Assembly (NCBI RefSeq): GCF_016907715.1 | Contig: NZ_JAFBCM010000001.1 | Location: 4,092,001-4,156,000 of the forward strand | Direction: 5' to 3' | Origin: Tenggerimyces flavus | GTDB lineage: Bacteria; Actinomycetota; Actinomycetes; Propionibacteriales; Actinopolymorphaceae | Length of the DNA: 64,000 nucleotides | Shown: positions 1-64,000 of the stretch, one piece after another | Position numbering within the stretch: position 1 is the stretch's first letter | How the letters are laid out: each line of letters begins with the position of its first letter | The notes under the pieces: generated by a model | The model's input: only the letters and a program-made list of their open reading frames with translations | What the model was told of the DNA's origin: nothing | Databases searched by the model: none | Translations under genes and position numbers: made by a program

Positions 1-380
1 TCGACATGACGCCGGAGAAGGTCGTCGAGGTGCAGAAGTACGGCCGTGAGCCGATCTCGCTGCACACTCCATTGGGCGAGGACGGCGACTCGGAGTTCGG
101 TGACCTGATCGAGGACTCCGAGGCGATCGTTCCGGCCGACGCCGTGAGCTTCACGCTGCTCCAGGAGCAGCTGCACGCGGTGCTCGACACGCTGTCCGAA
201 CGTGAGGCCGGGGTGGTCTCGATGCGGTTCGGGCTGACCGACGGTCAGCCGAAGACGTTGGATGAGATCGGCAAGGTCTACGGCGTGACCCGGGAGCGGA
301 TCCGCCAGATCGAGTCGAAGACTATGAGCAAGCTCCGCCATCCGAGTAGGTCGCAGGTGCTGCGCGACTATCTGGACTGA
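1..380 (+). CDS. Principal-type sigma-70 factor, 3' part only (upstream copy of a tandem pair)
   Basis: This is the C-terminal part of a housekeeping-type RNA polymerase sigma factor; the reading frame is already open at base 3 and the 5' end lies left of the window. The visible 126 or so residues cover the end of region 3 and region 4. Region 4.2 carries the helix-turn-helix [20 protein letters not shown], which reads the -35 element, and the protein ends in SQVLRDYLD. The sequence is nearly identical to the C-terminus of the complete gene 110 bp downstream. Differences cluster in the region 3/4 linker (for example [10 protein letters not shown] against [10 protein letters not shown], and [16 protein letters not shown] against [16 protein letters not shown]). 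It is a recent tandem duplicate rather than a fragment, as far as can be seen. The fold and family are certain; whether the gene is full length cannot be judged here. Confidence 0.93.
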
Positions 381-436
381 GTGGCGATTGTGCAGGGCCG
401 TTACAATGAGAGGCAGCAAGTCAGAAGGCCTCAAGG

Positions 437-475
437 CCCCGTACTCCCGCCTCCGCTGGGGTACGGGGTTTCTCG
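437..475 (+). terminator. Intrinsic terminator-like hairpin between the two sigma genes (possible attenuator)
   Basis: CCCCGTAC at 437-444 pairs with GTACGGGG at 461-468, with further partial pairing inside, and is followed by TTTCTCGTT. It sits 10 nt before the AGAGGAG ribosome-binding site of the downstream sigma gene. It can end transcription of the upstream copy. A TACAAT hexamer at 402-407 could be the -10 of a promoter for the second copy, which would put the hairpin in that gene's leader; I see no convincing -35. Confidence 0.6.
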
Positions 476-490
476 TTAGAGGAGACCCGC

Positions 491-1543
491 GTGGACGTTG
501 AAGAAGCCGAGGTCGAGACACCGGCGGTCGCAGAACCCGACGCCAAAGAGCTCGAGGTCGAGGACGAAGGCTTCGTGCTCTCGGAGGGGGACGACACCGA
601 TGAGCCTGAGCAGCAGGTGCTGGTCGCTGGTGCGACGGCAGACGCGGTCAAGGACTACCTGAAGCAGATCGGCAAGGTCCGGCTGCTCGGTGCCGAGCAG
701 GAGGTCGAGCTCGCCAAGCGGATCGAGGCCGGCCTGTTCTCCCAGGAGCGCCTGGACGAGATCCAGTACGGCAACGCCAAGGGCAACGTCGGCGAGCTGG
801 AGTGGGTGGCCGAGGACGGCCGCAAGGCCAAGGACCATCTGCTCGAGGCCAACCTGCGGTTGGTCGTGTCGCTGGCCAAGCGCTACACCGGTCGCGGCAT
901 GGGCTTCCTGGACCTGATCCAGGAGGGCAACCTGGGCCTGATCCGTGCGGTGGAGAAGTTCGACTACACCAAGGGCTTCAAGTTCTCCACGTACGCGACG
1001 TGGTGGATCCGGCAGGCGATCACGCGTGCGATGGCCGACCAGGCTCGTACGATCCGGATCCCGGTCCACATGGTCGAGGTGATCAACAAGCTCGCCCGGA
1101 TGCAGCGGCAGATGCTGCAGGACCTGGGTCGTGAGCCGACGCCTGAAGAGCTCGCGAAGGAGCTCGACATGACGCCGGAGAAGGTCGTCGAGGTGCAGAA
1201 GTACGGCCGCGAGCCGATCTCCCTCTCGACGCCGCTCGGCGAGGAGGGCGACTCGGAGTTCGGTGACCTGATCGAGGACTCCGAGGCCATCGTGCCGTCC
1301 GAGGCTGTCGGCTTCCTGATGATGCAGGACCAGCTGTCGGGCATCTTGGACACGTTGTCCGAGCGCGAGGCCGGTGTGGTGTCGATGCGGTTCGGGCTGA
1401 CCGACGGTCAGCCGAAGACGCTCGACGAGATCGGCAAGGTCTACGGGGTGACGCGAGAGCGGATCCGGCAGATCGAGTCGAAGACGATGAGCAAGCTGCG
1501 GCACCCGAGTCGTTCGCAGGTGTTGCGCGACTACCTGGACTGA
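491..1543 (+). CDS. hrdB: Principal-type RNA polymerase sigma factor (HrdB/SigA family), downstream tandem copy
   Basis: The product is a 350-residue group 1/2 sigma-70 factor that directs RNA polymerase to vegetative promoters. After an acidic N-terminus of about 45 residues come region 1.2 ([20 protein letters not shown], about residues 51-70) and region 2 ([20 protein letters not shown] through the -10-reading helix with [17 protein letters not shown]). Region 3 and region 4.2 ([20 protein letters not shown]) follow. It lacks the long basic/acidic extension of Streptomyces HrdB and is closer in length to SigB/MysB-type factors. The GTG start has a strong AGAGGAG site 6 nt upstream. It follows another, nearly identical sigma gene, separated by a hairpin. 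The family is certain; whether this copy or the upstream one is the essential housekeeping factor cannot be told from sequence. Confidence 0.95.
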
Positions 1544-1560
1544 CACGGCGTACGTACGCC

Positions 1561-1603
1561 GCAAGTGCGGCCCCGGCCAACCCCTGGTCGGGCCGCACTG
1601 CGT
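1561..1603 (+). terminator. Hairpin downstream of the sigma gene
   Basis: GCAAGTGCGGCCCC (1561-1574) pairs with GGGCCGCACTGC (1590-1601), a long GC-rich stem 18 bp after the sigma stop codon and before the DUF1707 array. There is no clear T tract, so termination is likely but not certain. Confidence 0.6.
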
Positions 1604-1633
1604 TAAGCCTCCGTTGGCCGTACGCTGACCGCC

Positions 1634-2725
1634 ATGGTGGGGGAGTGGTCAGCTCGGCCGACGATTCGCGCCGCCGACGTCGACCGCGAGTATGCGGCCG
1701 GCCTGCTCCGGAACGCCTCCGTCGACGGCCAGCTCACCGCCGAGGAGTTCGAGCAGCGGCTCGACCAGGCCATGCGGGCCAAGACGCTCGGCGAGCTGGC
1801 CGGCCTCGTCGGCGACCTGCAGACCCCGACCCAGCCCCGCCATCCGACCGCCCCAGCGACGCAGGTCCGGCCACTCGCGGCGGCGCCCAGGCGCTACACC
1901 CACAGCCGCGGCCGCAGGATCGCCGCGTTCGTCGCCGTAGTTGCCGCGCTCCTGGCCGCCGGCGCGGTCCTCGACGCCGCCGACGGGGGCCCGCAGGACA
2001 GCGGCAGCACCACGGTGTACGTTCCCGACCGCTTCCAGCTCGCCGGCACGAGCGCGTACGACAGCAACCTCGCCGACCTCGGGCTGCCCAGCACGCTGCC
2101 GATCCCCGCCGGAGCTGAGTTCGACGGCGGCACCACGATCTCCGCCGGCAACGACGGCGCGCGGACCACGTACCGCTGGCACCTCGAATACCGCCTGAGC
2201 CAAGCCGAGACCCCGGTGGACGCGAGCGCCGTCGCGCAGTTCTACCGCGACACCGCTCACCCGCAGCAGTTCGGCGAGACCGTCGACCAGCAACAGCCGA
2301 CGCGTGCGACGACCGAGCTGCGCTGGGCCGACGCGCTCGCCTCGCGGGGCGCCGCCGACTACACCCTCCAGCTGCGGGCGACCGACCTGCCTGACCAAGG
2401 CGCCGTCCGCGTCGAGCTCGACGTCACCACCGCGATCCAGCCGATGCGGAGGGCACCGGACGTCCCGGGCGCGCTGGCCCCGCTGCTGGAACGCCAGAAC
2501 AGGGTCTCGGCGGGGCAGATGAGGTATGAGTCGTCGAGGATCGTCCAGCCCATCGGCGGCGGCCCGACGTGCACGGTGGAACAGGAATGGTCCGCCACCG
2601 CGTCCGAGTTCCACGCGATCGAGAAAGCAGTGCGGGACGTCGGCGCGCGTGTCGTCGAGCTGGACGACCGGCAGTACATCACGTACTCCGAAGTGAGATC
2701 CGACTGCGAGGCGCTGGCGTTCTAG
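1634..2725 (+). CDS. DUF1707-domain membrane protein with unknown ectodomain, array member 1
   Basis: This 363-residue protein starts with a DUF1707 (SHOCT-like) domain at about residues 8-63 (AADVDREYAAGLLRNASVDG, then EEFEQRLDQAMRAKTLGELA). A Pro-rich linker, a basic stretch and one membrane helix (about 96-113) follow, then an exported domain of about 245 residues. The ectodomain shares with its four neighbours the motifs LPSTLPIPAGAEF, YRWHLEY, VAQFYRDT and CTVEQEWSATASEF, and ends in SDCEALAF. Unlike the other four it lacks the Cys pair just after the membrane helix. DUF1707 is common in actinobacterial membrane proteins but has no agreed function. I do not recognise the ectodomain. It is the first gene of a tight five-gene operon. 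Confidence 0.85.
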   Translation: MVGEWSARPTIRAADVDREYAAGLLRNASVDGQLTAEEFEQRLDQAMRAKTLGELAGLVGDLQTPTQPRHPTAPATQVRPLAAAPRRYTHSRGRRIAAFVAVVAALLAAGAVLDAADGGPQDSGSTTVYVPDRFQLAGTSAYDSNLADLGLPSTLPIPAGAEFDGGTTISAGNDGARTTYRWHLEYRLSQAETPVDASAVAQFYRDTAHPQQFGETVDQQQPTRATTELRWADALASRGAADYTLQLRATDLPDQGAVRVELDVTTAIQPMRRAPDVPGALAPLLERQNRVSAGQMRYESSRIVQPIGGGPTCTVEQEWSATASEFHAIEKAVRDVGARVVELDDRQYITYSEVRSDCEALAF

Positions 2726-2737
2726 GGAGGGGATCCG

Positions 2738-3871
2738 ATGCTGGGGGACTGGGCCGCACGTCCGACCATCCGCGCGCGCGACGTCGATCGCGAGTACGCG
2801 ATGGGCCTGCTGCGCAACGCCTCCGTCGACGGTCAGCTGACCACCGCGGAGTTCGAGCAGCGGCTCGGCCAGGCGATGCGCGCGACGACGCTCGGCGAGC
2901 TCGCGAGCCTCATCGGCGACCTGCAGGAGCAGCCAGCTCCCGTTCCCGTTCCTGTACGGCAGGCGCCCGCACCCGTCGCGTACGTACCGGCGCCACCCCG
3001 CCGCAGGGGCGGTCTCGGCAGGGTTCTGGTCGGTGGTCTCGTGCTCATGCTGTTCCTGGGCGGCGTCAGCGAGCTGAGGGACGGCGGCGACAGTGGGCCT
3101 GCCTTCGACGAGTACGCCACGAACTGCTTCGAGGATCCGAACGGCGAGAACTCACCGGAGTGCGTCGGCACCGTCTTCGTCAACCCGCTGGACCTGGCCG
3201 GCGCCGATCCGAAGGCAGCCAGCTACCTCGAGCGCCTCGGCATGCCCAACGCCCTTCCGATCCCGACCGGCGCCGCCTTCGACGGCCACAACTGGCAGTC
3301 CGCGAGCACCGACCAGGCGACCGGCGAGATCACGCACCGCTGGCACCTGGAGTACCTCGTTCCCGACGCCGACCAGCCGATCGAGCCACGCCACGTCGCG
3401 GACTTCTACCGCGACGGCGTCCAGCTCAACAGACTCGGCGGCAGAGGCTACGACGAGCGCGAGCTCCCCGAGGGCGAAGGGATCGAGCTGGTCTGGCCCG
3501 GGGAGGGGACCGGCGATCAGCTCGCCGTCCGGACGAGCTACACGGCGAAGGGCTCCGTCCGTGTGCTCATCGATCTGACCACTGTCGGACCGGCCCAGGC
3601 CAGGGCCGATGTCGCCGGCGAGCTCGGCGACGAGCTCCGCAAGACCATGTTCGTGACGACGGTCGGCATGATCTACCTGCAGTCGCGGGTCACCCAGCTC
3701 GAGTCCAACCCGACCCGGTGCGCGCTCGAACAGGTCTGGTCGGCGACGCCGGAGCAGTATGCGAAGATCCGCACCCAGCTGGACGGAGCGAACGTCCAGC
3801 TCGCCGAGCTTTCCAACGGCAAGCAGCTCACGTACAGTGCGTCGGCCGACTGTGCCGCACTCGCCTTCTAG
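2738..3871 (+). CDS. DUF1707-domain membrane protein with unknown ectodomain, array member 2
   Basis: The 377-residue product has the same plan as its neighbours. An N-terminal DUF1707 domain (about 8-63) is followed by a Pro/Val-rich linker, a membrane helix at about 94-111 and a C-terminal exported domain. The ectodomain has a membrane-proximal Cys pair (TNCFEDPNGENSPECVG) and a second pair in CALEQVWSATPEQY and ADCAALAF, which suggests two disulfides outside the cell. The shared motifs NALPIPTGAAFDGH, HRWHLEYLV and VADFYRDGV are present. It starts 12 bp after member 1 with a GGGAGGGG ribosome-binding site, so the two are co-transcribed. Function unknown. Confidence 0.85.
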   Translation: MLGDWAARPTIRARDVDREYAMGLLRNASVDGQLTTAEFEQRLGQAMRATTLGELASLIGDLQEQPAPVPVPVRQAPAPVAYVPAPPRRRGGLGRVLVGGLVLMLFLGGVSELRDGGDSGPAFDEYATNCFEDPNGENSPECVGTVFVNPLDLAGADPKAASYLERLGMPNALPIPTGAAFDGHNWQSASTDQATGEITHRWHLEYLVPDADQPIEPRHVADFYRDGVQLNRLGGRGYDERELPEGEGIELVWPGEGTGDQLAVRTSYTAKGSVRVLIDLTTVGPAQARADVAGELGDELRKTMFVTTVGMIYLQSRVTQLESNPTRCALEQVWSATPEQYAKIRTQLDGANVQLAELSNGKQLTYSASADCAALAF

Positions 3872-3880
3872 GGACTCGCC

Positions 3881-5017
3881 TTGATCAGCGACTGGACCTC
3901 CCGTCCCCATGTCCGTGCCCGCGACGTCGACCGCGACTACGCGATGGGCGTACTCCGCGACGCCTCCGTCGCCGGGCAGCTGAGACCGGAGGAGTTCGAC
4001 CATCGACTCCGCAAGGCCATGGAGGCCGACACGCTCGGCGAGCTGGCCGGCCTGGTCGTCGATCTGCAGGCGCCGCGCGTTCCGCCGCCACCGCTGCCGC
4101 CGCCGAGACCCGTGCCCGTCGCGCCGGAGTCCGTTCCGTCGCGGCAGCGTCGCAGCCTGACCCCGGTCGCCGGGATCGTGCTCGCCGGAGTGGTCGTCGG
4201 CATGGTGGCGGTGCTGTTCACCGGCGTGCTGGACCGAGCGCCGTCGATGTCCGTCGACGACAGCGCCGGCGCCGAGCCGGTCGACAACTCCTGCTTCGAC
4301 AACCCTTCTCTGACCTCGCAGTGCCTGGTCGACAACGCGGCCGCGCAGGGAGGCCTGTCCACCCTCTACCAACGTGACCTCGGCCTGCCGACGAGCCTGC
4401 CGATCCCCAACCTGGCGGAGTTCGAGGGCGGCACCACACTGTCGGCCAGCATGGACAAGTCCAAGACCACGTACCGCTGGCACCTCGCGTACAGCGTCCC
4501 CAACGTCGACGCGTTCTCGGTCGCCGACCTCTATCGCTACATGGTCAAGCAGGACGACTTCGGCATCAACTATGACGAATCGTCGCCGAACGTCGGCGTC
4601 ACGGAGCTGACCTGGGACGACGCGAACGAGCCGCCCGAGCAGGGGCAGCCGGCCAGCCAGTACACGCTCACGATGCGGGCGACCGACTCGCCGGACGGCG
4701 CGCGCGTCGAGCTGGACGTCGCGCGGACGACCGACGGCACCGTCGCCCGACCGGACGTCGCCGGGGCCTACGCGGACGAGGTCAAGAAGGTGAAGACCGA
4801 GACCGTGGACGGGATGAAGTACGTCGGGTCGACCGTCAGCCAGCAGACGGATCCCGCGACGTGCGTGCTGTGGCAGGAGTGGGAGGCCGATGCGGGTCAG
4901 TACCAGCGGATCCAGGCGGCCGCCCAGGACCTGGGCGCGGAGCTGACCAAGGCTGGCGAGGTGTTCCGTCTCCGGTTCAAGGCCACCAAGAACGACTGCA
5001 AGCTGCCCGGCGTATGA
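3881..5017 (+). CDS. DUF1707-domain membrane protein with unknown ectodomain, array member 3
   Basis: The 378-residue protein opens at a TTG codon 9 bp after member 2; the start is chosen because MISDWTSRPHVRARDVDRDY aligns with the N-termini of the other four. After DUF1707 comes a linker with a run of prolines (PPPPLPPPRPVPVAP), then a membrane helix at about 94-117. The membrane-proximal Cys pair is in NSCFDNPSLTSQCLVD. The late Cys motif is the most divergent of the set: CVLWQEWEADAGQYQ instead of C..EQVWSATP.QF, and the C-terminus is NDCKLPGV. It overlaps member 4 by ATGA. Function unknown; sequence drift of the ectodomain suggests diversification. Confidence 0.84.
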   Translation: MISDWTSRPHVRARDVDRDYAMGVLRDASVAGQLRPEEFDHRLRKAMEADTLGELAGLVVDLQAPRVPPPPLPPPRPVPVAPESVPSRQRRSLTPVAGIVLAGVVVGMVAVLFTGVLDRAPSMSVDDSAGAEPVDNSCFDNPSLTSQCLVDNAAAQGGLSTLYQRDLGLPTSLPIPNLAEFEGGTTLSASMDKSKTTYRWHLAYSVPNVDAFSVADLYRYMVKQDDFGINYDESSPNVGVTELTWDDANEPPEQGQPASQYTLTMRATDSPDGARVELDVARTTDGTVARPDVAGAYADEVKKVKTETVDGMKYVGSTVSQQTDPATCVLWQEWEADAGQYQRIQAAAQDLGAELTKAGEVFRLRFKATKNDCKLPGV

Positions 5018-6147
5018 CCAGCGACTGGGCGTCGCGTCCGCGGATCCGGGCTCGCGACGTCGACCGCGAGTACGCGATGGGCCTGCTCCGGCACGCTTCC
5101 GCGGACGGGAAGCTCAGCTACGAGGAGTTCGAGCAGCGGCTCGCGATCGCGATGCGCGCCCGGACGCTCGGTGAGCTCGCCTCGCTGGTCGACGACCTGG
5201 AGGACCCGCCGCCGGTTCCGGTGGTGCCGGTGGCTCCGTACCCGTACGTCTACGCGCCGGCTCGCGCGGACCGGACCCGCTCCCGGAGGCGGGGGATCGC
5301 GGCGCTGGTCGCCGGCGCCATGGCCTTGGTGGTCGTCGGATCGCTCGCCACCGCGTACAGCTCGATGACGGCCCCGACCGCCGCGCCGGTGCCCGAGGCC
5401 GCGGCGGTGGCCCCGCTCGACCCCTGCTTCGGCGTGCCCGCGGCCGAGGTCGACCTGGCGCGCTGCGTCGCGGCCGGCAACCCGCTGATCAACGAGGGCC
5501 TGTCGGCGCGGGCGGCCGAACGGCAGAAGGATCTCGATCTCCCCGGCAACCTGCCGGTGCCGGCGCGCGCGACGTTCGTTCAGCCCGGTTGGGTTTCCGC
5601 CACGTACAACGAGGACGGACGGCAGCAGCTCACCCGCCGCTGGCACCTGGAGTACCTCCTCGCGTCAAAGCCGGGCGAGCCGGTCATCGCGGAGCACCTC
5701 GCGGAGGTCTACCGGTCGACCGTGGCGCCGGTGACGTACGGGACGCTGAGCCAGAAGACCCCGAACGAGCTCCACTGGACCGGCGGCCCGTACCCATTGA
5801 CGGTCTCGATCACGCCGGACGGCGAGCGCTGGCGGGTGCGGCTCGACGTCTCGGTCGACACCTCGACCTCGATCATGCGCCCGGACGTCTCCGGTGAGTT
5901 CCGGCAGCAGCTGAAAGTCCTGCGCACGGCGACCGTGCCCGGCATGATGTACGAGAGCTCGAAGGTCACCTGGACCGGCGCCACGAGCTGCCGGCTGGAG
6001 CAGGTCTGGTCGGCGACGCCGGACCAGTTCGACCAGATCGCCAAGCAGGCCAAGGATCTGGACGCGACGATCGAGGCCAAACCCGAGGGCGGTACGCGGC
6101 TGGTCTTCCAGGCGGTGCTCCGCGACTGTACGACGTTCCAGCTCTGA
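5014..6147 (+). CDS. DUF1707-domain membrane protein with unknown ectodomain, array member 4
   Basis: The 377-residue product begins at the ATG that overlaps the stop of member 3 (ATGA), giving the conserved N-terminus MTSDWASRPRIRARDVDREY. An upstream in-frame ATG would add 51 residues that match nothing and is rejected. Order of parts: DUF1707, Pro/Val/Tyr linker (PPPVPVVPVAPYPYVYAPA), membrane helix about 94-114, and an ectodomain with Cys pairs in DPCFGVPAAEVDLARCVA and CRLEQVWSATPDQF/RDCTTFQL. RRWHLEYLL and LAEVYRSTV are the family motifs. Translational coupling to member 3 implies co-production. Confidence 0.85.
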   Translation: MTSDWASRPRIRARDVDREYAMGLLRHASADGKLSYEEFEQRLAIAMRARTLGELASLVDDLEDPPPVPVVPVAPYPYVYAPARADRTRSRRRGIAALVAGAMALVVVGSLATAYSSMTAPTAAPVPEAAAVAPLDPCFGVPAAEVDLARCVAAGNPLINEGLSARAAERQKDLDLPGNLPVPARATFVQPGWVSATYNEDGRQQLTRRWHLEYLLASKPGEPVIAEHLAEVYRSTVAPVTYGTLSQKTPNELHWTGGPYPLTVSITPDGERWRVRLDVSVDTSTSIMRPDVSGEFRQQLKVLRTATVPGMMYESSKVTWTGATSCRLEQVWSATPDQFDQIAKQAKDLDATIEAKPEGGTRLVFQAVLRDCTTFQL

Positions 6148-6159
6148 GGGGGGCCCGGG

Positions 6160-7296
6160 ATGGTCAGCGAGTGGCACAGGTGGCCGACGATGCGCGCCGG
6201 GGACGCCGACCGCGAGTTCGCGATGGGGCTACTGCGGCGCGGTTCCGCGGACGGTCAGCTCAGCGCGGAGGAGTTCGATCGGCGGCTGCGGCTCGCGGTG
6301 AGCGCCAAGACGGTGGGCGAGCTCGCCGGACTCGTCGACGATCTGCAGGGCTTGCACCAGCCGCCGCCGTTCGTGCCACCGCAGCAGCCGTACGCGTACG
6401 CCCACGTGCCTGGCCAGAACGCGTTCCCGCCACCGCCGCGCAAGAAGAACACTGGCGTGGTCGCCGCGATCGTGGCGATCTGCGCGGTGGTCATGCTCGG
6501 CGGCGTCACTGCGGTCGCCTTCTTCGCCACGGACTCGGACTGGACCGAGGACCTTCGGACGGAGCCCGGCGAATGCGCCGGGCCTCCTGAAGAGGTGTTC
6601 CTGATGGACTGCCTTCCTGAGGACAACCCCCTGACCTGGACCGACCTGTCCACAGCGCGGGTCGAACAGCTCGAGCGGCTGGGCCTGCCCGGATCCCTCC
6701 CGATCCTTGCCGAGGCCGACTTCGACGACCAGGCTTGGCAGTCCGCCAGCGCGAGCAAGGGAGCGACGACGTTCGCCTGGCACCTGGAGTACCTCCTCGG
6801 CGAGGTCGAGGACGCCTGGGAAGAGCTCGAGCCCGAGCACGTGCTCGCGGCATACCGGGCCACCGCCGATCCGGGCCGGTTCGGCACGGCTCCGGTCGAG
6901 GTGAAGCGGCCCGATGGCGCGATCGGACTTCGCTGGACGGCGGCGAGCGATCTGACTGTCTGGGTGTCCACCGAGCCGGACGGTGACGTGCGCGTCGAGC
7001 TCGACGTCCGCACCGAGGTGCGGCCCGCCGCGGCGCGTCCCGACGTGCTCGGGCCGCACGCGGCAGAGCTGCGGCAGCAGGCGGTGGCGAAGGTGCCGGG
7101 CATGACGTACCTGCGGTCGAACGTCAGCCAGGCTGCCGACCGCCTCGACACCTGCCTGGTGGCGCAGGTTTGGTCGGCGACGCCGGCGCAGTTCGCGGCG
7201 GTGCGTGGCAAGGTCGGTCAGGGTGTCACGGCGACCCACCAGGGCGGCGAGCTCACGTTCACGTCGATGGTGCGCTGCGCGGCGTTCAACCTCTGA
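6160..7296 (+). CDS. DUF1707-domain membrane protein with unknown ectodomain, array member 5
   Basis: The last array member encodes 378 residues. DUF1707 is at about 8-63, the linker is Pro/Gln/Tyr-rich (PPPFVPPQQPYAYAHVPGQ), and the membrane helix lies at about 98-122. The ectodomain carries the family motifs FAWHLEYLL, GMTYLRSNVSQ and CLVAQVWSATPAQF, with Cys pairs in GECAGPPEEVFLMDCLP and in CLVAQ/VRCAAFNL. It starts 12 bp after member 4 behind a GGGGGG-type Shine-Dalgarno. Its last 11 bases overlap the stop of the convergent beta-helix gene, with no terminator between them. Function unknown. Confidence 0.85.
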   Translation: MVSEWHRWPTMRAGDADREFAMGLLRRGSADGQLSAEEFDRRLRLAVSAKTVGELAGLVDDLQGLHQPPPFVPPQQPYAYAHVPGQNAFPPPPRKKNTGVVAAIVAICAVVMLGGVTAVAFFATDSDWTEDLRTEPGECAGPPEEVFLMDCLPEDNPLTWTDLSTARVEQLERLGLPGSLPILAEADFDDQAWQSASASKGATTFAWHLEYLLGEVEDAWEELEPEHVLAAYRATADPGRFGTAPVEVKRPDGAIGLRWTAASDLTVWVSTEPDGDVRVELDVRTEVRPAAARPDVLGPHAAELRQQAVAKVPGMTYLRSNVSQAADRLDTCLVAQVWSATPAQFAAVRGKVGQGVTATHQGGELTFTSMVRCAAFNL

Positions 7297-8881
7297 GCCG
7301 TGCTGCCAGCTGTGCCTCGTACAGCGATCCCGGTGTGAGACCCGGGCGGTTGGCGCCCTCGATGTGGCCGGTGGGGTGGTCGAACGGGCCGTCGCCGGTG
7401 ACGATGCCGCGGCAGCCGATCGCATAGTTCTGCCCGGTAGGCGGGCGCTGCACGACCAGCGTTCTGCCGGCCAGGTCGCAGTTCCAAGCGACGGAGTGGA
7501 CCGTCGCCCAGCCGTGCCCGGTGCCGTAGTCGCCCCGGTTGTACAGGCCGAGCGTGATCTGGACGGCCGGCGCGACCTCGCGGTGGTTGTCGAACAGCAT
7601 CCCCTGGCTCCAGCGCCGGTGTCCCTCCGACGACGCGAGGCTGCCGGCGGACGTGCCGCGCAGGAACACGATGCCGGACGCGCCGCTCGTGCCGTTGGAG
7701 ATGAACGCGTGCCGCGCCTTGGTCGCGTAGCAGTCTTGGAAGAGAATGTGCTGGGAGAAGCCCTCGGTGTTGAAGTTGTAGCGCAGGCCGCCGGTGATGA
7801 TCGACGCCGGATCGAGCGCCCGGCAGTCCGACACGGTCACGCGGGTGGTCTCGTTCGTCTCGACGCCGGCCTTGGCGAAGTGCCGGAACGTGCAGCCGCG
7901 TACCCATCCGTCCTCGAGCCCGCGCAGCCTCACCGCGACCCAGGCGTGTGCCTCGTCGACGTCCGGATCGCCGGCGAACTCGATGTGGATGCGGAGGTTC
8001 TCCACGCCCGACTCGGTCACCAGGCTGGCACGATCCCAGGTGTGGATGGTGGTCTGGGCGAGTGACCGGTCGAGGTGGTTGAAGACCGGAGCGTCGACCG
8101 TGACGTGGTTGCCGTCGACGTCGGTGACGAACCGGTTGTACGTGATCGGCTGGCTGCCGACGCTCCACGGCTCGTCGATACCGGTCGCGCCGCCGTCGAC
8201 GGCTTGGAGCCACTCGGCGGTGCAGGGGTGGACGAGGATGACGTTGTCGCCCTGGCGGAACTTGCTGCCGTCGGCGACGTCGAACTCGCGTTGGCCGACG
8301 TTGACGAGGTCACTTGTGACGTTGGTGCGGGTGTTGGGTTTCTCCCCGCGCCATTGGGTATTCGCGCCGCTTCCGACCACGAGCACATCGCGGTGCGTCG
8401 GAGTGTCGCCGGTCGCGCGGATCACCGTGTTGGTCGCGGGATCCTCGTCGTCGCCGACGCCGCGGATGACGACGCCGCTGTGCCTCAGCCGTACAGTGCC
8501 GGCGACGCGGTACGTGCCGGCCTCGAGCAGCAGCGCCCCGCGGTGCCCGTTCGCGTCTTTGGGCCGCACGCCGACGGCGTCAAGCGCCGCCTGGAGGTGA
8601 GCGGTGTTGTCGCCGTCGACCGGCCGGATCGTCGCCACCGTGGGGAGTTCGGGCGGCTCCTGCCCGCCGCCCCGGTAGCCGGCGTGGCTGAAGTCGGGGA
8701 TCTGGTTCCCGGACGCGTCGGCCTGATAGACGAGCCGACCGCGCGAGTTGACGCGCGCGAGCCTTGACTGCCACCGGCCGATCGCGTGCGCCGAATTGGC
8801 TTCAAGAGTTGACAATGCGAACCCTCCGGCCACCACTCCACTTGCCGCCAAGAGCCGCCTTCGACTCATCGAGTGCGCCAT
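7286..8881 (-). CDS. Tat-exported right-handed beta-helix protein (pectate lyase/GH28-like fold)
   Basis: The 531-residue product has a twin-arginine signal peptide (MSRRRLLAASGVVAGGFALS, cleavage after about SAHA). It is followed by a long parallel beta-helix repeat region of the pectate-lyase-3/polygalacturonase-like type: GALLLEAGTYRVAGTVRL, GVVIRGVG, GVENLRIH, GWVRGCTFRHFAKAGVE. Such exported proteins cut or bind plant or microbial polysaccharides; the exact substrate is unknown. The start is the ATG of MAHSMSRRR, which has GAGG about 7 nt upstream; an earlier ATG adds 11 residues in front of the Tat motif and is less likely. A LacI-type palindrome lies about 70 bp upstream, matching one at the lacI gene at 15816, so it is probably sugar-controlled. 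Confidence 0.8.
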   Translation of the reverse strand: MAHSMSRRRLLAASGVVAGGFALSTLEANSAHAIGRWQSRLARVNSRGRLVYQADASGNQIPDFSHAGYRGGGQEPPELPTVATIRPVDGDNTAHLQAALDAVGVRPKDANGHRGALLLEAGTYRVAGTVRLRHSGVVIRGVGDDEDPATNTVIRATGDTPTHRDVLVVGSGANTQWRGEKPNTRTNVTSDLVNVGQREFDVADGSKFRQGDNVILVHPCTAEWLQAVDGGATGIDEPWSVGSQPITYNRFVTDVDGNHVTVDAPVFNHLDRSLAQTTIHTWDRASLVTESGVENLRIHIEFAGDPDVDEAHAWVAVRLRGLEDGWVRGCTFRHFAKAGVETNETTRVTVSDCRALDPASIITGGLRYNFNTEGFSQHILFQDCYATKARHAFISNGTSGASGIVFLRGTSAGSLASSEGHRRWSQGMLFDNHREVAPAVQITLGLYNRGDYGTGHGWATVHSVAWNCDLAGRTLVVQRPPTGQNYAIGCRGIVTGDGPFDHPTGHIEGANRPGLTPGSLYEAQLAARLRG

Positions 8882-8949
8882 CGACACCTCGCAGGCATTC
8901 GCCAAACACGACATGGATGGAGCCAGTGTCAGAGCGATCTATACACCTG

Positions 8950-8963
8950 GGCAAGCGGTTGCC
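8950..8963. promoter_or_regulatory. LacI-family operator upstream of the beta-helix gene
   Basis: GGCAAGCGGTTGCC is an even-length palindrome with the central CG typical of LacI/GalR operators (one mismatched pair). It lies 69 bp upstream of the start at 8881 and shares the AAGCG.TT core with the site over the lacI start at 15802-15815. Confidence 0.6.
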
Positions 8964-9082
8964 AAGAGTTGCCATCGCAGCGCTCGCTTGTTCGACTGAC
9001 AAGTCTCTGGGCTACGGCGCTTCTCACGTGGGAGCTCGAATGTGCGTTGGCGAGTTGTTCGCGCGTTTGGTGCTGGCGTGGG

Positions 9083-9330
9083 CTGTCGCGGCGGTCGATT
9101 GTGGTGGCCGGTCCGGGGCGCGTCAAGGGCGCCGCGGCGGCTTCGCAGTGGGGCGGCGTCGCTTCGCGATCTTCGACCCTTGACCCGCCCCGGACCGGCC
9201 ACCAGTTTCAATGCCGCCGCCCCACCCCCGGAACAGTTCCCCGGGCCAGGCCCGCTTCAGGTGCCGGTCTGCTGCCGTGCTCGCGTCGCCAGTTGGCCCC
9301 CGGGCTTCTTGTGGTGCAGATGAAGCCGGG
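9083..9330 (+). repeat. Long interspersed repeat, copy 1 (about 250 bp, nested inverted repeat)
   Basis: This stretch is homologous along its whole length to the reverse complement of 19993-20252. Within it GGTGGCCGGTCCGGGGCG, followed by CGTCAAGGG, is inverted as CCCTTGAC and CGCCCCGGACCGGCCACC about 65 bp later. The core CGCTTCGCGATCTTCGACC is conserved in both copies. No open frame in it has recognisable protein character. It fills most of the 535-bp gene-free gap 8882-9417, together with the operator at 8950 and the palindrome at 9350. Confidence 0.8.
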
Positions 9331-9349
9331 CCGTCCGTCTCCGCTCCTC

Positions 9350-9406
9350 TTTGAATGAAGGGCACCTTCATTCAATAGGTTCGAATGAAGGTGCCCTTCA
9401 TTCAAA
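9350..9406. repeat. Palindromic element, family A copy 1
   Basis: A perfect 24-bp inverted repeat with a 9-base loop: TTTGAATGAAGGGCACC.. against ..GGTGCCCTTCATTCAAA. Each arm is itself a palindrome (GAATGAAGG GCA CCTTCATTC), so it can fold as one long hairpin or a cruciform of two. It sits 11 bp beyond the DUF456 stop and may end that transcript. Related elements are at 47520 and 47591. Confidence 0.85.
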
Positions 9407-9417
9407 CCCCTGGGCGG

Positions 9418-9909
9418 CTAGGTGACGATCACGGTGATCAGCCAGGTGAGGAACATCGCCACGCCGAAGGCGAGTTCCACCAGGATCGAGATTCCTGCGG
9501 CCTTCAGGGCCGCCACTGTCGAGGGCCAGGCCGCGTCGTGGGTCTTGAGGCGCACCCGCTCCGCGAGGTAGATCCCCGCGATGAAGCCCACGAACACACC
9601 CACGACCGGGATCACGAAGAAGCCCACCAGCGCGGCGAGGCCACCGATCCACAGGGTGCTGTTCGGCACCCCAGCCTTCGAGAGATCACGCCCAGGCAAG
9701 ACGTACTTGACGACCTGACTCACGATCAGCAGCACGCCCGTGATCGCGAGGATCCACCAGCCGACGGCGCTCTGTTCCTCCAACGCCCAGACGAGGATCG
9801 CCAGCCAGACCAGGATGATGCCGGGCAGGATCGGAACGACGATGCCAGCGAGCCCGACCGCCATGGCGATGCCCACGAGTACGAGCCCCAGTGTGTTCAC
9901 ACGGAACAC
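9418..9909 (-). CDS. DUF456 family membrane protein
   Basis: A 163-residue integral membrane protein with four to five hydrophobic segments. The signature GLAGIVVPILPGIILVWLAILV near the N-terminus and GLAALVGFFVIPVVGVFVGFIAGIY in the middle identify DUF456, a widespread small membrane family without known activity. The GTG at 9909 is used as start; a second GTG three codons later is possible. It is divergent from the methyltransferase gene, with 33 bp between starts, so the two promoters overlap. A palindrome just past the stop probably terminates it. Confidence 0.82.
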   Translation of the reverse strand: MFRVNTLGLVLVGIAMAVGLAGIVVPILPGIILVWLAILVWALEEQSAVGWWILAITGVLLIVSQVVKYVLPGRDLSKAGVPNSTLWIGGLAALVGFFVIPVVGVFVGFIAGIYLAERVRLKTHDAAWPSTVAALKAAGISILVELAFGVAMFLTWLITVIVT

Positions 9910-9942
9910 TGTAATGGCGAGGAACGCGCCCGGTACGGCACG

Positions 9943-10749
9943 ATGGGCGGCATGGACTGGAGCGTGGGGGAGTACGAGCTCACCGCGGCGCAGCTGCTGC
10001 CCGCGGCGAAGATCCTCGTGGACCTGGCAGCACCCAAACCCGGCGAGGTCGTCGTGGACGTCGGCTGCGGAACGGGCAACGCAGCGCTCCTCGCCGCGGT
10101 CACCGGCGCGAAGGTGACCGGCGTCGACCCGGCGCGCCGCCTCCTCGAGGTGGCCAGAGCAAGAGCAAAGGACGAGGGCCTGGACGTCACGTTCGTCGAG
10201 GGAACGGGCGAAGCGATCCCGCTCGACGACGGGGTTGCGAACGTGGTGGTCTCCTCGTTCGGCGTGATGTTCTCACCCGACGTCCCGGCTGCCGTCGCGG
10301 AGCTCGACCGGATCACCGCGACGGGTGGGCGGATCCTCGTCACGTCGTTCCCGCCCGAAGGCCCGATGATGAAGGTGATGGGCGCCGCGATCGAGGAGCT
10401 CTCCCGCGTCCTCCCGCCGCCGCCCGCCTCCAACGATCGGGCCGAGAAGCCGTTCGGCTGGCACGACGAGGCCGACGTCCGTACGGCGTTCGAGCCCCGC
10501 GGGTTCGAGGTGACCGTGACCAGGCACCAGCTGCCGATGCGAGCGACTTCGGTCCAGGCCCACCTCGAACGCCTGGAGAAGCATCCGTCCGCGATCACCG
10601 GTCTGCAGGCGGTCCCCGACGCGAAGCGGACCGAGGTCGCCGGACGGATCCGACGCCGGATGACGGAGGTGCTCGAGACGGTGAACGAGGATCCGGCCGC
10701 CTTCCTGATCACGTCCCCGTTCACGATCGCGACCATCCGGCGACGCTGA
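9943..10749 (+). CDS. SAM-dependent class I methyltransferase
   Basis: The product of about 268 residues is a Rossmann-fold methyltransferase of the Methyltransf_11/UbiE-like group. Motif I is VVVDVGCGTGNAALLAA, the acidic residue ending beta 2 is in VTGVDPA, and the post-I motif is FVEGTGEAIPLDDGVANVVV. The C-terminal part (HLERLEKHPSAITGLQAVP) is helical, as in small-molecule methyltransferases. The substrate cannot be inferred. Two in-frame ATGs (9943 and 9952) are equally plausible starts, and no strong ribosome-binding site precedes either; a leaderless message is possible. Confidence 0.85.
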   Translation: MGGMDWSVGEYELTAAQLLPAAKILVDLAAPKPGEVVVDVGCGTGNAALLAAVTGAKVTGVDPARRLLEVARARAKDEGLDVTFVEGTGEAIPLDDGVANVVVSSFGVMFSPDVPAAVAELDRITATGGRILVTSFPPEGPMMKVMGAAIEELSRVLPPPPASNDRAEKPFGWHDEADVRTAFEPRGFEVTVTRHQLPMRATSVQAHLERLEKHPSAITGLQAVPDAKRTEVAGRIRRRMTEVLETVNEDPAAFLITSPFTIATIRRR

Positions 10750-10792
10750 ATCCGTTTGCGGCGCCCAGCCGCGATGCGACAGGCTCGGGCGC

Positions 10793-11818
10793 ATGAGCAG
10801 GCTCCCCGACACCGAGCGGCTGACGTTCCGGCGGTTCACCAATGCCGATCTCGACAACGTCGAGCAGCTCAACGGTGACGCCGAAGTCATGCGCTTCCTC
10901 GACGGCGGTCCGCAGCCGCGGGCCGAGATCGAGGAACGGGTGCTGCCAGAGCTGATCGCCGACCAGAACGAGAACGGCCTCGGCCGGTGGGCGGCGGAGA
11001 CCGTGGACGGAACGTTCGTCGGCTGGTTCTCGACGCACGCCAGGACGCCCGACGACGGCCCGATGGAGTTCTGGGCCAGCTCGGACGACCCCACCGTCGT
11101 GTCGATCGGCTACCGCCTCAGCCGAGCCGCGTGGGGCAAGGGCTACGCGACCGAAGGCGCGAAGGCCTTGCTCCGTTGGGCATTCCTCTCCCTGCGCGCC
11201 ACCGAGGTCGTCGCGTCGACGATGGCGGTCAACAAGGGATCCCGCAACGTCATGGAGAAGATCGGCCTACACCACGACCGGACGATCCACATCGACTGGC
11301 CGGACCCCCTTCCCGGCACCGAGCACGGCGAGGTCGAGTACCGCCTGCGCCGCGACGAGTGGATCACCCTCCGCCCCGCCCGACCGGACGAGGCAGGGGA
11401 GCTGACCGAGCTGGTCATGAGGTCGAAGGCCTACTGGGGCTACGACGACGCGTTCATGGCCGCCTGCCGGGAAGAGCTCACCCTGCGTCCGGAGGACATC
11501 GAGCAGCGCCGGATGTTCGTCGCCACCGCCGGCGACGAGCTCGCGGCCGTCGCCACGCTCGACGGCGCGCCGCCCGACGGCGAGCTCGGCACGCTGTTCG
11601 TCGATCCCGCGTTCATCGGTCAGGGCTTGGGCAAACGCCTGTACCGGCACGTCACCGCGCTCGCTCGCGCGATGGGCTTCGCGAGCCTGTCGATCGACGC
11701 CGACCCCAACGCCGAGCCGTTCTACAAGGCGATGGGTGCGACCAGGGTCGGCAGCGCGCCGTCGGGCTCCATCCCCGGGCGCGAAGTACCGTTGATGCGC
11801 GTCGATCTCGCGTCCTAG
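10793..11818 (+). CDS. Tandem GNAT acetyltransferase (RimJ/RimL-type domain fused to a second GNAT)
   Basis: The 341-residue protein holds two complete GNAT domains. Residues 1-170 are RimJ/RimL-like (TERLTFRRFTNADLD, then GYRLSRAAWGKGYATEGAKA as the acetyl-CoA loop and NKGSRNVMEKIGL). Residues 175-341 begin again with ITLRPARPDEAGELTELVMR and have the loop LFVDPAFIGQGLGKRLYRHV and AEPFYKAMGATRVG. Such proteins acetylate amines of proteins, antibiotics or small molecules; nothing here fixes the substrate. Its stop shares the CTAG tetranucleotide with the convergent sulfatase gene. Confidence 0.88.
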   Translation: MSRLPDTERLTFRRFTNADLDNVEQLNGDAEVMRFLDGGPQPRAEIEERVLPELIADQNENGLGRWAAETVDGTFVGWFSTHARTPDDGPMEFWASSDDPTVVSIGYRLSRAAWGKGYATEGAKALLRWAFLSLRATEVVASTMAVNKGSRNVMEKIGLHHDRTIHIDWPDPLPGTEHGEVEYRLRRDEWITLRPARPDEAGELTELVMRSKAYWGYDDAFMAACREELTLRPEDIEQRRMFVATAGDELAAVATLDGAPPDGELGTLFVDPAFIGQGLGKRLYRHVTALARAMGFASLSIDADPNAEPFYKAMGATRVGSAPSGSIPGREVPLMRVDLAS

Positions 11819-13233
11819 GCGGGTACGTCGCCCACCTCGGCCTGGACGCGGGCGAGTTCCTCGGTGAGCTCCTTCACCACAGTCGCGTACGCCGGATCGT
11901 CATACCTGCTGTGGAGTTCGCGCGGATCCCGAACGAGGTCGAACAGCTCCCACTCCGGCGTACGCGACTCCGACGACGCTCCGGCCTGGCCGAAGCCAGA
12001 GCCGTAGTAGTAGACGAGCTTGTGCTCCTTGGTCCGTACGCCATAGTGCGAGCAGACGTGGTGGGACGTGTCGAGATGCTCCCAGTAGCGGTAGTACACC
12101 GACGTCCGCCAGTCGTCCGGCCGTTCGCCGTGCAACAGCGGCAGCAGGCTGTGCCCCTGCATCCGCGCGGGAGCGGGAACGCCGGCGAGGGCGAGGAACG
12201 TCTGCGCGAAGTCCACGTTCACCACCAGGTCGTCGCACACCGACCCGGCGGCCACCACGCCCGGATACCGAACGAGGAAAGGCATCCGCAGCGACTCCTC
12301 GTACATGAACCGTTTGTCGTACCAGCCATGGTCGCCGAGGAAGAAGCCCTGATCGGACGTGTAGACGACGAGCGTGTCGTCCGCCAACCCCTCGCCGGAC
12401 AGGTAGTCGAGCAGCCGCCCCACGTTGTCGTCCACCGACGCGACGCAACGCAGGTAGTCCTTCAGGTAGCGCTGGTACGCCCACCGTGCGTGCTCCTCGT
12501 CCGACAGTCCCGGCGGCGGCGACTCCTTCAGGTCGGTCGGCGTCAGGTCGCGCGACACCCGCATCCGCGCGTTCTCCGCCGCGGACGCCCGATGCGAGTA
12601 GTCGTCGAAATACGTCGCAGGCAGCGGAATGTCCTTGTCCGCATAGAGATTCGCGTGCCGGGCGTCCGGCTCCCACGGCCGGTGCGGTGCCTTGTGGTGC
12701 ACCAGCAGGCAGAACGGCCGGGTGTCGTCGCGGTCGTCCAACCAGTCCAGCGCCAGGTCGGTGATCAGGTCGGTCGCGTACCCGCGCCGGACCCGAGACC
12801 CGGCGGGGGAGAGGAACGTCGGATCGTGGTACTCACCCTGGTCCGGCAGCACCTCCCACGCGTCGAAGCCCACCGGGTCGTGGACGCCGCCGTGCCCCAG
12901 ATGCCACTTCCCGAACAGGCCCGTCTGGTAGCCGGCTTCCCGCAGCAGCGCGGGGAACGACACCTGCGTGGCGTCGAACGGAGCCGAGAGCGTCGTGACC
13001 GCGTTGACGTGGTTGTACGTGCCGGTGAGGATCGCCGCCCGGCTCGGTGCGCAGATCGCGTTCGTGCAGAAGGCGTTGTCGAAACGCATTCCCTCGGCAC
13101 CGAGCCGGTCGATGTGCGGCGTCTCGTTGATCACACTCCCGTAGGCGCCGATCGCGTGCGCGGCGTGGTCGTCGGACATGATGAAGACGATGTTCGGTTG
13201 CCGTCTCGTGCTACGCCGATGCAGTTCGACCAC
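11815..13233 (-). CDS. Type I sulfatase (formylglycine-dependent arylsulfatase family)
   Basis: The 472-residue product is a sulfatase of the alkaline-phosphatase superfamily, which removes sulfate from sugars or aryl esters. It has the N-terminal metal motif PNIVFIMSDDHAAHAIGAYG. The modification signature CAPSRAAILTG contains the Cys that is turned into formylglycine, and GYQTGLFGKWHLG adds the usual Lys/His. There is no signal peptide, so it acts in the cytoplasm unless the start is wrong. The GTG start has GAGGTGAG about 8 nt upstream. It is the last gene of lacI - hydrolase - sulfatase, 32 bp after the hydrolase, which points to a sulfated glycan or glycoside as substrate (inference). 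Confidence 0.9.
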   Translation of the reverse strand: MVELHRRSTRRQPNIVFIMSDDHAAHAIGAYGSVINETPHIDRLGAEGMRFDNAFCTNAICAPSRAAILTGTYNHVNAVTTLSAPFDATQVSFPALLREAGYQTGLFGKWHLGHGGVHDPVGFDAWEVLPDQGEYHDPTFLSPAGSRVRRGYATDLITDLALDWLDDRDDTRPFCLLVHHKAPHRPWEPDARHANLYADKDIPLPATYFDDYSHRASAAENARMRVSRDLTPTDLKESPPPGLSDEEHARWAYQRYLKDYLRCVASVDDNVGRLLDYLSGEGLADDTLVVYTSDQGFFLGDHGWYDKRFMYEESLRMPFLVRYPGVVAAGSVCDDLVVNVDFAQTFLALAGVPAPARMQGHSLLPLLHGERPDDWRTSVYYRYWEHLDTSHHVCSHYGVRTKEHKLVYYYGSGFGQAGASSESRTPEWELFDLVRDPRELHSRYDDPAYATVVKELTEELARVQAEVGDVPA

Positions 13234-13265
13234 GTCGCGTGCTCACCTCACGAGTAGGAGTTCTG

Positions 13266-14801
13266 TCAACGCCACTTGGCGTTGAAGCGCTCCAACGACA
13301 TTACCGGGCGGAGGTGGCGTTCGACCTCGCCCTTGCTGAAGTACTTCCGGACTCGGTCGTTCAGCAGCTCGTTGCCGATCGGTCCCAGCACCATCGCCTG
13401 GTCCAGCGCGAGATACCGCTTCGCCGGCGTGTTGCTGCGTACGGCGATCGAGTCGTAGAACCCGCCCGGCCCGTACGCGTCGAGGTTCCGCTCCAGCATC
13501 CGCAGGTTGTCGACGGCCTGGCGCGGCGCGTACGGCAGCGAGAGGAACGACGCGTGCGGCGTCACCACGCCGTCGCCGAACGTCGGGAACGGCTTCGCCT
13601 CCCGGCAGCCCTCGAACCCGCGATCGACGTCGGTCTTCTCCCGGTCGGACGGGTAACCGCCCGGATCCATGCCCATCTCCTCGACGCCGTACACGCTGTA
13701 GCCGCCGAACGGGTCACTCGCGGGGGAGAAGCCCCAGTAGCCGTACTTCGCCTCGGCCAGCCCGTGCTCGATCTGTCCCTGCACGTAGATCGGGTGGTTG
13801 AGGCCCCAGCTCTTCGGCCCCCACTTCTCCTCTGGCACGAACATCGCCGGCATCAGCGCCTCGAACATGTCGCCGCCCCAGGTCGGGACGAACTGCAGCC
13901 CGCGGTAGCGGTAGGCGCCCTCGTACACGGACACGCCGAGGTACGTCGCGTTGCCGCCGACCGGCTTCTGCTCGACCCAGCCCCAGTCGCAGTTCGAGGG
14001 GAACGTGCGGTTCGGCCCGAAGTACGCGACGGGCGGCATCTGGCCCTGCGAGATCCCGATGTACGTCGCGATCCGCGGCTCGGTGTTGAACGTGTCGTAG
14101 TTGAAGCAGGTCCGGTAGATGTCGGCGCCTTCGTACGTACCCTTCTCCACGCACTGGTTCGGCGGCTCCGCGGCGTACGCGCCGCCACGCAGGAGTCCGC
14201 CGCCGACGTTGTGGTGGCCGGTCGGGTTCGCGTTGTAGTAGAGCCCGAAGTCCATTTTCTCCAACAGGGCTTGGGCTTTGCGTCCCACCTTGCCGGGCAC
14301 GGCGTTCCGGACGACCATGAACGACGCCGCGAGCCAGCCGTTGTCGACGCTGGACAGGAACGGGTAGACGGGATCGCCGGTCTCCGGCCATTCGTGCAGC
14401 AGAGCGCCGGTGTGCGGGTCGTACCAGTTGTAGAACATGCCCGACGCCGTGTGGTGCTCCAGGGTCGCGAGCGTGTCGAGCGTCTGGTCGATGCGGCGTT
14501 CGGTCTCCTTCTTGCCGATGATGCCGAGGTCGCGCGCGACGACCGCGCTCCACAGGTAGCCGCCGACGTTGGTCGGCGAGGTGTACTCGCTGCGGCTCGC
14601 GGCGGACAGGTCGCCGCCGATGTTGTCGGCCGGCAGTCCGGTCGCCGGATCGACCATCGCGACGAACGACTTCCAGGTGTCCTTGGCCCAGCGGTGCAAC
14701 GTGCGGTCGGTATCGCCGCCCTTCGAGTCAGCGACCGCCGGCGCGCCGACGAGCAGGAGGGGTAGTACGAGCAGAGCCGCCGCGTAGCGTGTCCAACGCA
14801 T
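13266..14801 (-). CDS. Secreted glucoamylase-like hydrolase (PF10091 / GH144-type)
   Basis: The 511-residue protein has a Sec signal peptide (MRWTRYAAALLVLPLLLVGA, cleavage after about AVAD). An (alpha/alpha)6-type domain follows, with PF10091 hallmarks: TSPTNVGGYLWSAVVARDLG, MFYNWYDPHTG, SSVDNGWLAASFMVVRNA, and late VVTPHASFLSLPYAPRQAVDNLR. Members of this group include beta-1,2-glucan-active GH144 enzymes; activity on another glycan is equally possible. GAGGAGA lies about 6 nt before the ATG. The start overlaps the end of lacI by 74 nt, so the three genes form one unit. Confidence 0.82.
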   Translation of the reverse strand: MRWTRYAAALLVLPLLLVGAPAVADSKGGDTDRTLHRWAKDTWKSFVAMVDPATGLPADNIGGDLSAASRSEYTSPTNVGGYLWSAVVARDLGIIGKKETERRIDQTLDTLATLEHHTASGMFYNWYDPHTGALLHEWPETGDPVYPFLSSVDNGWLAASFMVVRNAVPGKVGRKAQALLEKMDFGLYYNANPTGHHNVGGGLLRGGAYAAEPPNQCVEKGTYEGADIYRTCFNYDTFNTEPRIATYIGISQGQMPPVAYFGPNRTFPSNCDWGWVEQKPVGGNATYLGVSVYEGAYRYRGLQFVPTWGGDMFEALMPAMFVPEEKWGPKSWGLNHPIYVQGQIEHGLAEAKYGYWGFSPASDPFGGYSVYGVEEMGMDPGGYPSDREKTDVDRGFEGCREAKPFPTFGDGVVTPHASFLSLPYAPRQAVDNLRMLERNLDAYGPGGFYDSIAVRSNTPAKRYLALDQAMVLGPIGNELLNDRVRKYFSKGEVERHLRPVMSLERFNAKWR

Positions 14802-15816
14802 GGTTCGTCTCCTCGTGGTGGGGTCCGCAGCTCGACCGAACGGTGAGTGCGGTGGGCAGTACGTCGAGGCGCGGCGCCGAACCGCCCTCGATCTGGGCGT
14901 CGAGCGCGCGAGCGGCGTACGCTCCGAGCTCGCGCATGGGCTGCCGCATCGTGGTGAGCGCGGGACGGACGTGGCGTGCGGCCATGATGTCGTCCCAGCC
15001 GGTGACGGCGAGCTCGTCGGGTACGGCGATGCCCCTGCGTTCGGCGACCAGCAGCGCGCCGAGCGCGACCTCGTCGTTCGCGCAGACGAGGACGTCGGGG
15101 CTTGTCCCCGTGCCGAGGGCTTTCTCGGCCGCAGCCTCGCCCTCGGTCTCGTCGAACCCGCAGCGGATCGGGTTCTTGGGTGCCTCGATTCCGTTGCTGG
15201 TAAGGGTTTCGCACATGCCGTTCCAACGTTCGGCGACGTCGTACGAGGCGTCCGGGTCGCCGAGGAACGCGAATCGCCTGTGTCCGTGGGCGATCAGGTG
15301 GTGGGTGAGCTCGTGCGCGGCCTGCTGGTTCTCGGCGGCGACGGTCGCGAGGTCCTCGATCCGCGGCCGCGCGAGCAGGACGATCGGAAGGCCGGTGGCG
15401 GCGAGCCCGCGTACGGCGTCGTCGTCGATCGTCTGGCCCATGACGACCAGCCCGTCCACGCGGCTGGCGAGGTCGCTGACCTGGTGCTCGACGTTGTCGC
15501 GACCGCGGGTGGCGAGGATGAGCACGGACCGGCCGAGCTCGGCGGCCGCCTCCTCGTACCCGAGCACGACCTCGGCATAGTACGGACCGGACAGGTCGGG
15601 GAACACGATCCCGTTCGCGGCGTTCCGTCCCTCGGCGAGGCTGCGGGCCGTTCTGCTGGGGCGGAAGTTCAGCTCGCGGGCGGCCTGCTGGACCCGTTCC
15701 TTGGTGGCGGGCGTCACCAGGTCGGAGCCCCGCAGCGCGCGCGAGACCGTGGCGATCGACACCCCCGCCCGTTCGGCGACGGCGTAGATCGTGGCGGTGC
15801 CTGTAAGCGCTTTCAT
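14728..15816 (-). CDS. LacI/GalR-family transcriptional repressor
   Basis: The 362-residue protein has the N-terminal DNA-binding domain TIYAVAERAGVSIATVSRALRG and hinge helix RPSRTARSLAEGR. A type-1 periplasmic-binding-like sugar domain follows (DLSGPYYAEVVLGYEEAAAE, VDGLVVMGQ, CANDEVALGALLVAERRG, AVTGWDDIMAAR). It should release DNA when a sugar from the neighbouring hydrolase/sulfatase pathway binds. The last 25-30 residues go beyond the usual LacI end and overlap the next gene. A near-perfect operator lies over its own start codon, implying autorepression. Confidence 0.93.
   Translation of the reverse strand: MKALTGTATIYAVAERAGVSIATVSRALRGSDLVTPATKERVQQAARELNFRPSRTARSLAEGRNAANGIVFPDLSGPYYAEVVLGYEEAAAELGRSVLILATRGRDNVEHQVSDLASRVDGLVVMGQTIDDDAVRGLAATGLPIVLLARPRIEDLATVAAENQQAAHELTHHLIAHGHRRFAFLGDPDASYDVAERWNGMCETLTSNGIEAPKNPIRCGFDETEGEAAAEKALGTGTSPDVLVCANDEVALGALLVAERRGIAVPDELAVTGWDDIMAARHVRPALTTMRQPMRELGAYAARALDAQIEGGSAPRLDVLPTALTVRSSCGPHHEETNHALDTLRGGSARTTPPARRRAGGR
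15802..15815. promoter_or_regulatory. LacI operator overlapping the lacI start codon
   Basis: On the minus strand TGAAAGCGCTTACA reads from the second base of the ATG into codons 2-5. It is close to the classical LacI-family consensus with a central CG. Binding here would block initiation or early elongation of the lacI-hydrolase-sulfatase unit. Confidence 0.6.
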
Positions 15817-15863
15817 CGTCGACCGAGAGTATGCGCCAGAGGCGGGGCGGCGAAACCCCGCTG

Positions 15864-17576
15864 TCAGAACTTGGCCTGGTCCTCGATCTCGACCGGCGTC
15901 CGGCCGCGCAGGAAGTCGAAGTCGCAGCCGTCGGGCGCCTGGCCGACGGTGTCGAGGAACAGCCGGCCGTAGCCGCGGGCGTACGGGCGCCGCGGTGGTT
16001 GCCAGGCGGCGCGTCGGGCTTCGAGCTCCGCGTCGTCGACGTGCAGGTCGAGGCGGCGGTTCTCCAGGTCGAGCTCGATCTCGTCGCCGGTCTGGACGAA
16101 CGCGAGCGGGCCGCCGACGGCGGACTCCGGCGCGACGTGCAGCACGATCGTTCCGTACGCGGTCCCGCTCATCCGCGCGTCGGAGATGCGCACCATGTCG
16201 CGTACGCCCTGGGCCAGCAGCTTCTTTGGTATGGGGAAGTTACCGACTTCCGGCATGCCGGGACCGCCGATCGGACCCACCGATCGGAGCACGAGGATGT
16301 CGGAAGGCTCGACGTCGAGGTCATCGCTGTCGATCTTCGCGCGCAGATCGTCGAGGTCCTCGAAGACCACGGCCCGTGCGCGATGCTGGAGCAGCTCGGG
16401 GGAGGCGGCAGCGTGCTTGATCACGGCACCGTCCGGCGCCAGCGAGCCACGCACGATCGCCGTACCGCCGTGCGGCCTGACCGGCTCGTTCCTCCGGCGG
16501 ATCACGTCGCCATCCGGCGGCGGGGCCTCGGCCGCGTTCTCCGCGACGGTCCTGCCGGTCACCGTCAGCGCGGTGCCGTCCAGCAACGGCAACAGCTCGC
16601 GCATCAGCGCGGGAACGCCGCCGGCGTGGAAGAAGGCCTCCATCTGGTGCGCGCCGATCGGCCGCAGGTTGGCGAGCAACGGGGTCCGCTCGCTGATCTC
16701 GTCGAACAGGTCCAGCGGCAGCTCGACATCGCAGCGTCCGGCGATCGCGGGGAGGTGCACGACCGCGTTCGTACTCCCGCCGAGCGCGGAGAACACCGTC
16801 AAAGCATTCTCGAAAGCTTTCCGGTCGAGGATCTTCGACGGCCGCAGGTCCTCGGCGACCATGGCCACGATCCGCCGCCCCGAGGCCTGCGCCAACCGGA
16901 GGCGTCGCGAGTCGACGGCAGGGATCGCGCCGTTGCCCGGCAACGCCATGCCGAGGGCCTCGGTCAGCGAGTTCATCGTCGACGCCGTACCCATCACCAT
17001 GCAGTGCCCGGCGGAGCGGACGATGCCGTCCTCGATCGCCTTGTACGTCGCGTCGTCCAACGTGCCCGCGCGGTTCTCCGCGGTGAGGCGGCGGCAGTCC
17101 GTACACGCGCCGAGGCGCTCGCCGTTGTAGTGCCCGTCGAGCATCGGCCCACCGCTGACCATGATCGCGGGGACGTCGGCGCTGGCGAGCCCCATCAACG
17201 CGGCGGGCGTCGACTTGTCGCAGCCGGACAGCAGCACCACGCCGTCGAGCGGCTGCGCGCGGATCATCTCCTCGGTGTCCATGGCCGCGAGGTTGCGATG
17301 CAGCATCGACGTCGGCGAGAGGTAGATCTCGCCGAGCGAGATCGTCGGGAACTCCAGTGGCGTACCGCCGGCCTGCAGCACGCCGCGCTTGACGGCCTCG
17401 GCGAGCTCACGGAAGTGCCGATGGCAGTTGTTGAGCTCGGAGAACGTGTTGCAGATGCCGATGATCGGCCGCTCGAGCTCGTCGTCTCCCAGCCCCATCG
17501 ACTTCGTGAAGGCCCGGTGGATGAACCCGGACACGCCGGGCTCGGCGAAGAAGTTCGTACCGCGGCGGGCCGTCAC
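15864..17576 (-). CDS. IlvD/Edd-family [Fe-S] dehydratase, probably a sugar-acid dehydratase
   Basis: The 570-residue product belongs to the dihydroxy-acid/6-phosphogluconate dehydratase family. Cluster ligands are seen in GICNTFSELNNCH, LSGCDKSTPAALMGL and AGHCMVMGTASTM; FSALGGSTNAVVHLPAIAGR and VRISDARMSGTAYGTIVLHV are family signatures. The neighbours are a GntR/FCD regulator and a DapA-like enzyme, as in aldonate (xylonate, arabinonate, gluconate) pathways, so it more likely makes a 2-keto-3-deoxy sugar acid than a valine precursor. The GTG start overlaps the regulator's stop (GTGA), giving translational coupling. An upstream frame continues open but overlaps the regulator and has no family similarity. 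Confidence 0.88.
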   Translation of the reverse strand: MTARRGTNFFAEPGVSGFIHRAFTKSMGLGDDELERPIIGICNTFSELNNCHRHFRELAEAVKRGVLQAGGTPLEFPTISLGEIYLSPTSMLHRNLAAMDTEEMIRAQPLDGVVLLSGCDKSTPAALMGLASADVPAIMVSGGPMLDGHYNGERLGACTDCRRLTAENRAGTLDDATYKAIEDGIVRSAGHCMVMGTASTMNSLTEALGMALPGNGAIPAVDSRRLRLAQASGRRIVAMVAEDLRPSKILDRKAFENALTVFSALGGSTNAVVHLPAIAGRCDVELPLDLFDEISERTPLLANLRPIGAHQMEAFFHAGGVPALMRELLPLLDGTALTVTGRTVAENAAEAPPPDGDVIRRRNEPVRPHGGTAIVRGSLAPDGAVIKHAAASPELLQHRARAVVFEDLDDLRAKIDSDDLDVEPSDILVLRSVGPIGGPGMPEVGNFPIPKKLLAQGVRDMVRISDARMSGTAYGTIVLHVAPESAVGGPLAFVQTGDEIELDLENRRLDLHVDDAELEARRAAWQPPRRPYARGYGRLFLDTVGQAPDGCDFDFLRGRTPVEIEDQAKF

Positions 17577-18289
17577 TCGCCCGTGGCCTCGACGAGTCGC
17601 AGGTACGCGCCCTCGAGATGCGTCTCGATCGCCGCTTGCGCCGCCACGGCATCGCCGGCCGCGAGCAGGTCGCGGAGCTCGGTGTGCTCGCGGAACGCGA
17701 TCTCGTTGAAGTCGTGTCGTGCGACGTTCCGCGTGTAGAGAAACGCGTAGACCTGGCTGCGGATCTGCTCCCACGAGCGCAGCAGCCGGCGGTGGTCGGC
17801 GGCCTGGTAGACGACGTCGTGGAACGCGACGTCCAGCGCCGCCGCGTCGCGGGCGGTGTAGTCGTCGCGGAGCTGGCTCATCTGCTCGAGCACCGAGTCC
17901 AGGACGGCGAAGTGCTCCGGCCTCGCGCGTTCGGCGGCACGTTTGACGGCCAGCTGCTCGAGGGCGAGGCGGAGTGTGTAGACCTCTTCGATGTCGGCGC
18001 GCGACAGCTCCGCGACCTGGGCGCCGCGGTGCCTTCGGAGGACGACGAGGCCTTCGCGTTCGAGCTGGGCGAGCGCCTCACGTACGGGACCGCGACTCAC
18101 CTGGAGGGCGTCGGCGAGCTCGGCTTCGCGCAGGTGCTGGCCGGGAGCGAACTGGCCTTGGGCGATGGTCTCGCGGAGCCGGTCGGCCACGGTCTCGGCG
18201 AGGGCCGGAGTCGAGGCGGGCACCAACGGCGTCTCCGAAAACGGCGCGCTCAATCCGTTGCCCTCCTCCATGTCGCTCCGTCGCCCCAT
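17573..18289 (-). CDS. GntR-family transcriptional regulator, FCD subfamily
   Basis: The protein of about 238 residues has a winged helix (TVADRLRETIAQGQFAPGQH, then LADALQVSRGPVREALAQLE) and a helical FCD ligand domain (LRLALEQLAVKRAAERARPE, DVAFHDVVYQAADHRRL, EHTELRDLLAAGDAVAAQ). FCD regulators bind carboxylic or sugar acids through a metal site, which fits the flanking dehydratase and aldolase-type genes. The ATG at 18289 is preferred because AAGGG lies just upstream; a further ATG at 18271 is possible. The first open codon, a TTG at 18316, lies inside the operator and is not used. Confidence 0.88.
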   Translation of the reverse strand: MGRRSDMEEGNGLSAPFSETPLVPASTPALAETVADRLRETIAQGQFAPGQHLREAELADALQVSRGPVREALAQLEREGLVVLRRHRGAQVAELSRADIEEVYTLRLALEQLAVKRAAERARPEHFAVLDSVLEQMSQLRDDYTARDAAALDVAFHDVVYQAADHRRLLRSWEQIRSQVYAFLYTRNVARHDFNEIAFREHTELRDLLAAGDAVAAQAAIETHLEGAYLRLVEATGE

Positions 18290-18300
18290 GCGACCCTTGT

Positions 18301-18314
18301 GATTGTCAACAATC
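18301..18314. promoter_or_regulatory. GntR/FCD operator between the divergent sugar-acid genes
   Basis: GATTGTCAACAATC (GATTGT, two bases, ACAATC) matches the TTGT..ACAA type of site bound by FCD regulators. It lies 12 bp upstream of the regulator start and immediately before the TTGACA of the divergent promoter, so one dimer could control both directions. Confidence 0.65.
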
Positions 18315-18319
18315 AACTA

Positions 18320-18348
18320 TTGACATGCAAGGGCGCCGAGTTGATGCT
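18320..18348 (+). promoter_or_regulatory. Likely promoter of the DapA-like gene
   Basis: TTGACA at 18320-18325 is a perfect -35. The best -10 is GATGCT at 18343-18348, after 17 bp. The adjoining palindrome at 18301 would place the regulator against RNA polymerase. Confidence 0.45.
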
Positions 18349-18388
18349 ACCCGCAGAGGGTCTGGGTCCGGCTGGCAGAAGGAGTGAC

Positions 18389-19303
18389 GTGGGGGCAACT
18401 GCCGTGCAGCCCGGAGTATGGGGCGTGCTGGCCACTCCGTTCTCGCGTGACGGCTCCGCGCTGGACGAGGAGTCGCTGGACCGCGAGGTGCGATGGTACG
18501 TCGAACGCGGCGTCACCGGTCTCACCGCGCTCGGGGTGTTCGGCGAGGCCGCCTCGCTGACCGCAGCCGAGCGGCGGCGGGTCGTCGAGATCGTCGCCGC
18601 GGCCCGTGGGTCGCTCCCGGTCGTGATCGGTGTGACGTCGCTCGACACTGCGGGTGCGATCGCCGAGATCCGGAACTTCGCCGACGTCGCGGGCGATGGG
18701 TTGGCCGCCGCGATGGTGCAGATCAACTCGTCGAACCCGGGCGAGCTCGTTCCGCATCTCGAGGGCATCAACCGCTCGACCGGTGTGTCGATCGTGCTAC
18801 AGGACTACCCGGCGATCTCCGGGGTGCGGATCACGCCGGCCGACCTGGTGATGGCGGTCGAGTGGCTGTCCTCGGTGGTCGCGGTGAAGTCCGAGTCCTC
18901 GCCTTCGCCGGCCGCGATGGCCGTGCTGGCTTCCGGGTTGCAGGTGCCGGTCTTCGGCGGGCTCGGTGGAACGTGCCTGCTGGACGAGCTGTCCTTGGGC
19001 GCTGCTGGTGCGATGACGGGCTTCTCGGTGCCGGAGGGGTTGGTCGAGGTCGTCGCCGCCTTCCGTTCGGGCGGCTACGAGGCGGCACGGGCAGCTTGGT
19101 TGCCCTACCTGCCGCTGGTGAACTTCGAGTTCCAGCAGGGGATCGCGCTGGCGATCCGCAAGGAGAGCCTTCGGTTGCGCGGCGTCCTCGCCGGCGCCAC
19201 CGTACGGGCGCCGGCGAAGCCACTGCCTGATGCGTTGCGCGGCCTCCTCGCCACCCATCTGGCGCAGACGCCACATGGCGACGAGATTCTGGTCTCCGCC
19301 TAG
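18389..19303 (+). CDS. Dihydrodipicolinate synthase/NAL-family aldolase or dehydratase (sugar-acid pathway)
   Basis: The 304-residue product is a class I (Schiff-base) TIM-barrel enzyme. It shows [11 protein letters not shown] at the start, [21 protein letters not shown], the Tyr of [10 protein letters not shown] and the Schiff-base Lys in VVAVKSES. The usual N-acetylneuraminate lyase/DapA pattern fits a 2-keto-3-deoxy sugar-acid aldolase or a keto-deoxy-pentonate dehydratase; true lysine biosynthesis is unlikely in this context. The GTG start has AGAAGGAG 4 nt upstream; the frame is open further 5' but runs antisense through the regulator. It is divergent from the GntR-dehydratase pair and shares its operator region. 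Its TAG overlaps the sod stop. Confidence 0.87.
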
Positions 19304-19920
19304 AGGATCTTGACGGCCTGGGCAGCGTCGAACCGGCGGGTGACGTCGGCCCAGTTGGCGACGTTCCACCACGCCTTGACGTAGTCGGCCTTGACGTTGC
19401 GGTACTGCAGGTAGAAGGCGTGCTCCCACATGTCGAGCATGAGCAGCGGGTAGCTGCCGGCCGCGAGGTTGCCCTGGTGGTCGTAGAGCTGCTCGATGAT
19501 CAGCTTCTGCCCGAGGGCGTCCCAGGCGAGGATGGCCCAGCCGGAGCCCTGGATCCCGAGCGCGGCGGCGGTGAAGTGGGCCTTGAAGCCGTCGAAGCTG
19601 CCGAAGTGCTCGTCGATCGCGGCCGCGAGCTCGTCGTTGCTGCCAGGCTTGTCGCCGCCGTCGGGGGAGAGGTTGGGCCAGAAGACGGAGTGGTTGACAT
19701 GGCCGGCGAGGTTGAACGCGAGATTCTTCTGCATGAGATTGACGCCACCGAGCTGCTCCTTGTCCCGCGCCTCAGCGAGCTGCTCGAGAGCGTCGTTCGC
19801 GCCCTTGACGTACGTGGCGTGATGCTTGGAGTGGTGGAGCTCCATGATCTCGCCCGAGATATGCGGCTGCAGAGCGGCATAGTCGTAGGGCAGGTCCGGC
19901 AGGGCGTATGGGTTCGACAC
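19300..19920 (-). CDS. sodA: Superoxide dismutase, Mn/Fe family (Mn-type by sequence)
   Basis: The 206-residue enzyme turns superoxide into oxygen and peroxide in the cytoplasm. By alignment the metal ligands are His29 ([12 protein letters not shown]), His77 ([10 protein letters not shown]), Asp163 and His167 ([11 protein letters not shown]). Gln124 in [13 protein letters not shown] takes the position typical of manganese enzymes, so Mn is more likely than Fe. The GTG start has AGGAGA 5 nt upstream; the longer open frame upstream is repeat-rich and is rejected. The stop shares CTAG with the convergent DapA-like gene, and no terminator is visible between them. Confidence 0.95.
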
Positions 19921-19992
19921 CTTCGTCTCCTGTGATGCGAGATTGTGTTTATTGCAACCTACTCGCAACAAGAGGAAGCGGCCACGCCCACA

Positions 19993-20252
19993 CCCGGCTT
20001 CATCTGCACGACAAGAGACCGGGGGAAGCCCCACAAGCGACGCGAGCCCGGCAGCAGACCTGGGGGCAAGCAGGCCTGTCCCGGGACACCTGTTCCGGGG
20101 GCGGGGCTGCGCGTGAAAGCAGGTGGCCGGGCCGGGGCGAGTCAAGGGTCGAAGATCGCGAAGCGACGCCTCTCACCGCGCGCGAAGCGCCCCTGGGAGG
20201 CGCCCTTGACGCGCCCCGGACCGGCCACCACCATCGACCGCCGCCACAGTCC
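19993..20252 (-). repeat. Long interspersed repeat, copy 2 (inverted relative to copy 1)
   Basis: The reverse complement aligns with 9083-9330 from the CGGCGGTCGAT.GTGGTGGCC end to GTGCAGATGAAGCCGGG. The nested inverted repeat (GGTGGCCGGTCCGGGGCG.. / ..CGCCCCGG.CCGGCCACC) and the core CGCTTCGCGATCTTCGACC are conserved; the linker between the inner arms differs. It lies in the gene-free stretch 19921-21341, which holds only repeats and palindromes. Confidence 0.8.
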
Positions 20253-20342
20253 CCGAGAGCTCCAAACTCCCGGAGAGCGCCAATCGCAACAGTGAAGAGC
20301 TGACCAAAGAAGAGCTCTCGCCACACCGGCGCGCACGTCCGC

Positions 20343-20555
20343 GCGATGAAGTGCGCGGAGATCGACTCGGCTGGGGTCCGCGCAGCACCTCCGGGTGATG
20401 AGGCGTCCGGTCATCGGCTCGGACGGTCCCGAGCAGCAACTCCGCGCGACGAGAGGAGCGGCCACCCGCTCGGCTGTCGTCCGCGCAGCACGCCCGCGCG
20501 ATGAGGTGTGCAGTCATCGACTCGGCTGTCGTCCGCGCAGCTGCACTGTGTGCGG
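20343..20555. repeat. Degenerate tandem repeat, about four units of 51-54 bp
   Basis: Units begin at GATGAAGTGCGC (20343), GATGAGGCGTCC (20395), GACGAGAGGAGC (20446) and GATGAGGTGTGC (20500). Each continues with a variant of TCGACTCGGCTGTCGTCCGC and GCAGCA. All frames through it give low-complexity Arg/Ser/His-rich peptides, so I take it as non-coding. Confidence 0.65.
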
Positions 20556-20613
20556 GGTGCTGTCCGTGTGCGGGGTCGAGTTCGCCTACTGATGGGTCGC
20601 CTCGGGAGTTTAT

Positions 20614-20753
20614 GGGCCGCCCTCAATGTCAAGGGCGCTTCGCGTCTCGACCAAACTCGCGGCAGTGCATGGCTGGCGCGGTCGGTGGGCGAGTTTGTGC
20701 GAGATCAGGTCGCGGAGCGACCTGACCCTTGACATTGAGCCTCTCGGCGGCCC
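20614..20753. repeat. 140-bp nested palindromic element
   Basis: The left end GGGCCGCCCTCAATGTCAAG (20614-20633) is inverted as CTTGACATTGAG and GGCGGCCC at 20728-20753, with a short insertion. The inside holds a second hairpin (AGGTCGCGGAGCGACCT, 20707-20723). The TCAAGGGCG.. / ..CCCTTGA arrangement is the same as in the long repeats at 9083 and 19993, although the rest differs. A further simple hairpin, GGGCAGGCTCCGCCTGCCC, follows at about 20768-20786. Confidence 0.65.
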
Positions 20754-21017
20754 GACGCAGGTCGTTAAGGGCAGGCTCCGCCTGCCCACCCGTGCCCCGT
20801 GGCGACCCGGCTCCTGGAGCGGCGCTGAGAGCCCATGCCCAGCACAGCTCCGGCCCACCCACCTGCTCGGGCCACAGCCCGGCCACGACCAGTGGCGGGC
20901 GCCTCGATGAGTGGGGAACCTCCAGGGCGCAGACCACGCGCAGCGTCCCACCGTCCCCTCGACCACTCCACCAGCTGCGCGCCGTCGATCAGGTCGCCGA
21001 TCGACGACAGCGAGATC

Positions 21018-21062
21018 AGCGCGGAAACTATGAGCGCTATAGCACCCCAAACCTTCCGCGCT
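21018..21062. repeat. Palindromic element, family E copy 1
   Basis: AGCGCGGAAACTATGAGCGC starts an inverted repeat whose right arm is TTCCGCGCT (21054-21062). The loop ACTATG.GCGCTATAGC is shared with the copy at 21159, while the arms differ on both sides together. Confidence 0.6.
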
Positions 21063-21158
21063 AATCCTGCTCAACCCTCAACCCTCACCCCTCAGCCTCG
21101 ACCGCTCGCCACGGCCAGCTCGCCTCGCGGCGGCGAGCTCGTCCAGCCTCACCGTCGA

Positions 21159-21207
21159 TTAGCGCGAAGACTATGCGCGCTATAGCGACCAAAAGTCTTC
21201 GCGCTAA
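21159..21207. repeat. Palindromic element, family E copy 2
   Basis: TTAGCGCGAAGACT (21159-21172) is perfectly inverted as AGTCTTCGCGCTAA (21194-21207). The 21-base loop contains GCGCTATAGC, as in the copy 97 bp to the left. Confidence 0.7.
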
Positions 21208-21257
21208 CCCCTCCACCCGCTAACCGACCTATGTAGATCAACGTAGGGGAGGGCAGC

Positions 21258-21297
21258 AAAACGCCGGTCGCTCCGTCGTTGGAGGGACCGGCGTTCG
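21258..21297 (-). terminator. Rho-independent terminator of the DUF7455 gene
   Basis: AACGCCGGTC (21260-21269) pairs with GACCGGCGTT (21286-21295). Read on the minus strand the stem ends in TTTTT followed by GCTGC. It lies 45 bp past the stop at 21342. Confidence 0.75.
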
Positions 21298-21341
21298 GTG
21301 GTGCTGGTCAGACTGGTCAGAGGGTCAGCAGATGTCGGGGG

Positions 21342-21557
21342 TTAGTTGTCTTCGGCAGCCTTGATCCGGCCCAGGCGATCGGTCTCGTCCTGGATCTCGA
21401 TGGCTACCTCGCGGAGCTTGGACTCGTGCTCGCGCCCATGATGCGCGCAGAACAGCAGCTCACCGCCGGTGGGGAGGCTTACCCGAATGTAGGCCTGGGC
21501 CCCACAGCGGTCGCACCTGTCCGCGGCCGAGAGCGGTGTAGCAACTGCGGTGTTCAC
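21342..21557 (-). CDS. DUF7455 family small Cys/His protein
   Basis: A 71-residue protein with CDRCGAQAYIRVSLPTGGEL followed by LLFCAHHGREHESKL. The Cys-x2-Cys and Cys-x-His-His spacing looks like a zinc ribbon or knuckle. This small family is conserved in actinobacteria and, from memory, sits beside the topoisomerase IV ParE gene and the principal sigma gene in Streptomyces; its role is unknown. It starts at a GTG behind GGAGAG. It is divergent from parE across 362 bp and ends at a strong terminator. Confidence 0.82.
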   Translation of the reverse strand: MNTAVATPLSAADRCDRCGAQAYIRVSLPTGGELLFCAHHGREHESKLREVAIEIQDETDRLGRIKAAEDN

Positions 21558-21919
21558 GTCGTCTTCTCTCCGATCGTCAGTGTCACGACCACAACAACAT
21601 CAAACCAGGTACGACCTAATCCCGCCCACGGCGTCTGTGGACAACTTTCTTGCTGTGCGCTTGCTCTGTACTTGCTCTCATGACGTATGTGCCCTCCTCA
21701 CGGTTTCCACATGCGCCTTGCTGCGCTGAGGTTTGACCGACTCGTAACCAGAGAGAGACATTTCGCCAACGGCGTAACGTGTGGGACATCACACCCCCAG
21801 ACACCTCGAACACACAGTCGGCGTGGGACCGCGAGCCGCCGACACGCGCTAGGTAGCCTGAGAGGTACGCAGAACGCGACTCACCTTGCGTCACGGCGCG
21901 ACCACGGAAAGGAACCGCG
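21558..21919. other. Divergent regulatory region between DUF7455 and parE
   Basis: These 362 bp hold no convincing gene and should contain both promoters. A GGAGAG ribosome-binding site serves the DUF7455 start, and AAAGGA at 21908-21915 serves the TTG of parE. I see no clear -35/-10 pair and no repeat of the families found elsewhere. Confidence 0.4.
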
Positions 21920-24001
21920 TTGGCAACCCGGTCCGCAGACCTCGACCACTCTGGCTACACCGCTCGGCACCTCACGGTGCTCGAGGGGCTCGAGGCTGTC
22001 CGGAAGCGACCCGGCATGTACATCGGCTCCACCGACACCCGCGGCCTGATGCAGTGCCTGTGGGAGCCGATCGACAACGCGGTCGACGAGGCTCTCGCGG
22101 GCGCCTGCAAGCGCATCGACGTGATCTTGCACGACGACGGGTCCGCCGAGGTACGTGACGACGGCCGCGGCATCCCGGTCGACATCGAGCCGCGCACCAA
22201 ACTGTCCGGAGTCGAGGTCGTGTTCACCAGGCTGCACGCCGGCGGGAAGTTCGGCGGCATCTCCTACACCGCGTCCGGTGGCCTGCACGGCGTCGGTGCG
22301 AGCGTGATCAACGCGCTGTCCACCAGGCTCGACGTCGAGGTCGACCGGTCCCCGGCGACGTGGGCGATGAGCTTCCGCCGCGGCGTGCCCGGCGTCTTCG
22401 ACGAAGCCGGTCCGAGCGCGAGCTTCAGCAAGAAGTCCGGCTTGGAGAAGATCGGCCGCGCCAAGAAGGGTGCCACCGGTACGCGCGTCCGGTTCTGGCC
22501 CGACCGGCAGATCTTCACCAAGGACGCGACGTTCGTCTACGACGAGCTCGTCACCCGCGCTCGGCAGACCTCGTTCCTCGTTCCAGGCTTGGAGGTCGTG
22601 GTCCGAGACCTCCGCGGCGAAGAGCCCAAGGAGGAGACGTTCAAGCACGACGGCGGCATCGCGGAGTACATCGAGTTCCTCGCCCCCGACGAGGCCGTGA
22701 CGAACGTGATCCGCATGCAGGGCTCGGCCAAGTTCACCGAGACGGTGCCGGTGCTCGACGACAAGGGGCACATGTCGACGCAGGACGTCGAACGCGACCT
22801 CGAGGTCGACATCGCGGCGCGGTGGGGGACCGGGTACGAGACCGAGGTCCGCTCGTTCGTCAACGTGATCTCCACGTCGAAGGGCGGTACGCACGTCCAG
22901 GGTTTCGAACGAGCGCTGACCCGCACGTTCAACGAGACGATGAAGAGCCTGCGCGTGCTCCGCGCCAACGAGGACGACGTCACCAAGGACGACATCCAGG
23001 AAGGCCTCACCGCGGTCGTGACCGTACGACTCGCGGAGCCGCAGTTCGAGGGCCAGACCAAGGAGATCCTCGGCACCCCCGCCGCCACCAGGATCGTCGG
23101 CAACATCGTCCGCAAGGAGCTCGGCACCTACCTGGCCTCGAACAAGCGTGGCGAGAAGCCGTTCGCCCGCGCGGTGATGGACAAGATCGTCTCAGCCGCC
23201 CGCGCGCGCATCGCCGCACGGCAGCACCGGGACGCGCAGCGGCGCAAGAGCGCGCTCGAGTCCTCAGCCCTGCCGGCGAAACTAGCCGACTGCCGATCGA
23301 CCGACGTCGACCGCACCGAGCTGTTCATCGTGGAGGGTGACTCCGCACTCGGCACCGCGAAGCTCGCCCGCAACTCGGAGTTCCAAGCCCTGTTGCCGAT
23401 TCGCGGCAAGATCCTGAACGTGCAGAAGGCCTCGGTCTCCGACATGCTCAAGAACGCCGAGTGCGCGTCGATCATCCAGGTCGTCGGAGCGGGCTCGGGA
23501 CGTACGTTCGACCTCGACGCCGCGCGCTACGGCAAGATCATCTTCATGGCCGACGCCGACTCCGACGGCGCTCACATCCGTTGCCTGCTTGCGACTTTGT
23601 TCTGGCGGTACATGCGCCCGCTGGTTGAGGCCGGCCGCGTCTTCTCCGCCGTGCCGCCGCTGCACCGGATCGAGCTGTCCAACCCGAAGAAGGGTCAGGA
23701 CAAGTACGTCTACACCTACACCGACGCTGAGCTGCAGCGCACGCTCGTCCAGTACGAGAAGCGCAACATCAAGACCAAGGACAATCCGCAACGGTACAAG
23801 GGTCTTGGCGAGATGGACGCCGATCAGTTGGCCGAGACCACGGTCGACCCGCGGCACCGTACGCTCCGGCGACTCACCGCCTCCGGTGCCGAGGAGGCCG
23901 AACGCGTCTTCGAGCTGCTGATGGGCAACGACGTCGCGCCGCGCAAGGAATTCATTGTCGCGGGCGCGTACGAACTCGACGATTCTCGCATCGACGCATA
24001 A
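21920..24001 (+). CDS. parE: DNA topoisomerase IV subunit B (GyrB/ParE family)
   Basis: The 693-residue type IIA topoisomerase ATPase subunit works with ParC to decatenate chromosomes. ATP-site motifs are RPGMYIGSTDTRG, PIDNAVDEALAGACK, VRDDGRGIPVDIE and GGLHGVGASVINALS. A transducer domain follows, then the TOPRIM metal residues in ELFIVEGDSALGTAKLAR and IIFMADADSDGAHIRCLL, and the C-terminal NPQRYKGLGEMDADQLAETT. The GDSALG form (rather than GDSAGG) and the length match actinobacterial ParE more than GyrB. The start is TTG behind AAAGGA. Its partner parC is 15 kb away on the other strand. Confidence 0.93.
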   Translation: MATRSADLDHSGYTARHLTVLEGLEAVRKRPGMYIGSTDTRGLMQCLWEPIDNAVDEALAGACKRIDVILHDDGSAEVRDDGRGIPVDIEPRTKLSGVEVVFTRLHAGGKFGGISYTASGGLHGVGASVINALSTRLDVEVDRSPATWAMSFRRGVPGVFDEAGPSASFSKKSGLEKIGRAKKGATGTRVRFWPDRQIFTKDATFVYDELVTRARQTSFLVPGLEVVVRDLRGEEPKEETFKHDGGIAEYIEFLAPDEAVTNVIRMQGSAKFTETVPVLDDKGHMSTQDVERDLEVDIAARWGTGYETEVRSFVNVISTSKGGTHVQGFERALTRTFNETMKSLRVLRANEDDVTKDDIQEGLTAVVTVRLAEPQFEGQTKEILGTPAATRIVGNIVRKELGTYLASNKRGEKPFARAVMDKIVSAARARIAARQHRDAQRRKSALESSALPAKLADCRSTDVDRTELFIVEGDSALGTAKLARNSEFQALLPIRGKILNVQKASVSDMLKNAECASIIQVVGAGSGRTFDLDAARYGKIIFMADADSDGAHIRCLLATLFWRYMRPLVEAGRVFSAVPPLHRIELSNPKKGQDKYVYTYTDAELQRTLVQYEKRNIKTKDNPQRYKGLGEMDADQLAETTVDPRHRTLRRLTASGAEEAERVFELLMGNDVAPRKEFIVAGAYELDDSRIDA

Positions 24002-24104
24002 CCGTTCTTTACCCAGAAATCCCGACATAGGTGTTTTAACTATCTCCACGTGGTTACTTTCAGAACACGGGAAGGCACTCAACGTGACCGGGAGGTAGGT
24101 AGAG

Positions 24105-24875
24105 ATGCCTCGTACGTGGTGGAAGCGAACTGGCGCCGCAATGGTGGCGCTCGCGATGGCCGGAGCCCTGACGACCGGCGTCGCGCAGGCAGAGACGAAG
24201 TCCGCGCTACCCAAGGACGAACCTGGGCTGCTGGCCCTTCGCTCCGATGACAACCTGTGCTTGACGTTTGTCGTCGCGGACAAGATTCCAACTGCGGTGA
24301 TGGCTCCTTGCGTGCCGTCGCCGATCTCGATGCTGCAGGAGTGGACGCTCACCGCCGACGGTCAGCTGCAGGTCAGCCTGACCGACGGCCTGCTCGATCC
24401 GCTGCCGACCGGCGCTTGCCTCGACACCGCGGCGGACCTGGTGCCGGTGGAGCTGCCGGCCGAGACGCCGGTGCTGGTTCTCCCATGTCGTAAGGGAACT
24501 GGGCAGCAGTGGACGTACGACGACGCGACCGGTTCGCTCGTCAACAAGGCGAACGACAAGGCCCTGAGCCCGATCCTGGGCGCGGACGTCGTTGGTGCGC
24601 CGGTGGTCACGCGATTGCTGAACAAGACCGACGACACGCAGGGTTGGGACCAGGTCGAGGCGCCGGGGCTCTCGCTGGGCGGCGCGATCACGTTCCTGAT
24701 GAACCTCATCTACGGGCTGGTCGACATCGACCTCGATGTCAGTCTGTGTGAGGACCTCCTGGCGCAGGTCTCGGCCAAGGTGACGATCCCGCCTGAGCTG
24801 TGGGAGTTGCCGGCCGCGATGGTCGACCAGGTTCCGGGTGCCCCCACCCGCGAGGAGGTCACGGCAGGGCGGTGA
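24105..24875 (+). CDS. Secreted ricin-B-like (beta-trefoil) protein
   Basis: The 256-residue product has a signal peptide (MPRTWWKRTGAAMVALAMAG, cleavage after about AQA at 29). Beta-trefoil features follow: Cys pairs in NLCLTFV..MAPC and GACLDTA..VLPC, and QQW motifs (LQEWTLTADGQLQ, GQQWTYDDATGSLVN). These resemble carbohydrate-binding RICIN domains. The C-terminal 70 residues contain a hydrophobic stretch (ITFLMNLIYGLVDIDL) and no known domain. It probably binds glycans outside the cell; no catalytic domain is seen. It converges on the debranching-enzyme gene with 3 bp between stops. Confidence 0.7.
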   Translation: MPRTWWKRTGAAMVALAMAGALTTGVAQAETKSALPKDEPGLLALRSDDNLCLTFVVADKIPTAVMAPCVPSPISMLQEWTLTADGQLQVSLTDGLLDPLPTGACLDTAADLVPVELPAETPVLVLPCRKGTGQQWTYDDATGSLVNKANDKALSPILGADVVGAPVVTRLLNKTDDTQGWDQVEAPGLSLGGAITFLMNLIYGLVDIDLDVSLCEDLLAQVSAKVTIPPELWELPAAMVDQVPGAPTREEVTAGR

Positions 24876-24878
24876 CCG

Positions 24879-26894
24879 TCAGCTCACCTCGATGCGAACG
24901 TCGGCGTCCGTGGAGACGTCGACGTTCGCATGTGCGTCGACGGTCACGTCGAGCCGATGCCCTGCGACCTGCAGGCCGACGACGCGCAACGGCCACCAGG
25001 ACGAGAACGCCGGGCTCGGGCTGATCCGCAGCACCCCGTTCGGTACGTCCGGGTCGAGACCGAGAGCGGCGGCGACGATCGCGATCGTGCCAGCGGCGGA
25101 CCAGGCCTGCGGACGACACGAGGGCGGATAGACGAGCAGCGGTTCGCCGTCGAACGCGCTCGTTCCGCCATACAGCTCGGGGATCCGGTCGTCGAACGCC
25201 CTTGCCACGGAGACGATTCCGTTCGCCAAGCCAGCCGCTGTCAAGGCGTGCTTGTCACGGACGAGACCGGTCACGGCGATCGCCGTGTCGTGCGGCCAGA
25301 TCGAGCCGGTGTGGTAGCCGAGCGGGTTGAATCCCGTTGCCGTACTGGACATCGTACGAAGCCCGCGGCCGGTGTCCATGTCCCGGCCGCGCAACCGTTC
25401 GGCCACGTGCGCGATCTCGGCGTCGTCGAGCAGGCCGGTGCCGAGCAGGTGGCCGAGGTTGGAGGTCACGGTCGGAACGGGACGCTTGTCGCCGTCGAGT
25501 GCGATCGCGGGGAACGGGCCGTGCTCGTCGCTCACCCAGAACGCCGACCGGAACCTGTCCTGCATCCCCGCTGCCCACTCGCGCAGGCTGCCAACCCCAG
25601 GTTGCCCCAGCACCTCGAGCAGCGCCGCACCCTTGATCACTGCTTCGTACGCGTACGCCTGTGCCTCACACAAAGCGATCGGCGCCTTGGCCAGCTCGCC
25701 GGTCGGCCCTTGGACGCCGTCGTGCGAGTCTTTCCAACCCTGGTTGGACAACCCCTTGCCCGTGCTGTCGATGTACTCGAGGAACCCGTCGCCGTCGGTG
25801 TCCGCCGGACCGGTGATCCAGTCCAGCGCACCCCGCAGCGCGGGCACGGACTCGTCGGCAGGCATGCCCCAACGCCACGCGTCGTACAGCAGCGACACCC
25901 AGAGCGGGGTGGCGTCGATCGTGCCGTAGTAGACCGGCGGCAGGACGTTCCCCTCGCCGAGGCGAACGGGAGTGCCGCGGACCTCGTGCAGGATCTTGCC
26001 CGGCTGCTCGCCGGTCGTCTCGTCGTCGCGGGTGCCCTGCCGGCGGGCGAGGGTGGCCAACGTTCCGCGTGCCAGCTCGGTGCCGAGAGGAAGGAGCATC
26101 CGCGCGGCCCAGATGGAGTCGCGGCCGAACAGCGTGAAGAACCATGGGCTGCCGGCGGCGAGAAACGGGTCGCCGGCGTCCGCGAGCACGAGGCCCTCGA
26201 GGTCGGCGAGGCTGCGGTCGACGAGCCGGCCGAGGTCGCGGTCGGCAGCCGTGACAGTCGCTCGACTCCACGGTGCTTCGGCAGGCTCGAAGCCGGCCGA
26301 GACCCCAGCGGTCCCGGCGACGTCGAGCTCGATGCTGACCGCACCGCCGGCGGGCACCTCGAGCTGCCAGACCAGTCGCGCCTCGTTGCCCTGCAGCGTG
26401 ACCTCGGCAGCGGCCGGGAACGACAGTGAGACCCGGCTCTCGCCGTTGGTCCACTCGACGACGGTCCCCGCGAGCGAAGGGGAGACCATCGGTACGTCGA
26501 CGCCCTGCCGGATGTCGGACATGCTCGCCAGGTCGCTCGCGGCCCGTACGCCGAGCACGACGGTCGTCGGCTCGGTGGCGATGCTGCGCACGGTCAGGCG
26601 TTCGGTCAGTCCGTCGCCGTGGACGACCCGGCTCCGCTCGACGGCGAGTGCGTGGTCCGGACCCGCCTCGGGGAGCAGCCCGACGAACGTCGCCGAGGCC
26701 GCTGCGGGCGCGGACCCGCCGATGTGGACCGGCTCCGCCTCGTCGACAAGGACGACCAGCTTGGACAGCATGCGGATGTCGTGGAGGAGCAGCCCTTGGA
26801 TCCCGCCCGTCCTTATCTGGCCATCGGCCTCTGAGAGGGCGACGGCGGGCGCGGAGAGGCAGCTGACGAGGTCGTGAAGGAAAGAAGTGCTCAT
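24879..26894 (-). CDS. Glycogen debranching enzyme-like (amylo-alpha-1,6-glucosidase family)
   Basis: The 671-residue protein has an N-terminal GDE_N_bis-type beta-rich domain (about 1-220; GLLLHDIRMLSKLVV). A catalytic (alpha/alpha)6 barrel follows, with FAAGSPWFFTLFGRDSIWAA near its start (the substrate-site DS pair), KGLSNQGWKDSHDGVQ, and GFNPLGYHTGSIWPHDTAIA near its end. These enzymes act on alpha-glucans or amylose-type oligosaccharides in the cytoplasm. No signal peptide is present. The start codon lies close to GAG only; the ribosome-binding site is weak. It is divergent from the APC permease. Confidence 0.87.
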   Translation of the reverse strand: MSTSFLHDLVSCLSAPAVALSEADGQIRTGGIQGLLLHDIRMLSKLVVLVDEAEPVHIGGSAPAAASATFVGLLPEAGPDHALAVERSRVVHGDGLTERLTVRSIATEPTTVVLGVRAASDLASMSDIRQGVDVPMVSPSLAGTVVEWTNGESRVSLSFPAAAEVTLQGNEARLVWQLEVPAGGAVSIELDVAGTAGVSAGFEPAEAPWSRATVTAADRDLGRLVDRSLADLEGLVLADAGDPFLAAGSPWFFTLFGRDSIWAARMLLPLGTELARGTLATLARRQGTRDDETTGEQPGKILHEVRGTPVRLGEGNVLPPVYYGTIDATPLWVSLLYDAWRWGMPADESVPALRGALDWITGPADTDGDGFLEYIDSTGKGLSNQGWKDSHDGVQGPTGELAKAPIALCEAQAYAYEAVIKGAALLEVLGQPGVGSLREWAAGMQDRFRSAFWVSDEHGPFPAIALDGDKRPVPTVTSNLGHLLGTGLLDDAEIAHVAERLRGRDMDTGRGLRTMSSTATGFNPLGYHTGSIWPHDTAIAVTGLVRDKHALTAAGLANGIVSVARAFDDRIPELYGGTSAFDGEPLLVYPPSCRPQAWSAAGTIAIVAAALGLDPDVPNGVLRISPSPAFSSWWPLRVVGLQVAGHRLDVTVDAHANVDVSTDADVRIEVS

Positions 26895-26923
26895 CTCGAA
26901 GGACGACTCTACTGATCTTGACT

Positions 26924-26961
26924 CCCCGCCGGACGTTCACCGCGCTCTCCGTCTGGCGGGG
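26924..26961. other. Long GC-rich hairpin between divergent genes
   Basis: CCCCGCCGGACG (26924-26935) pairs with CGTCTGGCGGGG (26950-26961), one mismatch, 14-base loop. It lies 29 bp upstream of the debranching gene and 114 bp upstream of the permease gene. No gene reads into it, so it is more likely a leader structure than a terminator. I see no T tract. Confidence 0.4.
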
Positions 26962-27075
26962 GTTGAGGAGGGAGTCCTATTTGGGGTCGAGTAACAAGTC
27001 TCATCAAGATCAGGTTCAGGGGTTTACGCCAAGGCGCCGATCGGGCACTCTCAGCTCAACTCGTAGGGAGGCCAT

Positions 27076-28485
27076 ATGTCCGAGTCCGTCACTGCACCGT
27101 CGCAGCCCGGCTCGCAGCCGGAGCTCAAGCGCGTCATCGGTCCCAAGCTCCTGCTGTTCTTCGTCGTCGGGGACATCCTGGGCACCGGCATCTACGCCTT
27201 GACCGGCACGGTCGCCGGCAAGGTGGGAGGCGCGGCTTGGCTGTCGTTCGGTCTCGCTTTCATCGTCGCCTTGTTCACCGCCACCTCGTACCTGGAGCTC
27301 GTTGGCAAGTATCCGAAGGCAGCGGGCGCGGCGCTCTATACGCACAAGGCGTTCGGCATCCACCTGCTGACGTTCATGGTCGCGTTCACGGTGATGTCGT
27401 CCGGCCTCACCTCGGCCGCAGCGGCGTCACGCGCGTTCGGCGGGACCTATCTGCAGGAGCTGGTCGGAGAGTTCAGCAACGGAACGACGATCCTCGTCGC
27501 CATCGCCTTCCTGGCCGTGCTCGCCGGGATCAACTTCCGCGGCGTCGCGGAGTCGGTCTACCTGAACGTGATCCTCACCTGCGTCGAGCTGTCCGGTCTG
27601 CTCATCATCATCGTGCTGGGCTTCATGGCGTTCGGCGAAGGCGTCGCCGACGCGAGCCGGGCGTTCGAGTTCAACGAGGGCAACACGTTCAACCTCGTCA
27701 TCGGTGGCGCGGCGCTCGCGTTCTTCGCGATGGTCGGGTTCGAGGACTCGGTCAACATGGCCGAGGAGACGAACGATCCGCCGCGGACGTTCCCGCGCGC
27801 GTTGTTCGCCGGCATCCTCATCACCGGTGTCATCTACATGCTGGTGGCGTTCTTCGCGACCGCGATCGTGCCGCTGAACGTGCTCGGCGAGTCGACCGGC
27901 CCGCTGCTCGAGATCGTCAAGATCGCTGCGGTCGGTTTCCCGCTCTGGCTGTTCGCGCTGATCGCCTTGTTCGCCGTGACGAACTCCGCCTTGATCAACC
28001 TGATGATGGCCTCGCGGCTGATCTACGGGATGGCGAACCAGAAGGTCATCCCGCGCTGGCTGGGCAACGTGCACCCGTTCCGGCGTACGCCCTGGGTCGC
28101 CATCATCTTCACCACCCTGTTGGCGATGGGGCTGACGACGTCGAGCCAGATCTCGGTGCTCGGTGGAACGACCGCGCTGCTGCTGCTCGCGGTGTTCGCG
28201 ATCGTCAACGGCGCCGTGCTGATCCTGCGGCGCGACCCGGTGTCGCATTACCACTTCAAGGCGCCGACGGTCTTCCCGATCCTCGGCATCATCTGCTGCG
28301 TCTACCTGGTCATCCCCGGGTTGTCGGGCCGTCCGGCGATCCAGTACATCGTCGCCGGCGTCCTGTTGGGGATCGGGCTGATCCTGTGGCTGGTGACGTG
28401 GATCTTCCACGGCCGGAAGACGTCGACGATCGACCCGACGCAACTGTCGGAGGAGCCCGAGCTTCCCCCGGAGATGCGGCGCTAG
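27076..28485 (+). CDS. APC-superfamily amino acid permease
   Basis: The 469-residue membrane protein has 12 predicted helices. The first shows the unwound substrate motif (FFVVGDILGTGIYALTGTVA), and helix 6 carries FAMVGFEDSVNMAEET, both typical of the APC family of proton-coupled amino acid transporters. It has a strong GGGAGG site 5 nt before the ATG. The closest type is the YfnA/CAT-like basic or neutral amino acid permeases; specificity is not readable. Its TAG overlaps the stop of the XRE regulator in a CTAG. Confidence 0.88.
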   Translation: MSESVTAPSQPGSQPELKRVIGPKLLLFFVVGDILGTGIYALTGTVAGKVGGAAWLSFGLAFIVALFTATSYLELVGKYPKAAGAALYTHKAFGIHLLTFMVAFTVMSSGLTSAAAASRAFGGTYLQELVGEFSNGTTILVAIAFLAVLAGINFRGVAESVYLNVILTCVELSGLLIIIVLGFMAFGEGVADASRAFEFNEGNTFNLVIGGAALAFFAMVGFEDSVNMAEETNDPPRTFPRALFAGILITGVIYMLVAFFATAIVPLNVLGESTGPLLEIVKIAAVGFPLWLFALIALFAVTNSALINLMMASRLIYGMANQKVIPRWLGNVHPFRRTPWVAIIFTTLLAMGLTTSSQISVLGGTTALLLLAVFAIVNGAVLILRRDPVSHYHFKAPTVFPILGIICCVYLVIPGLSGRPAIQYIVAGVLLGIGLILWLVTWIFHGRKTSTIDPTQLSEEPELPPEMRR

Positions 28486-29288
28486 AGCAGTTGCAACGCG
28501 GCTTCTGAAGGCGACCCCGGTTCGGCGGAGTAGAGCAACATCCGCTGGCCGGGGTCGTCTGGCAGTTCCATCGACTCCTCATCGACGGTGAGCACGCCCA
28601 CGGTCGGGTGGTGGAGGTCGTGCCGGCCGAACGCGCAGCTGCGGACCTGGTGCTTGGACCACAGCGTCGCGAACTCGTCGCTGCGCATCGACAGGTCGCC
28701 GATCAGCTCGGCGAGGGCGGGGTCGTCGGCGTGCTGGCCGGCGAGAAGGCGCAAGCAGGCAACGGTTTCGCGGGCCTGCCGTCCCCAGTCGACGAACAGC
28801 TCGCGGATGTGCGGGTCGAAGAATGTGATCCGCGCGAGGTTCGGCCGCTCGCCGTACGGGAGGTGCGCGGCGAGCAGCAGGTGCGCGCGACGGTTCCACG
28901 CCAGCACGTCCATCCGGCGGCCGATCACGAGCGCCGGGACGTTCAACGCCGACACGAGCTGGGCGACGCTGGGTCGCAGCCGCTCCAGACGCGGGCGGCG
29001 TCTCGCTGGGGTCGCGGGGCGGGCCAGGTCGAGCAGGTGCTCCCGTTCGTGCTCGTCCAGCCGCAACGCCCGCGCGATCGCGTCCAGCACCGCGTTCGAC
29101 GCGTTCTGGCTCAGGCCCTGCTCGAGCCGGGTGTAGTACGCCGGGCTCACCCCGGCCAGTTGGGCGAGCTCCTCGCGGCGCAGTCCCGGCACCCGCCGCC
29201 GCCCTATGTCGGCGAGCCCGACGTCGGACGGGCGCAGCTGGGCGCGCCGCGTCCGCAGGAAGTCGCCCAGCGAGGTGCTCGTCTCCAC
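28482..29288 (-). CDS. XRE-family regulator with MmyB-like ligand domain
   Basis: The 268-residue protein starts with a helix-turn-helix (VPGLRREELAQLAGVSPAYY, then TRLEQGLSQNASNAVLDAIA). The MmyB-like C-terminal domain follows (VPALVIGRRMDVLAWNRRAH, then DPHIRELFVDWGRQARETVA), a PAS-like pocket thought to bind a fatty or hydrophobic ligand. Regulators of this kind often control a divergent oxidoreductase. The SDR gene starts 101 bp away in the other direction, so it is the likely target. No clear palindrome was found in the gap. Confidence 0.88.
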   Translation of the reverse strand: METSTSLGDFLRTRRAQLRPSDVGLADIGRRRVPGLRREELAQLAGVSPAYYTRLEQGLSQNASNAVLDAIARALRLDEHEREHLLDLARPATPARRRPRLERLRPSVAQLVSALNVPALVIGRRMDVLAWNRRAHLLLAAHLPYGERPNLARITFFDPHIRELFVDWGRQARETVACLRLLAGQHADDPALAELIGDLSMRSDEFATLWSKHQVRSCAFGRHDLHHPTVGVLTVDEESMELPDDPGQRMLLYSAEPGSPSEAALQLL

Positions 29289-29389
29289 CCACCCAGTATC
29301 GCCCGAGTCGACGCGGCGAGCCTGACCCTGCCAGTGGTACGAACGACGAGTGCTGGTTGCCGTACGGCCTGCCCAGCACGCTGGAGCGC

Positions 29390-30184
29390 ATGGACCTCCA
29401 CCTCACCGACAAGACCGCGCTGGTCACCGGATCGACCCAGGGCATCGGCTTCGCCGTCGCCACCGGCCTCGCCCGGGAGGGCGCGACCGTCATCCTGAAC
29501 GGCCGCGACGAGACCCGGCTCGCCGACGCGCACAAGCGGCTGCTCGACCTCGTTCCTGGTGCTGACGTCCGTACGGTCGCCGCCGACGTCACGACCGTCG
29601 AGGGCAGCCAGGCGTTGACGGCCGCCGAGCCGGACGTCGACATCCTCGTCAACAACGTCGCGATCTCCGCCTTCGCCGCGTTCCCCGACGTGACCGACGA
29701 GGAATGGACGCGCTACTTCGACACGAACGTGCTGAGCACGATCCGCCTCACCCGCCATTACCTCCCGGGAATGCTTGCTCGAAAGCAAGGTCGAATGCTT
29801 TTCGTCTCCGCGGACTCGGCCGTCACCAGCGACGCGGACATGCTGCCGTACGCGATGACGAAGAGCGCGCTGCTCACGGTGGCCCGCGGCATCGCCGAGC
29901 TGACGAAGGGTACGGAGGTCACTGTCAACTCCGTGTTGGCAGGGCCGGTGGCCACCGAGGGCGCGCTCGAGTTCATCCGCGAATCCGCCGAGGAACAAGG
30001 GCGTTCGGCGGAGGAGGTCGAGGCAGCGTACTTCGACGAGTTCCGCCCGACCTCGCTGCTGCGGCGTCCCGCGACGCCGGAGGAGCTGGCGAGCCTCGTC
30101 GTCTACCTGAGCAGCCCGCTCGCCGTGTCGACGAACGGCGCCGCCGTGCACGCCGAGGGCGGCACGATCCGGACGATCGCCTAG
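29390..30184 (+). CDS. Short-chain dehydrogenase/reductase
   Basis: The 264-residue enzyme has the classical SDR layout. The cofactor motif is TGSTQGIGFAVATGLAREG, NNVAISAF is in the middle, the catalytic Ser is in MLFVSADSAV and the pair Tyr-x3-Lys is in PYAMTKSALL. The Arg after beta 2 (LNGRDETRL) suggests NADP(H). The C-terminal PATPEELASLVVYLSSPLA matches FabG-like members. GGAG precedes the ATG at 29390, and the 11 codons open upstream are not conserved. It is probably controlled by the divergent XRE/MmyB-like regulator. Confidence 0.9.
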   Translation: MDLHLTDKTALVTGSTQGIGFAVATGLAREGATVILNGRDETRLADAHKRLLDLVPGADVRTVAADVTTVEGSQALTAAEPDVDILVNNVAISAFAAFPDVTDEEWTRYFDTNVLSTIRLTRHYLPGMLARKQGRMLFVSADSAVTSDADMLPYAMTKSALLTVARGIAELTKGTEVTVNSVLAGPVATEGALEFIRESAEEQGRSAEEVEAAYFDEFRPTSLLRRPATPEELASLVVYLSSPLAVSTNGAAVHAEGGTIRTIA

Positions 30185-31155
30185 CCCGTACCGGCGATGC
30201 GGGAGAGCAGCACACCCCGCGTCGCCGAACCGGTCTTGGCGAGGATCGCCTTCACGTGGTCGTTCACGGTGTGCTCCGACAGCACGAACGTGCGCGCGAG
30301 CTGCCGCGTGTCGGCGCCAGTGCAGAGCTCGGCAAGCACCTCTCGTTCGCGGCCGCTGAGCCCGTGCGCCAGCGCGAACACCTCCAGCCGTTCCGCCGGC
30401 GTGCAGGTCTCGATGCTCACCGCGAGGTCGCCGCCCTCGGACAGCCGCGATGCTCGCAACGTCGCCCACCGCCCGCCGCCGAGGTGCACCCGCGACCACG
30501 CCGGCATGCTCGCGCTGACCAACGCCGCCGCGACGTTGTACGCGGCGGCGGGGATTGCCGGGATCGGGTCGTCCGGCGGGTTCAGCCGGTGCAGCGTCTC
30601 CACCGCGGCAGACGTCTGCTGGCGCACGTGCAGATCGGGGCCGAGCACGAGCACCGACGGCCCGTCGTGCGGGGTCATCGAACCGGGAAGGAACGTCCTC
30701 GCCTGCGCGCGCCGGAGCCCCTCAGTCACCGGCCGAACGAACGAGTCGAGCAGTGCCCGTTCGGCCGACGCGAAGGGCGTCGTCCGCCACAGGTCCAGCC
30801 AAGCCCAGCAGCCGAACCGGTCGTGGAACACCACTGTCGCCACGTCGACGATCGCCGGGTCGTGCCACGTCCCATCGGTCTCGTGCAGGAACCGCACCGA
30901 CGCCCCGGCGTCCATCACCGTGGTCCAGCGCGTCGACTCCGCGAGATAACGCCACCGGATCAGGTCGGGCAGGTCGGGCCACGACAACCCGGGAACGTCG
31001 GCCAACGGAGACGTTCCCACTCGGGTGACGGGATCGGTCAACACCCACACCTGCGCGTCGAACGGCACCGCGCGCCGCACCTCGGCGAGCACCCGCTCGC
31101 GCAACGACTTCGCGTCGAGCGTGCCTGCACAGAGCCGTTCGACTCGCTCGAGCAC
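30181..31155 (-). CDS. LuxR-family transcriptional regulator
   Basis: The 324-residue protein has an N-terminal sensory part of about 170 residues that looks GAF-like (RRAVPFDAQVWVLTDP), a middle PAS-like part, and a C-terminal LuxR helix-turn-helix (LSGREREVLAELCTGADTRQ, then FVLSEHTVNDHVKAILAKTG). It begins at GTG. Signal and targets are unknown. The small ABM-like gene at 31271 is divergent. The stop is joined to that of the SDR gene by CTAG. Confidence 0.87.
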   Translation of the reverse strand: MLERVERLCAGTLDAKSLRERVLAEVRRAVPFDAQVWVLTDPVTRVGTSPLADVPGLSWPDLPDLIRWRYLAESTRWTTVMDAGASVRFLHETDGTWHDPAIVDVATVVFHDRFGCWAWLDLWRTTPFASAERALLDSFVRPVTEGLRRAQARTFLPGSMTPHDGPSVLVLGPDLHVRQQTSAAVETLHRLNPPDDPIPAIPAAAYNVAAALVSASMPAWSRVHLGGGRWATLRASRLSEGGDLAVSIETCTPAERLEVFALAHGLSGREREVLAELCTGADTRQLARTFVLSEHTVNDHVKAILAKTGSATRGVLLSRIAGTG

Positions 31156-31270
31156 ACAGCGCAGCCTAGGGGACCTGGAACGTCCGTTCGGGCTGGTGAG
31201 GTATCACCTGTATCGGGATCCCCAGCATTCGGGATGGTCCCGGGTCGCCAGCGGGAGCATGCTGCGAGAC

Positions 31271-31570
31271 ATGTTCACCCTCCACATACAGAACGAGATC
31301 GCGTCCTTCTCCGCTTGGACGAACGCCTTCGACCGCTACGACAAGGCGCGCCGCGACCACGGGGTGCTCGCGTACCGGATCACCCAGCCAGTCGACGACG
31401 AGCACCTCGTCTACATCGAGCTCGACTTCGCCACCCGCGAGGACGCCACGGGGTTCGTCGCGCTGCTGGAGAGGATCTGGCAGACACCGCTCTCCCAGGG
31501 CGTCAGCGCCACCCACACCGCACCGGAGCTGCGCGAGGTACGTGTCCAGCAGCAGCTCGTCGTAGCCTGA
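31271..31570 (+). CDS. Small protein, possible dimeric alpha/beta-barrel (ABM-like)
   Basis: The 99-residue product (MFTLHIQNEIASFSAWTNAF...) has the beta-alpha-beta pattern of small antibiotic-monooxygenase/EthD-type dimeric barrels, with a conserved-looking YRITQPVDDEHLVYIELDF strand pair. No catalytic residue can be assigned. The ATG at 31271 is preferred over the long open frame from 31025, because the upstream part is antisense to the LuxR gene. ATG at 31259 would add four residues. It sits between a LuxR and a WYL regulator. Confidence 0.65.
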   Translation: MFTLHIQNEIASFSAWTNAFDRYDKARRDHGVLAYRITQPVDDEHLVYIELDFATREDATGFVALLERIWQTPLSQGVSATHTAPELREVRVQQQLVVA

Positions 31571-31582
31571 CACCGCACCAGC

Positions 31583-32512
31583 TCAGGAGTGGGATTCGGC
31601 AATCCTGCTTGCGGCCTGACGCACCATCGTCGACAGCTCCGGCGGTGCGACGACCACGGCGTCACCGGCCTGGGCAAGCACGGCGGCGCAGGCCTCGTCG
31701 GCGTTCTCGAGGTCCGCCTCGACCACGGACCAACCGTCGACGTCCGACACCACGGGTCCGATGGCCTTGAACCGCCGGACGGCATGGCCACGTACCCGCA
31801 GCACGATCCGGTACGACGGAAGGGACGCCTGGAACAGCCGTTGAGCCTCGTCCCAATGCCGGGCCAGATCGAAGTCGCGAGGCCTCGTGAACGCCTCGTC
31901 GGTCAACGACGCCGACGTCACCCGGCTCAGTCGATACGTACGCACCGCACCATCCGGTCGGGTCGCGACCAGATACCACGTGCGTGCCTTGGCGACGAGG
32001 CCGAGCGGCGCGACAGTGAAGGGTTCCGCCGGATCGCGATAGGTGATCGAGAGACGCCGCTCCGCCCAGATCGCCTGCCGGCAATGGTTCAGCCAGCGCG
32101 GCGCCTCCCGGTGGTCGTCCCAGCCCGCGTGGTCGATCAGGAGCCGTTGGCGAGCGAACTCGGCGTCGCGCCGGGCCGGCTCGGGCAGCGTGGCGATGAG
32201 CTTGGCCATGGCCTGGTCGCTGGACGCGTCGATGCCCAGATCGGCGAGGACATGCGCGGTCGCGCCGACGAATACCGACATCACCTCGGCCGGCGTGAGG
32301 CCGGTGAGGCGGGTCCGGTAGTCGGGGAGGAGCGCCCAGCCGCCACCCCGGCCGCGCACCGAATAGACCGGGACGCCGGCGAGGCTCAGGGCGTCCAGGT
32401 CGCGTTGGACGGTACGCGGCGAGACCTCCAGCAGCCGCGCGAGCTGGACCACGGTCGACTGACCGCGGGTCTGCAGGTGCAGCAGGAGTCGGAGGAGCCG
32501 TTCGGCACGCAC
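31583..32512 (-). CDS. YafY-type WYL-domain transcriptional regulator
   Basis: The 309-residue protein has an N-terminal winged helix of the HTH_11 type (LLLHLQTRGQSTVVQLARLL, VSPRTVQRDLDAL), then a WYL sensor domain (VAPLGLVAKARTWYLVATRP) and a WCX-like C-terminal extension. WYL domains bind nucleic acid or nucleotide-like ligands. The gene is divergent from an ABC-2 exporter with 61 bp between the starts, so it probably regulates that exporter and itself. Confidence 0.88.
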   Translation of the reverse strand: MRAERLLRLLLHLQTRGQSTVVQLARLLEVSPRTVQRDLDALSLAGVPVYSVRGRGGGWALLPDYRTRLTGLTPAEVMSVFVGATAHVLADLGIDASSDQAMAKLIATLPEPARRDAEFARQRLLIDHAGWDDHREAPRWLNHCRQAIWAERRLSITYRDPAEPFTVAPLGLVAKARTWYLVATRPDGAVRTYRLSRVTSASLTDEAFTRPRDFDLARHWDEAQRLFQASLPSYRIVLRVRGHAVRRFKAIGPVVSDVDGWSVVEADLENADEACAAVLAQAGDAVVVAPPELSTMVRQAASRIAESHS

Positions 32513-32573
32513 GGATCCACTCTCGCAGAAAAATAAGACATCAGGTGGCGCCTTTTCTTCCTACGGTCGACCC

Positions 32574-33566
32574 ATGAGCGTTGCTGGAGCAGCTGTGGTC
32601 GTGGAGGACCTGTGCATGACGTACCGGGCGCCGATCCGGGGGTCGGGGTGGAAGGAGACGCTGGGATCGGTCTTCCACCGGCGCTATCGAGAGGTGCCGG
32701 CCGTACGGAACGCCTCGTTCGTCCTCGCCCCCGGTGAGGTCGTCGGCTTCATCGGTCCGAACGGGGCCGGCAAGACGACGACGATGAAGATCCTCTCCGG
32801 GCTGCTGCACGCCACGTCCGGGCAGGTACGGGTGCTGGGACATTCGCCGTGGCAGCGCCGGGCGGACTTCCTCCGCCGGATCGCCTTCATCCGCGGGAGC
32901 CAGCCAGTGGGTGGACCCCAGGAGCTCACCGTTCTGGACACCCTGCGGTACCAGCGGTTGCTCTACGAGGTTCCGCCGGCCGAGTACCAACGTAGCCTCG
33001 ACGAGCTCACCGACCTGCTCGACCTCGAGGAGCTGCTGGCGCGCCAGCTCCGAGCCTTGAGCCTGGGCGAGAAGATGCGTGCCGGCCTGGCCCTCTCGCT
33101 GGTGTACAGGCCGCAGGTGATGTTCCTCGACGAGCCGACGCTGGGGCTGGACGTCACCGGCGCGACCACGATGCGCCGGTTCGTCGCCGAGTACGCCCAG
33201 CAGACCGGCGCGACCGTCCTGCTGACCAGCCACTACCTGGCCGACGTCGCCACGCTGTGCCCGCGGCTCGTTCTCATCGACAAGGGCAGCGTGCAGTACG
33301 ACGGACGGCTCGACGACCTGGCGGCGAAGCTGTCGCCGTACAAGCTCGTCCGACTGACCGCGCCGAACGCCGACGAGGAACGGCTCCGGCAGGCAGGCGA
33401 CGTCATCGAGGCGTCGAACGGGACGTGGGTCCTCCGGGTGCCGCGCGAGGACGTCGCCCGAACCACCGCCCGGCTCCTCACCGAGCTCGACGTCGCGGAT
33501 CTCGCCGTCGAGGAGGCCTCCCTCGACGTGGTCATCGATCGCGCGTACCGGGAGGGCGTCGGATGA
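32574..33566 (+). CDS. ABC-2-type exporter, ATP-binding subunit
   Basis: The 330-residue ATPase has Walker A (GFIGPNGAGKTTTMKILSGL), a Q-loop near RGSQPVGGPQELTVLD, the signature LSLGEKMRAGLALSL (LSLGE in place of LSGGQ), Walker B with VMFLDEPTLGLDV, and the switch His in LLTSHYLADV. The C-terminal 80 residues fit the extension of NatA-like exporters. It overlaps the next gene by ATGA and forms a three-gene unit with two permeases. The substrate is unknown; similar sets export drugs or lipids. Confidence 0.92.
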   Translation: MSVAGAAVVVEDLCMTYRAPIRGSGWKETLGSVFHRRYREVPAVRNASFVLAPGEVVGFIGPNGAGKTTTMKILSGLLHATSGQVRVLGHSPWQRRADFLRRIAFIRGSQPVGGPQELTVLDTLRYQRLLYEVPPAEYQRSLDELTDLLDLEELLARQLRALSLGEKMRAGLALSLVYRPQVMFLDEPTLGLDVTGATTMRRFVAEYAQQTGATVLLTSHYLADVATLCPRLVLIDKGSVQYDGRLDDLAAKLSPYKLVRLTAPNADEERLRQAGDVIEASNGTWVLRVPREDVARTTARLLTELDVADLAVEEASLDVVIDRAYREGVG

Positions 33567-34360
33567 CCGCCGCCACCCGCTCGATGGCAGGCCGCCTACC
33601 GCTCCTGATCGCCCTGCGGATCCGCATGGAGGTGCTCGAGTGGTCCGGCAGCTGGTGGTTCCTGCTCACGTTGGTCGTCCAGGCGATCCTCGGCCCGCTG
33701 ATCGGCATGTTCGTCTGGTCGGCGGTCTATCCCGACGACCCCTATGTCGCGACCTACTACGTCGCGCTGTTGCTGGTCACCGTGATGACGGAGTCGTTCG
33801 AGCAGTTCACGTTCTCCGAGAAGGTGTACGACGGAACGATCAGCCACGACCTGCTGCGGCCGCAGCCAGTCGTCGTCAACGTGATCGGCACCAATCTCGC
33901 GATCCGTCTCTGGCTGATGATCATGGGGATTCCCCTTGCACTGTTGACAGGGCTCGCGTTCGGCGTCTCGTTGACCTGGACCGCTGTCCTGGCAGCGGTT
34001 CCGGTCTTCGTGCTGGCAGCGACGCTCAGCTTCTGCTGGATCTTCCTGCTTTCCCTCACCGCGTTCTGGACCGAACGCGTGCACGCGATCGTGGGCTTCG
34101 GCTGGGCGCTGAACACCTTGCTGGGCGGCACGATCGCACCATTGGCGTTCCTGCCGGGGCCGCTGCGCGAGGTCGGTCAGGTGCTCCCGTTCTACGGAAT
34201 GCTGGGTCTGCCGGCCGACGTCGCCGCGGGCCGCGTGCACGGCCTGGCCCCGCTGCTCACCGGCCTCGGCTACCAGGCCGCCTGGATCACGGTGTTCGTC
34301 GTCGCCGCCGTCCTCCTGTGGCGCGCCGGGGTCCGTCGCTACACGGTGGTGGGCGCATGA
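33563..34360 (+). CDS. ABC-2-type exporter, permease subunit 1
   Basis: The 265-residue membrane protein has six predicted helices (for example SWWFLLTLVVQAILGPLIGM and AVLAAVPVFVLAATLSFCWI). The charged EKVYDGTISHDLLRPQP loop is typical of ABC-2/DUF990 family permeases. It overlaps both neighbours by 4 nt (ATGA), indicating coupled translation with the ATPase and the second permease in an assumed heterodimer. Confidence 0.87.
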   Translation: MTAATRSMAGRLPLLIALRIRMEVLEWSGSWWFLLTLVVQAILGPLIGMFVWSAVYPDDPYVATYYVALLLVTVMTESFEQFTFSEKVYDGTISHDLLRPQPVVVNVIGTNLAIRLWLMIMGIPLALLTGLAFGVSLTWTAVLAAVPVFVLAATLSFCWIFLLSLTAFWTERVHAIVGFGWALNTLLGGTIAPLAFLPGPLREVGQVLPFYGMLGLPADVAAGRVHGLAPLLTGLGYQAAWITVFVVAAVLLWRAGVRRYTVVGA

Positions 34361-35142
34361 AACTGCTCAGGCTCTTCGCCGCCGGGTTCAGCAGATCCGC
34401 GCAAGCCACGCTCACGTTCCGGATCAACCTGCTCTTCGACATCGTGCAGTCGGTCATCGGCCTTCTCGCCAGCCTCGCGACCGTGTTCGTGGTGTACGCG
34501 CGCACCGACTCGTTGGCCGGCTGGACCGAAGCCGAGGCCTACGTGCTGATCGGCACGTTCCAACTGCTCAGCAGTCTGAAGAGCACGTTCATCGACCCGA
34601 ACCTCTCCTGGTTTCCGGAGAACGGCATCCGCCAAGGCAAGCTCGACGCGTACCTGCTGCAACCCGCGCCCACGCTCTTCCTCGCCAGCCTGGCCAGGTC
34701 CACCCCACTGGCCCTCATCCGGTTCGTCCTCGGCACGGTCGTCATCGTCCTCGGAGTCAGCGGCCAGGGACGACTTCCCACGCCCGGCGCGATCCTGGCC
34801 TGGATCGTGACCCTCGCCGCCGCGCTCGCGGTCACCTGGGCGATGGGCGTCCTCCTCGCCTGCCTCGCGTTCTGGGCGCCTCGTCTCCAGCTCGACGTCT
34901 TCTACGGCTCCGCATGGGAGCTCGGCCGCTATCCCACCGACATCTACCGCCGGCCCCTGCGCTTCGTCCTCACCTACGTGTTCCCGCTCGCCCTCATCGC
35001 CACCGTCCCCACCACCACGCTCCTCGGCGGACCACGCCTCGTGCTCCTGGTGCCCTGCGTGATCGGGGCCGCGATCGCCTGCTGCCTCGCCGTCGGGTGC
35101 TGGCGCCTCGGCCTCCGCCGCTACACCGGGGCGACGTCCTGA
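34357..35142 (+). CDS. ABC-2-type exporter, permease subunit 2 (DUF990-like)
   Basis: The 261-residue protein has six predicted membrane helices and the loop FPENGIRQGKLDAYLLQPAP, equivalent to the LLRPQP loop of subunit 1 and typical of ABC-2 permeases of the DUF990 type. It ends the exporter operon. The MFS gene begins 35 bp downstream in the same direction and could be read through, but its function need not be linked. Confidence 0.87.
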   Translation: MKLLRLFAAGFSRSAQATLTFRINLLFDIVQSVIGLLASLATVFVVYARTDSLAGWTEAEAYVLIGTFQLLSSLKSTFIDPNLSWFPENGIRQGKLDAYLLQPAPTLFLASLARSTPLALIRFVLGTVVIVLGVSGQGRLPTPGAILAWIVTLAAALAVTWAMGVLLACLAFWAPRLQLDVFYGSAWELGRYPTDIYRRPLRFVLTYVFPLALIATVPTTTLLGGPRLVLLVPCVIGAAIACCLAVGCWRLGLRRYTGATS

Positions 35143-35177
35143 CGTTTCGTCTCCAGCCGAAACTCTGGTCCGCGGCG

Positions 35178-36404
35178 ATGACGACCGTCAGGCTCTCCGT
35201 CGTGAGCACTTACGGCGATGTCTTCCGGCGGACCGAGTTCCGCAACCTCTGGATCAGCAGCGCGCTCGGCAACGCGGCGGCGACGATGACGAGCCTGACC
35301 CTCGCCACGCTGGTGCACGAGCAGACCGGTTCCGCGCTGCTGAGCGCGCTGATCATGTTCGGCCCGTTGCTCGCGCAGATGCTCGGCGCGACGACCTTGA
35401 TGTCCGCCGCCGACACCGCCAGCCCGCGGCCGATTCTGGTGTTGCTGGCCCTCGTCACGACCGCTTCGGCCGTGGTGCAAGCCGCGGTTGACATGCCGCC
35501 GATGATGCGGCTGCTGGTCACGCTCGCGGTCGCGTACTGCCTGTCGATCGGCGCGGGAGTTCGTTGGGGCTTGCTGAACGACGTGCTGCCGCACGAGGAC
35601 TTCGTGCTCGGACGTTCGGTGATGAACCTCTCCGTCGGCGCCATGCAGATCGTCGGCTTCGGCGTCGCCGGGATCCTGTTGCAGGTACTGCAGCCGACGC
35701 AGGTGTTCTGGCTCGCCGCCGTGCTGTCGTTCGCCGCCGTTCCCGTCCTGCGGTACGGCCTCTCCAAGCGGCCGCCGAGGCGCGCCGCCGCGACGAGCCT
35801 GCGCGAGACGTGGCGCGGCAACCGGAAGCTGCTCGCGCACCGCGACACCCGCCTGCTCGTCGTCGCGCTCTGCGTGCCGAACGGGCTGATCGTCGGTTGC
35901 GAGGCGCTGTTCGTTCCGTACGCCGGCGACGCCGCGGGCATCCTGTTCGCGACAGGTGCGGCCGGGATGATGTTCGGCGACCTCGCCGCCGGTCGGCTGC
36001 TCGGCCAGCGCAGGCGCAAGCGGTGGAACCCGGCGATGCGGATGCTGCTCGCGGTGCCGTTTCTCCCGTTCCTGTTGACACTTCCGGTCTGGCTGGCCGC
36101 CGCGCTGGTGGCGATCGGGAGCGTGGGGTACGCGGCATCCCTTGCGCAGCAGGAGGTTCTCGTGAGCGTGACGCCGCCAGAACTGCGCGGCCAGGTCCTG
36201 GGACTCGAGTCCGCGCTTCGGATGACGACGTTCGGTGTCTGCGCGGTCGTCGCCGGTGCGGCCGCGGACGTCGCGAACCCCGGCCTGATCATGACGATCT
36301 GCGCGGTCGCCTCCCTCACGGTGTCGATCGTGTTGCTCCGCCCGCTGTCCCGCGTCTTGGCCGTCGCGGAGCCGCGCCCGAAGGCGCTGGTCGAAACTGC
36401 TTAG
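35178..36404 (+). CDS. MFS transporter (probable drug efflux type)
   Basis: The 408-residue protein has about 12 hydrophobic segments and begins FRRTEFRNLWISSALGNAAA, as in MFS members of the MdfA/EntS-like actinobacterial group. A basic intracellular loop (GRLLGQRRRKRWN) lies after helix 8. No substrate is evident. The ATG at 35178 is chosen; the frame stays open upstream, but that part is antisense-like Arg/Pro/His-rich sequence over the exporter gene. Confidence 0.85.
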   Translation: MTTVRLSVVSTYGDVFRRTEFRNLWISSALGNAAATMTSLTLATLVHEQTGSALLSALIMFGPLLAQMLGATTLMSAADTASPRPILVLLALVTTASAVVQAAVDMPPMMRLLVTLAVAYCLSIGAGVRWGLLNDVLPHEDFVLGRSVMNLSVGAMQIVGFGVAGILLQVLQPTQVFWLAAVLSFAAVPVLRYGLSKRPPRRAAATSLRETWRGNRKLLAHRDTRLLVVALCVPNGLIVGCEALFVPYAGDAAGILFATGAAGMMFGDLAAGRLLGQRRRKRWNPAMRMLLAVPFLPFLLTLPVWLAAALVAIGSVGYAASLAQQEVLVSVTPPELRGQVLGLESALRMTTFGVCAVVAGAAADVANPGLIMTICAVASLTVSIVLLRPLSRVLAVAEPRPKALVETA

Positions 36405-36481
36405 GAAATTCTTTGAACCGGTTGGCGGGGTGGGTGCGTGTGCCTGGTGCCGAACGCCAGGAACCGAAGAGGAGAAGCACC

Positions 36482-37555
36482 ATGACACGTACTCGCATCG
36501 CCGCCGTTGTCGCCGCCGCCGTGAGCGTTGGCCTGCTCTCCGGTTGCGGCCTGAACCTTCCGAACGCTCTGTCCGCCCAGGGACAGCAGCCTCCGGCCGC
36601 GCAGGCCGCCCCCGCGGCGCCGGCCACAGGCACCAAGGTCGTGACCGCCGCGGTCGTCGGTCTGGGTGACGTGCTGGCCGACCAGAACGGGAGAACCCTG
36701 TACCTGTTCACTAACGACAAGCGGAACGCCGGGACCTCCGCGTGCGAGGGCGACTGCGCCGAGCAGTGGCCGCCGCTGCTGGTCGAGGGCGGGGTGCAGC
36801 TCGAAGGCGTCGACGACAAGCTGCTCGGAACCGCGAAGCGCGCCGACGGCAGCACCCAGGTCACGGTCGGTGGCTGGCCCGCGTACCGCTACAACCAGGA
36901 CAAGGCGCCGGGTGACGCCAAGGGCCACGGTGTCGGCGGAGTCTGGTTCGCGCTGGGCAAGGCCGGTGAGGCAATGGGCGAGCTGCCCGACCTCGAGGTG
37001 CCCGGCGAGCAGCAGGAGCAGCAGCCGGAAGAGCAGCCCGAGCAGGAGCAGCCCCAGCCCCAGCCCGAGCCGGAGCAAGAGCAGCCCGAGCAGGAGCAGC
37101 CCCAGGAGCAGGCTCGGCCCGAGCCGCCGACCGACACCCAGGTGAACGTCACGACGATCGACGGTCTCGGCAAGGTCCTTACCGACCAGGACGGCAGGAC
37201 GCTCTACCTGTTCACCAAGGACAAGAAGAACGCCGGAACGTCCGTCTGCGACGGCGACTGCGCGGAACTGTGGCCGGCGCTGCTGGCCGAGGGCGACGTC
37301 GAGCTCGACGGTGTGGACGAGAAGCTGCTGGGTACGGCCGAGCGGTCCGACGGCAGCAAGCAGGTCACGATCGGCGGCTGGCCGGTGTACCGCTACACCA
37401 AGGACAAGGCGCCCGGTGACGCGACCGGACACGGTGTCGGCGGAGTCTGGTTCACCATCGAGCCGAACGGCTGCAAGGTCAGCGAGAAGAAGAGCCCGAC
37501 CAACAACAGCAGCGACGACGAGTCGACCGACGGCAGCGGTGGGTACACGTACTGA
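36482..37555 (+). CDS. Lipoprotein with two Lipoprotein_15 (COG4315) domains joined by a Gln/Glu/Pro linker
   Basis: The 357-residue product has a lipoprotein signal (VSVGLLSGC, lipid Cys at about 22). It holds two copies of the secreted-repeat domain, about 55-155 and 225-330. Each contains GRTLYLFT.DK.NAGTS.C.G, then DCAE.WP, then GGWP.YRY..DKAPGDA.GHG and VGGVWF. The linker (about 165-220) is almost only Gln, Glu and Pro. Each domain keeps a Cys pair, probably a disulfide. The family is common on actinobacterial surfaces, of unknown role. An ECF sigma/anti-sigma pair follows 55 bp downstream and may control it. RBS GAGGAGA precedes the ATG. Confidence 0.87.
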   Translation: MTRTRIAAVVAAAVSVGLLSGCGLNLPNALSAQGQQPPAAQAAPAAPATGTKVVTAAVVGLGDVLADQNGRTLYLFTNDKRNAGTSACEGDCAEQWPPLLVEGGVQLEGVDDKLLGTAKRADGSTQVTVGGWPAYRYNQDKAPGDAKGHGVGGVWFALGKAGEAMGELPDLEVPGEQQEQQPEEQPEQEQPQPQPEPEQEQPEQEQPQEQARPEPPTDTQVNVTTIDGLGKVLTDQDGRTLYLFTKDKKNAGTSVCDGDCAELWPALLAEGDVELDGVDEKLLGTAERSDGSKQVTIGGWPVYRYTKDKAPGDATGHGVGGVWFTIEPNGCKVSEKKSPTNNSSDDESTDGSGGYTY

Positions 37556-37610
37556 GGCGTCGCTAGACTGCCGACGGTCCGGACCCATCTGTTGAAGGAG
37601 CCGACCCCCG

Positions 37611-38162
37611 ATGGCCTTCCTGAGCCGCAAGCGTGACGCGGCGGCCGACGAAGCGCTCATCAGGTCGCTCTACGAGGAGCACGGTCGAGCAGTGCTCGCG
37701 TACGCCACCCGCCTCACCGGCGATCGGGCAGCCGCCGAGGACGTCGTCCAGGAGACGCTCGTCCGGGCCTGGAAGCATCCCGAGTCGCTGACGAACGGCA
37801 AGGGTTCCGTACGCGGGTGGCTGCTGACCGTGGCCCGCAACATCATCACCGATCGCCACCGCCGGCGGGCGGCCCGCCCGCAGGAGGTGGAGGGTCACGA
37901 GAACGTCCCGGCGGTCGAAGCAGACCACGCCGACCAGGTGGTCGACCAGGTCGTCGTCGGAGACGCCCTCGAGAAGCTGTCACCAGAACATCGCGAAGTT
38001 CTCACCGAGATCTACTACCGCGGCGCCACCGTCACCGAGGCGGCCCAGGCGCTGGGCGTACCGCCAGGAACCGTGAAGTCCCGCACGTACTACGCCCTTC
38101 GGGTGCTCCGTGACAGAGCACTCGCGGGGCGTCCCGTCACCGCGGAGGAGGTGGCCAGATGA
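37611..38162 (+). CDS. ECF sigma factor (RskA-type partner)
   Basis: The 183-residue sigma factor has region 2 (LIRSLYEEHGRAVLAYATRL, then AEDVVQETLVRAWKHPE) and region 4 (EKLSPEHREVLTEIYYRGAT, VTEAAQALGVPPGTVKSRTY) and lacks region 3, as ECF factors do. It resembles the SigK/SigL group controlled by RskA/RslA membrane anti-sigmas. GAAGGAG precedes the ATG. It overlaps the anti-sigma gene by ATGA, so the two proteins are made in step. Confidence 0.93.
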   Translation: MAFLSRKRDAAADEALIRSLYEEHGRAVLAYATRLTGDRAAAEDVVQETLVRAWKHPESLTNGKGSVRGWLLTVARNIITDRHRRRAARPQEVEGHENVPAVEADHADQVVDQVVVGDALEKLSPEHREVLTEIYYRGATVTEAAQALGVPPGTVKSRTYYALRVLRDRALAGRPVTAEEVAR

Positions 38163-38860
38163 CTCAGCACGACCCAGAGGCGATCGGGGCATATGTCCTC
38201 GGAGCGCTCGATGCGGAGGACGTTCCCGCGCTGGAGCGGCACCTGGCGACCTGCCCGCAGTGCCAGGGCGAGTACGCGGCCATGCAGGAGGGACGGATGG
38301 CGCTGCACGAGCTGCCGCCGGAGGCGCTCCTCGACGGTCCGCCGGAGGGCGGCGACCTGCTGCTGCAGCGGACGCTGCGGACCGTTCGGACCGAACGCGG
38401 CGCGACCGTGAAGCGGCGGACGCTGGCCATCGCGCTCGCGGCCGCCGCGGTGGTGGTCATCGGCGTCGGGGGAGGCGCCGTGGTGGGACGGGTCACCGCG
38501 CCGGACAAGGTGATCACGCAGCCGGCACCGACACCGACACCGACACCGGTGCCGGGGACGAGGCAGGTCGAGGCCACCGACGCCGCGACGGGCGCGAGCA
38601 TGGACCTGACGGTCGTGCCCGCTGCCGGCTGGGTGCGCATCACCGCGGACGTCGCCGGCATCCCGCAGGGCGAACGGTGCCGGATCTACGTCGTCGCCCG
38701 CGACGGCAAGCGCGAGCTGGTGGGCAGCTGGCTCGTCTCCGAGACCGGCGCCGCCAAGGGCACCGTGCTCTCCGGCCAGGCGCTCATCGCGCCCGACCAG
38801 GTCGCCGGCGTCGAGGTCGAGAACTACTCGGGCCGGAAGTTCGTCCGCGCCAACATCTAG
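38159..38860 (+). CDS. RskA-type membrane anti-sigma factor with zinc-binding N-terminus
   Basis: The 233-residue protein begins with an anti-sigma domain whose zinc site HLATCPQC (His-x3-Cys-x2-Cys) is intact. It then has a membrane helix (LAIALAAAAVVVIGVGGGAV, about 91-110), a Pro/Thr linker and an exterior RskA-like domain. It should hold the preceding ECF sigma inactive until regulated proteolysis releases it. The G of the stop codon is the first base of a large palindrome that probably ends the transcript. Confidence 0.9.
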   Translation: MTQHDPEAIGAYVLGALDAEDVPALERHLATCPQCQGEYAAMQEGRMALHELPPEALLDGPPEGGDLLLQRTLRTVRTERGATVKRRTLAIALAAAAVVVIGVGGGAVVGRVTAPDKVITQPAPTPTPTPVPGTRQVEATDAATGASMDLTVVPAAGWVRITADVAGIPQGERCRIYVVARDGKRELVGSWLVSETGAAKGTVLSGQALIAPDQVAGVEVENYSGRKFVRANI

Positions 38861-38935
38861 TGATCATGAACGTGATCATGAAGGCGTACCCGTCGTATAC
38901 GACTAGTTTCCCTTCATGATCACGAACATGATCAC
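38860..38935. repeat. Palindromic element, family B copy 1 (likely bidirectional terminator)
   Basis: GTGATCATGAACGTGATCAT at 38860 begins a 25-base arm matched at 38911-38935 with two mismatches. The loop contains GTCGTATACGAC, itself a palindrome. It lies between the convergent anti-sigma and parC genes. A second copy with the same loop core is at 47663. Confidence 0.8.
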
Positions 38936-38964
38936 GGCCGGGTGGGTGGCGTGGAGCCGGTGGA

Positions 38965-41418
38965 TCAGGCGAGGTCGAGCGGGCCGGACACGGCCGCGAT
39001 CGGTTGGCTGGCGGGTACGCCGGAGCCGTCCCGCTTGCCAGTCGGCTCGGGCAGCTCCACCGCCGCGCCACTTGCCGCCGCGGCCTTGGCTGGCGCGGGG
39101 CCGGCCCAGGCGAGCTGCAGCAGGTCCTCGCCGCGCAGGAAGCGGTGGCACCGTACGCCACCGGTGGCGCGGCCCTTCGGCGGATACTCCGCGTACGGGG
39201 CCACCTTGACCGAGCCCGCGTCCGTCCCCGGCAGCGCCGAGTCCGACCCAGCGACGGTCACCACGACCCCGTCCCGTCCGCCGTCGACGGCACCGAAGAA
39301 CACCACGAGTGCCTTGCCAGTAAGGCGAATCCCCGCCATGCCGCCGGCCGTTCGACCCTGCGGCCGCACCGCCGACGCCGAGAACCGCAGCAGCTGCCCG
39401 TCGTTAGTGATGAACACGAGGTCTTCCTCGCCGGTCCGCAGCTCCGTCGCGCCGACCACCGTGTCGCCGTCCTTGAGCCCGATGATCTCCCACGAGTCGC
39501 GGTTGGACAGGTGGTCCGGCACGACCCGCTTCACCACGCCCTGCGCCGTGCCCACCGCGAGGCCGGGGGAGTCCGGCTCGAGGGTGGTGAGGCACAACGG
39601 ACGTTCGCCGCTCTCCAGCGACACGAACTCCGAGATCGGCGCGCCGCCCTGCAGGTTGGGCGCGTTCGCGGTCGGCGGCAACGCCGGCATGTCCAACACA
39701 CCAAGGCGAATCAGCCGACCCTGGCTGGTCACGACACCGACCTGACCGCGCGCGGTCCCGCGTACGGCCGACAGCACGACGTCGTGCTTCGCCCGCTCGC
39801 CCTCGACGCCCAACGGCTCCGCGTCGGTCGTCCGCGCCAGCAGCCCGGTCGACGACAGCAGCACCCAGCACGGGTCGTCCGCGACCTCGAGCGGCACCGC
39901 GCTCTTCACCACCTGGCCGGCGGACTCGAGCAGAATCGTCTTGCGGGGCGTGCCGTACGCCTTCGCCACGTCGGCGAGCTCGTCGGACACGATGCCCTTG
40001 AGAAGGTTCTCGTCGGCGAGGATGCCGCGCAGCTCGTCGATCGTCCGCTGCAGCTCGTCCTTCTCCTTCTCCAGCTCGATCCGGGAGAACTTCGTCAGCC
40101 GCCGCAGCTGCATGTCCAGGATGTACTGCGCCTGCACGTCGGACAGGTCGAAGACGCCCATCAGGCGTTCCTTCGCGATCGACGCGTCGTCGCTGGAACG
40201 GACGATCTGGATGACCTCGTCGATGTCGATGATCGCGATCAACAGGCCGTCGACGAGATGCAGCCGGTCGGAGGCCTTGGTGAGCCGGAACTCGGTCCGC
40301 CGCCGCACGACGTCGTACCGGTGCCCGAGATAGACCTCGAGCAGTTCCTTCAACCCGAGCGTCCGCGGCTGCCCGTCCACGAGAGCGACGTTGTTGATGT
40401 TGAACGACTCTTCCATTGGCGTGACCTTGAAGAGCTGTTCGAGCAATGCCTCAGGGTGGAAGCCGTTCTTGATCTCGATGACCAGTTGCATGCCGCGCTC
40501 GCGGTCGGTGAGGTCCTTGAGGTCGGCGATGCCCTGCAGCTTCTTGCTCTGGACGAGCGTCTTGATCCGTTCGATGACACGTTCCGGGCCGACGTTATAG
40601 GGCAGCTCGGTGACCACGATGCCCTTGCGACGTGGAGTGACCGCGTCGATCCGCGTGGTCGCGCGCATCTTGAACGCGCCCCGCCCGGTCTCGTACGCGT
40701 CGCGGATCCCGTCCAGCCCGACGATCTTGCCGCCGGTCGGCAGGTCGGGGCCGGGGATGAAGCGCATCAGGTCGTCGAGCGTCGCGTCCGGCCGCTTGAT
40801 CAGGTGCCGCAGGGCCTGCACGACCTCGATCAGGTTGTGCGGCGCCATGTTCGTGGCCATGCCGACCGCGATGCCCGCGGCGCCGTTCACCAGTAGGTTG
40901 GGGATCGCGGCCGGCAGGACGACCGGCTCGCTCTCCTTCGCGTCGTAGTTGGGCTTCCAGTCGACGGTGTTCTCTTCGAGGGAGCCGACCATCGCGAGTG
41001 CCGGCGGCGCCAGCCGGCACTCGGAGTACCGCATCGCGGCCGGGCCGTCGTCCGGCGATCCGAAGTTGCCGTGGCCGTCGATGTACGGAACGCGCATCAC
41101 CCAGTGCTGCACCATCCGCACCAGCGCGTCGTAGATCGCGCCGTCGCCGTGCGGGTGCAACTTACCCATGACCTCACCGACGACCCGCGCGCTCTTCACA
41201 TGCGCACGATCGGGGCGCAGCCCCATGTCGGACATCGTGTAGAGGATGCGCCGCTGGACCGGCTTGAGCCCGTCCCGCGCGTCCGGCAGCGCGCGGGCAT
41301 AGATCACCGAGTACGCGTACTCGAGGAAGCTCTTGCGCATCTCCTCGCCGACGTCGGTGTCGACGATCTGCTCCTCGAAGTCCTCGGGGAGCTCGGCGGT
41401 CTTGGTTCGGCGCGGCAT
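38965..41418 (-). CDS. parC: DNA topoisomerase IV subunit A (GyrA/ParC family)
   Basis: The 817-residue cleavage subunit pairs with ParE. The winged-helix domain has DARDGLKPVQRRILYTMSD; the catalytic Tyr131 is in AAMRYSECRLAPPAL. The quinolone-determining segment reads HPHGDGAIYDALVRM, with Gly93 at the place of the usual Ser83 (E. coli GyrA numbering) and Asp97 at the place of Asp87. The tower and coiled coil follow (LEKEKDELQRTIDELRGILA), then a beta-pinwheel C-terminal domain with degenerate blades (GTAQGVVKRV, TNDGQLLRFSAS). It is convergent with the anti-sigma gene. An ATG start is used. Confidence 0.93.
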   Translation of the reverse strand: MPRRTKTAELPEDFEEQIVDTDVGEEMRKSFLEYAYSVIYARALPDARDGLKPVQRRILYTMSDMGLRPDRAHVKSARVVGEVMGKLHPHGDGAIYDALVRMVQHWVMRVPYIDGHGNFGSPDDGPAAMRYSECRLAPPALAMVGSLEENTVDWKPNYDAKESEPVVLPAAIPNLLVNGAAGIAVGMATNMAPHNLIEVVQALRHLIKRPDATLDDLMRFIPGPDLPTGGKIVGLDGIRDAYETGRGAFKMRATTRIDAVTPRRKGIVVTELPYNVGPERVIERIKTLVQSKKLQGIADLKDLTDRERGMQLVIEIKNGFHPEALLEQLFKVTPMEESFNINNVALVDGQPRTLGLKELLEVYLGHRYDVVRRRTEFRLTKASDRLHLVDGLLIAIIDIDEVIQIVRSSDDASIAKERLMGVFDLSDVQAQYILDMQLRRLTKFSRIELEKEKDELQRTIDELRGILADENLLKGIVSDELADVAKAYGTPRKTILLESAGQVVKSAVPLEVADDPCWVLLSSTGLLARTTDAEPLGVEGERAKHDVVLSAVRGTARGQVGVVTSQGRLIRLGVLDMPALPPTANAPNLQGGAPISEFVSLESGERPLCLTTLEPDSPGLAVGTAQGVVKRVVPDHLSNRDSWEIIGLKDGDTVVGATELRTGEEDLVFITNDGQLLRFSASAVRPQGRTAGGMAGIRLTGKALVVFFGAVDGGRDGVVVTVAGSDSALPGTDAGSVKVAPYAEYPPKGRATGGVRCHRFLRGEDLLQLAWAGPAPAKAAAASGAAVELPEPTGKRDGSGVPASQPIAAVSGPLDLA

Positions 41419-41458
41419 CTGTAGTCCAACACTCCTTGCGGTCAGCGGCCTGCCTATT

Positions 41459-41480
41459 GTCCCCGGCCAGCGCCGGGGAC
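41459..41480. terminator. Hairpin between yidC paralogue and parC
   Basis: GTCCCCGGC (41459-41467) and GCCGGGGAC (41472-41480) form a perfect 9-bp stem with a 4-base loop, 26 bp past the yidC stop on the minus strand and upstream of parC. No T tract follows. Confidence 0.55.
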
Positions 41481-41506
41481 CACGGTACGAAACGCTGTGT
41501 CGTGGG

Positions 41507-42274
41507 TCATCGGGCGAGTACGGGTGCCCGATATGTCCCGAACACGTGCCGCTCGGCGACCGACCACGCGGTGGTCGTCAGCAGATAGAGCGCGGCGGCG
41601 AGCGGAACGAACGCGGCGGCCACGACCGTGCCGAACGGAGCCAGCCGGGACAACGTCCCCATCATGCCCTGCATGGACCGCGCCAGCTCCGGCGACACGT
41701 TGTCGGGCATCGCGGTCGGGGTGAGCGCCATGGCCTGCTTGGCCTGCTTCGACGACCACCACGCGACCGCCGCGAGTAGGACGAACAGCGCGCCGAACAC
41801 GAGCAGGTCGGGCGGCAGCAGTCCGGTCGCGAGGTCGGCGAGCCACCTGTCGCCGAGCGGGACGCCGAGCAGGGTGTGGGTGAGCAGCAGGTTGGCCTGC
41901 CCGTTCACGGTCGGGGTGAGGAAGAGCCGGTACATCACCATGAAGATCGGCGCCTGCGCGAGCAGGGGGAGGAAGCCGGCGAACTGCGAGGTCTGGTGGT
42001 GCTGGCGGAGGTCGTTCAGCTCCTTCTTCAGCCTCGCGGGGGAGCTCTTGAACTGCTTGCGGAGCTCGAGCTCTCTCGGTCGCATCGCCAGGCGAGCCTT
42101 GGTGGCGCGCGCCGCGCGGTAGCTGAGGGGGAGGAGGAGAAGTCGTACGGCAATCGTGACCAGCACGATCGCGCCGGCGGTCGAGGCGTCGCCGAGGATG
42201 GGGTGCAGCACATCGCCGACGGCCGCGACCACACGGGAGGCGACATCGACGGCAGGGTCGAGGAAGGTGAGCAC
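41507..42274 (-). CDS. yidC: YidC/Oxa1-family membrane insertase paralogue
   Basis: The 255-residue protein has the five-helix YidC core. GAIVLVTIAVRLLLLPLSYR carries the conserved groove Arg, a cytoplasmic coiled region follows (KKELNDLRQHHQTSQFAGFL), and LPLLAQAPIFMVMYRLFL is the next conserved segment. It inserts proteins into the cytoplasmic membrane. This copy is not near rpmH/rnpA, so it is likely the second actinobacterial YidC. The GTG start follows GAAAGG. It is next to a DUF6412 gene in the same direction, 38 bp apart, a pairing I recall from other actinobacteria. Confidence 0.87.
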   Translation of the reverse strand: MLTFLDPAVDVASRVVAAVGDVLHPILGDASTAGAIVLVTIAVRLLLLPLSYRAARATKARLAMRPRELELRKQFKSSPARLKKELNDLRQHHQTSQFAGFLPLLAQAPIFMVMYRLFLTPTVNGQANLLLTHTLLGVPLGDRWLADLATGLLPPDLLVFGALFVLLAAVAWWSSKQAKQAMALTPTAMPDNVSPELARSMQGMMGTLSRLAPFGTVVAAAFVPLAAALYLLTTTAWSVAERHVFGTYRAPVLAR

Positions 42275-42312
42275 GGTGGTGCCTTTCGAGAGCTGGGGTG
42301 GTCAGGGCTGCT

Positions 42313-42555
42313 TCAGAAGCAGGAACGCCCGGACGGTGCTCTCGGACGCGGCCTTCCGGCGGCGTCGGGATCGGTCTGCGGAACGAGCACGGTCGACTCG
42401 ATGTGGCGACGGTCGAGCGTGACGACTCGTTGGGTGCGGCTGACGACTACGGTGGCCCGCGCTGCGCCGCGGACGGCGCCGAGTACGAGCACGCCGACCA
42501 GGACCGCCGCCGAGAGGGCGAGCAGGCCGGTCGGAGTGGCCAACAGCTCGAGCAC
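42313..42555 (-). CDS. DUF6412-like small membrane protein
   Basis: The 80-residue product has one membrane helix (TGLLALSAAVLVGVLVLGAV) and the C-terminal signature PQTDPDAAGRPRPRAPS, which marks the DUF6412 family found beside YidC-like insertases. A role in insertion is a guess from context. It starts at GTG, 61 bp from the divergent lacI gene, so the LacI operator at 42580 may also affect it. Confidence 0.7.
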   Translation of the reverse strand: MLELLATPTGLLALSAAVLVGVLVLGAVRGAARATVVVSRTQRVVTLDRRHIESTVLVPQTDPDAAGRPRPRAPSGRSCF

Positions 42556-42579
42556 GACGCCAGCATAGCCCGGTCCCGT

Positions 42580-42596
42580 AGTCTATTCGTGTAGAC
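42580..42596. promoter_or_regulatory. LacI operator upstream of lacI (matches the ABC operon operator)
   Basis: AGTCTATTCGTGTAGAC lies 20 bp before the lacI start. Its first 16 bases match 15 of 16 with the reverse complement of 47873-47888. The centre is CG, as in LacI operators. Confidence 0.7.
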
Positions 42597-42616
42597 GCAT
42601 CTGGTCAGGAGGGCTC

Positions 42617-43615
42617 GTGGTCAAGCGGGACGAGGTGGCACGGCGCGCGGGGGTGTCGGCCGCGGTGGTCAGCTACGTGATGAACAACGGGCCACGCCCG
42701 GTCGCGGACGCCACCCGGCAGCGCGTGCTGGCCGCGGTGGAGGAGCTCGGCTACCGCCCGAACGGTGTCGCCCGGGCCCTGCGGTCCCGGCGTACGTGGT
42801 CGATCGGCCTGGTCGTGCCGGACAACTCCAACCCGTTCTTCGCCCAGCTCGCGCACGCGATCGAGGACGAGACGTTCGCCCGCGGGTACTCGCTTCTGGT
42901 CGGCAACGCGTCCGGCGACGCGGCGCGGGTGGAGAGCTACCTACGAACGTTCCAGGACCGGCAGGTCGATGGTCTGATCGTGGTGACGAACGGACCGACG
43001 GAAGACCTGGCGCGCACCTACGAAGGTCGGGTGCCGCTGGTGATCGTCGTGGATCAACCGGTCCGCGGACTAGCCGCTTCGACGGTGAAGGTGGACAACA
43101 AGGAGGGGGCACGGCTCGCGACCGAGCACCTTGTGTCGCATGGCTTCACCCGAATTGCCTGCATCGCCGGTCCGCGCGACAGTGCGCCCGGCAGGGAGCG
43201 GTACGAAGGGTGGCAGACGGCCCTGCGCGCTGCCGGGTTGGCGGCACCGGACTCGCTGGTGCGCTGGGCGGAGTTCAGCCTGCGCGGTGGTGCCGAGGCT
43301 GTGCGGGAGCTGCTGGATTCTTCGCCTGCTCCGGAGGCGGTCTTCGCGGCCACCGACCTGCAGGCGATCGGTGCGCTGCGCGGGACCGCGGATGCGGGCG
43401 TCTCCGTACCCGACGGGCTCGCCATCGTCGGCTTCGACGGAATCGCGGAGGCCGAGTACACCGTGCCGAGGCTCGCGACCGTGCGCCAGCCGGTGGGGCT
43501 GATGGGGCGACGGGCGGTCGAGTTGCTGTTCCGGGAGAACGGAGGCGACCAGGTGCACGAGGTGTTCCCGCTCACGCTGGTGTCCCGTGGGACCTGCGGC
43601 TGCCCCGAACGTTAG
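42617..43615 (+). CDS. LacI/GalR-family repressor of the nearby ABC operon
   Basis: The 332-residue protein has the DNA-binding domain VKRDEVARRAGVSAAVVSYV, hinge RPNGVARALRSRR and a sugar-binding-like core (DNSNPFFAQLAHAIEDETFA, VDGLIVVTNGP, FAATDLQAIGALRG, IVGFDGIAEAEYTVP). AGGAGGG precedes the GTG start. Its promoter carries a palindrome almost identical to one before the ABC importer at 47921, so it most likely represses itself and that operon until a nucleoside or sugar ligand binds. Confidence 0.93.
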   Translation: MVKRDEVARRAGVSAAVVSYVMNNGPRPVADATRQRVLAAVEELGYRPNGVARALRSRRTWSIGLVVPDNSNPFFAQLAHAIEDETFARGYSLLVGNASGDAARVESYLRTFQDRQVDGLIVVTNGPTEDLARTYEGRVPLVIVVDQPVRGLAASTVKVDNKEGARLATEHLVSHGFTRIACIAGPRDSAPGRERYEGWQTALRAAGLAAPDSLVRWAEFSLRGGAEAVRELLDSSPAPEAVFAATDLQAIGALRGTADAGVSVPDGLAIVGFDGIAEAEYTVPRLATVRQPVGLMGRRAVELLFRENGGDQVHEVFPLTLVSRGTCGCPER

Positions 43616-43622
43616 AAACGCT

Positions 43623-43650
43623 CGGAGGGCCCACGCTCGTGGACCCTCCG
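43623..43650. terminator. Bidirectional terminator hairpin
   Basis: CGGAGGGCCCAC (43623-43634) pairs with GTGGACCCTCCG (43639-43650), one mismatch and a 4-base loop. It sits between the convergent lacI and small secreted protein genes. Confidence 0.7.
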
Positions 43651-43655
43651 ATCAC

Positions 43656-44015
43656 TCAGTTCTCCGCTCGGTTGCGTCGGCGCAGGCCGACGAATCCCGC
43701 ACCCAGCAAGGTGATTCCGGCGAGGGCGCCGCCGGCGACCTGCACCTTGGTCCAGTCCTGCTCGACGGCCGCTGCCTTCTGCGGGGTCTTGGGTGGTGTG
43801 ACAACGGGCGTCGGCTTCGCTTCCGGGCGACAGGGCTCGACGACGACCTCCGGGTGGTCGTACAGGGCGTCTCCCGGTCGGAGACAGCGTTCGTTGGTCG
43901 GCGCGTAGTCGCGGAGTTCGGTCGGCTCGTCCGGGACGGCCATCGCCGGGGTGGCGAAGGTCACGCTGGCCAGGACGGCGGCGAACGCCAAGCCGAGGAC
44001 GGTCTTCGTGGACAT
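43656..44015 (-). CDS. Small secreted, C-terminally membrane-anchored protein
   Basis: The 119-residue product has a signal peptide (MSTKTVLGLAFAAVLASVTF, cleavage after about AMA at 26). A short exterior segment with two Cys (NERCLRPGD, VVEPCRPEAK) and a Pro/Thr-rich stalk follow. The C-terminal end is a helix plus LRRRNRAEN (about 92-119), the shape of a sortase sorting signal, but no LPXTG-type motif is seen. AAGGAG lies 8 nt before the ATG. I do not recognise the family; it is likely an anchored surface peptide. Confidence 0.72.
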   Translation of the reverse strand: MSTKTVLGLAFAAVLASVTFATPAMAVPDEPTELRDYAPTNERCLRPGDALYDHPEVVVEPCRPEAKPTPVVTPPKTPQKAAAVEQDWTKVQVAGGALAGITLLGAGFVGLRRRNRAEN

Positions 44016-44119
44016 CGCAGTGCTCCTTGGTTCGTGGTGGGTGCTGACACCAAGGACTCTGCGAGCTAAGGGGGCGGTGGGAGATCGGGGAGCAACCCTC
44101 AGATCGGGCCTCGTTCTCC

Positions 44120-47008
44120 TCAGCTGGTCAACCGGCGGGCCAGGGCGGCGAGCTCGTGCCGGTTCGTGGTGTCGGTCTTGCGCAGCAGGTTGGAGATGTG
44201 CACGCTGACCGTCTTCTCGCTGATGAACAGCGCAGTGCCGATCTCGCGGTAGGAGCGGCCGGCGACCAGGTGGGCGAGGATCTCCCGTTCGCGTTTGGTG
44301 ATGCCGCGGAACCGTTCGTCGTCCGTGGGCGTGGGGCCGCGGGGGACGTCGAGAGAGACACGGGCGAGGGTGGCGAACGCGGCCGCATCCTGCTGCAGTG
44401 GCTCGGCGCCGATGTCGGTGGCGAGCTGGTGGGCTCGCCTCAATGCTGCGGCGATCTCCGTACGGCGTCCGCCCTCTCGCAACATCGCCTCGGCCAACCG
44501 CTGACAGGCGAGCGCCTCGTCCCAGCGGAAGCCGGCGGCCCGACAGCTGTCGACGGCCTGGTGCCAGAGCTCCGCGGTGTCGTTCTCGGGTCGACATCTT
44601 GCTGACTCGGCGGTGAAGATCGCGCCTTGCGCGCGTCCCTCGACACCCTCGCCGAACGGGGTCGTGCCGTGCGCCGCGCGGAGATCGGCGAGGGTGTCCA
44701 GCCGGTCGCGTGCGGCTTCGATGCCGGCCCTGTCCTCGCGGTCGCGGGCACGTTGGGCGAGGTCGGCGGCGGCTCGGGCACCCCACATCAACATCTCGTC
44801 GCACAGCCACCGATCCATTGCCTGGTTCGGCATCGCCTCGCAGAGGAGGTCGAGTGCCTGGTCGGCCCGACCGCTCGCGAGGTGGTGGAACGCGTAGACC
44901 GGCTGGGGGATCAGGCCGTAGTGGTGGGGGAGCGACGGGACGAGCTCCTCGGCGCGGCGCAGGTGCTGGGCGGCCTGGTCTGTTCGGCCGCGCATGGTGG
45001 CGAGGCGGGCCGCTCGGAGGAGGACGTTCGCTCCGCCGATGCCGCCTGCCCTTATCGCGAGGCCCTCGCGGACCAGTTCTGCCGCGGCGGGGAGGTCGCC
45101 GAGCGCCAGCCGTCGGTCCGCGGCCGTACCGGCCAGGAACGCTGTCGTGGCGGCCGCTGGGAACGTGGCGCTGGCCTCGGCGAACGCTCTGGTGGTGACG
45201 TCGGCGGAGTCCTGGAACCGACCGACGTCCCAGAGCGCGTTCGACCACCAGACGGCGGCGCGGGCGGCGACCTGGTGGAATCCTTCCGCGCTGGCGTAGC
45301 GGTAGGCCTGCTCGCCTTCTTCCACCGCTTTCGGTTTGCCCTCGTCGACGCGTGCCCTCGCGGCGAGTGCCCAGGCTCTGCCTTCCGGTTGGTTGGCGGC
45401 CTCGATCGCCTGTGTGGCATGGAGATTGGCGGCTGTCCAGTCGTCGTCCCAGGCTTCGGCTTCGGCGACGGTCGCGAGCGCTAGGACGTACTCGACGCTG
45501 TCTGGGTCTGTTGTGCTCAGCGCTAGCGCCTCGCGTGCTTCGCGCAACGGGTGCTGGGCGACGCGGCCGGTGCGGAAGACGAGGCCGCACCATTCGCAGA
45601 GCAATCGCGCTGCCAGTAAGGGATTCTCCGTGCGGTCGACGATGCGCAACGCGTGGTCGGCGTGCGCGAACCCTGCCTGTTCGTCGCCTGCTCGGTTGGC
45701 GGCGTCGACCGCGTGTCTGAGCAGGGCAAGGAGATCGCCGTGCTCTGCTACCTGCGGCCAGAGCTCGATGGCGTGGCTGAGCTGGCTGGTCTGCTCGGCG
45801 TAGCCCTGGACCTGAGCGGCGCTGTTGGCGGCTTTGAGCGCGTACTGGAACGCTTCGGTGAGGTCTCCGACGAGCTCGTGGTGGAGCGCGAGCTCGGCTG
45901 CTTGGCCCATACGTGGCGACTCGTTCAGTCTGGCGATGAACGCACGGTGGGCTCGTTCGGCCTCGCCGGGCAGGAGGGTGTCGTCGACGACCTCGGCGGT
46001 CAGCGGGTGGCCGAACCAGGTGCGTGCTTCTGTGTCGGTGACGAGGACGCCGGCGTCGACGGCCTCGGTGACTGCCCTTTCGAGCGCCTCTGGGGTGATG
46101 CCGAACGCTGTGGTCACCGCCTCGAGGTCATGGTGGCGGATCGGGCGGCCGCCTGTGGCGATGAGCTGGACCACTGTGCGGGCGGTCGGCTCGAGCCGGT
46201 GCCAGGTGGCGAGGAGGGCTTCGCTTAGGGCTTTCGGTAGGCCTTGGGGGAGGCTGGCGGCGGTGGGTACGACGTCGCGGACGAGGAGCTCGGTGAGGTA
46301 GGCGTTGCCTTCTGAGCGTTCGTACACGTCGTTGACCAGGCCGGGGTCAGGGGCCTGCCCGAGGGCTTGCGCCAGCTGGGCTTCGGTGTCGTCGCGGCTG
46401 AGCCGTTCCAGCCTGAGCTCTTCGACGGCGGGGAGGCGCCGGAGGTCGGCCAGCCAGCCGCGCAACGGGAGGCCGACGCCTTCCTCGCGGGCGGTGGCGA
46501 CGACCAGCAGCCGTTGGTGGCGGAAGCCGGTGACGAGGTAGGCGAGGACGTCGAGCGAGGTCACATCGGCCCAGTGGATGTCGTCGATGACCAGCATGAC
46601 TGGCTGGTTCGAGCTGATCCTCTCGATGAGCTTGTCGATGACGGGAATCAGCCTGGGCGCTTCGGCTGGCGCGTCGCCCGCCAGCAGCTTGCCGAGGTCG
46701 TCGGTCTGCATCTCGTTGCCGGCTCGGTTCAGCCAGTGCTCGAGCGCGCCGACAATCGGGGCGTAGGGAACAGTGGCGGCGCCGAACCGTACGCACGCAC
46801 CCCACAACATGGCGAAGCCTCTTTGCTCGGCCAGCGTCCTGATCGAGGTGACGAGATGGGTCTTGCCGACCCCAGCCTCGCCGTGCACGAACACAGCCGC
46901 CGGCGTGCCCTTGGCTGCCCGCTCCATCGCGTCGATGAGCAGCGCCCGCTCGGCCATCCGGCCAGCCAGCCTCGCGGGCTCGGCGTCGGCGTCGGGGGGA
47001 GGTCGCAT
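44120..47008 (-). CDS. LAL-type LuxR regulator with N-terminal AAA ATPase
   Basis: The 962-residue protein has an AAA/STAND-type ATPase at the N-terminus (AAVFVHGEAGVGKTHLVTSI is Walker A; PVMLVIDDIHWADVTSLDVL is Walker B). A long helical TPR-like middle region follows (about 300-880), then a C-terminal LuxR helix-turn-helix (ITKREREILAHLVAGRSYRE, FISEKTVSVHISNLLRKT). Large LuxR regulators of this MalT-like class often control catabolic or antibiotic genes. Its target is unknown; the sugar importer and the lacI gene flank it. Length is normal for the class. Confidence 0.92.
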   Translation of the reverse strand: MRPPPDADAEPARLAGRMAERALLIDAMERAAKGTPAAVFVHGEAGVGKTHLVTSIRTLAEQRGFAMLWGACVRFGAATVPYAPIVGALEHWLNRAGNEMQTDDLGKLLAGDAPAEAPRLIPVIDKLIERISSNQPVMLVIDDIHWADVTSLDVLAYLVTGFRHQRLLVVATAREEGVGLPLRGWLADLRRLPAVEELRLERLSRDDTEAQLAQALGQAPDPGLVNDVYERSEGNAYLTELLVRDVVPTAASLPQGLPKALSEALLATWHRLEPTARTVVQLIATGGRPIRHHDLEAVTTAFGITPEALERAVTEAVDAGVLVTDTEARTWFGHPLTAEVVDDTLLPGEAERAHRAFIARLNESPRMGQAAELALHHELVGDLTEAFQYALKAANSAAQVQGYAEQTSQLSHAIELWPQVAEHGDLLALLRHAVDAANRAGDEQAGFAHADHALRIVDRTENPLLAARLLCEWCGLVFRTGRVAQHPLREAREALALSTTDPDSVEYVLALATVAEAEAWDDDWTAANLHATQAIEAANQPEGRAWALAARARVDEGKPKAVEEGEQAYRYASAEGFHQVAARAAVWWSNALWDVGRFQDSADVTTRAFAEASATFPAAATTAFLAGTAADRRLALGDLPAAAELVREGLAIRAGGIGGANVLLRAARLATMRGRTDQAAQHLRRAEELVPSLPHHYGLIPQPVYAFHHLASGRADQALDLLCEAMPNQAMDRWLCDEMLMWGARAAADLAQRARDREDRAGIEAARDRLDTLADLRAAHGTTPFGEGVEGRAQGAIFTAESARCRPENDTAELWHQAVDSCRAAGFRWDEALACQRLAEAMLREGGRRTEIAAALRRAHQLATDIGAEPLQQDAAAFATLARVSLDVPRGPTPTDDERFRGITKREREILAHLVAGRSYREIGTALFISEKTVSVHISNLLRKTDTTNRHELAALARRLTS

Positions 47009-47098
47009 CCGTCACGTCCAGGCAGTTCAGGCCGCCCGCGTCGTGGACGGAATCCCAGCCTAGGACGGCCATCGCCCCCGCGAGGCCAGTTCGGCCAG

Positions 47099-47503
47099 TC
47101 ACTGCACGCAGAACTCGTTGCCCTCGGGGTCTTGCAGGACGGTCCAAGAGGTGCCGCGCTCTGCGCGATCGGCGACGTGGGTGGCGCCGATGCCGACTAG
47201 ACGGGCCACCTCCACAGCGATCTGCTCGCGGCCGCCACCGACGAAGATGTCGAGATGGACGCGGTTCTTGCCCCGCTTGGTATCCGTCACCGTAGGGAGG
47301 AAGACTCGCGGCCCGCGTCCGTCGGGGTCGATCAGCCCGACAGCCCAGCGATCCTTCGGGATGTCGTTCACCCGAGCGAACTCCCGCCACGACTCGAACC
47401 CGCGCGGCGCTGGCTCCACCACGTAGCCGAGAGCCGTTGCCCAGAACTCGGCCAGTCGGACCGGATCGTGCGCGTCGATGACGATCTGGAGCTCGCGTCC
47501 CAT
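47099..47503 (-). CDS. VOC (glyoxalase/bleomycin-resistance) family protein
   Basis: The 134-residue product has the two beta-alpha-beta3 modules of the VOC fold: LQIVIDAHDPVRLAEFWATA with ALGYVVE, then RVHLDIFVGGGREQIAVEVA and WTVLQDPEGNEFCVQ. Metal-ligand candidates are His/Glu in VHLDI and NEF. The reaction is not assignable; many such actinobacterial proteins are of unknown substrate. Downstream of the start (plus-strand side) begins a cluster of four palindromes. Confidence 0.88.
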   Translation of the reverse strand: MGRELQIVIDAHDPVRLAEFWATALGYVVEPAPRGFESWREFARVNDIPKDRWAVGLIDPDGRGPRVFLPTVTDTKRGKNRVHLDIFVGGGREQIAVEVARLVGIGATHVADRAERGTSWTVLQDPEGNEFCVQ

Positions 47504-47519
47504 ACCGAACCTGCCCAGG

Positions 47520-47575
47520 TTGGATGAAGGGCACCTTCATCCAAACCTATTGGATGAAGGTGCCCTTCATCCAAA
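47520..47575. repeat. Palindromic element, family A copy 2
   Basis: TTGGATGAAGGGCACC.. is inverted as ..GGTGCCCTTCATCCAA. The loop AACCTAT is the reverse complement of the loop core of the copy at 9350, while A-T pairs in the arms there are G-C pairs here on both sides. It opens the 417-bp gene-free stretch 47504-47920. Confidence 0.85.
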
Positions 47576-47590
47576 GGTGGCGGGGTCTGG

Positions 47591-47646
47591 TTGGGTCGGG
47601 GGCACCCCGGTCCGAACCTATGGGACCAGGGCGCCCCTCACCCAAA
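47591..47646. repeat. Palindromic element, family A copy 3 (degenerate)
   Basis: TTGGGTCGGGGGCACC.. against GGGCGCCCCTCACCCAA keeps the length and the GAACCTATGG loop, but the arms carry several unpaired changes. It lies 15 bp after copy 2. Confidence 0.6.
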
Positions 47647-47662
47647 CCCTCGGCCACCGGTC

Positions 47663-47740
47663 CGTGATCATGAGCGTGATCATGAAGGCAAACCCGGCGT
47701 ATACGACCAGTTCGGCTTCATGATCACGTTCATGATCACG
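47663..47740. repeat. Palindromic element, family B copy 2
   Basis: CGTGATCATGAGCGTGATCA begins a 25-base arm inverted at 47716-47740 with one mismatch. The loop holds GCGTATACGACCAGTT, matching the loop of the copy at 38860. Confidence 0.8.
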
Positions 47741-47791
47741 GGCGTTGAGCGCACCCAGAGTCGCGATGCGGGGAGTGGAGCGCGGGGGTGG

Positions 47792-47850
47792 TTTCGAATG
47801 AGGGCGTCCCTGTAGCGATCTATTCGATAGAGGGACGCCCTCATTCGAAA
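47792..47850. repeat. Palindromic element with 20-bp perfect arms (family D)
   Basis: TTTCGAATGAGGGCGTCCCT (47792-47811) is perfectly inverted at 47831-47850. The 19-base loop GTAGCGATCTATTCGATAG can fold further. It is 22 bp upstream of the LacI operator of the ABC operon. Confidence 0.8.
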
Positions 47851-47872
47851 CGGAGGGGTCTTGACCGGGCTA

Positions 47873-47888
47873 TCTACACGAGTAGACT
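47873..47888. promoter_or_regulatory. LacI operator of the ABC importer operon
   Basis: TCTACACGAGTAGACT contains TCTAC-A-CG-A-GTAGA, an even palindrome with central CG and only the sixth pair mismatched, 32 bp before the binding-protein start. It matches the site at the lacI promoter (42580-42595) in 15 of 16 bases. Confidence 0.75.
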
Positions 47889-47920
47889 CCGATGCAATTC
47901 GAGTTGCGTGGGAGTGTGCG

Positions 47921-49219
47921 ATGCGTCTACGAGCGCTTGCGGTCGCCGTTCTGGCGGTCGCGCTCACCGCGGCCTGCGGTGGGAGCGGGAGCGGGAACGG
48001 CAACAGCAACAGCGGTGGCAACACGACGTTGAACTTCGTCGGGCCAGAGGTGCCCGCGACGTTCCAGCCGGTCATCGCCGCGTTCGAGAAGGACCATCCG
48101 ACGATCAAGGTCAAGTACACGTCGGTCCCGTTCGACCAGCTCAACAGCGTGCTCCAGCAACGGCTCGGCGCCAAAGACGCGGGCATCGACGTCTACACGG
48201 TCGACCAGTCGCGCGTCGCCTCGTACGCCGCCCGCGGGTTCCTCGTCGACCTCACCGAGCACGCCCAAGACGTCAAGGACAGCGCCCTGCCGCCGCAGTA
48301 CGACGCGAGCACCTGGAACGACAAGCTCTGGGGGATGCCGATCTGGACCTCCGAGCAGTACCTCTTCTACAACAAGGCACTCCTCGCCAAGGCCGGCGTC
48401 ACGCCACCCAAGAGCACCGAGAAGGACAGGTGGACCTGGGAGCAGGTCACCGACGCCGCCAAGAAGGCCAAGCAAACAGGCGCGACCTGGGGACTGCTGT
48501 TCGACCAGACCGACCGCTACTACCAGCTCCAGCCCCTCCCGGAGTCCAAAGGAGCCGGCAACGGCATCCAAGGCGACGACCTCCTCCAGCCCGACCTCAC
48601 CAACGACGGCTGGGTTAGCGCGATGACCTGGTACGGCGGCCTGTTCAAGGACGGCATCTCGCCGCGCGGCGTCGACACGGCGCAGATGAACCCGCTGTTC
48701 GCCGCCGGCAAGGCCGCGTTCTTCGTCGGCGGCCCCTGGGCGCTCACCGCGTTCAAGCAAGCCCGCAAGGAGAAGAAGCTCGACTACGGCATCGCACCCC
48801 ACCCATACTTCGACGGCGGCAAGGTCGCCACCCCGACCGACTCGTGGTCCTGGGGCATCAACCCGGCGTCGAAGAATCAGCAAGCGGCGTTGGAGTTCCT
48901 CCGCTTCGCCAGCGTCAACGCCAAGGGCAACGAGGCCACGATCGCCAAGGTCTTCATCGCGCCCGCCAACAAGACGGCGTTCGACAACTACGCCAAGCAG
49001 CTCGACGCGTTCGACCCGCCCGTGACCGACGGCGCCGGCGCGCTCATGCTGTACGAGCTCAACAACACCGTCGTGCACCGGCCGCGGTCGGTCGGGTACG
49101 TGCAGTTCGAGGACATCATGCTCAAGGCGTTCGCCGACATCCGCAACGGCGCCGACCCGAAGCCACGCCTCGAGACCGCGTCGACCGAGCTGCAGGCCGC
49201 GTGGGATCGGCTCAAGTGA
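47921..49219 (+). CDS. ABC importer, extracellular solute-binding lipoprotein (family 1)
   Basis: The 432-residue protein has a lipoprotein signal (LAVAVLAVALTAAC, lipid Cys at about 19), a Gly/Ser/Asn spacer, and the periplasmic-binding type 2 fold of sugar importers (FQPVIAAFEKDHPTIKVKYT, WGMPIWTSEQYLFYNKALLA, GKAAFFVGGPWALTAFKQAR). It catches an oligosaccharide, sugar or nucleoside outside the cell for the two permeases that follow. The ATG at 47921 is chosen because it begins a proper signal; the open frame from 47861 would run through the promoter. LacI control is indicated by the operator at 47873. Confidence 0.92.
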   Translation: MRLRALAVAVLAVALTAACGGSGSGNGNSNSGGNTTLNFVGPEVPATFQPVIAAFEKDHPTIKVKYTSVPFDQLNSVLQQRLGAKDAGIDVYTVDQSRVASYAARGFLVDLTEHAQDVKDSALPPQYDASTWNDKLWGMPIWTSEQYLFYNKALLAKAGVTPPKSTEKDRWTWEQVTDAAKKAKQTGATWGLLFDQTDRYYQLQPLPESKGAGNGIQGDDLLQPDLTNDGWVSAMTWYGGLFKDGISPRGVDTAQMNPLFAAGKAAFFVGGPWALTAFKQARKEKKLDYGIAPHPYFDGGKVATPTDSWSWGINPASKNQQAALEFLRFASVNAKGNEATIAKVFIAPANKTAFDNYAKQLDAFDPPVTDGAGALMLYELNNTVVHRPRSVGYVQFEDIMLKAFADIRNGADPKPRLETASTELQAAWDRLK

Positions 49220-50157
49220 CCCGAACGGAGACCGCGCCACGCCAAGACGCGAACGTGCCAGCGCAAACGCCATCGAGGACGCGCAAGAGGTTGCGCGACC
49301 AACAGTGGCTCGTGGCGCTCGCGTTCGTCGCACCCGGCGCGATCGCGCTGGTCCTGCTGCGGGTCGTCCCCGCCGTCGACGCGTTCCTTGACAGCCTGCA
49401 ACGCACCAGCGTCCTCCGGCAGACCACGAGCTGGGTCGGCCTGCAGAACTACGTCGACCTCCTCCAAGACCCTGGCTTCCGGCAGACCGTCAAGGTCACC
49501 GCGATCTTCAGCCTGATCGTCAACCCGATCCAGATCCTCACAGCGCTGCTCATCGCCCTCCTCCTGCACAAAGTCCTTCCAGGCGGGCGAGTCTGGCGCG
49601 CGTTCGTGTTCATCCCCGTCGCCGTCCCCGCGGCGGTGTCGACGATCATCTGGGGCATCGCGTTCCAGCCGAACGGTCTCATCAACGCCTTCCTCGACGT
49701 CATCGGCATCGGCAGGCAACCGTTCCTCACCTCGCCGCAGCAGGCGATGTGGTCGGTGCTCGTGATGCTGTCCTGGATCGGCGTGGGCTACTGGATGATC
49801 TTCCTGATTGCCGGCCTGCAGGACATCCCCGCGTCCTACTACGAGGCGGCCAAGGTCGACGGCGCCGGAACGTGGCGGACGTTCGTCAACATCACCTTGC
49901 CCCTGCTCCGGCGCCCGCTCGCCTTCGTGCTCGTCGCCGACACCGTCTCGAACTTCCTGGTCTTCGCGCCGATCCAGATCCTCACCAACGGCGGGCCTGA
50001 GAACACCACGCGGCTGGTGATGTTCGACATCTACAACAAGGCTTACCAGGTAGGCGATGTGAACCTCGCTCAGGCCGAGGTCGTGCTGCTCGTCCTGGTG
50101 ATGGCCGCGATCGTCAGCGTCCAGTTCTGGCTCCTCAACCGTCGAGGAGTCGACTAG
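49216..50157 (+). CDS. ABC sugar importer permease 1 (MalF/UgpA-like)
   Basis: The 313-residue membrane protein has six helices and the EAA loop (DIPASYYEAAKVDGAGTWRT, FVNITLPLLRRP) that contacts the ATPase. The GTG start overlaps the stop of the binding-protein gene (GTGA). Together with the next gene it forms the channel. No ATPase gene is present in the operon, so a shared MsmK-like ATPase encoded elsewhere is expected, as is common in actinobacteria. Confidence 0.92.
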   Translation: MTRTETAPRQDANVPAQTPSRTRKRLRDQQWLVALAFVAPGAIALVLLRVVPAVDAFLDSLQRTSVLRQTTSWVGLQNYVDLLQDPGFRQTVKVTAIFSLIVNPIQILTALLIALLLHKVLPGGRVWRAFVFIPVAVPAAVSTIIWGIAFQPNGLINAFLDVIGIGRQPFLTSPQQAMWSVLVMLSWIGVGYWMIFLIAGLQDIPASYYEAAKVDGAGTWRTFVNITLPLLRRPLAFVLVADTVSNFLVFAPIQILTNGGPENTTRLVMFDIYNKAYQVGDVNLAQAEVVLLVLVMAAIVSVQFWLLNRRGVD

Positions 50158-50988
50158 ATGCACACTGTCAAGCTCAGGTTGCGTACGGCAGCTGCAGCCA
50201 TCATTGCGATCCTGTTCATCCTGCCGCTGCTGTGGGTGCTGACCAGTTCGCTCAACCCCGGCAACGACTTTCTGCGCTACCTGTCGCCGCTGTCGGTGGA
50301 GAGCTTCGTCCCGCTGCGTCCGAACTTCGCCAACTACGCCAACCTCGTGCAGGGCGACTTCGGCCGCGCGATCCTCAACTCGCTGTGGGTCTGCTTCGTC
50401 ACCGTGGTGGTCGGCCTGGCGATCTGCGCTTCGACGGCGTTCGGCCTGTCGGCGTTGCGATTTCGTGGTGCGGGCATCGTGTTCGGCGTTGTGGTGCTGA
50501 GCTTCCTCATCCCGTTCGACGCGATCGCGATCCCGCTCGCGAACCTGTTCCGCGACTGGGGCCTGCAGAACACCTACACCGGGCTCATCCTGCCGGGTAT
50601 CGGCAACGGGTTCACGATCTTCCTCCTGAGGCAGTTCTTCCTCGCCATCCCGCGCGAGCTCGTGGAGGCGGCGCGCGTCGACGGGATGGGCTGGTGGGGC
50701 GTGTTCACGCGGATCTACCTACCGCTGTCGAGGCCAGCACTGGTTGGGGCCGGGCTGACCTTGTTCCTCTTCCAGTGGCAGGCGTACATGTGGCCGCTGC
50801 TGATCGGAACCGAGCCCGCGAAGCAGCTCGCGCCGATCGCGCTCGCGAACCTGCAGGGACAGTTCACGGTCGACTTCGGCCAGATCTTCGCCGGATCGCT
50901 GGTACTCACGCTCGTTCCGATGATCCTCATGCTGCGATTCCAACGCCACTTCACCCAATCCATGACGACGACCGGCCTGAAGGACTGA
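50158..50988 (+). CDS. ABC sugar importer permease 2 (MalG/UgpE-like)
   Basis: The 276-residue protein has six predicted helices and the EAA loop (IPRELVEAARVDGMGWWGVF, TRIYLPLSRP). Its ATG follows directly after the stop of permease 1 with no gap. The sequence NFANYANLVQGDFGRAILNS is typical of the MalG side. Confidence 0.92.
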   Translation: MHTVKLRLRTAAAAIIAILFILPLLWVLTSSLNPGNDFLRYLSPLSVESFVPLRPNFANYANLVQGDFGRAILNSLWVCFVTVVVGLAICASTAFGLSALRFRGAGIVFGVVVLSFLIPFDAIAIPLANLFRDWGLQNTYTGLILPGIGNGFTIFLLRQFFLAIPRELVEAARVDGMGWWGVFTRIYLPLSRPALVGAGLTLFLFQWQAYMWPLLIGTEPAKQLAPIALANLQGQFTVDFGQIFAGSLVLTLVPMILMLRFQRHFTQSMTTTGLKD

Positions 50989-50993
50989 CGGGG

Positions 50994-51956
50994 ATGCAAC
51001 TCATCATTGACACCGACCCGGGGATGGGCACGATCGACACCGATCCCGAGGACAGCCTCGCGCTCGCCCTCGCCGCGTACTCGCCCGAGGTCGAGCTCCG
51101 CCTCGTCACGGTTGTGCAGGGCAACGTTCCCGTTCACCACGGGTACGCGAACGCCGTGCACATGCTGCAGCTGGTCGGACGCGCGGACGTGCCCGTCAAG
51201 GCCGGCGCGCGCCAGCCGCTCGTACCAGGGCGGAGGCCGGGACCCCTTGCCTGGTTGGCCGAACGGGGTGCCGCCGACCGGCTGATCCCAGCTGCCGACC
51301 TGGACGAGGTGCCGACCGACGCCGCCGCGGCGCTGGTGGCAAGCATCGAGACGTCGCCCGACCCGGTGACCCTGGTGGCGATCGGTCCCCTGACGAACGT
51401 CGCGAACGCGTTGTCGATGCGGCCCGAGATCGCCGGTCGGATCGGGCGGCTGGTCGTGATGGGCGGCGCGTACGAGGTGCCGGGCAACATCACGCCGACC
51501 GCCGAGTTCAACTTCTGGATGGACCCGGAGGCAGCGCAAGCCGTGCTTGACGCCGGCCTGCACCCGACGCTCGTCGGACTGGACGTCTGCCATCGCACGA
51601 GGCTGACGAGGGCGGACGTGGGGGACGAGCACGACACCGAGTTCGGCAAGTTCGTCGAGGCTTCGTGCGCCTCCTGGTTCCACGACCTCGAGGGTGCCGG
51701 TGACGTCGGCCTGCACCTGTTCGACTCGCTCGCGGTGGCGGCCGCGATCCAGCCGGAGCTGCTGCGGACCGTACCCGCCCGGGTCGCGGTGGAGACGGCC
51801 GGCGACCTCACCGCGGGAACGAGCGTCGCGTACCTGCCCGGCGCCAACAGCGCCTGGACCCGGCCGAGCGACGCCACGAACGCCGATGTCGCGGTCGATG
51901 TCGATCTGGAGAAGTTCCAAGCACTGTTCGCCGAACGAGTCCTCGCCCACCTCTAG
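50994..51956 (+). CDS. Nucleoside hydrolase (IUNH family)
   Basis: The 320-residue product belongs to the inosine-uridine preferring nucleoside hydrolases, which split ribonucleosides into base and ribose. The N-terminal calcium motif is an expanded form, IIDTDPGMGTIDTDPEDSLA, in place of the usual DTDPGxDDA. The family core VTLVAIGPLTNVANAL, VVMGGAYEVPGNITPTAEFN, FWMDPEAAQAVL and a C-terminal HLFDSLAVAAAIQPEL (Asp ligand) are present. Being in the importer operon, it suggests that a nucleoside or related glycoside is the imported substrate. RBS GGGG is 1-5 nt upstream; coupling to the permease gene is likely. Confidence 0.9.
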   Translation: MQLIIDTDPGMGTIDTDPEDSLALALAAYSPEVELRLVTVVQGNVPVHHGYANAVHMLQLVGRADVPVKAGARQPLVPGRRPGPLAWLAERGAADRLIPAADLDEVPTDAAAALVASIETSPDPVTLVAIGPLTNVANALSMRPEIAGRIGRLVVMGGAYEVPGNITPTAEFNFWMDPEAAQAVLDAGLHPTLVGLDVCHRTRLTRADVGDEHDTEFGKFVEASCASWFHDLEGAGDVGLHLFDSLAVAAAIQPELLRTVPARVAVETAGDLTAGTSVAYLPGANSAWTRPSDATNADVAVDVDLEKFQALFAERVLAHL

Positions 51957-51972
51957 CCAAGGGAGAACGGTC

Positions 51973-53007
51973 ATGCTAGGACGGTTGCTCGTGGCAGGTG
52001 CCCTGATCGGTGCGTTCGGTCCCTCCGGGGCCGCCGTGCCGGAGCCGAAGCTGGTGTACGACGCGCCCGTGGGCATCTACGCGTACGGGCCGAGCGTGAT
52101 CGACGAGGGCTCGACGCGCTGGATGTGGACGTGCCACAACCAGGACCCGCGGGTGATCCGCGACCACGTCTACTACACGAAGTTCGTGGGTGGCTCGATC
52201 GTGACCGATCGCTCTGTCCTGCAGGCGAGTCTTACCGGCTGGGACTCGTTCCACACCTGCGATCCGAGCGTAGTCGCGGGGGTGTTCCGGTACGGCGGGC
52301 ATCGGTACTCGTACGCGATGTTCTATCTGGGCAACGATCTCGACGCCTCCGCGCACAACCAGGTCGGCGTCGCGTTCGCGGACTCGCTCGATGGGCCGTG
52401 GCGGAAGTACCCCGAGCCGGTGGTGCGGTTCCAGAACGTGTCGCAGTGGGGCGCGGGGCAGCCGTCCGCACTCACGTTGTCGCCGGGGACCGGGCGGGTC
52501 GAGCTGTTCTACACGCAGGGCGACACGTCGACGCGGGCGTTCCATCGTTCCGTGGACCTGTCGAACGTCGACAGGATGCGCGTCGGCGAGCCGGTCGAGC
52601 TGACCACGGCCGGGCTGACGGGGACCGACGGGGGAACGGACTGGCTGAACAACTACGACATCGCGTACGAGCCCAGGTCGCGGCGGTTCGTCGTGGTGCG
52701 CGAGCAGCATCCGTACCCTCCCGAGGGCGACAACCCGTGGTGGATCGGCCGCGCCGTGCAGGTCGCGACCATCGACGCGCGCACGTTGCTGCGGGGCGAG
52801 GGTACGTGGCACGTCGAAGGTGTGATCTCCCCGGAACGAACAGGCTTCGCGCGCAACCACAACGCCGGGTTGGTACGGACGAAAGACGGGTGGCTGCCAC
52901 GTTCGGACCATACGAAGGTCGTCTTCACCGACTCCTGCGCCGGGCCGACGTGCGACTCGCTGTACGAGTACGACCTGTGGGAGCTGCACCAGCCGCTCAG
53001 CCGCTAG
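51973..53007 (+). CDS. Secreted beta-propeller, glycosidase-like (GH43/32-type fold)
   Basis: The 344-residue product has a signal peptide (MLGRLLVAGALIGAFGPSGA) and a five-bladed-propeller-like pattern: YDAPVGIYAYGPSVIDEGST, FHTCDPSVVAG, DSLDGPWRKYPEPVV, NYDIAYEPRSRRFVVV, FARNHNAGLVR. The repeated acidic and aromatic residues resemble GH43/GH117-type glycosidases, but I cannot place the catalytic acids with certainty. It ends the importer operon (16 bp after the nucleoside hydrolase, GGGAGAA ribosome-binding site) and probably liberates the imported substrate outside the cell. Confidence 0.72.
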   Translation: MLGRLLVAGALIGAFGPSGAAVPEPKLVYDAPVGIYAYGPSVIDEGSTRWMWTCHNQDPRVIRDHVYYTKFVGGSIVTDRSVLQASLTGWDSFHTCDPSVVAGVFRYGGHRYSYAMFYLGNDLDASAHNQVGVAFADSLDGPWRKYPEPVVRFQNVSQWGAGQPSALTLSPGTGRVELFYTQGDTSTRAFHRSVDLSNVDRMRVGEPVELTTAGLTGTDGGTDWLNNYDIAYEPRSRRFVVVREQHPYPPEGDNPWWIGRAVQVATIDARTLLRGEGTWHVEGVISPERTGFARNHNAGLVRTKDGWLPRSDHTKVVFTDSCAGPTCDSLYEYDLWELHQPLSR

Positions 53008-53046
53008 CGGCGCCGGTGGGTCAGCGCCAGCAGGCAAGATGGGCGC

Positions 53047-53691
53047 ATGAGCGAGCTGGGCGAGATCTACGCGGACGTGGAGCGCGGGGTGTTTCCGCCG
53101 GCGGACGGTGCCGTGCGGTTCGTGCCGCCGCCTTCGGAGCGGGACTCCGTGGTGGTCGCGTTCACCGCGCACTTCGTCGTCGCCGCCGATGTCGACGAGC
53201 AATGGGCACGGCCGTATGTTCCGGACGGCGACTTCACCGCGCCGCTGAATCCGCCGTTCCTGTACGCACTCGAGCAGAAGCTCGGCAGGCAGGTCGGCTG
53301 CATCGACGTCGCCCTGCTCGCGCCACGGCTCGAAGGCACGCCCGACCTGCACCTGGAGCAGGCCGACACCAGCAACCACGCCAGGGTCGAACGCAGCCTC
53401 GAGCACCGCGACGACGTACGGACCTACGTCACCGACGGCGCCGTGCTGACAGTCGGACGCGGCCTCGCCGGGAGGTGGGAGGCCGCGTTCGAGGTCGATC
53501 CGACCTACCGGGGCAGGGGACTGGGCCGCCGCGTGATCGAGGCCGCCCGCCACCTCGTTCCCGAGGGCGCGAGCCTGTGGTGCCAGGTCTCGCCCGGCAA
53601 TGCCGCCTCGCTCCGGGCCGTTCTCGCGGCCGGCTTTCAGCCCGTCGGCTCCGAGGCGATCCTCACCGCCGAGTCCGCACCAGATCGATGA
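53047..53691 (+). CDS. GNAT-family N-acetyltransferase
   Basis: The 214-residue protein has a long N-terminal part without clear family, then a GNAT core (WEAAFEVDPTYRGRGLGRRV is the acetyl-CoA loop; LWCQVSPGNAASLRAVLAAG is the last helix). The substrate is unknown. Its last 29 bases overlap the convergent DJ-1/PfpI gene. Confidence 0.85.
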   Translation: MSELGEIYADVERGVFPPADGAVRFVPPPSERDSVVVAFTAHFVVAADVDEQWARPYVPDGDFTAPLNPPFLYALEQKLGRQVGCIDVALLAPRLEGTPDLHLEQADTSNHARVERSLEHRDDVRTYVTDGAVLTVGRGLAGRWEAAFEVDPTYRGRGLGRRVIEAARHLVPEGASLWCQVSPGNAASLRAVLAAGFQPVGSEAILTAESAPDR

Positions 53692-54370
53692 ACCGCCGCC
53701 ACGCGATCTTCGGCACGAGCCGCTTCTGATCCGCCGGCATGATGTCGTCCATGAACTGCTTGCCGAGCTTCCGTACGGGCTCCGAAGCCTTGCTGAAATG
53801 CCCGGCGGAGAACGGCGGCTGCGGGTCGTACTCGATCGTCAGCTGAATCGCCTCGGCCCGTTCCTGCCCACCGATCTCGCCGGCCAGCCACAGCGCCATG
53901 TCGATGCCCGCCGACACTCCCGCCGCGGTCACGATCTTCCCGGACCGCACCATCCGCGCTTCCGGCTGCGGCTTCGCGCCCATGACCTTGAGCACGCCCA
54001 TTTTGTACCAGTGCGTCGTCGCCGGTACGCCCTTCAACAACCCGGCGGCGCCGAGGATCAGCGCGCCCGTACACACCGAAGCCGTCCACGTCGTCGTCTC
54101 GTGCACCGCACGGATCCACGCGAGCGTCTCGTCGTCGACCATCTGCGAAGGCGTCCGCATGCCGCCCGGCACGATCAGCACATCCGCCGCCGGCGTCTCG
54201 TCGATCGAGTACGGAGCGCCGAGCAGCAACGACTCGCCCTCGGTCGTCACCGGACCGGCCTCCTTGGCCACGAACCGCACCTCGGTGTCGGGCAGCCGCG
54301 ACAGCACCTCGTAGGGCCCGACCGCATCCAGTGCCGTCACGCCCTGGTACAGCAGAACGACAACCTTCAT
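53663..54370 (-). CDS. DJ-1/PfpI-family protein (GATase1-like)
   Basis: The 235-residue product has the DJ-1/PfpI fold with the nucleophile elbow in WTASVCTGALILGAAGLLKG (Cys) and LIVPGGMRTPSQMVDDE. It resembles isonitrile hydratase-like and transcription-factor-type members but has no DNA-binding domain. The start overlaps the stop of the His-rich gene (ATGA), so the two are made together. Role unknown; stress or small-molecule hydration is possible. Confidence 0.88.
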   Translation of the reverse strand: MKVVVLLYQGVTALDAVGPYEVLSRLPDTEVRFVAKEAGPVTTEGESLLLGAPYSIDETPAADVLIVPGGMRTPSQMVDDETLAWIRAVHETTTWTASVCTGALILGAAGLLKGVPATTHWYKMGVLKVMGAKPQPEARMVRSGKIVTAAGVSAGIDMALWLAGEIGGQERAEAIQLTIEYDPQPPFSAGHFSKASEPVRKLGKQFMDDIMPADQKRLVPKIAWRRFIDLVRTRR

Positions 54371-55140
54371 CCCGTTGCCAGCAGGGTGAAAGCGGCCGTA
54401 CGCACCACGCCACCGTGCTGGAAGTCGAGGAACGCGCGGTAGGTCCCCGGCCCCGGAGCGACCGCGTGGAAGGCGATCTCCGGCCCCGACGCGGTGACGC
54501 CGTCACCGGGCTCGCCGTGCGGATGCACGTGGACGTACGCCAGATCGCCCAACCGCAGCAGGACCAGGTGACCGTACGCGCCGAGGTACGGCTCGAGGTC
54601 GGACACCAGCTCGCCGGACCGCCGAACGGTCAACACGACATGCCCGCCGTCGCCCGTCGCCAGCTCTCCGGCGAGCGAGACCTCGTACTCGTCGACCTCG
54701 TAGGTCGGCACGATCGCTGGCACCGGCTCGGGCTGGTAGTCGCCCGCGAGAGCGAGGTCGGAGCCGAGCGTGATCGTCGAACCCAACGCGGTGGGCTGGA
54801 TGTCGGTGAACGCCCGATACGCCCCTGCGTAAGGGAGTTCGATGGAAATGGACCAGGTCCCGTCGGGAGCGAGCTCGGGATGAACGTGCCAGAAGTGGGT
54901 CAGCTCGCGTCGCGCGATGATCAGGTGCAACTCGCGGTCGTGGATCGAGGTGAACTCCGTGACCGGCTTGCCGTCGGGGCCGAGGATCTGGAAGCGGAGC
55001 TGCTGTTCGCCCGGCTTGAGGAGCGTCTCCTCGAACGCCAGGGTGTAGCCGTCCTGCGAGATGCGGAGGCCGCCAGGGAAGCCGTCGCCGCCATGATGTG
55101 CGTGCTGCGCGTGCTGCGCGTGGTGCTCGTGCGTGGTCAT
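54367..55140 (-). CDS. His-rich protein, possible metal binding
   Basis: The 257-residue protein begins HEHHAQHAQHAHHGGDG and contains HLIIARRELTHFWHVHPEL and VHVHPHGEPGDG, giving about 18 His in three clusters. The rest is beta-rich (two Ig-like halves, about 22-130 and 140-257). No signal peptide is seen, so it should be cytoplasmic unless exported otherwise. Similar proteins are found near copper or heavy-metal genes, but nothing else here supports that. It is translationally coupled to the DJ-1/PfpI gene. Confidence 0.65.
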   Translation of the reverse strand: MTTHEHHAQHAQHAHHGGDGFPGGLRISQDGYTLAFEETLLKPGEQQLRFQILGPDGKPVTEFTSIHDRELHLIIARRELTHFWHVHPELAPDGTWSISIELPYAGAYRAFTDIQPTALGSTITLGSDLALAGDYQPEPVPAIVPTYEVDEYEVSLAGELATGDGGHVVLTVRRSGELVSDLEPYLGAYGHLVLLRLGDLAYVHVHPHGEPGDGVTASGPEIAFHAVAPGPGTYRAFLDFQHGGVVRTAAFTLLATG

Positions 55141-55214
55141 GCGCGTACCTTGGCAGCACGGTCATGGCGGGACAATGGCGCCTCCCTGGCGTGGCAGTTC
55201 TCCGGGGCTGCAGG

Positions 55215-56591
55215 TCAGGCAGCCTGCGCGCAGGGCACCCCGTCGCAGTCGTCGCGGACCGGCAGCTCGGTCACCGAAGCGAGCTTCGGCTCCGCGACGG
55301 GCTCGGTGTCCAGCGGGTGCGCGATCTCGTCCTGCGGCAGCTTCGCCACCACGATCGCGACGACCGCGAGCAGGAGCGGGACGACGCCGGCGATCAGGAA
55401 CACCGTCGAGAGGCCGATCGCCTTGCTCACCGGGCCGGCCATCGCGATCGACACCGGCATGAAGACGAGCGACACGAAGAAGTCGAGGCTGGAGACGCGG
55501 CCGAGTAGCGCGGGCGGGACGCGGCGCTGGAGCAGCGTTCCCCAGATCACCATCGGCGCGGAGAACAGCGCACCGACCACGAAGACCGCACCGGCGATCA
55601 CCCAGACGTTCGTCGCGACACCCACGACGACCAGCGGGAGGCAGCCGAGACCCCACAGGCTCACCATCACGGTCAGGTAGCGGCGCGGCAGCTTCCTCGT
55701 CGCCATGCCCAGGGAGCCGAGGGTGCCGCCGATGCCGAACGCGGCCAGCACGATCGCGTGGTCGCCGGGGCCGCCACCGGCGCGATCCTTGAGCAGGAAC
55801 GGGATCAGCACCTCGATCGGGCCCATGATGAGCAGGATCAGCACGGCCGCGAACAGGATCGTCGCCGCCAGCCAGGCCGTACGGGTCATGTACTGCACAC
55901 CCTCGCGCAGGTCGGTCAGCAGCGCGCCCGCGGAGTGGCCCTCGGACTCGCGGCGGAGTGCGACCGGCTTCATCGCGATCAGGCAGAGCAGTCCGGCAAG
56001 CTCGAACAGCGCGACCAAGGCGATCGCGGCGGCGGGCGACGCGGCGGCGACCACGGCGCTTGCCAGGGCCGGACCGGCCACCTGGCCGATGACCGGACGC
56101 ATCGCGCCCTCGAGGCCGTTGACCGCCAGCAGGTCCTCTTCCGGAACGATCATCGGCAGCAGCGCGGAGTAGGCGGGGAACGTGAACCCGTTCCCTACGC
56201 CGATGACGAACGCCACGATGGCGAGCATCCACACCTGCAGGAACCCGGTGAGGGCCAGCGCGGCGACCGTACCGATCGCGACGAGCCGGACCGCGGTCAC
56301 CACGAGGAGGATCCGGCGCTGCGGGATCCGGTCGGCGATCACGCCGCCGAGCAGGCTCGCGGCGATCATGCCGACCGCGCCGGAGGTCGACACGAGGGAC
56401 AGCTCAGCGGCGCCGCCGCCCCAGGCGATGACCTGCCAGACCAGGGCGATGATCCAGGTGCCGCCGGCGACGAGCGCGAAGACGACCGAGCCGTTCAGCA
56501 GGCGGTACTGGCCGTTGCGGAACGGGCGCAGCGGCCCACGGAGCCAGCGTGCGGCTCGGTCCTGCGTGGGGGTTTCGGTCTGGCTGGTCAT
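55215..56591 (-). CDS. MFS transporter
   Basis: The 458-residue protein has 12 predicted helices, with GVIADRIPQRRILLVVTAVR as the MFS motif A loop after helix 2 and ATRKLPRRYL as a later basic loop. It resembles the macrolide-efflux/tetracycline-type actinobacterial MFS group. The ATG at 56591 (MTSQTETPTQDRAARWLRGP) is preferred over an ATG 22 codons upstream. The C-terminal tail ends with DDCDGVPCAQAA, a Cys pair that is unusual for the family. Confidence 0.87.
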   Translation of the reverse strand: MTSQTETPTQDRAARWLRGPLRPFRNGQYRLLNGSVVFALVAGGTWIIALVWQVIAWGGGAAELSLVSTSGAVGMIAASLLGGVIADRIPQRRILLVVTAVRLVAIGTVAALALTGFLQVWMLAIVAFVIGVGNGFTFPAYSALLPMIVPEEDLLAVNGLEGAMRPVIGQVAGPALASAVVAAASPAAAIALVALFELAGLLCLIAMKPVALRRESEGHSAGALLTDLREGVQYMTRTAWLAATILFAAVLILLIMGPIEVLIPFLLKDRAGGGPGDHAIVLAAFGIGGTLGSLGMATRKLPRRYLTVMVSLWGLGCLPLVVVGVATNVWVIAGAVFVVGALFSAPMVIWGTLLQRRVPPALLGRVSSLDFFVSLVFMPVSIAMAGPVSKAIGLSTVFLIAGVVPLLLAVVAIVVAKLPQDEIAHPLDTEPVAEPKLASVTELPVRDDCDGVPCAQAA

Positions 56592-56671
56592 GTGCGGCGT
56601 CCCGTCTCCGTGCTGGCGAAGTGTGTCGTCAGCAGTAGAGACGGGACGCCGCGGCAAAACTCATCGGTCGG

Positions 56672-57772
56672 TTACAACGGAATCCGCAGAACCGTTCCGC
56701 CACCCGCGCAGACGCCGCAGTTGGTCACGTACGCGGCGCCACCGCGCAGCGCCACGCCACCCGGCATGATCAGGCCGGTGTGGACGACCGTCTGCTTGCC
56801 GTTCTTGCCGACGCGGATCAGCGAGCCGGCACCGGCCGGGTCCTGGAGACCGTTGGAGTTGATCTCCAGCACGTAGAGCCGGCCCCTGTTGTCGAACGCG
56901 AGGTCGATGATGTTCGTGAAGCCCTTCGCGAACACCTTCGCCTTGCCGTTCTTCACCCGCCAGACCTGGGCGCCGTCGACCGGGAACGGGAAGCCGGTGA
57001 GCTCGGACACGTAGAACGCGCCGTCCGGACCCTTGACCACGCTGGTCGGTACCGGGTCCATCGAGAACGTCCCCGGCGGGAACGGCACCGGAACGGTCCG
57101 CTCCGGGAACACCGCGACCGCCTTGGACTTGCCGTTGCGTACCCGAACGATGGAGTTCCCGCCCGCGTCGGCGACGTAGACGCCGTCACCACGGACCAGG
57201 AGGCCGTTCGGGTTGGAGTCCGGCAGATCGCCGTCCGGGTTGACGGTTGCCTCGAACGTGCCGAGGTCCGCGATCTGCTTGACCTTGCCCTTGCCGTTCA
57301 CCTTCTGCAGTGTCGCCAGCTTCTTGCCCGCGGCCGGCACCTGGTTGCGAAGTGCCGGGTCGGCACCGAGCCCGATCGTGAAGTAGAGATCGCCCCATCG
57401 GGCATCGACATCGGACGGTCCGATCGCCCCCGAGCCGTCGGGCGCGGCGGTGGACGGCATGCCGGTGACGATGCGCTTCTGCTTGCCGTGGCTCACCTTC
57501 GTGATCGCGCCGGACGTACCGAAGCAGACGTTGCCCTCTGGGCCCTCGAAGCACGGACCCGCGCCGCCCTTGCCTGCCTCAGCGACGTAAAGCGTTCCAT
57601 TGTTGGCGAAAGTCAGTCCACGCGGGTTGTCCAACCCCGACGCGACGACGCGTACGCCCCCCTTTCCTCCGGCCGTCGCCACGGCTGGCGTCAACGCGAC
57701 CATCGCGGCCGCGGTAGCCAGTCCGGTGGAAACCGCCACGAACCTGCGCAGCTGAATGCGCGATCTACCCAT
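56672..57772 (-). CDS. Secreted ScyD/ScyE-like beta-propeller protein
   Basis: The 366-residue product has a signal peptide (about 1-35, cleavage after ATA) and NHL-like propeller repeats: GLDNPRGLTFANNGTLYVAE, GPSDVDARWGDLYFTIG, NPNGLLVRGDGVYVADAGG, LAFDNRGRLYVLEINSNG, and PGGVALRGGAAYVTNCGVC. This matches the ScyD/ScyE family named for cyanobacterial scytonemin genes; in actinobacteria the role is unknown. The ATG at 57772 has GAGAGGGG upstream and gives a better signal peptide than the open start 13 codons earlier. Confidence 0.85.
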   Translation of the reverse strand: MGRSRIQLRRFVAVSTGLATAAAMVALTPAVATAGGKGGVRVVASGLDNPRGLTFANNGTLYVAEAGKGGAGPCFEGPEGNVCFGTSGAITKVSHGKQKRIVTGMPSTAAPDGSGAIGPSDVDARWGDLYFTIGLGADPALRNQVPAAGKKLATLQKVNGKGKVKQIADLGTFEATVNPDGDLPDSNPNGLLVRGDGVYVADAGGNSIVRVRNGKSKAVAVFPERTVPVPFPPGTFSMDPVPTSVVKGPDGAFYVSELTGFPFPVDGAQVWRVKNGKAKVFAKGFTNIIDLAFDNRGRLYVLEINSNGLQDPAGAGSLIRVGKNGKQTVVHTGLIMPGGVALRGGAAYVTNCGVCAGGGTVLRIPL

Positions 57773-57840
57773 GGTTCCAACCCCTCTCCTTCTGGGGGAG
57801 TGTCGTCGCAACCAAGGGATTGGGCCATAGTCCCTATGTA

Positions 57841-59529
57841 CTAGGCCTTCAGGTCGGGAAAGTCCTCTTCCCAGTACTCATGGGGGTTTCGCGCAGTCCT
57901 TTCGGCCTCGGCGGTCCGCAGTTCGACGCGGCGGATTTTGCCGGAGATCGTCTTTGGTAGGTCGCCGAACTCCAATCGCCTGACCCGCTTGTACGGAGCC
58001 AGCTGCTCTCGGGCGTGCCGGAGGATGTCGAACGCCAGCTCGGCGGTCGGTTCGGCGTTGCCGGCTAGCACGACGTACGCCTTGGGGACCGCCAAACGTA
58101 GGGGGTCAGGCGCCGGCACCACCGCGGCCTCGGCGACGTACGGATGCTCGATCAGCACGCTCTCCAGCTCGAACGGCGAGATCCGGTAGTCGCTCGCCTT
58201 GAACACGTCGTCCGAACGGCCCACGTACGTGACGAAGCCGTCCGCGTCGACCGAGGCGACGTCGCCGGTGTGGTAGAAACCGCCGGCCATCGCCTCCGAC
58301 GTACGCGAGGCGTCGTCGCGGTAGCCCGTCATCAGACCGGTCGGGCGGCGGGACAGGTCGATGCAGATCTCGCCCTCCGGCCCCACCTCGCCGCTGATCG
58401 GATCGACCAGCGCGATCGGGTAGCCGGGCAGCGGGCGGCCCATCGAGCCGAGCCGCAGCTCCTGCCCGGGTGGGTTGCCGATCTGCGCGGTCGTCTCGGT
58501 CTGCCCGTACCCGTCGCGGATCGTCAACCCCCACTTGGCACGAACCTGCTCGATGACCTCCGGGTTGAGCGGCTCGCCGGCGCTGGCGAGCTCGCGGACG
58601 TTCAACTGGTACGCGGAAAGGTCCTGCTGGATGAGCATCCGCCAGACCGTGGGCGGCGCGCAGAACGTCGTCACCTCGCAGCGCCGCATCACGTCCAGCA
58701 GTGCTTGGGCGTCGAACCGCGGCGAGTCGAAGACGAGGATGCACGCGCCCGCGTTCCACGGCGCGAACAACGAGCTCCAGGCGTGCTTCGCCCAGCCCGG
58801 TGAGGAGACGTTCAGGTGGATGTCGCCGGGGCGCAGCCCGATCCAGTACATCGTGGACAGGTGGCCGACCGGATAGCTCTGGTGGGTGTGCTCGACGAGC
58901 TTCGGGAGCGCTGTCGTGCCGGAGGTGAAGTAGAGCAGGAGTTCGTCGTTCGCGTTCGTCGTGCCGTCTGCGACGAAAGTCGTGTCGGCCTGGTCCGCTT
59001 GGCTGTACGACGTCCAACCTTCGGCTTGGCCGATGACCGTTCGGGTCCAGTCGCCGGTGATGCCGTCGAACTTCTGGACCTGGTCCTTCGACGTCACGAC
59101 GTGCCGAACGGCGCCGCGGTCGATCCGGTCGACGAGGTCGTTCGGACCCAGGAGGGTCGTCGCGGGGATGACGACCGCACCGAGCTTGCAGGCGGCGAGC
59201 ATGGTCTCCCAGAGCGGGACGATGTTCGCGAGCACGAGGAGGACGCGGTCGCCGCGCCGAACGCCCTGTGTACGAAGGAAGTTCGCCACCTGGTTGGAGC
59301 GACTCGACATCTCCGCGAACGTGAGCGAGCCGTCGGCTCCGTCCGTACCGACGAGCCAGAGCGCTCGCTCGTCCGGCCGCTCGGCGCCGAGGACGTCGAA
59401 CCAGTCCAGGGCCCAGTTGAACGTGGCGAGCTCGGGCCAGGTGAAGTCGCGATACGCCGTCGCGTAGTCGTCCCGGTGGTCGAGCAGGAAGTCGCGGGCG
59501 GCGCGGAAGGACTCGGTCGACGCGGTCAT
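57841..59529 (-). CDS. AMP-forming acyl-CoA synthetase (medium-chain type)
   Basis: The 562-residue ANL-family enzyme activates a fatty or aryl acid to its CoA ester. Motifs: LLLYFTSGTTALPKLVEHTH (P-loop), IRDGYGQTETTAQ, YHTGDVASVDADGFVTYVGR, and the catalytic Lys in GDLPKTISGKIRRVELR. The N-terminal FNWALDWFDVLG resembles medium-chain/benzoate-type ligases. The ATG at 59529 is used; 13 earlier codons are open but not conserved. It stands alone on its strand with about 60 bp to the next gene. Confidence 0.92.
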   Translation of the reverse strand: MTASTESFRAARDFLLDHRDDYATAYRDFTWPELATFNWALDWFDVLGAERPDERALWLVGTDGADGSLTFAEMSSRSNQVANFLRTQGVRRGDRVLLVLANIVPLWETMLAACKLGAVVIPATTLLGPNDLVDRIDRGAVRHVVTSKDQVQKFDGITGDWTRTVIGQAEGWTSYSQADQADTTFVADGTTNANDELLLYFTSGTTALPKLVEHTHQSYPVGHLSTMYWIGLRPGDIHLNVSSPGWAKHAWSSLFAPWNAGACILVFDSPRFDAQALLDVMRRCEVTTFCAPPTVWRMLIQQDLSAYQLNVRELASAGEPLNPEVIEQVRAKWGLTIRDGYGQTETTAQIGNPPGQELRLGSMGRPLPGYPIALVDPISGEVGPEGEICIDLSRRPTGLMTGYRDDASRTSEAMAGGFYHTGDVASVDADGFVTYVGRSDDVFKASDYRISPFELESVLIEHPYVAEAAVVPAPDPLRLAVPKAYVVLAGNAEPTAELAFDILRHAREQLAPYKRVRRLEFGDLPKTISGKIRRVELRTAEAERTARNPHEYWEEDFPDLKA

Positions 59530-59586
59530 GGATCGCACGATTCCACCGGCCGCGTGCACGGTCAACAACCGTGCGGTAACCGTGTG

Positions 59587-59835
59587 TCAGTGCGGGATCG
59601 AGGTCAGCTCGAGGAACTGGTCGCGGGGCTCGTCGCGCTCGGCGGCCGCGCCGGAGGGGCCGCGCTTGGGGCGGCGAGGCTCGCGGACGCCGCCGAAGTC
59701 GCCACCCTCGCTCGGATGCGGTGGCTGGCCGCCGCGCTTCTTGGGCGCGCCGGCGAACACGCGCTGTCGGAGCCGGGAGAACATGCTCCGGCGCCGCCGG
59801 TTGGGCGGTGGGCGCCGGGGCGAACGAGAAGGCAT
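59587..59835 (-). CDS. Small basic protein of unknown function
   Basis: The 82-residue product (MPSRSPRRPPPNRRRRSMFS...) is rich in Arg and Pro, with AGAPKKRGGQPPHPSEGGDF in the middle and no membrane segment. It lies 5 bp after the small HTH gene in the same direction and is probably co-transcribed with it. I do not recognise it; the positive charge suggests contact with nucleic acid or acidic proteins. Confidence 0.5.
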   Translation of the reverse strand: MPSRSPRRPPPNRRRRSMFSRLRQRVFAGAPKKRGGQPPHPSEGGDFGGVREPRRPKRGPSGAAAERDEPRDQFLELTSIPH

Positions 59836-59840
59836 CGTCC

Positions 59841-60059
59841 CTACTTTCGTCGGAGGAGGCCGCGGCCGAACTTCTTGTGCACGGCCTGCTTGCTCACGCC
59901 GAGCGCCGCGGCGATCAGGTGCCAGGACACGCCGAGGTTCCGAGCCCGGCGGACCTGGATCTCCGTCTCCGCCTCCAGCGCGTTCCGCGCCCGCGCGATC
60001 TCCACCAGTGCGGGCAGCGGGTCCTGGGCTCGCAGCGACTCGACCAGAACGTCTGTCAT
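59841..60059 (-). CDS. Small helix-turn-helix DNA-binding protein
   Basis: The 72-residue protein is little more than a helical N-terminus and a helix-turn-helix (ARNLGVSWHLIAAALGVSKQ, AVHKKFGRGLLRRK). Small single-domain regulators of this shape are frequent in actinobacteria. The ATG is chosen at MTDVLVESLRAQDP. Twin palindromes GTCAAC....GTTGAC lie 5 and 32 bp upstream and are the obvious binding sites for autoregulation. The upstream gene is a truncated MDMPI remnant. Confidence 0.78.
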   Translation of the reverse strand: MTDVLVESLRAQDPLPALVEIARARNALEAETEIQVRRARNLGVSWHLIAAALGVSKQAVHKKFGRGLLRRK

Positions 60060-60063
60060 GCGT

Positions 60064-60106
60064 GTCAACCTACGTTGACGACGTCGTCCTGTCAACCAAG
60101 GTTGAC
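60064..60106. promoter_or_regulatory. Twin operators GTCAAC-N4-GTTGAC
   Basis: GTCAACCTACGTTGAC (60064-60079) and GTCAACCAAGGTTGAC (60091-60106) are two 16-bp palindromes with identical half-sites. Their centres are 27 bp apart, just before the HTH gene and inside the end of the MDMPI remnant. Confidence 0.75.
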
Positions 60107-60271
60107 GCGCCGGCGCCCGTGAGGTCGGCGCAGACCGCGACCCGACCGGCCATCGCCATCGTGAGCGCCAGGGTGGAGCCGCGGACGAGCGGACCCGCTC
60201 CGGTCGCGAACGGGCCGTCCGTCGCCTCCAGCCGCAGCCTGTCGACCGTGCTCGGGTCCGGCCCCGCCCTC
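60070..60271 (-). pseudogene. Truncated MDMPI-like C-terminal fragment next to the insertion sequence
   Basis: About 67 codons remain, ending STLVDRTTSST. VDRLRLEATDGPFATGAGPL with VRGSTLALTMAMAGR and LTGAGASTL fits the C-terminal domain of mycothiol-dependent maleylpyruvate isomerase-like proteins (about 200-250 residues). The N-terminal two-thirds are missing; the frame meets the left end of the insertion sequence at 60272. The missing part is not found beyond the right end. Confidence 0.6.
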
Positions 60272-60296
60272 GGGCCAATGATCAGGTTTACAGGCT

Positions 60297-61790
60297 CTAC
60301 GCAGCCAAGCGTGGTGTGCGGTGTCTGATGTGGGTGGCTGCGGGTTTGGGTGGCCAGTCTATGTCGGCGCAGGCGAGGAGGATGCGGGCGCGGTAGTTGG
60401 TGAAGCTGCGGAAGCCGAAGCCGATGCGTTTGATCTTCTTGATGATGGTGTTGGTGCCTTCGGTGGGGCCGTTGCTGGCGTAGGGGTGGTCGGCTCGGGC
60501 GAGGATGGGGTCGCGCCACTCGGTGAGGGTGTTCGCCAGGGTCGCTAGTTCGGGGATGTCGTCGTGGTGGGCGTAGTAGCGGGCGTCGGCGATGAGCCGG
60601 TCAAGGCGTGCGGTGACCCTTGTTTTGTTGGGGAAACGCTGCCTCGCCGTGGTGTCGACGCGTTGGTAGAGGTGGCGGAGGCGGTGGGCGATCTCCCAGG
60701 TGGCGCCGACCTGGCCGGTGGGGTCGTGGTCGAGTAGGACGGTGCGCAGTCGGGTGGCGCGGTGTCCGTCGGGGGTGAAGGCCTCGGGTTTGCTGCGCAG
60801 CAGCCGCAGTGTGTCGTGCAGGGGGTCGCCCTTGCGGCCGCGGCGGCCGAGTTGGTCGAACTGGACCCGGCGGCGGACCAGTTCGGTCGTGTCGGTGCCG
60901 AGTTTGACCAGGTGGAAGGCGTCGAGCACCACGCTGGCCTGCGGCAGCCCGGTCCGTAGCCCGGACCGGTAGGAGCGCAGCGGATCACACACCGCGGCCT
61001 GGATACCGGCCCGCCAGGCCGGGTCCCGGTGGGCGAACCAGTCGGACACGATCCGGCCGGTGCGGCCCGGCAGCACATCGAGCAGCTTCCCGCGGCCGAC
61101 GTCGACGATGGTGGTGCAGAACCGCATCCACTGCACCGGCCCACGGGCCCCGAACACGTGCTCATCGACGCCGACCGCGGTCACCGCACGCGCCTCCGGT
61201 GGCCGGCGCAGCGCCTTCGCGGCGGCCACGACGGCGGTGTTGACCGTGCCCCACGACACACCGAACTCCGCGGCCACCGTCGCCACCGCGGACTGGTCCT
61301 GACCGACCCGGCGCACCGCCTCGGCCACCGCCCGCTCGGTCATACACCGCCGCGGCCGAATCAGCTCACTCGTCTCAGACCACGTCACCGCCGTCGCCGT
61401 GGTCGTCGTCGTCGTCGTGGCCGTGGCCGTCGCCGTGGTCGTTCTTCCTTGCAGGCAACGAGGTTCGCGGCATCGCCACAACCGCTTATGCCACACCAGC
61501 AGCACCGGCTTACCCGCAATCGGCAGATCCCGCACCACCACCGGCCGCCGACCATGCGGCGACGCGACCACCCCACACCCCCGACACGCCTCCCGACACG
61601 CCTCCCGACACGCCTCCCGACACGCCTCCCGACACGCCTCCCGACACGCCTCCCGACACGCCTCCCGACACGCCTGCGACCCGGCCGTGGTCTGAATCAG
61701 CAGGTTCCACTCCCCGAGCAGTTCCACCGCCCGAGTCACCTCGAACCCCTCAAGGCCCAACGCGGCCGTCCACCCAGTAACGTCATCCAC
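60297..61790 (-). CDS. ISL3-family transposase with expanded zinc-finger repeat
   Basis: The 497-residue transposase has an N-terminal zinc-finger region, a helix-turn-helix (SAVATVAAEFGVSWGTVNTA) and a DDE core (VGVDEHVFGARG, VVLDAFHLVKL, HPYASNGPTEGTNTIIKKIK). In the zinc-finger region the sequence ACRE is repeated seven times before ACRGCG, and a Thr/Ala-only tract follows CREPRC. Both are encoded by short DNA repeats. The GTG at 61790 has GGAAGGAG upstream and is preferred over the earlier open start at 61904. Whether the expanded finger still folds is doubtful, but the DDE part is intact. Confidence 0.85.
   Translation of the reverse strand: MDDVTGWTAALGLEGFEVTRAVELLGEWNLLIQTTAGSQACREACREACREACREACREACREACREACRGCGVVASPHGRRPVVVRDLPIAGKPVLLVWHKRLWRCREPRCLQGRTTTATATATTTTTTTATAVTWSETSELIRPRRCMTERAVAEAVRRVGQDQSAVATVAAEFGVSWGTVNTAVVAAAKALRRPPEARAVTAVGVDEHVFGARGPVQWMRFCTTIVDVGRGKLLDVLPGRTGRIVSDWFAHRDPAWRAGIQAAVCDPLRSYRSGLRTGLPQASVVLDAFHLVKLGTDTTELVRRRVQFDQLGRRGRKGDPLHDTLRLLRSKPEAFTPDGHRATRLRTVLLDHDPTGQVGATWEIAHRLRHLYQRVDTTARQRFPNKTRVTARLDRLIADARYYAHHDDIPELATLANTLTEWRDPILARADHPYASNGPTEGTNTIIKKIKRIGFGFRSFTNYRARILLACADIDWPPKPAATHIRHRTPRLAA
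61582..61677. repeat. 12-bp in-frame tandem repeat, eight units
   Basis: Eight units of CGACACGCCTCC lie head to tail (last one altered), coding for ACRE on the minus strand inside the transposase zinc finger. Confidence 0.9.
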
Positions 61791-61943
61791 GGGTCCTGTG
61801 CTCCTTCCAGCCCCGGCTGATTCGCAACCAACCGAGACTGACCGGCACAGGACCCCCCTCACGAGGAGACACGCCGACAGGTCTGCTACCAGCCCCACCA
61901 CCACCCTTGGCTAAGAAGAGCCTGTTTACATGATCATTGGCCC

Positions 61944-62080
61944 CTTTACGTGGGGTGGACGCCAGGTGGAGCGGCCACTGGCCGGGTAAGGCGACCACGA
62001 TGCGAGGTGTCGCGCGCCAGGCGATAGTCATGAGACACGGCCTGAATGACCAGCCGAAGGCGGCCGGAATCATCGCGACG
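61944..62080. other. Short gap between insertion sequence and acyl-CoA synthetase gene
   Basis: 137 bp with no recognisable gene, operator or repeat. It does not contain the missing 5' part of the MDMPI-like gene. Confidence 0.4.
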
Positions 62081-64000
62081 TCAGTGGTGGTCGAGGCGAC
62101 GGACGAACCAGTCCGTTCGCGAACCCAGGTCTGCCGGGCCGACGCGGACCGCGGCGCCGAGGACGGCGGCTTCGGTCGGGCCGGCGAGGACCGGCGTCAG
62201 CTCCGCCGAGAGCACCTCGGGGATGTCGTACGCCAGCCGCGAGATCCGGTGCAGCAGGTCCTCGATCCGGCCGACGTCCACGTGGTCGCCACCCGAGTGC
62301 CCGAACAGCAGCGGCGCGGCGCGGACCTCGCGGACCATGTTCGACGCGTCCACGTCGGTCAACGGCGGGATCCGGAACGCCTGGTCGCCGAGCAGCTCGG
62401 TCGCCACACCCGCCAGCCCGAACCAGACGATCGGCCCGAACATCGGGTCCTCCGCGCACGCCACCACGACCGGCACGCCCTGCCCGGCCATCTTCTGTAC
62501 GACGAATCGCGCCTCCGACGGGTCGCCGATCGTCGCCGACAGGGTCGTCCACGCGGAGCGCATCTCGTCCTCCGCCGCGATGTTCCGCCACACGTCGGCG
62601 AGGTCGGGACGCTGCCGCAGGTGCGGCGCCGCGCCCTTCAGCACGACGTCCCAGCCGAGCTTCTCCGCGACCACCACCGCCTCGTCGACCGATGACACCG
62701 GATGGGTCTGCCACACGTCGATCCCGTAGCAGGCAAGGAGTTCGCGCATGCACGACTCGGAGAGGACGGTGCCCTTCGGATGGTCGGTGAGCACGTTCTC
62801 GATGATCGCCCGCGCGCGTTCGGTGTCGACGTCCTCATAAACCGGGATCCGCCCGCGCGGCCGCGCCCGCCACTCGGCGTAGCGAGTGACCTTCGCGAGC
62901 GCGCGGACGGCGACGTCGGGCGAGGCGTACGACGGCACCGAGCCGTGCACCGCGACGCCCTGCTCGTCGACGCGGCGGAGCGGCTCGGGAACGCCCTGGG
63001 TGCCGAGGAACGTCGTCACGACGGGCTTCACCGAGTCCGCGGTGGCTCGCGCGATCGCGTGCGCGACTTCGGTGCCGTCGACGTCGAGCGGCGACACGTA
63101 CACGACCACCACCGCGTCCACGCCGTCGTCGCCGACCATCTCCGCGACGGCACGTTCCAAGTCCTCGGCGCTCACGTCGCTGAGGAACGCCGCGGGCTGG
63201 CGGGCCACGGCCATGCCGGTCTCGACCGCGGCATCGGCGGCGAGCATGCCGAGCGCGTCGGAGTTGCCGACGATGCCGAGGCGGGAGCCGTCCGGCAACG
63301 GTTGGTACGCGAGCACCTGCGCGACGTCGAGCATCTGGTCGAGCGTGTCGACCAGCATGACGCCGGCCTGCGCGAACATCGCGTCAACCGCGGCTTGCGG
63401 TACGGACGCGGCGTGCACGGAGTGCCCGAGCGGCACGCCTTGCGTGAACCGCCCGGATCGTACGGCGACGACCGGCTTGGCGACGGACAGCCTCCGCGCG
63501 ATGCGGTTGAACTTGCGCGGGTTGCCGACGGACTCGAGGTAGAGCAGGACGACATCGGTGGCGGCGTCCTCCTCCCAGTACTGCATGAGATCGTTCCCAG
63601 AAACGTCCGCCCGGTTGCCGGCCGACACGAACGTCGACAGCCCCAGCCCGCGGCTCGCGACGGTCTGCAGGATCACCGTGCCGAGCGCGCCCGACTGGCA
63701 GAAGAAGCCGACCTTGCCGCGCGCCGGAACGACGGGGGAGAGCGAGGCGTTGAGTGCGTACGCGGGATCGGTGTTGATCACGCCGAGCGCCGCCGGGCCG
63801 ACCACGCGGAGTCCGTGCGCGTGCGCGACGCGCACCAGCTCGTGCTGCCGCTTCTTGCCTTCGCGCCCGGTCTCGGCGAACCCGCTGGAGACGACCAACA
63901 GGGCATGGACGTTCTTGGCCGCGGCCTCGAGCACAACCTCGTTGACGGACTCGGCGGGAACCGCGACGACGGCCAGGTCGATCTCGCCGGGGACGTCGAG
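62081..64000 (-). CDS. ADP-forming acyl-CoA synthetase-like protein, C-terminal part (probably GNAT-fused)
   Basis: The visible 640 residues, open to the right edge, hold the CoA-binding (RVVGPAALGVINTDPAYALN), succinyl-CoA-ligase-like (GKVGFFCQSGALGTVILQTV) and ATP-grasp domains (about residues 410-620 of the visible part; VVLKGAAPHLRQRPDLADVW). Related actinobacterial proteins carry an N-terminal GNAT domain (protein acetyltransferases of the Pat type), which would lie outside the window. The segment of the catalytic phospho-His reads GHSVHAASVPQAAVDAMFAQ, unlike the classical SHTG, so synthetase activity is uncertain. The start is not in the window. Confidence 0.88.
   Translation of the reverse strand, partial: LDVPGEIDLAVVAVPAESVNEVVLEAAAKNVHALLVVSSGFAETGREGKKRQHELVRVAHAHGLRVVGPAALGVINTDPAYALNASLSPVVPARGKVGFFCQSGALGTVILQTVASRGLGLSTFVSAGNRADVSGNDLMQYWEEDAATDVVLLYLESVGNPRKFNRIARRLSVAKPVVAVRSGRFTQGVPLGHSVHAASVPQAAVDAMFAQAGVMLVDTLDQMLDVAQVLAYQPLPDGSRLGIVGNSDALGMLAADAAVETGMAVARQPAAFLSDVSAEDLERAVAEMVGDDGVDAVVVVYVSPLDVDGTEVAHAIARATADSVKPVVTTFLGTQGVPEPLRRVDEQGVAVHGSVPSYASPDVAVRALAKVTRYAEWRARPRGRIPVYEDVDTERARAIIENVLTDHPKGTVLSESCMRELLACYGIDVWQTHPVSSVDEAVVVAEKLGWDVVLKGAAPHLRQRPDLADVWRNIAAEDEMRSAWTTLSATIGDPSEARFVVQKMAGQGVPVVVACAEDPMFGPIVWFGLAGVATELLGDQAFRIPPLTDVDASNMVREVRAAPLLFGHSGGDHVDVGRIEDLLHRISRLAYDIPEVLSAELTPVLAGPTEAAVLGAAVRVGPADLGSRTDWFVRRLDHH

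Follow-up and report, generated by a model that had tools for sequence, protein, structure and literature searches.

The nearest known system to the one considered here is the uridine utilisation system of Corynebacterium (uriR, rbsK, uriT, uriH), in which, as outlined in PMC3350403 and PMC4052901, a LacI/GalR-family repressor is combined with a nucleoside hydrolase and a ribokinase, while the transporter UriT is of the major-facilitator type (PMC3350403). UriR is counted among the LacI regulators of nucleoside utilisation in PMC4052901, which also describes the sites of published LacI regulons as palindromes, CG-centred in the case of 1173 of 1303 factors, gives autoregulation as 72% and places more than 75% of the sites 30-140 bp before the start. 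The LacI subfamily described below and its motif do not appear in the passages of that paper drawn on here, and among the open PMC papers listed by literature searches none dealt with this subfamily or with a ribofuranosidase propeller.

The locus analysed lies within a stretch of 64,000 nucleotides of Tenggerimyces flavus (contig NZ_JAFBCM010000001.1, positions 4,092,001 to 4,156,000), hereafter referred to as the window. It resembles the UriR system in having a LacI-family repressor and a nucleoside hydrolase, but uptake is assigned to an ABC importer, a propeller protein is added, the operon contains no kinase and the regulator stands apart. The window LacI reaches only 160.6 bits against the UriR model NF051853 (curated cut-off 550 bits). 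A second point of comparison is RbsR, as the top NCBIfam model and the top solved-structure match (9ny7) of the window LacI are of this kind and ribose is the likely sugar; however, the scores of 244.1 bits (NF007743, cut-off 531) and 217.5 bits (NF047341, cut-off 382) fall short of both RbsR models, and the solute-binding protein (SBP) and permeases of the importer are of the maltose type. With the local LacI sugar regulons of PMC4052901, the locus shares a CG-centred even palindrome and a predicted autoregulation, although operator 1, at 22-37 bp, lies closer to its start than the usual 30-140 bp. The last protein of the operon has a remote profile likeness to the propellers of GH43 and 3,6-anhydro-alpha-L-galactosidases and scores below the GH43 cut-off.

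Two near-identical operators and the genes around them

The original prediction joined lacI to a distant importer operon through two 16-mers, about 5.3 kb apart and differing at one base, with three minus-strand genes in between, and all of these features are present (Table 1). Operator 1 ends 21 bases short of the lacI GTG, operator 2 is separated from the importer ATG by 32 bases, and each contains a 14-bp CG-centred near-palindrome, TCTATTCGTGTAGA in operator 1 (42582-42595) and TCTACTCGTGTAGA in operator 2. The CG-centred even palindrome expected near the gene of a LacI-family protein is thus found, in imperfect form. Both the N-terminal helix-turn-helix and the periplasmic-binding-like effector domain of the protein score above the curated Pfam cut-offs.

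Table 1. Coordinates of the operators, promoter and genes of the lacI-importer region in the window.
Feature	Position	Strand	Remarks
Operator 1, AGTCTATTCGTGTAGA	42580-42595	+	22-37 bp before lacI GTG at 42617
lacI, LacI-family repressor, 332 aa, recognition helix AVVSYVMN	42617-43615	+	Pfam LacI 4.7e-15, Peripla_BP_3 4.3e-32
Minus-strand gene	43656-44015	-	Start read by eye within longer frame
LuxR-type regulator with ATPase domain	44120-47008	-	Between lacI and importer
Glyoxalase-like gene	47099-47503	-	Between lacI and importer
Promoter-like TTGACC-16-TAGACT	47861-47888	+	-10 hexamer formed by the final six bases of operator 2
Operator 2, AGTCTACTCGTGTAGA	47873-47888	-	33-48 bp upstream of the importer ATG at 47921
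Extracellular solute-binding protein (SBP), 432 aa	47921-49219	+	Pfam SBP_bac_1 2.3e-41
Importer permease A	49216-50157	+	Pfam BPD_transp_1 5.9e-19
Importer permease B	50158-50988	+	Pfam BPD_transp_1 3.7e-15
Nucleoside hydrolase with DTDPGMGTIDTDPEDS loop	50994-51956	+	Pfam IU_nuc_hydro 3.3e-75
Propeller protein, signal-peptide-like N terminus (by eye)	51973-53007	+	Probable propeller-type glycosidase, remote similarity
GNAT acetyltransferase	53047-53691	+	Pfam Acetyltransf_1 4.4e-06; possible last operon gene

The promoter-like element upstream of the importer is the only sigma-70-like match in the 481 bases scanned there (shuffle mean 0.1). As operator 2 covers its -10 box, repression at this box is the direct reading at the importer; at lacI, where a scan of 42300-42640 returned no sigma-70-like match, we infer it. 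The genes downstream are tightly packed, the SBP and permease A genes overlapping by 4 bases and the gaps to permease B, the hydrolase and the propeller gene being 0, 5 and 16 bases, respectively. The GNAT gene starts 39 bases past the propeller gene, and its protein gave no match in the relative loci searched. A plasmid search with the SBP returned four records, all with less than 60% identity.

The region immediately upstream of the importer (47500-47851) also holds four stacked long inverted repeats with arms of 23-45 nt and 80-93% complementarity. Two of these families recur at 38860-38935 and 9351-9405, and the repeats look like an intergenic repeat family.

Within the window, a search allowing up to three mismatches recovers only the two 16-mer sites, whereas 100 shuffles gave 0.18 on average. 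When two 150-bp pieces of the window were drawn at random, 101 of 20,000 draws had a 16-mer in common with at most one mismatch; pairs of pieces closer than 1 kb were passed over in this count, although the denominator still includes them. This corresponds to a chance of about 0.5% for a preselected pair, and the pair by itself is therefore only suggestive. The genome scan proposed with the original prediction gave a divided outcome. The exact core TCTANNCGNNTAGA occurs at two places in 8.5 Mb, both of them here, but no enrichment is apparent at looser settings: nine further places carry the core with one mismatch, and the strand matches stay below those of a reversed control at up to one mismatch for the looser core (22 versus 80) as well as at up to two (26 versus 43). 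The exact uniqueness of the pair across the genome makes a stronger case than the chance estimate from the window, and the decisive support is comparative.

Operator 1 lies in a 61-bp spacer from which an 80-aa ORF (42313-42555) and a YidC-like gene (together 41507-42555, minus strand) diverge from lacI, and these two may be co-regulated with it. A one-mismatch core, ACTATACGAGTAGA, is located 34 bases before a gene of the DHDPS family (L014 7510-8496, genome 5491509-5492495). A regulon extended to either of these sets would be compatible with control of the importer, but since the genome has no more one-mismatch cores than the reversed control gives, we regard such an extension as rather unlikely. 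The core beside the DHDPS-family gene (L014 8531-8544, genome 5492530) is a possible third target or background.

Conservation of the regulator in relatives

The SBP was used at E 1e-50 to search 293 genomes of the order, evenly drawn from a larger group, and matched at least 31 of them, one being the genome under study. This and the other genome counts are lower bounds, because only the best five to seven first-look candidates per genome were scored (five for the SBP search in the order). The nucleoside hydrolase, at E 1e-70, matched its own genome only (at least 1 of 293), and the SBP is the better bait. All 30 relative loci found through the importer (loci are denoted by L numbers) have a LacI-family gene within the 9-20 kb fetched; a nucleoside hydrolase is present in 29 of the 30, and equally many have the VSYVxNxGPR helix region in their LacI. 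The exception in the latter respect, L141, has a LacI of another class, neither motif nor hydrolase being found there. A ribokinase-like kinase occurs in 11 of 31 loci tested, namely in L012 and in 10 of a fetched set of 30 that includes 23 importer loci. For the two kinases scored, ribokinase was the best model, at 258.4 and 263.6 bits and thus below the curated cut-off of 299.65 bits.

With 44 LacI-family proteins in the genome, and with paralogs of this family able to have common operators, a LacI-family protein other than the one in the window might be thought to bind the importer site. The VSYVxNxGPR region is, however, found in the window LacI alone among the 44, and it is this protein that is the best match, among all 44, for the LacI of 29 of the 30 importer loci, so that binding by a paralog appears highly improbable. 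For relative LacI proteins overall the figure is 53 of 54, a set that was in part chosen by similarity to the window LacI. With the window LacI as query, a search of genome contigs yielded just two distant loci, at 29 and 23% identity.

Conservation of the operator in relatives

The operator was followed in 37 loci, the 30 found through the importer and seven found through the propeller protein, the latter from seven genomes besides the one under study among 394 of the class. Regions from -350 to +100 of the extrapolated starts of cluster genes, 92,237 bp altogether, were taken as near. The exact motif TCWANNCGNNTWGA has 53 copies in these near regions and none in the other 571,231 bp, and at least one exact copy is present in all seven propeller loci and in 28 of the 30 found through the importer (35/37). 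The two loci devoid of it are L141 and L142, the latter carrying a one-mismatch near-match of the TCAA type. Because coding sequence makes up most of what remains, the near regions themselves served for a second control, based on the 96 palindromes that have the same half-site letters and a CG, GC, AT or TA centre. Here TCWANNCGNNTWGA ranks first with its 53 copies, followed by the overlapping WCTA form (43) and the next palindrome (6), the median of the other 95 being zero.

These results bear directly on a coincidental origin of the site pair, according to which some other regulator would control the importer. The roughly one in two hundred random 150-bp draws that yield such a word, and the lack of enrichment in the loose genome scans, would be compatible with coincidence. 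However, the motif sits close to the starts of cluster genes in 35 of the 37 relative loci with no copy elsewhere in them, and its same-letter palindromes hardly recur except for the overlapping WCTA form, both of which speak against coincidence. On the basis of this distribution and of the palindrome control, chance was rejected, despite the weakness of the pair alone, and we rate it as very unlikely.

The half-sites tend to vary with the recognition helix. Each repressor with the helix ALVSYV (importer loci L012, L013, L048, L050, L051 and L143) has at least one TCAA..TTGA site, while AVVSYV repressors mostly have TCTA..TAGA sites. In L145 and L146, the closest relatives, the sites are hybrids that pair a TCTA half with a TCAA half instead of TCTA..TAGA, which shows that helix class and half-site do not correspond one to one; hybrid sites are also found in L059 and L144, and L142 departs as well with its TCAA-type near-match. 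In 16 of 17 loci inspected from genus g5, L128 being the exception, a palindrome filter of this analysis picked two such palindromes upstream of the SBP gene, at a distance of 13-15 bp from each other; their tandem form is TCTAASCGSTTAGA, from which L127 and L138 differ in one last base. The same exact core precedes an AVVSYV-class lacI in L055, L058 and L064, which have no hydrolase or SBP match, only permease matches of 30-36% in two of the three. The substrate is thus not fixed by the operator class alone.

Gene arrangement in relatives

The closest LacI proteins, those of L145 and L146 (68 and 66% identical), are encoded divergently beside a hydrolase-SBP-permease-permease-kinase series, with the propeller gene further along; hybrid sites precede both the hydrolase and the SBP gene. 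In L059 and L104, lacI heads the order lacI-propeller-hydrolase-SBP-permease-permease. L147-L151 resemble the window in layout: an exact site before lacI is shared with the divergent gene of a second hydrolase, and the propeller and hydrolase genes, themselves divergent, have one-mismatch sites between them at a distance of about 6 kb. Given these arrangements, the genome under study is best read as carrying a rearranged conserved unit, whose regulator would have moved away from the operon that it adjoins in relatives.

The nucleoside hydrolase

The hydrolase of the operon belongs to PF01156 (253.9 bits, cut-off 34.2). Five residues, D6, D8, D20, N173 and D244, are invariant in five aligned sequences, and D6, D8, D20 and D244 are presumably metal ligands. 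In some, though not all, hydrolases of this kind, a histidine right before the last metal aspartate activates the base. This residue has no match here (F243-D244); the same position reads F-D in L146 and H-D in L012, L059 and L147. The DTDPGMGTIDTDPEDS loop is enlarged, and this feature, together with the phenylalanine in place of histidine, may indicate an unusual leaving group. The presence of this hydrolase, along with the ribokinase-like kinases of relatives, points to nucleosides or ribosides and to ribose as the likely compounds used. A kinase matching that of L012 was not found in the window, the operon included, at E 1e-6.

The propeller protein and the second hydrolase

No Pfam or NCBIfam family matches the last operon protein at E 0.001, and against GH43 (PF04616) it scores 13.7 bits with a cut-off of 32.2. 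A whole-sequence profile match (E 1.2e-7) was obtained to 3,6-anhydro-alpha-L-galactosidases, a family that we take to be GH117, and weak matches also to GH43-type chains; the value of 1.2e-7 sums two short weak stretches, with E values of their own of 0.0011 and 0.37. A five-bladed fold is possible in view of weak profile matches, a single-sequence model (pLDDT 35) being unusable. The protein is probably secreted, judging from its N terminus, and these remote similarities make a propeller-type glycosidase probable. At E 1e-20 it has matches in at least five other genomes among the 293 of the order and at least seven others among the 394 of the class.

A second, divergent nucleoside-hydrolase-like protein of about 370 aa (L146 4249-5355) is present in all ten relative loci in which propeller and LacI genes are clustered (L052, L059, L104 and L145-L151), the query coming from L146 and the nine others being matched by search. 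It was not found in L103 and L105-L107, which have a propeller homolog and no LacI match nearby, in five LacI loci devoid of a propeller gene (L012, L054, L060, L063 and L140), or in the window. Nor was it found in the rest of the genome under study at E 1e-5, a search that had no positive-control genome and used the query that matches nine relative loci. In L103, a protein of 1468 aa (6343-10749) has the propeller homolog as its C-terminal part and contains GH123, CBM6 and DUF7402 domains, a fusion which suggests a role of the propeller homolog on glycans.

The transported compound may, instead of a nucleoside, be a ribofuranoside or another glycoside, freed outside the cell by the propeller protein before the hydrolase acts on it. 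The probable secretion of the protein with its remote likeness to anhydrogalactosidases and GH43, the second hydrolase beside the propeller gene in the ten LacI-linked relatives, and the carbohydrate-type models matched by the SBP and permeases are in line with such a route, which would be compatible with the same regulation. However, both the hydrolase of the operon, a true member of IU_nuc_hydro (3.3e-75), and the ribokinase-like kinases of some relatives point to nucleosides, and a propeller match is absent from 28 of the 30 importer loci; we see a glycoside substrate as a possibility of lesser probability. A new catabolic pathway, in which an external polymer or conjugate is attacked by a secreted propeller glycosidase of an unclassified family and the ribofuranosyl or nucleoside-like unit so freed is used by the importer and hydrolase, is likewise proposed only tentatively.

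The proposed circuit and its significance

The assignment of the window LacI to the operon for the importer, nucleoside hydrolase and propeller protein is supported by the LacI gene in 30/30 importer loci and the motif in 35/37 loci, and we hold with high confidence that this LacI controls both itself and the distant operon via two single operators. The sites in the window are near-identical, and relatives have both genes adjacent to each other with the same type of site. The system is therefore very probably an ordinary local repressor circuit that has been split by other genes.

In the proposed circuit, a LacI dimer would bind the CG-centred near-palindrome TCTA-N2-CG-N2-TAGA before its own gene, giving autoregulation, and would also cover the -10 box of the importer promoter, acting as a repressor rather than an activator. 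Production of the SBP, both permeases, the hydrolase and the propeller protein, the last of these probably secreted, would thereby be shut off. When a nucleoside enters, or its ribose does, LacI would be released by an inducer that is probably ribose or a nucleoside; the importer would then take up the substrate and the hydrolase cleave it to give sugar and base. The ribokinase-like kinase found in the cluster of some relatives would subsequently phosphorylate the sugar.

For this LacI subfamily, the analysis provides a candidate operator, TCWANNCGNNTWGA, and a testable regulon in the order and class sampled. It also illustrates that motif and gene neighbourhood, taken together, allow a regulator to be matched with good confidence to an operon from which it stands apart. 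The least ordinary part of the circuit is the propeller protein, which is worth biochemical study as a representative of a protein family that is uncharacterised, probably secreted and linked to nucleoside hydrolases.
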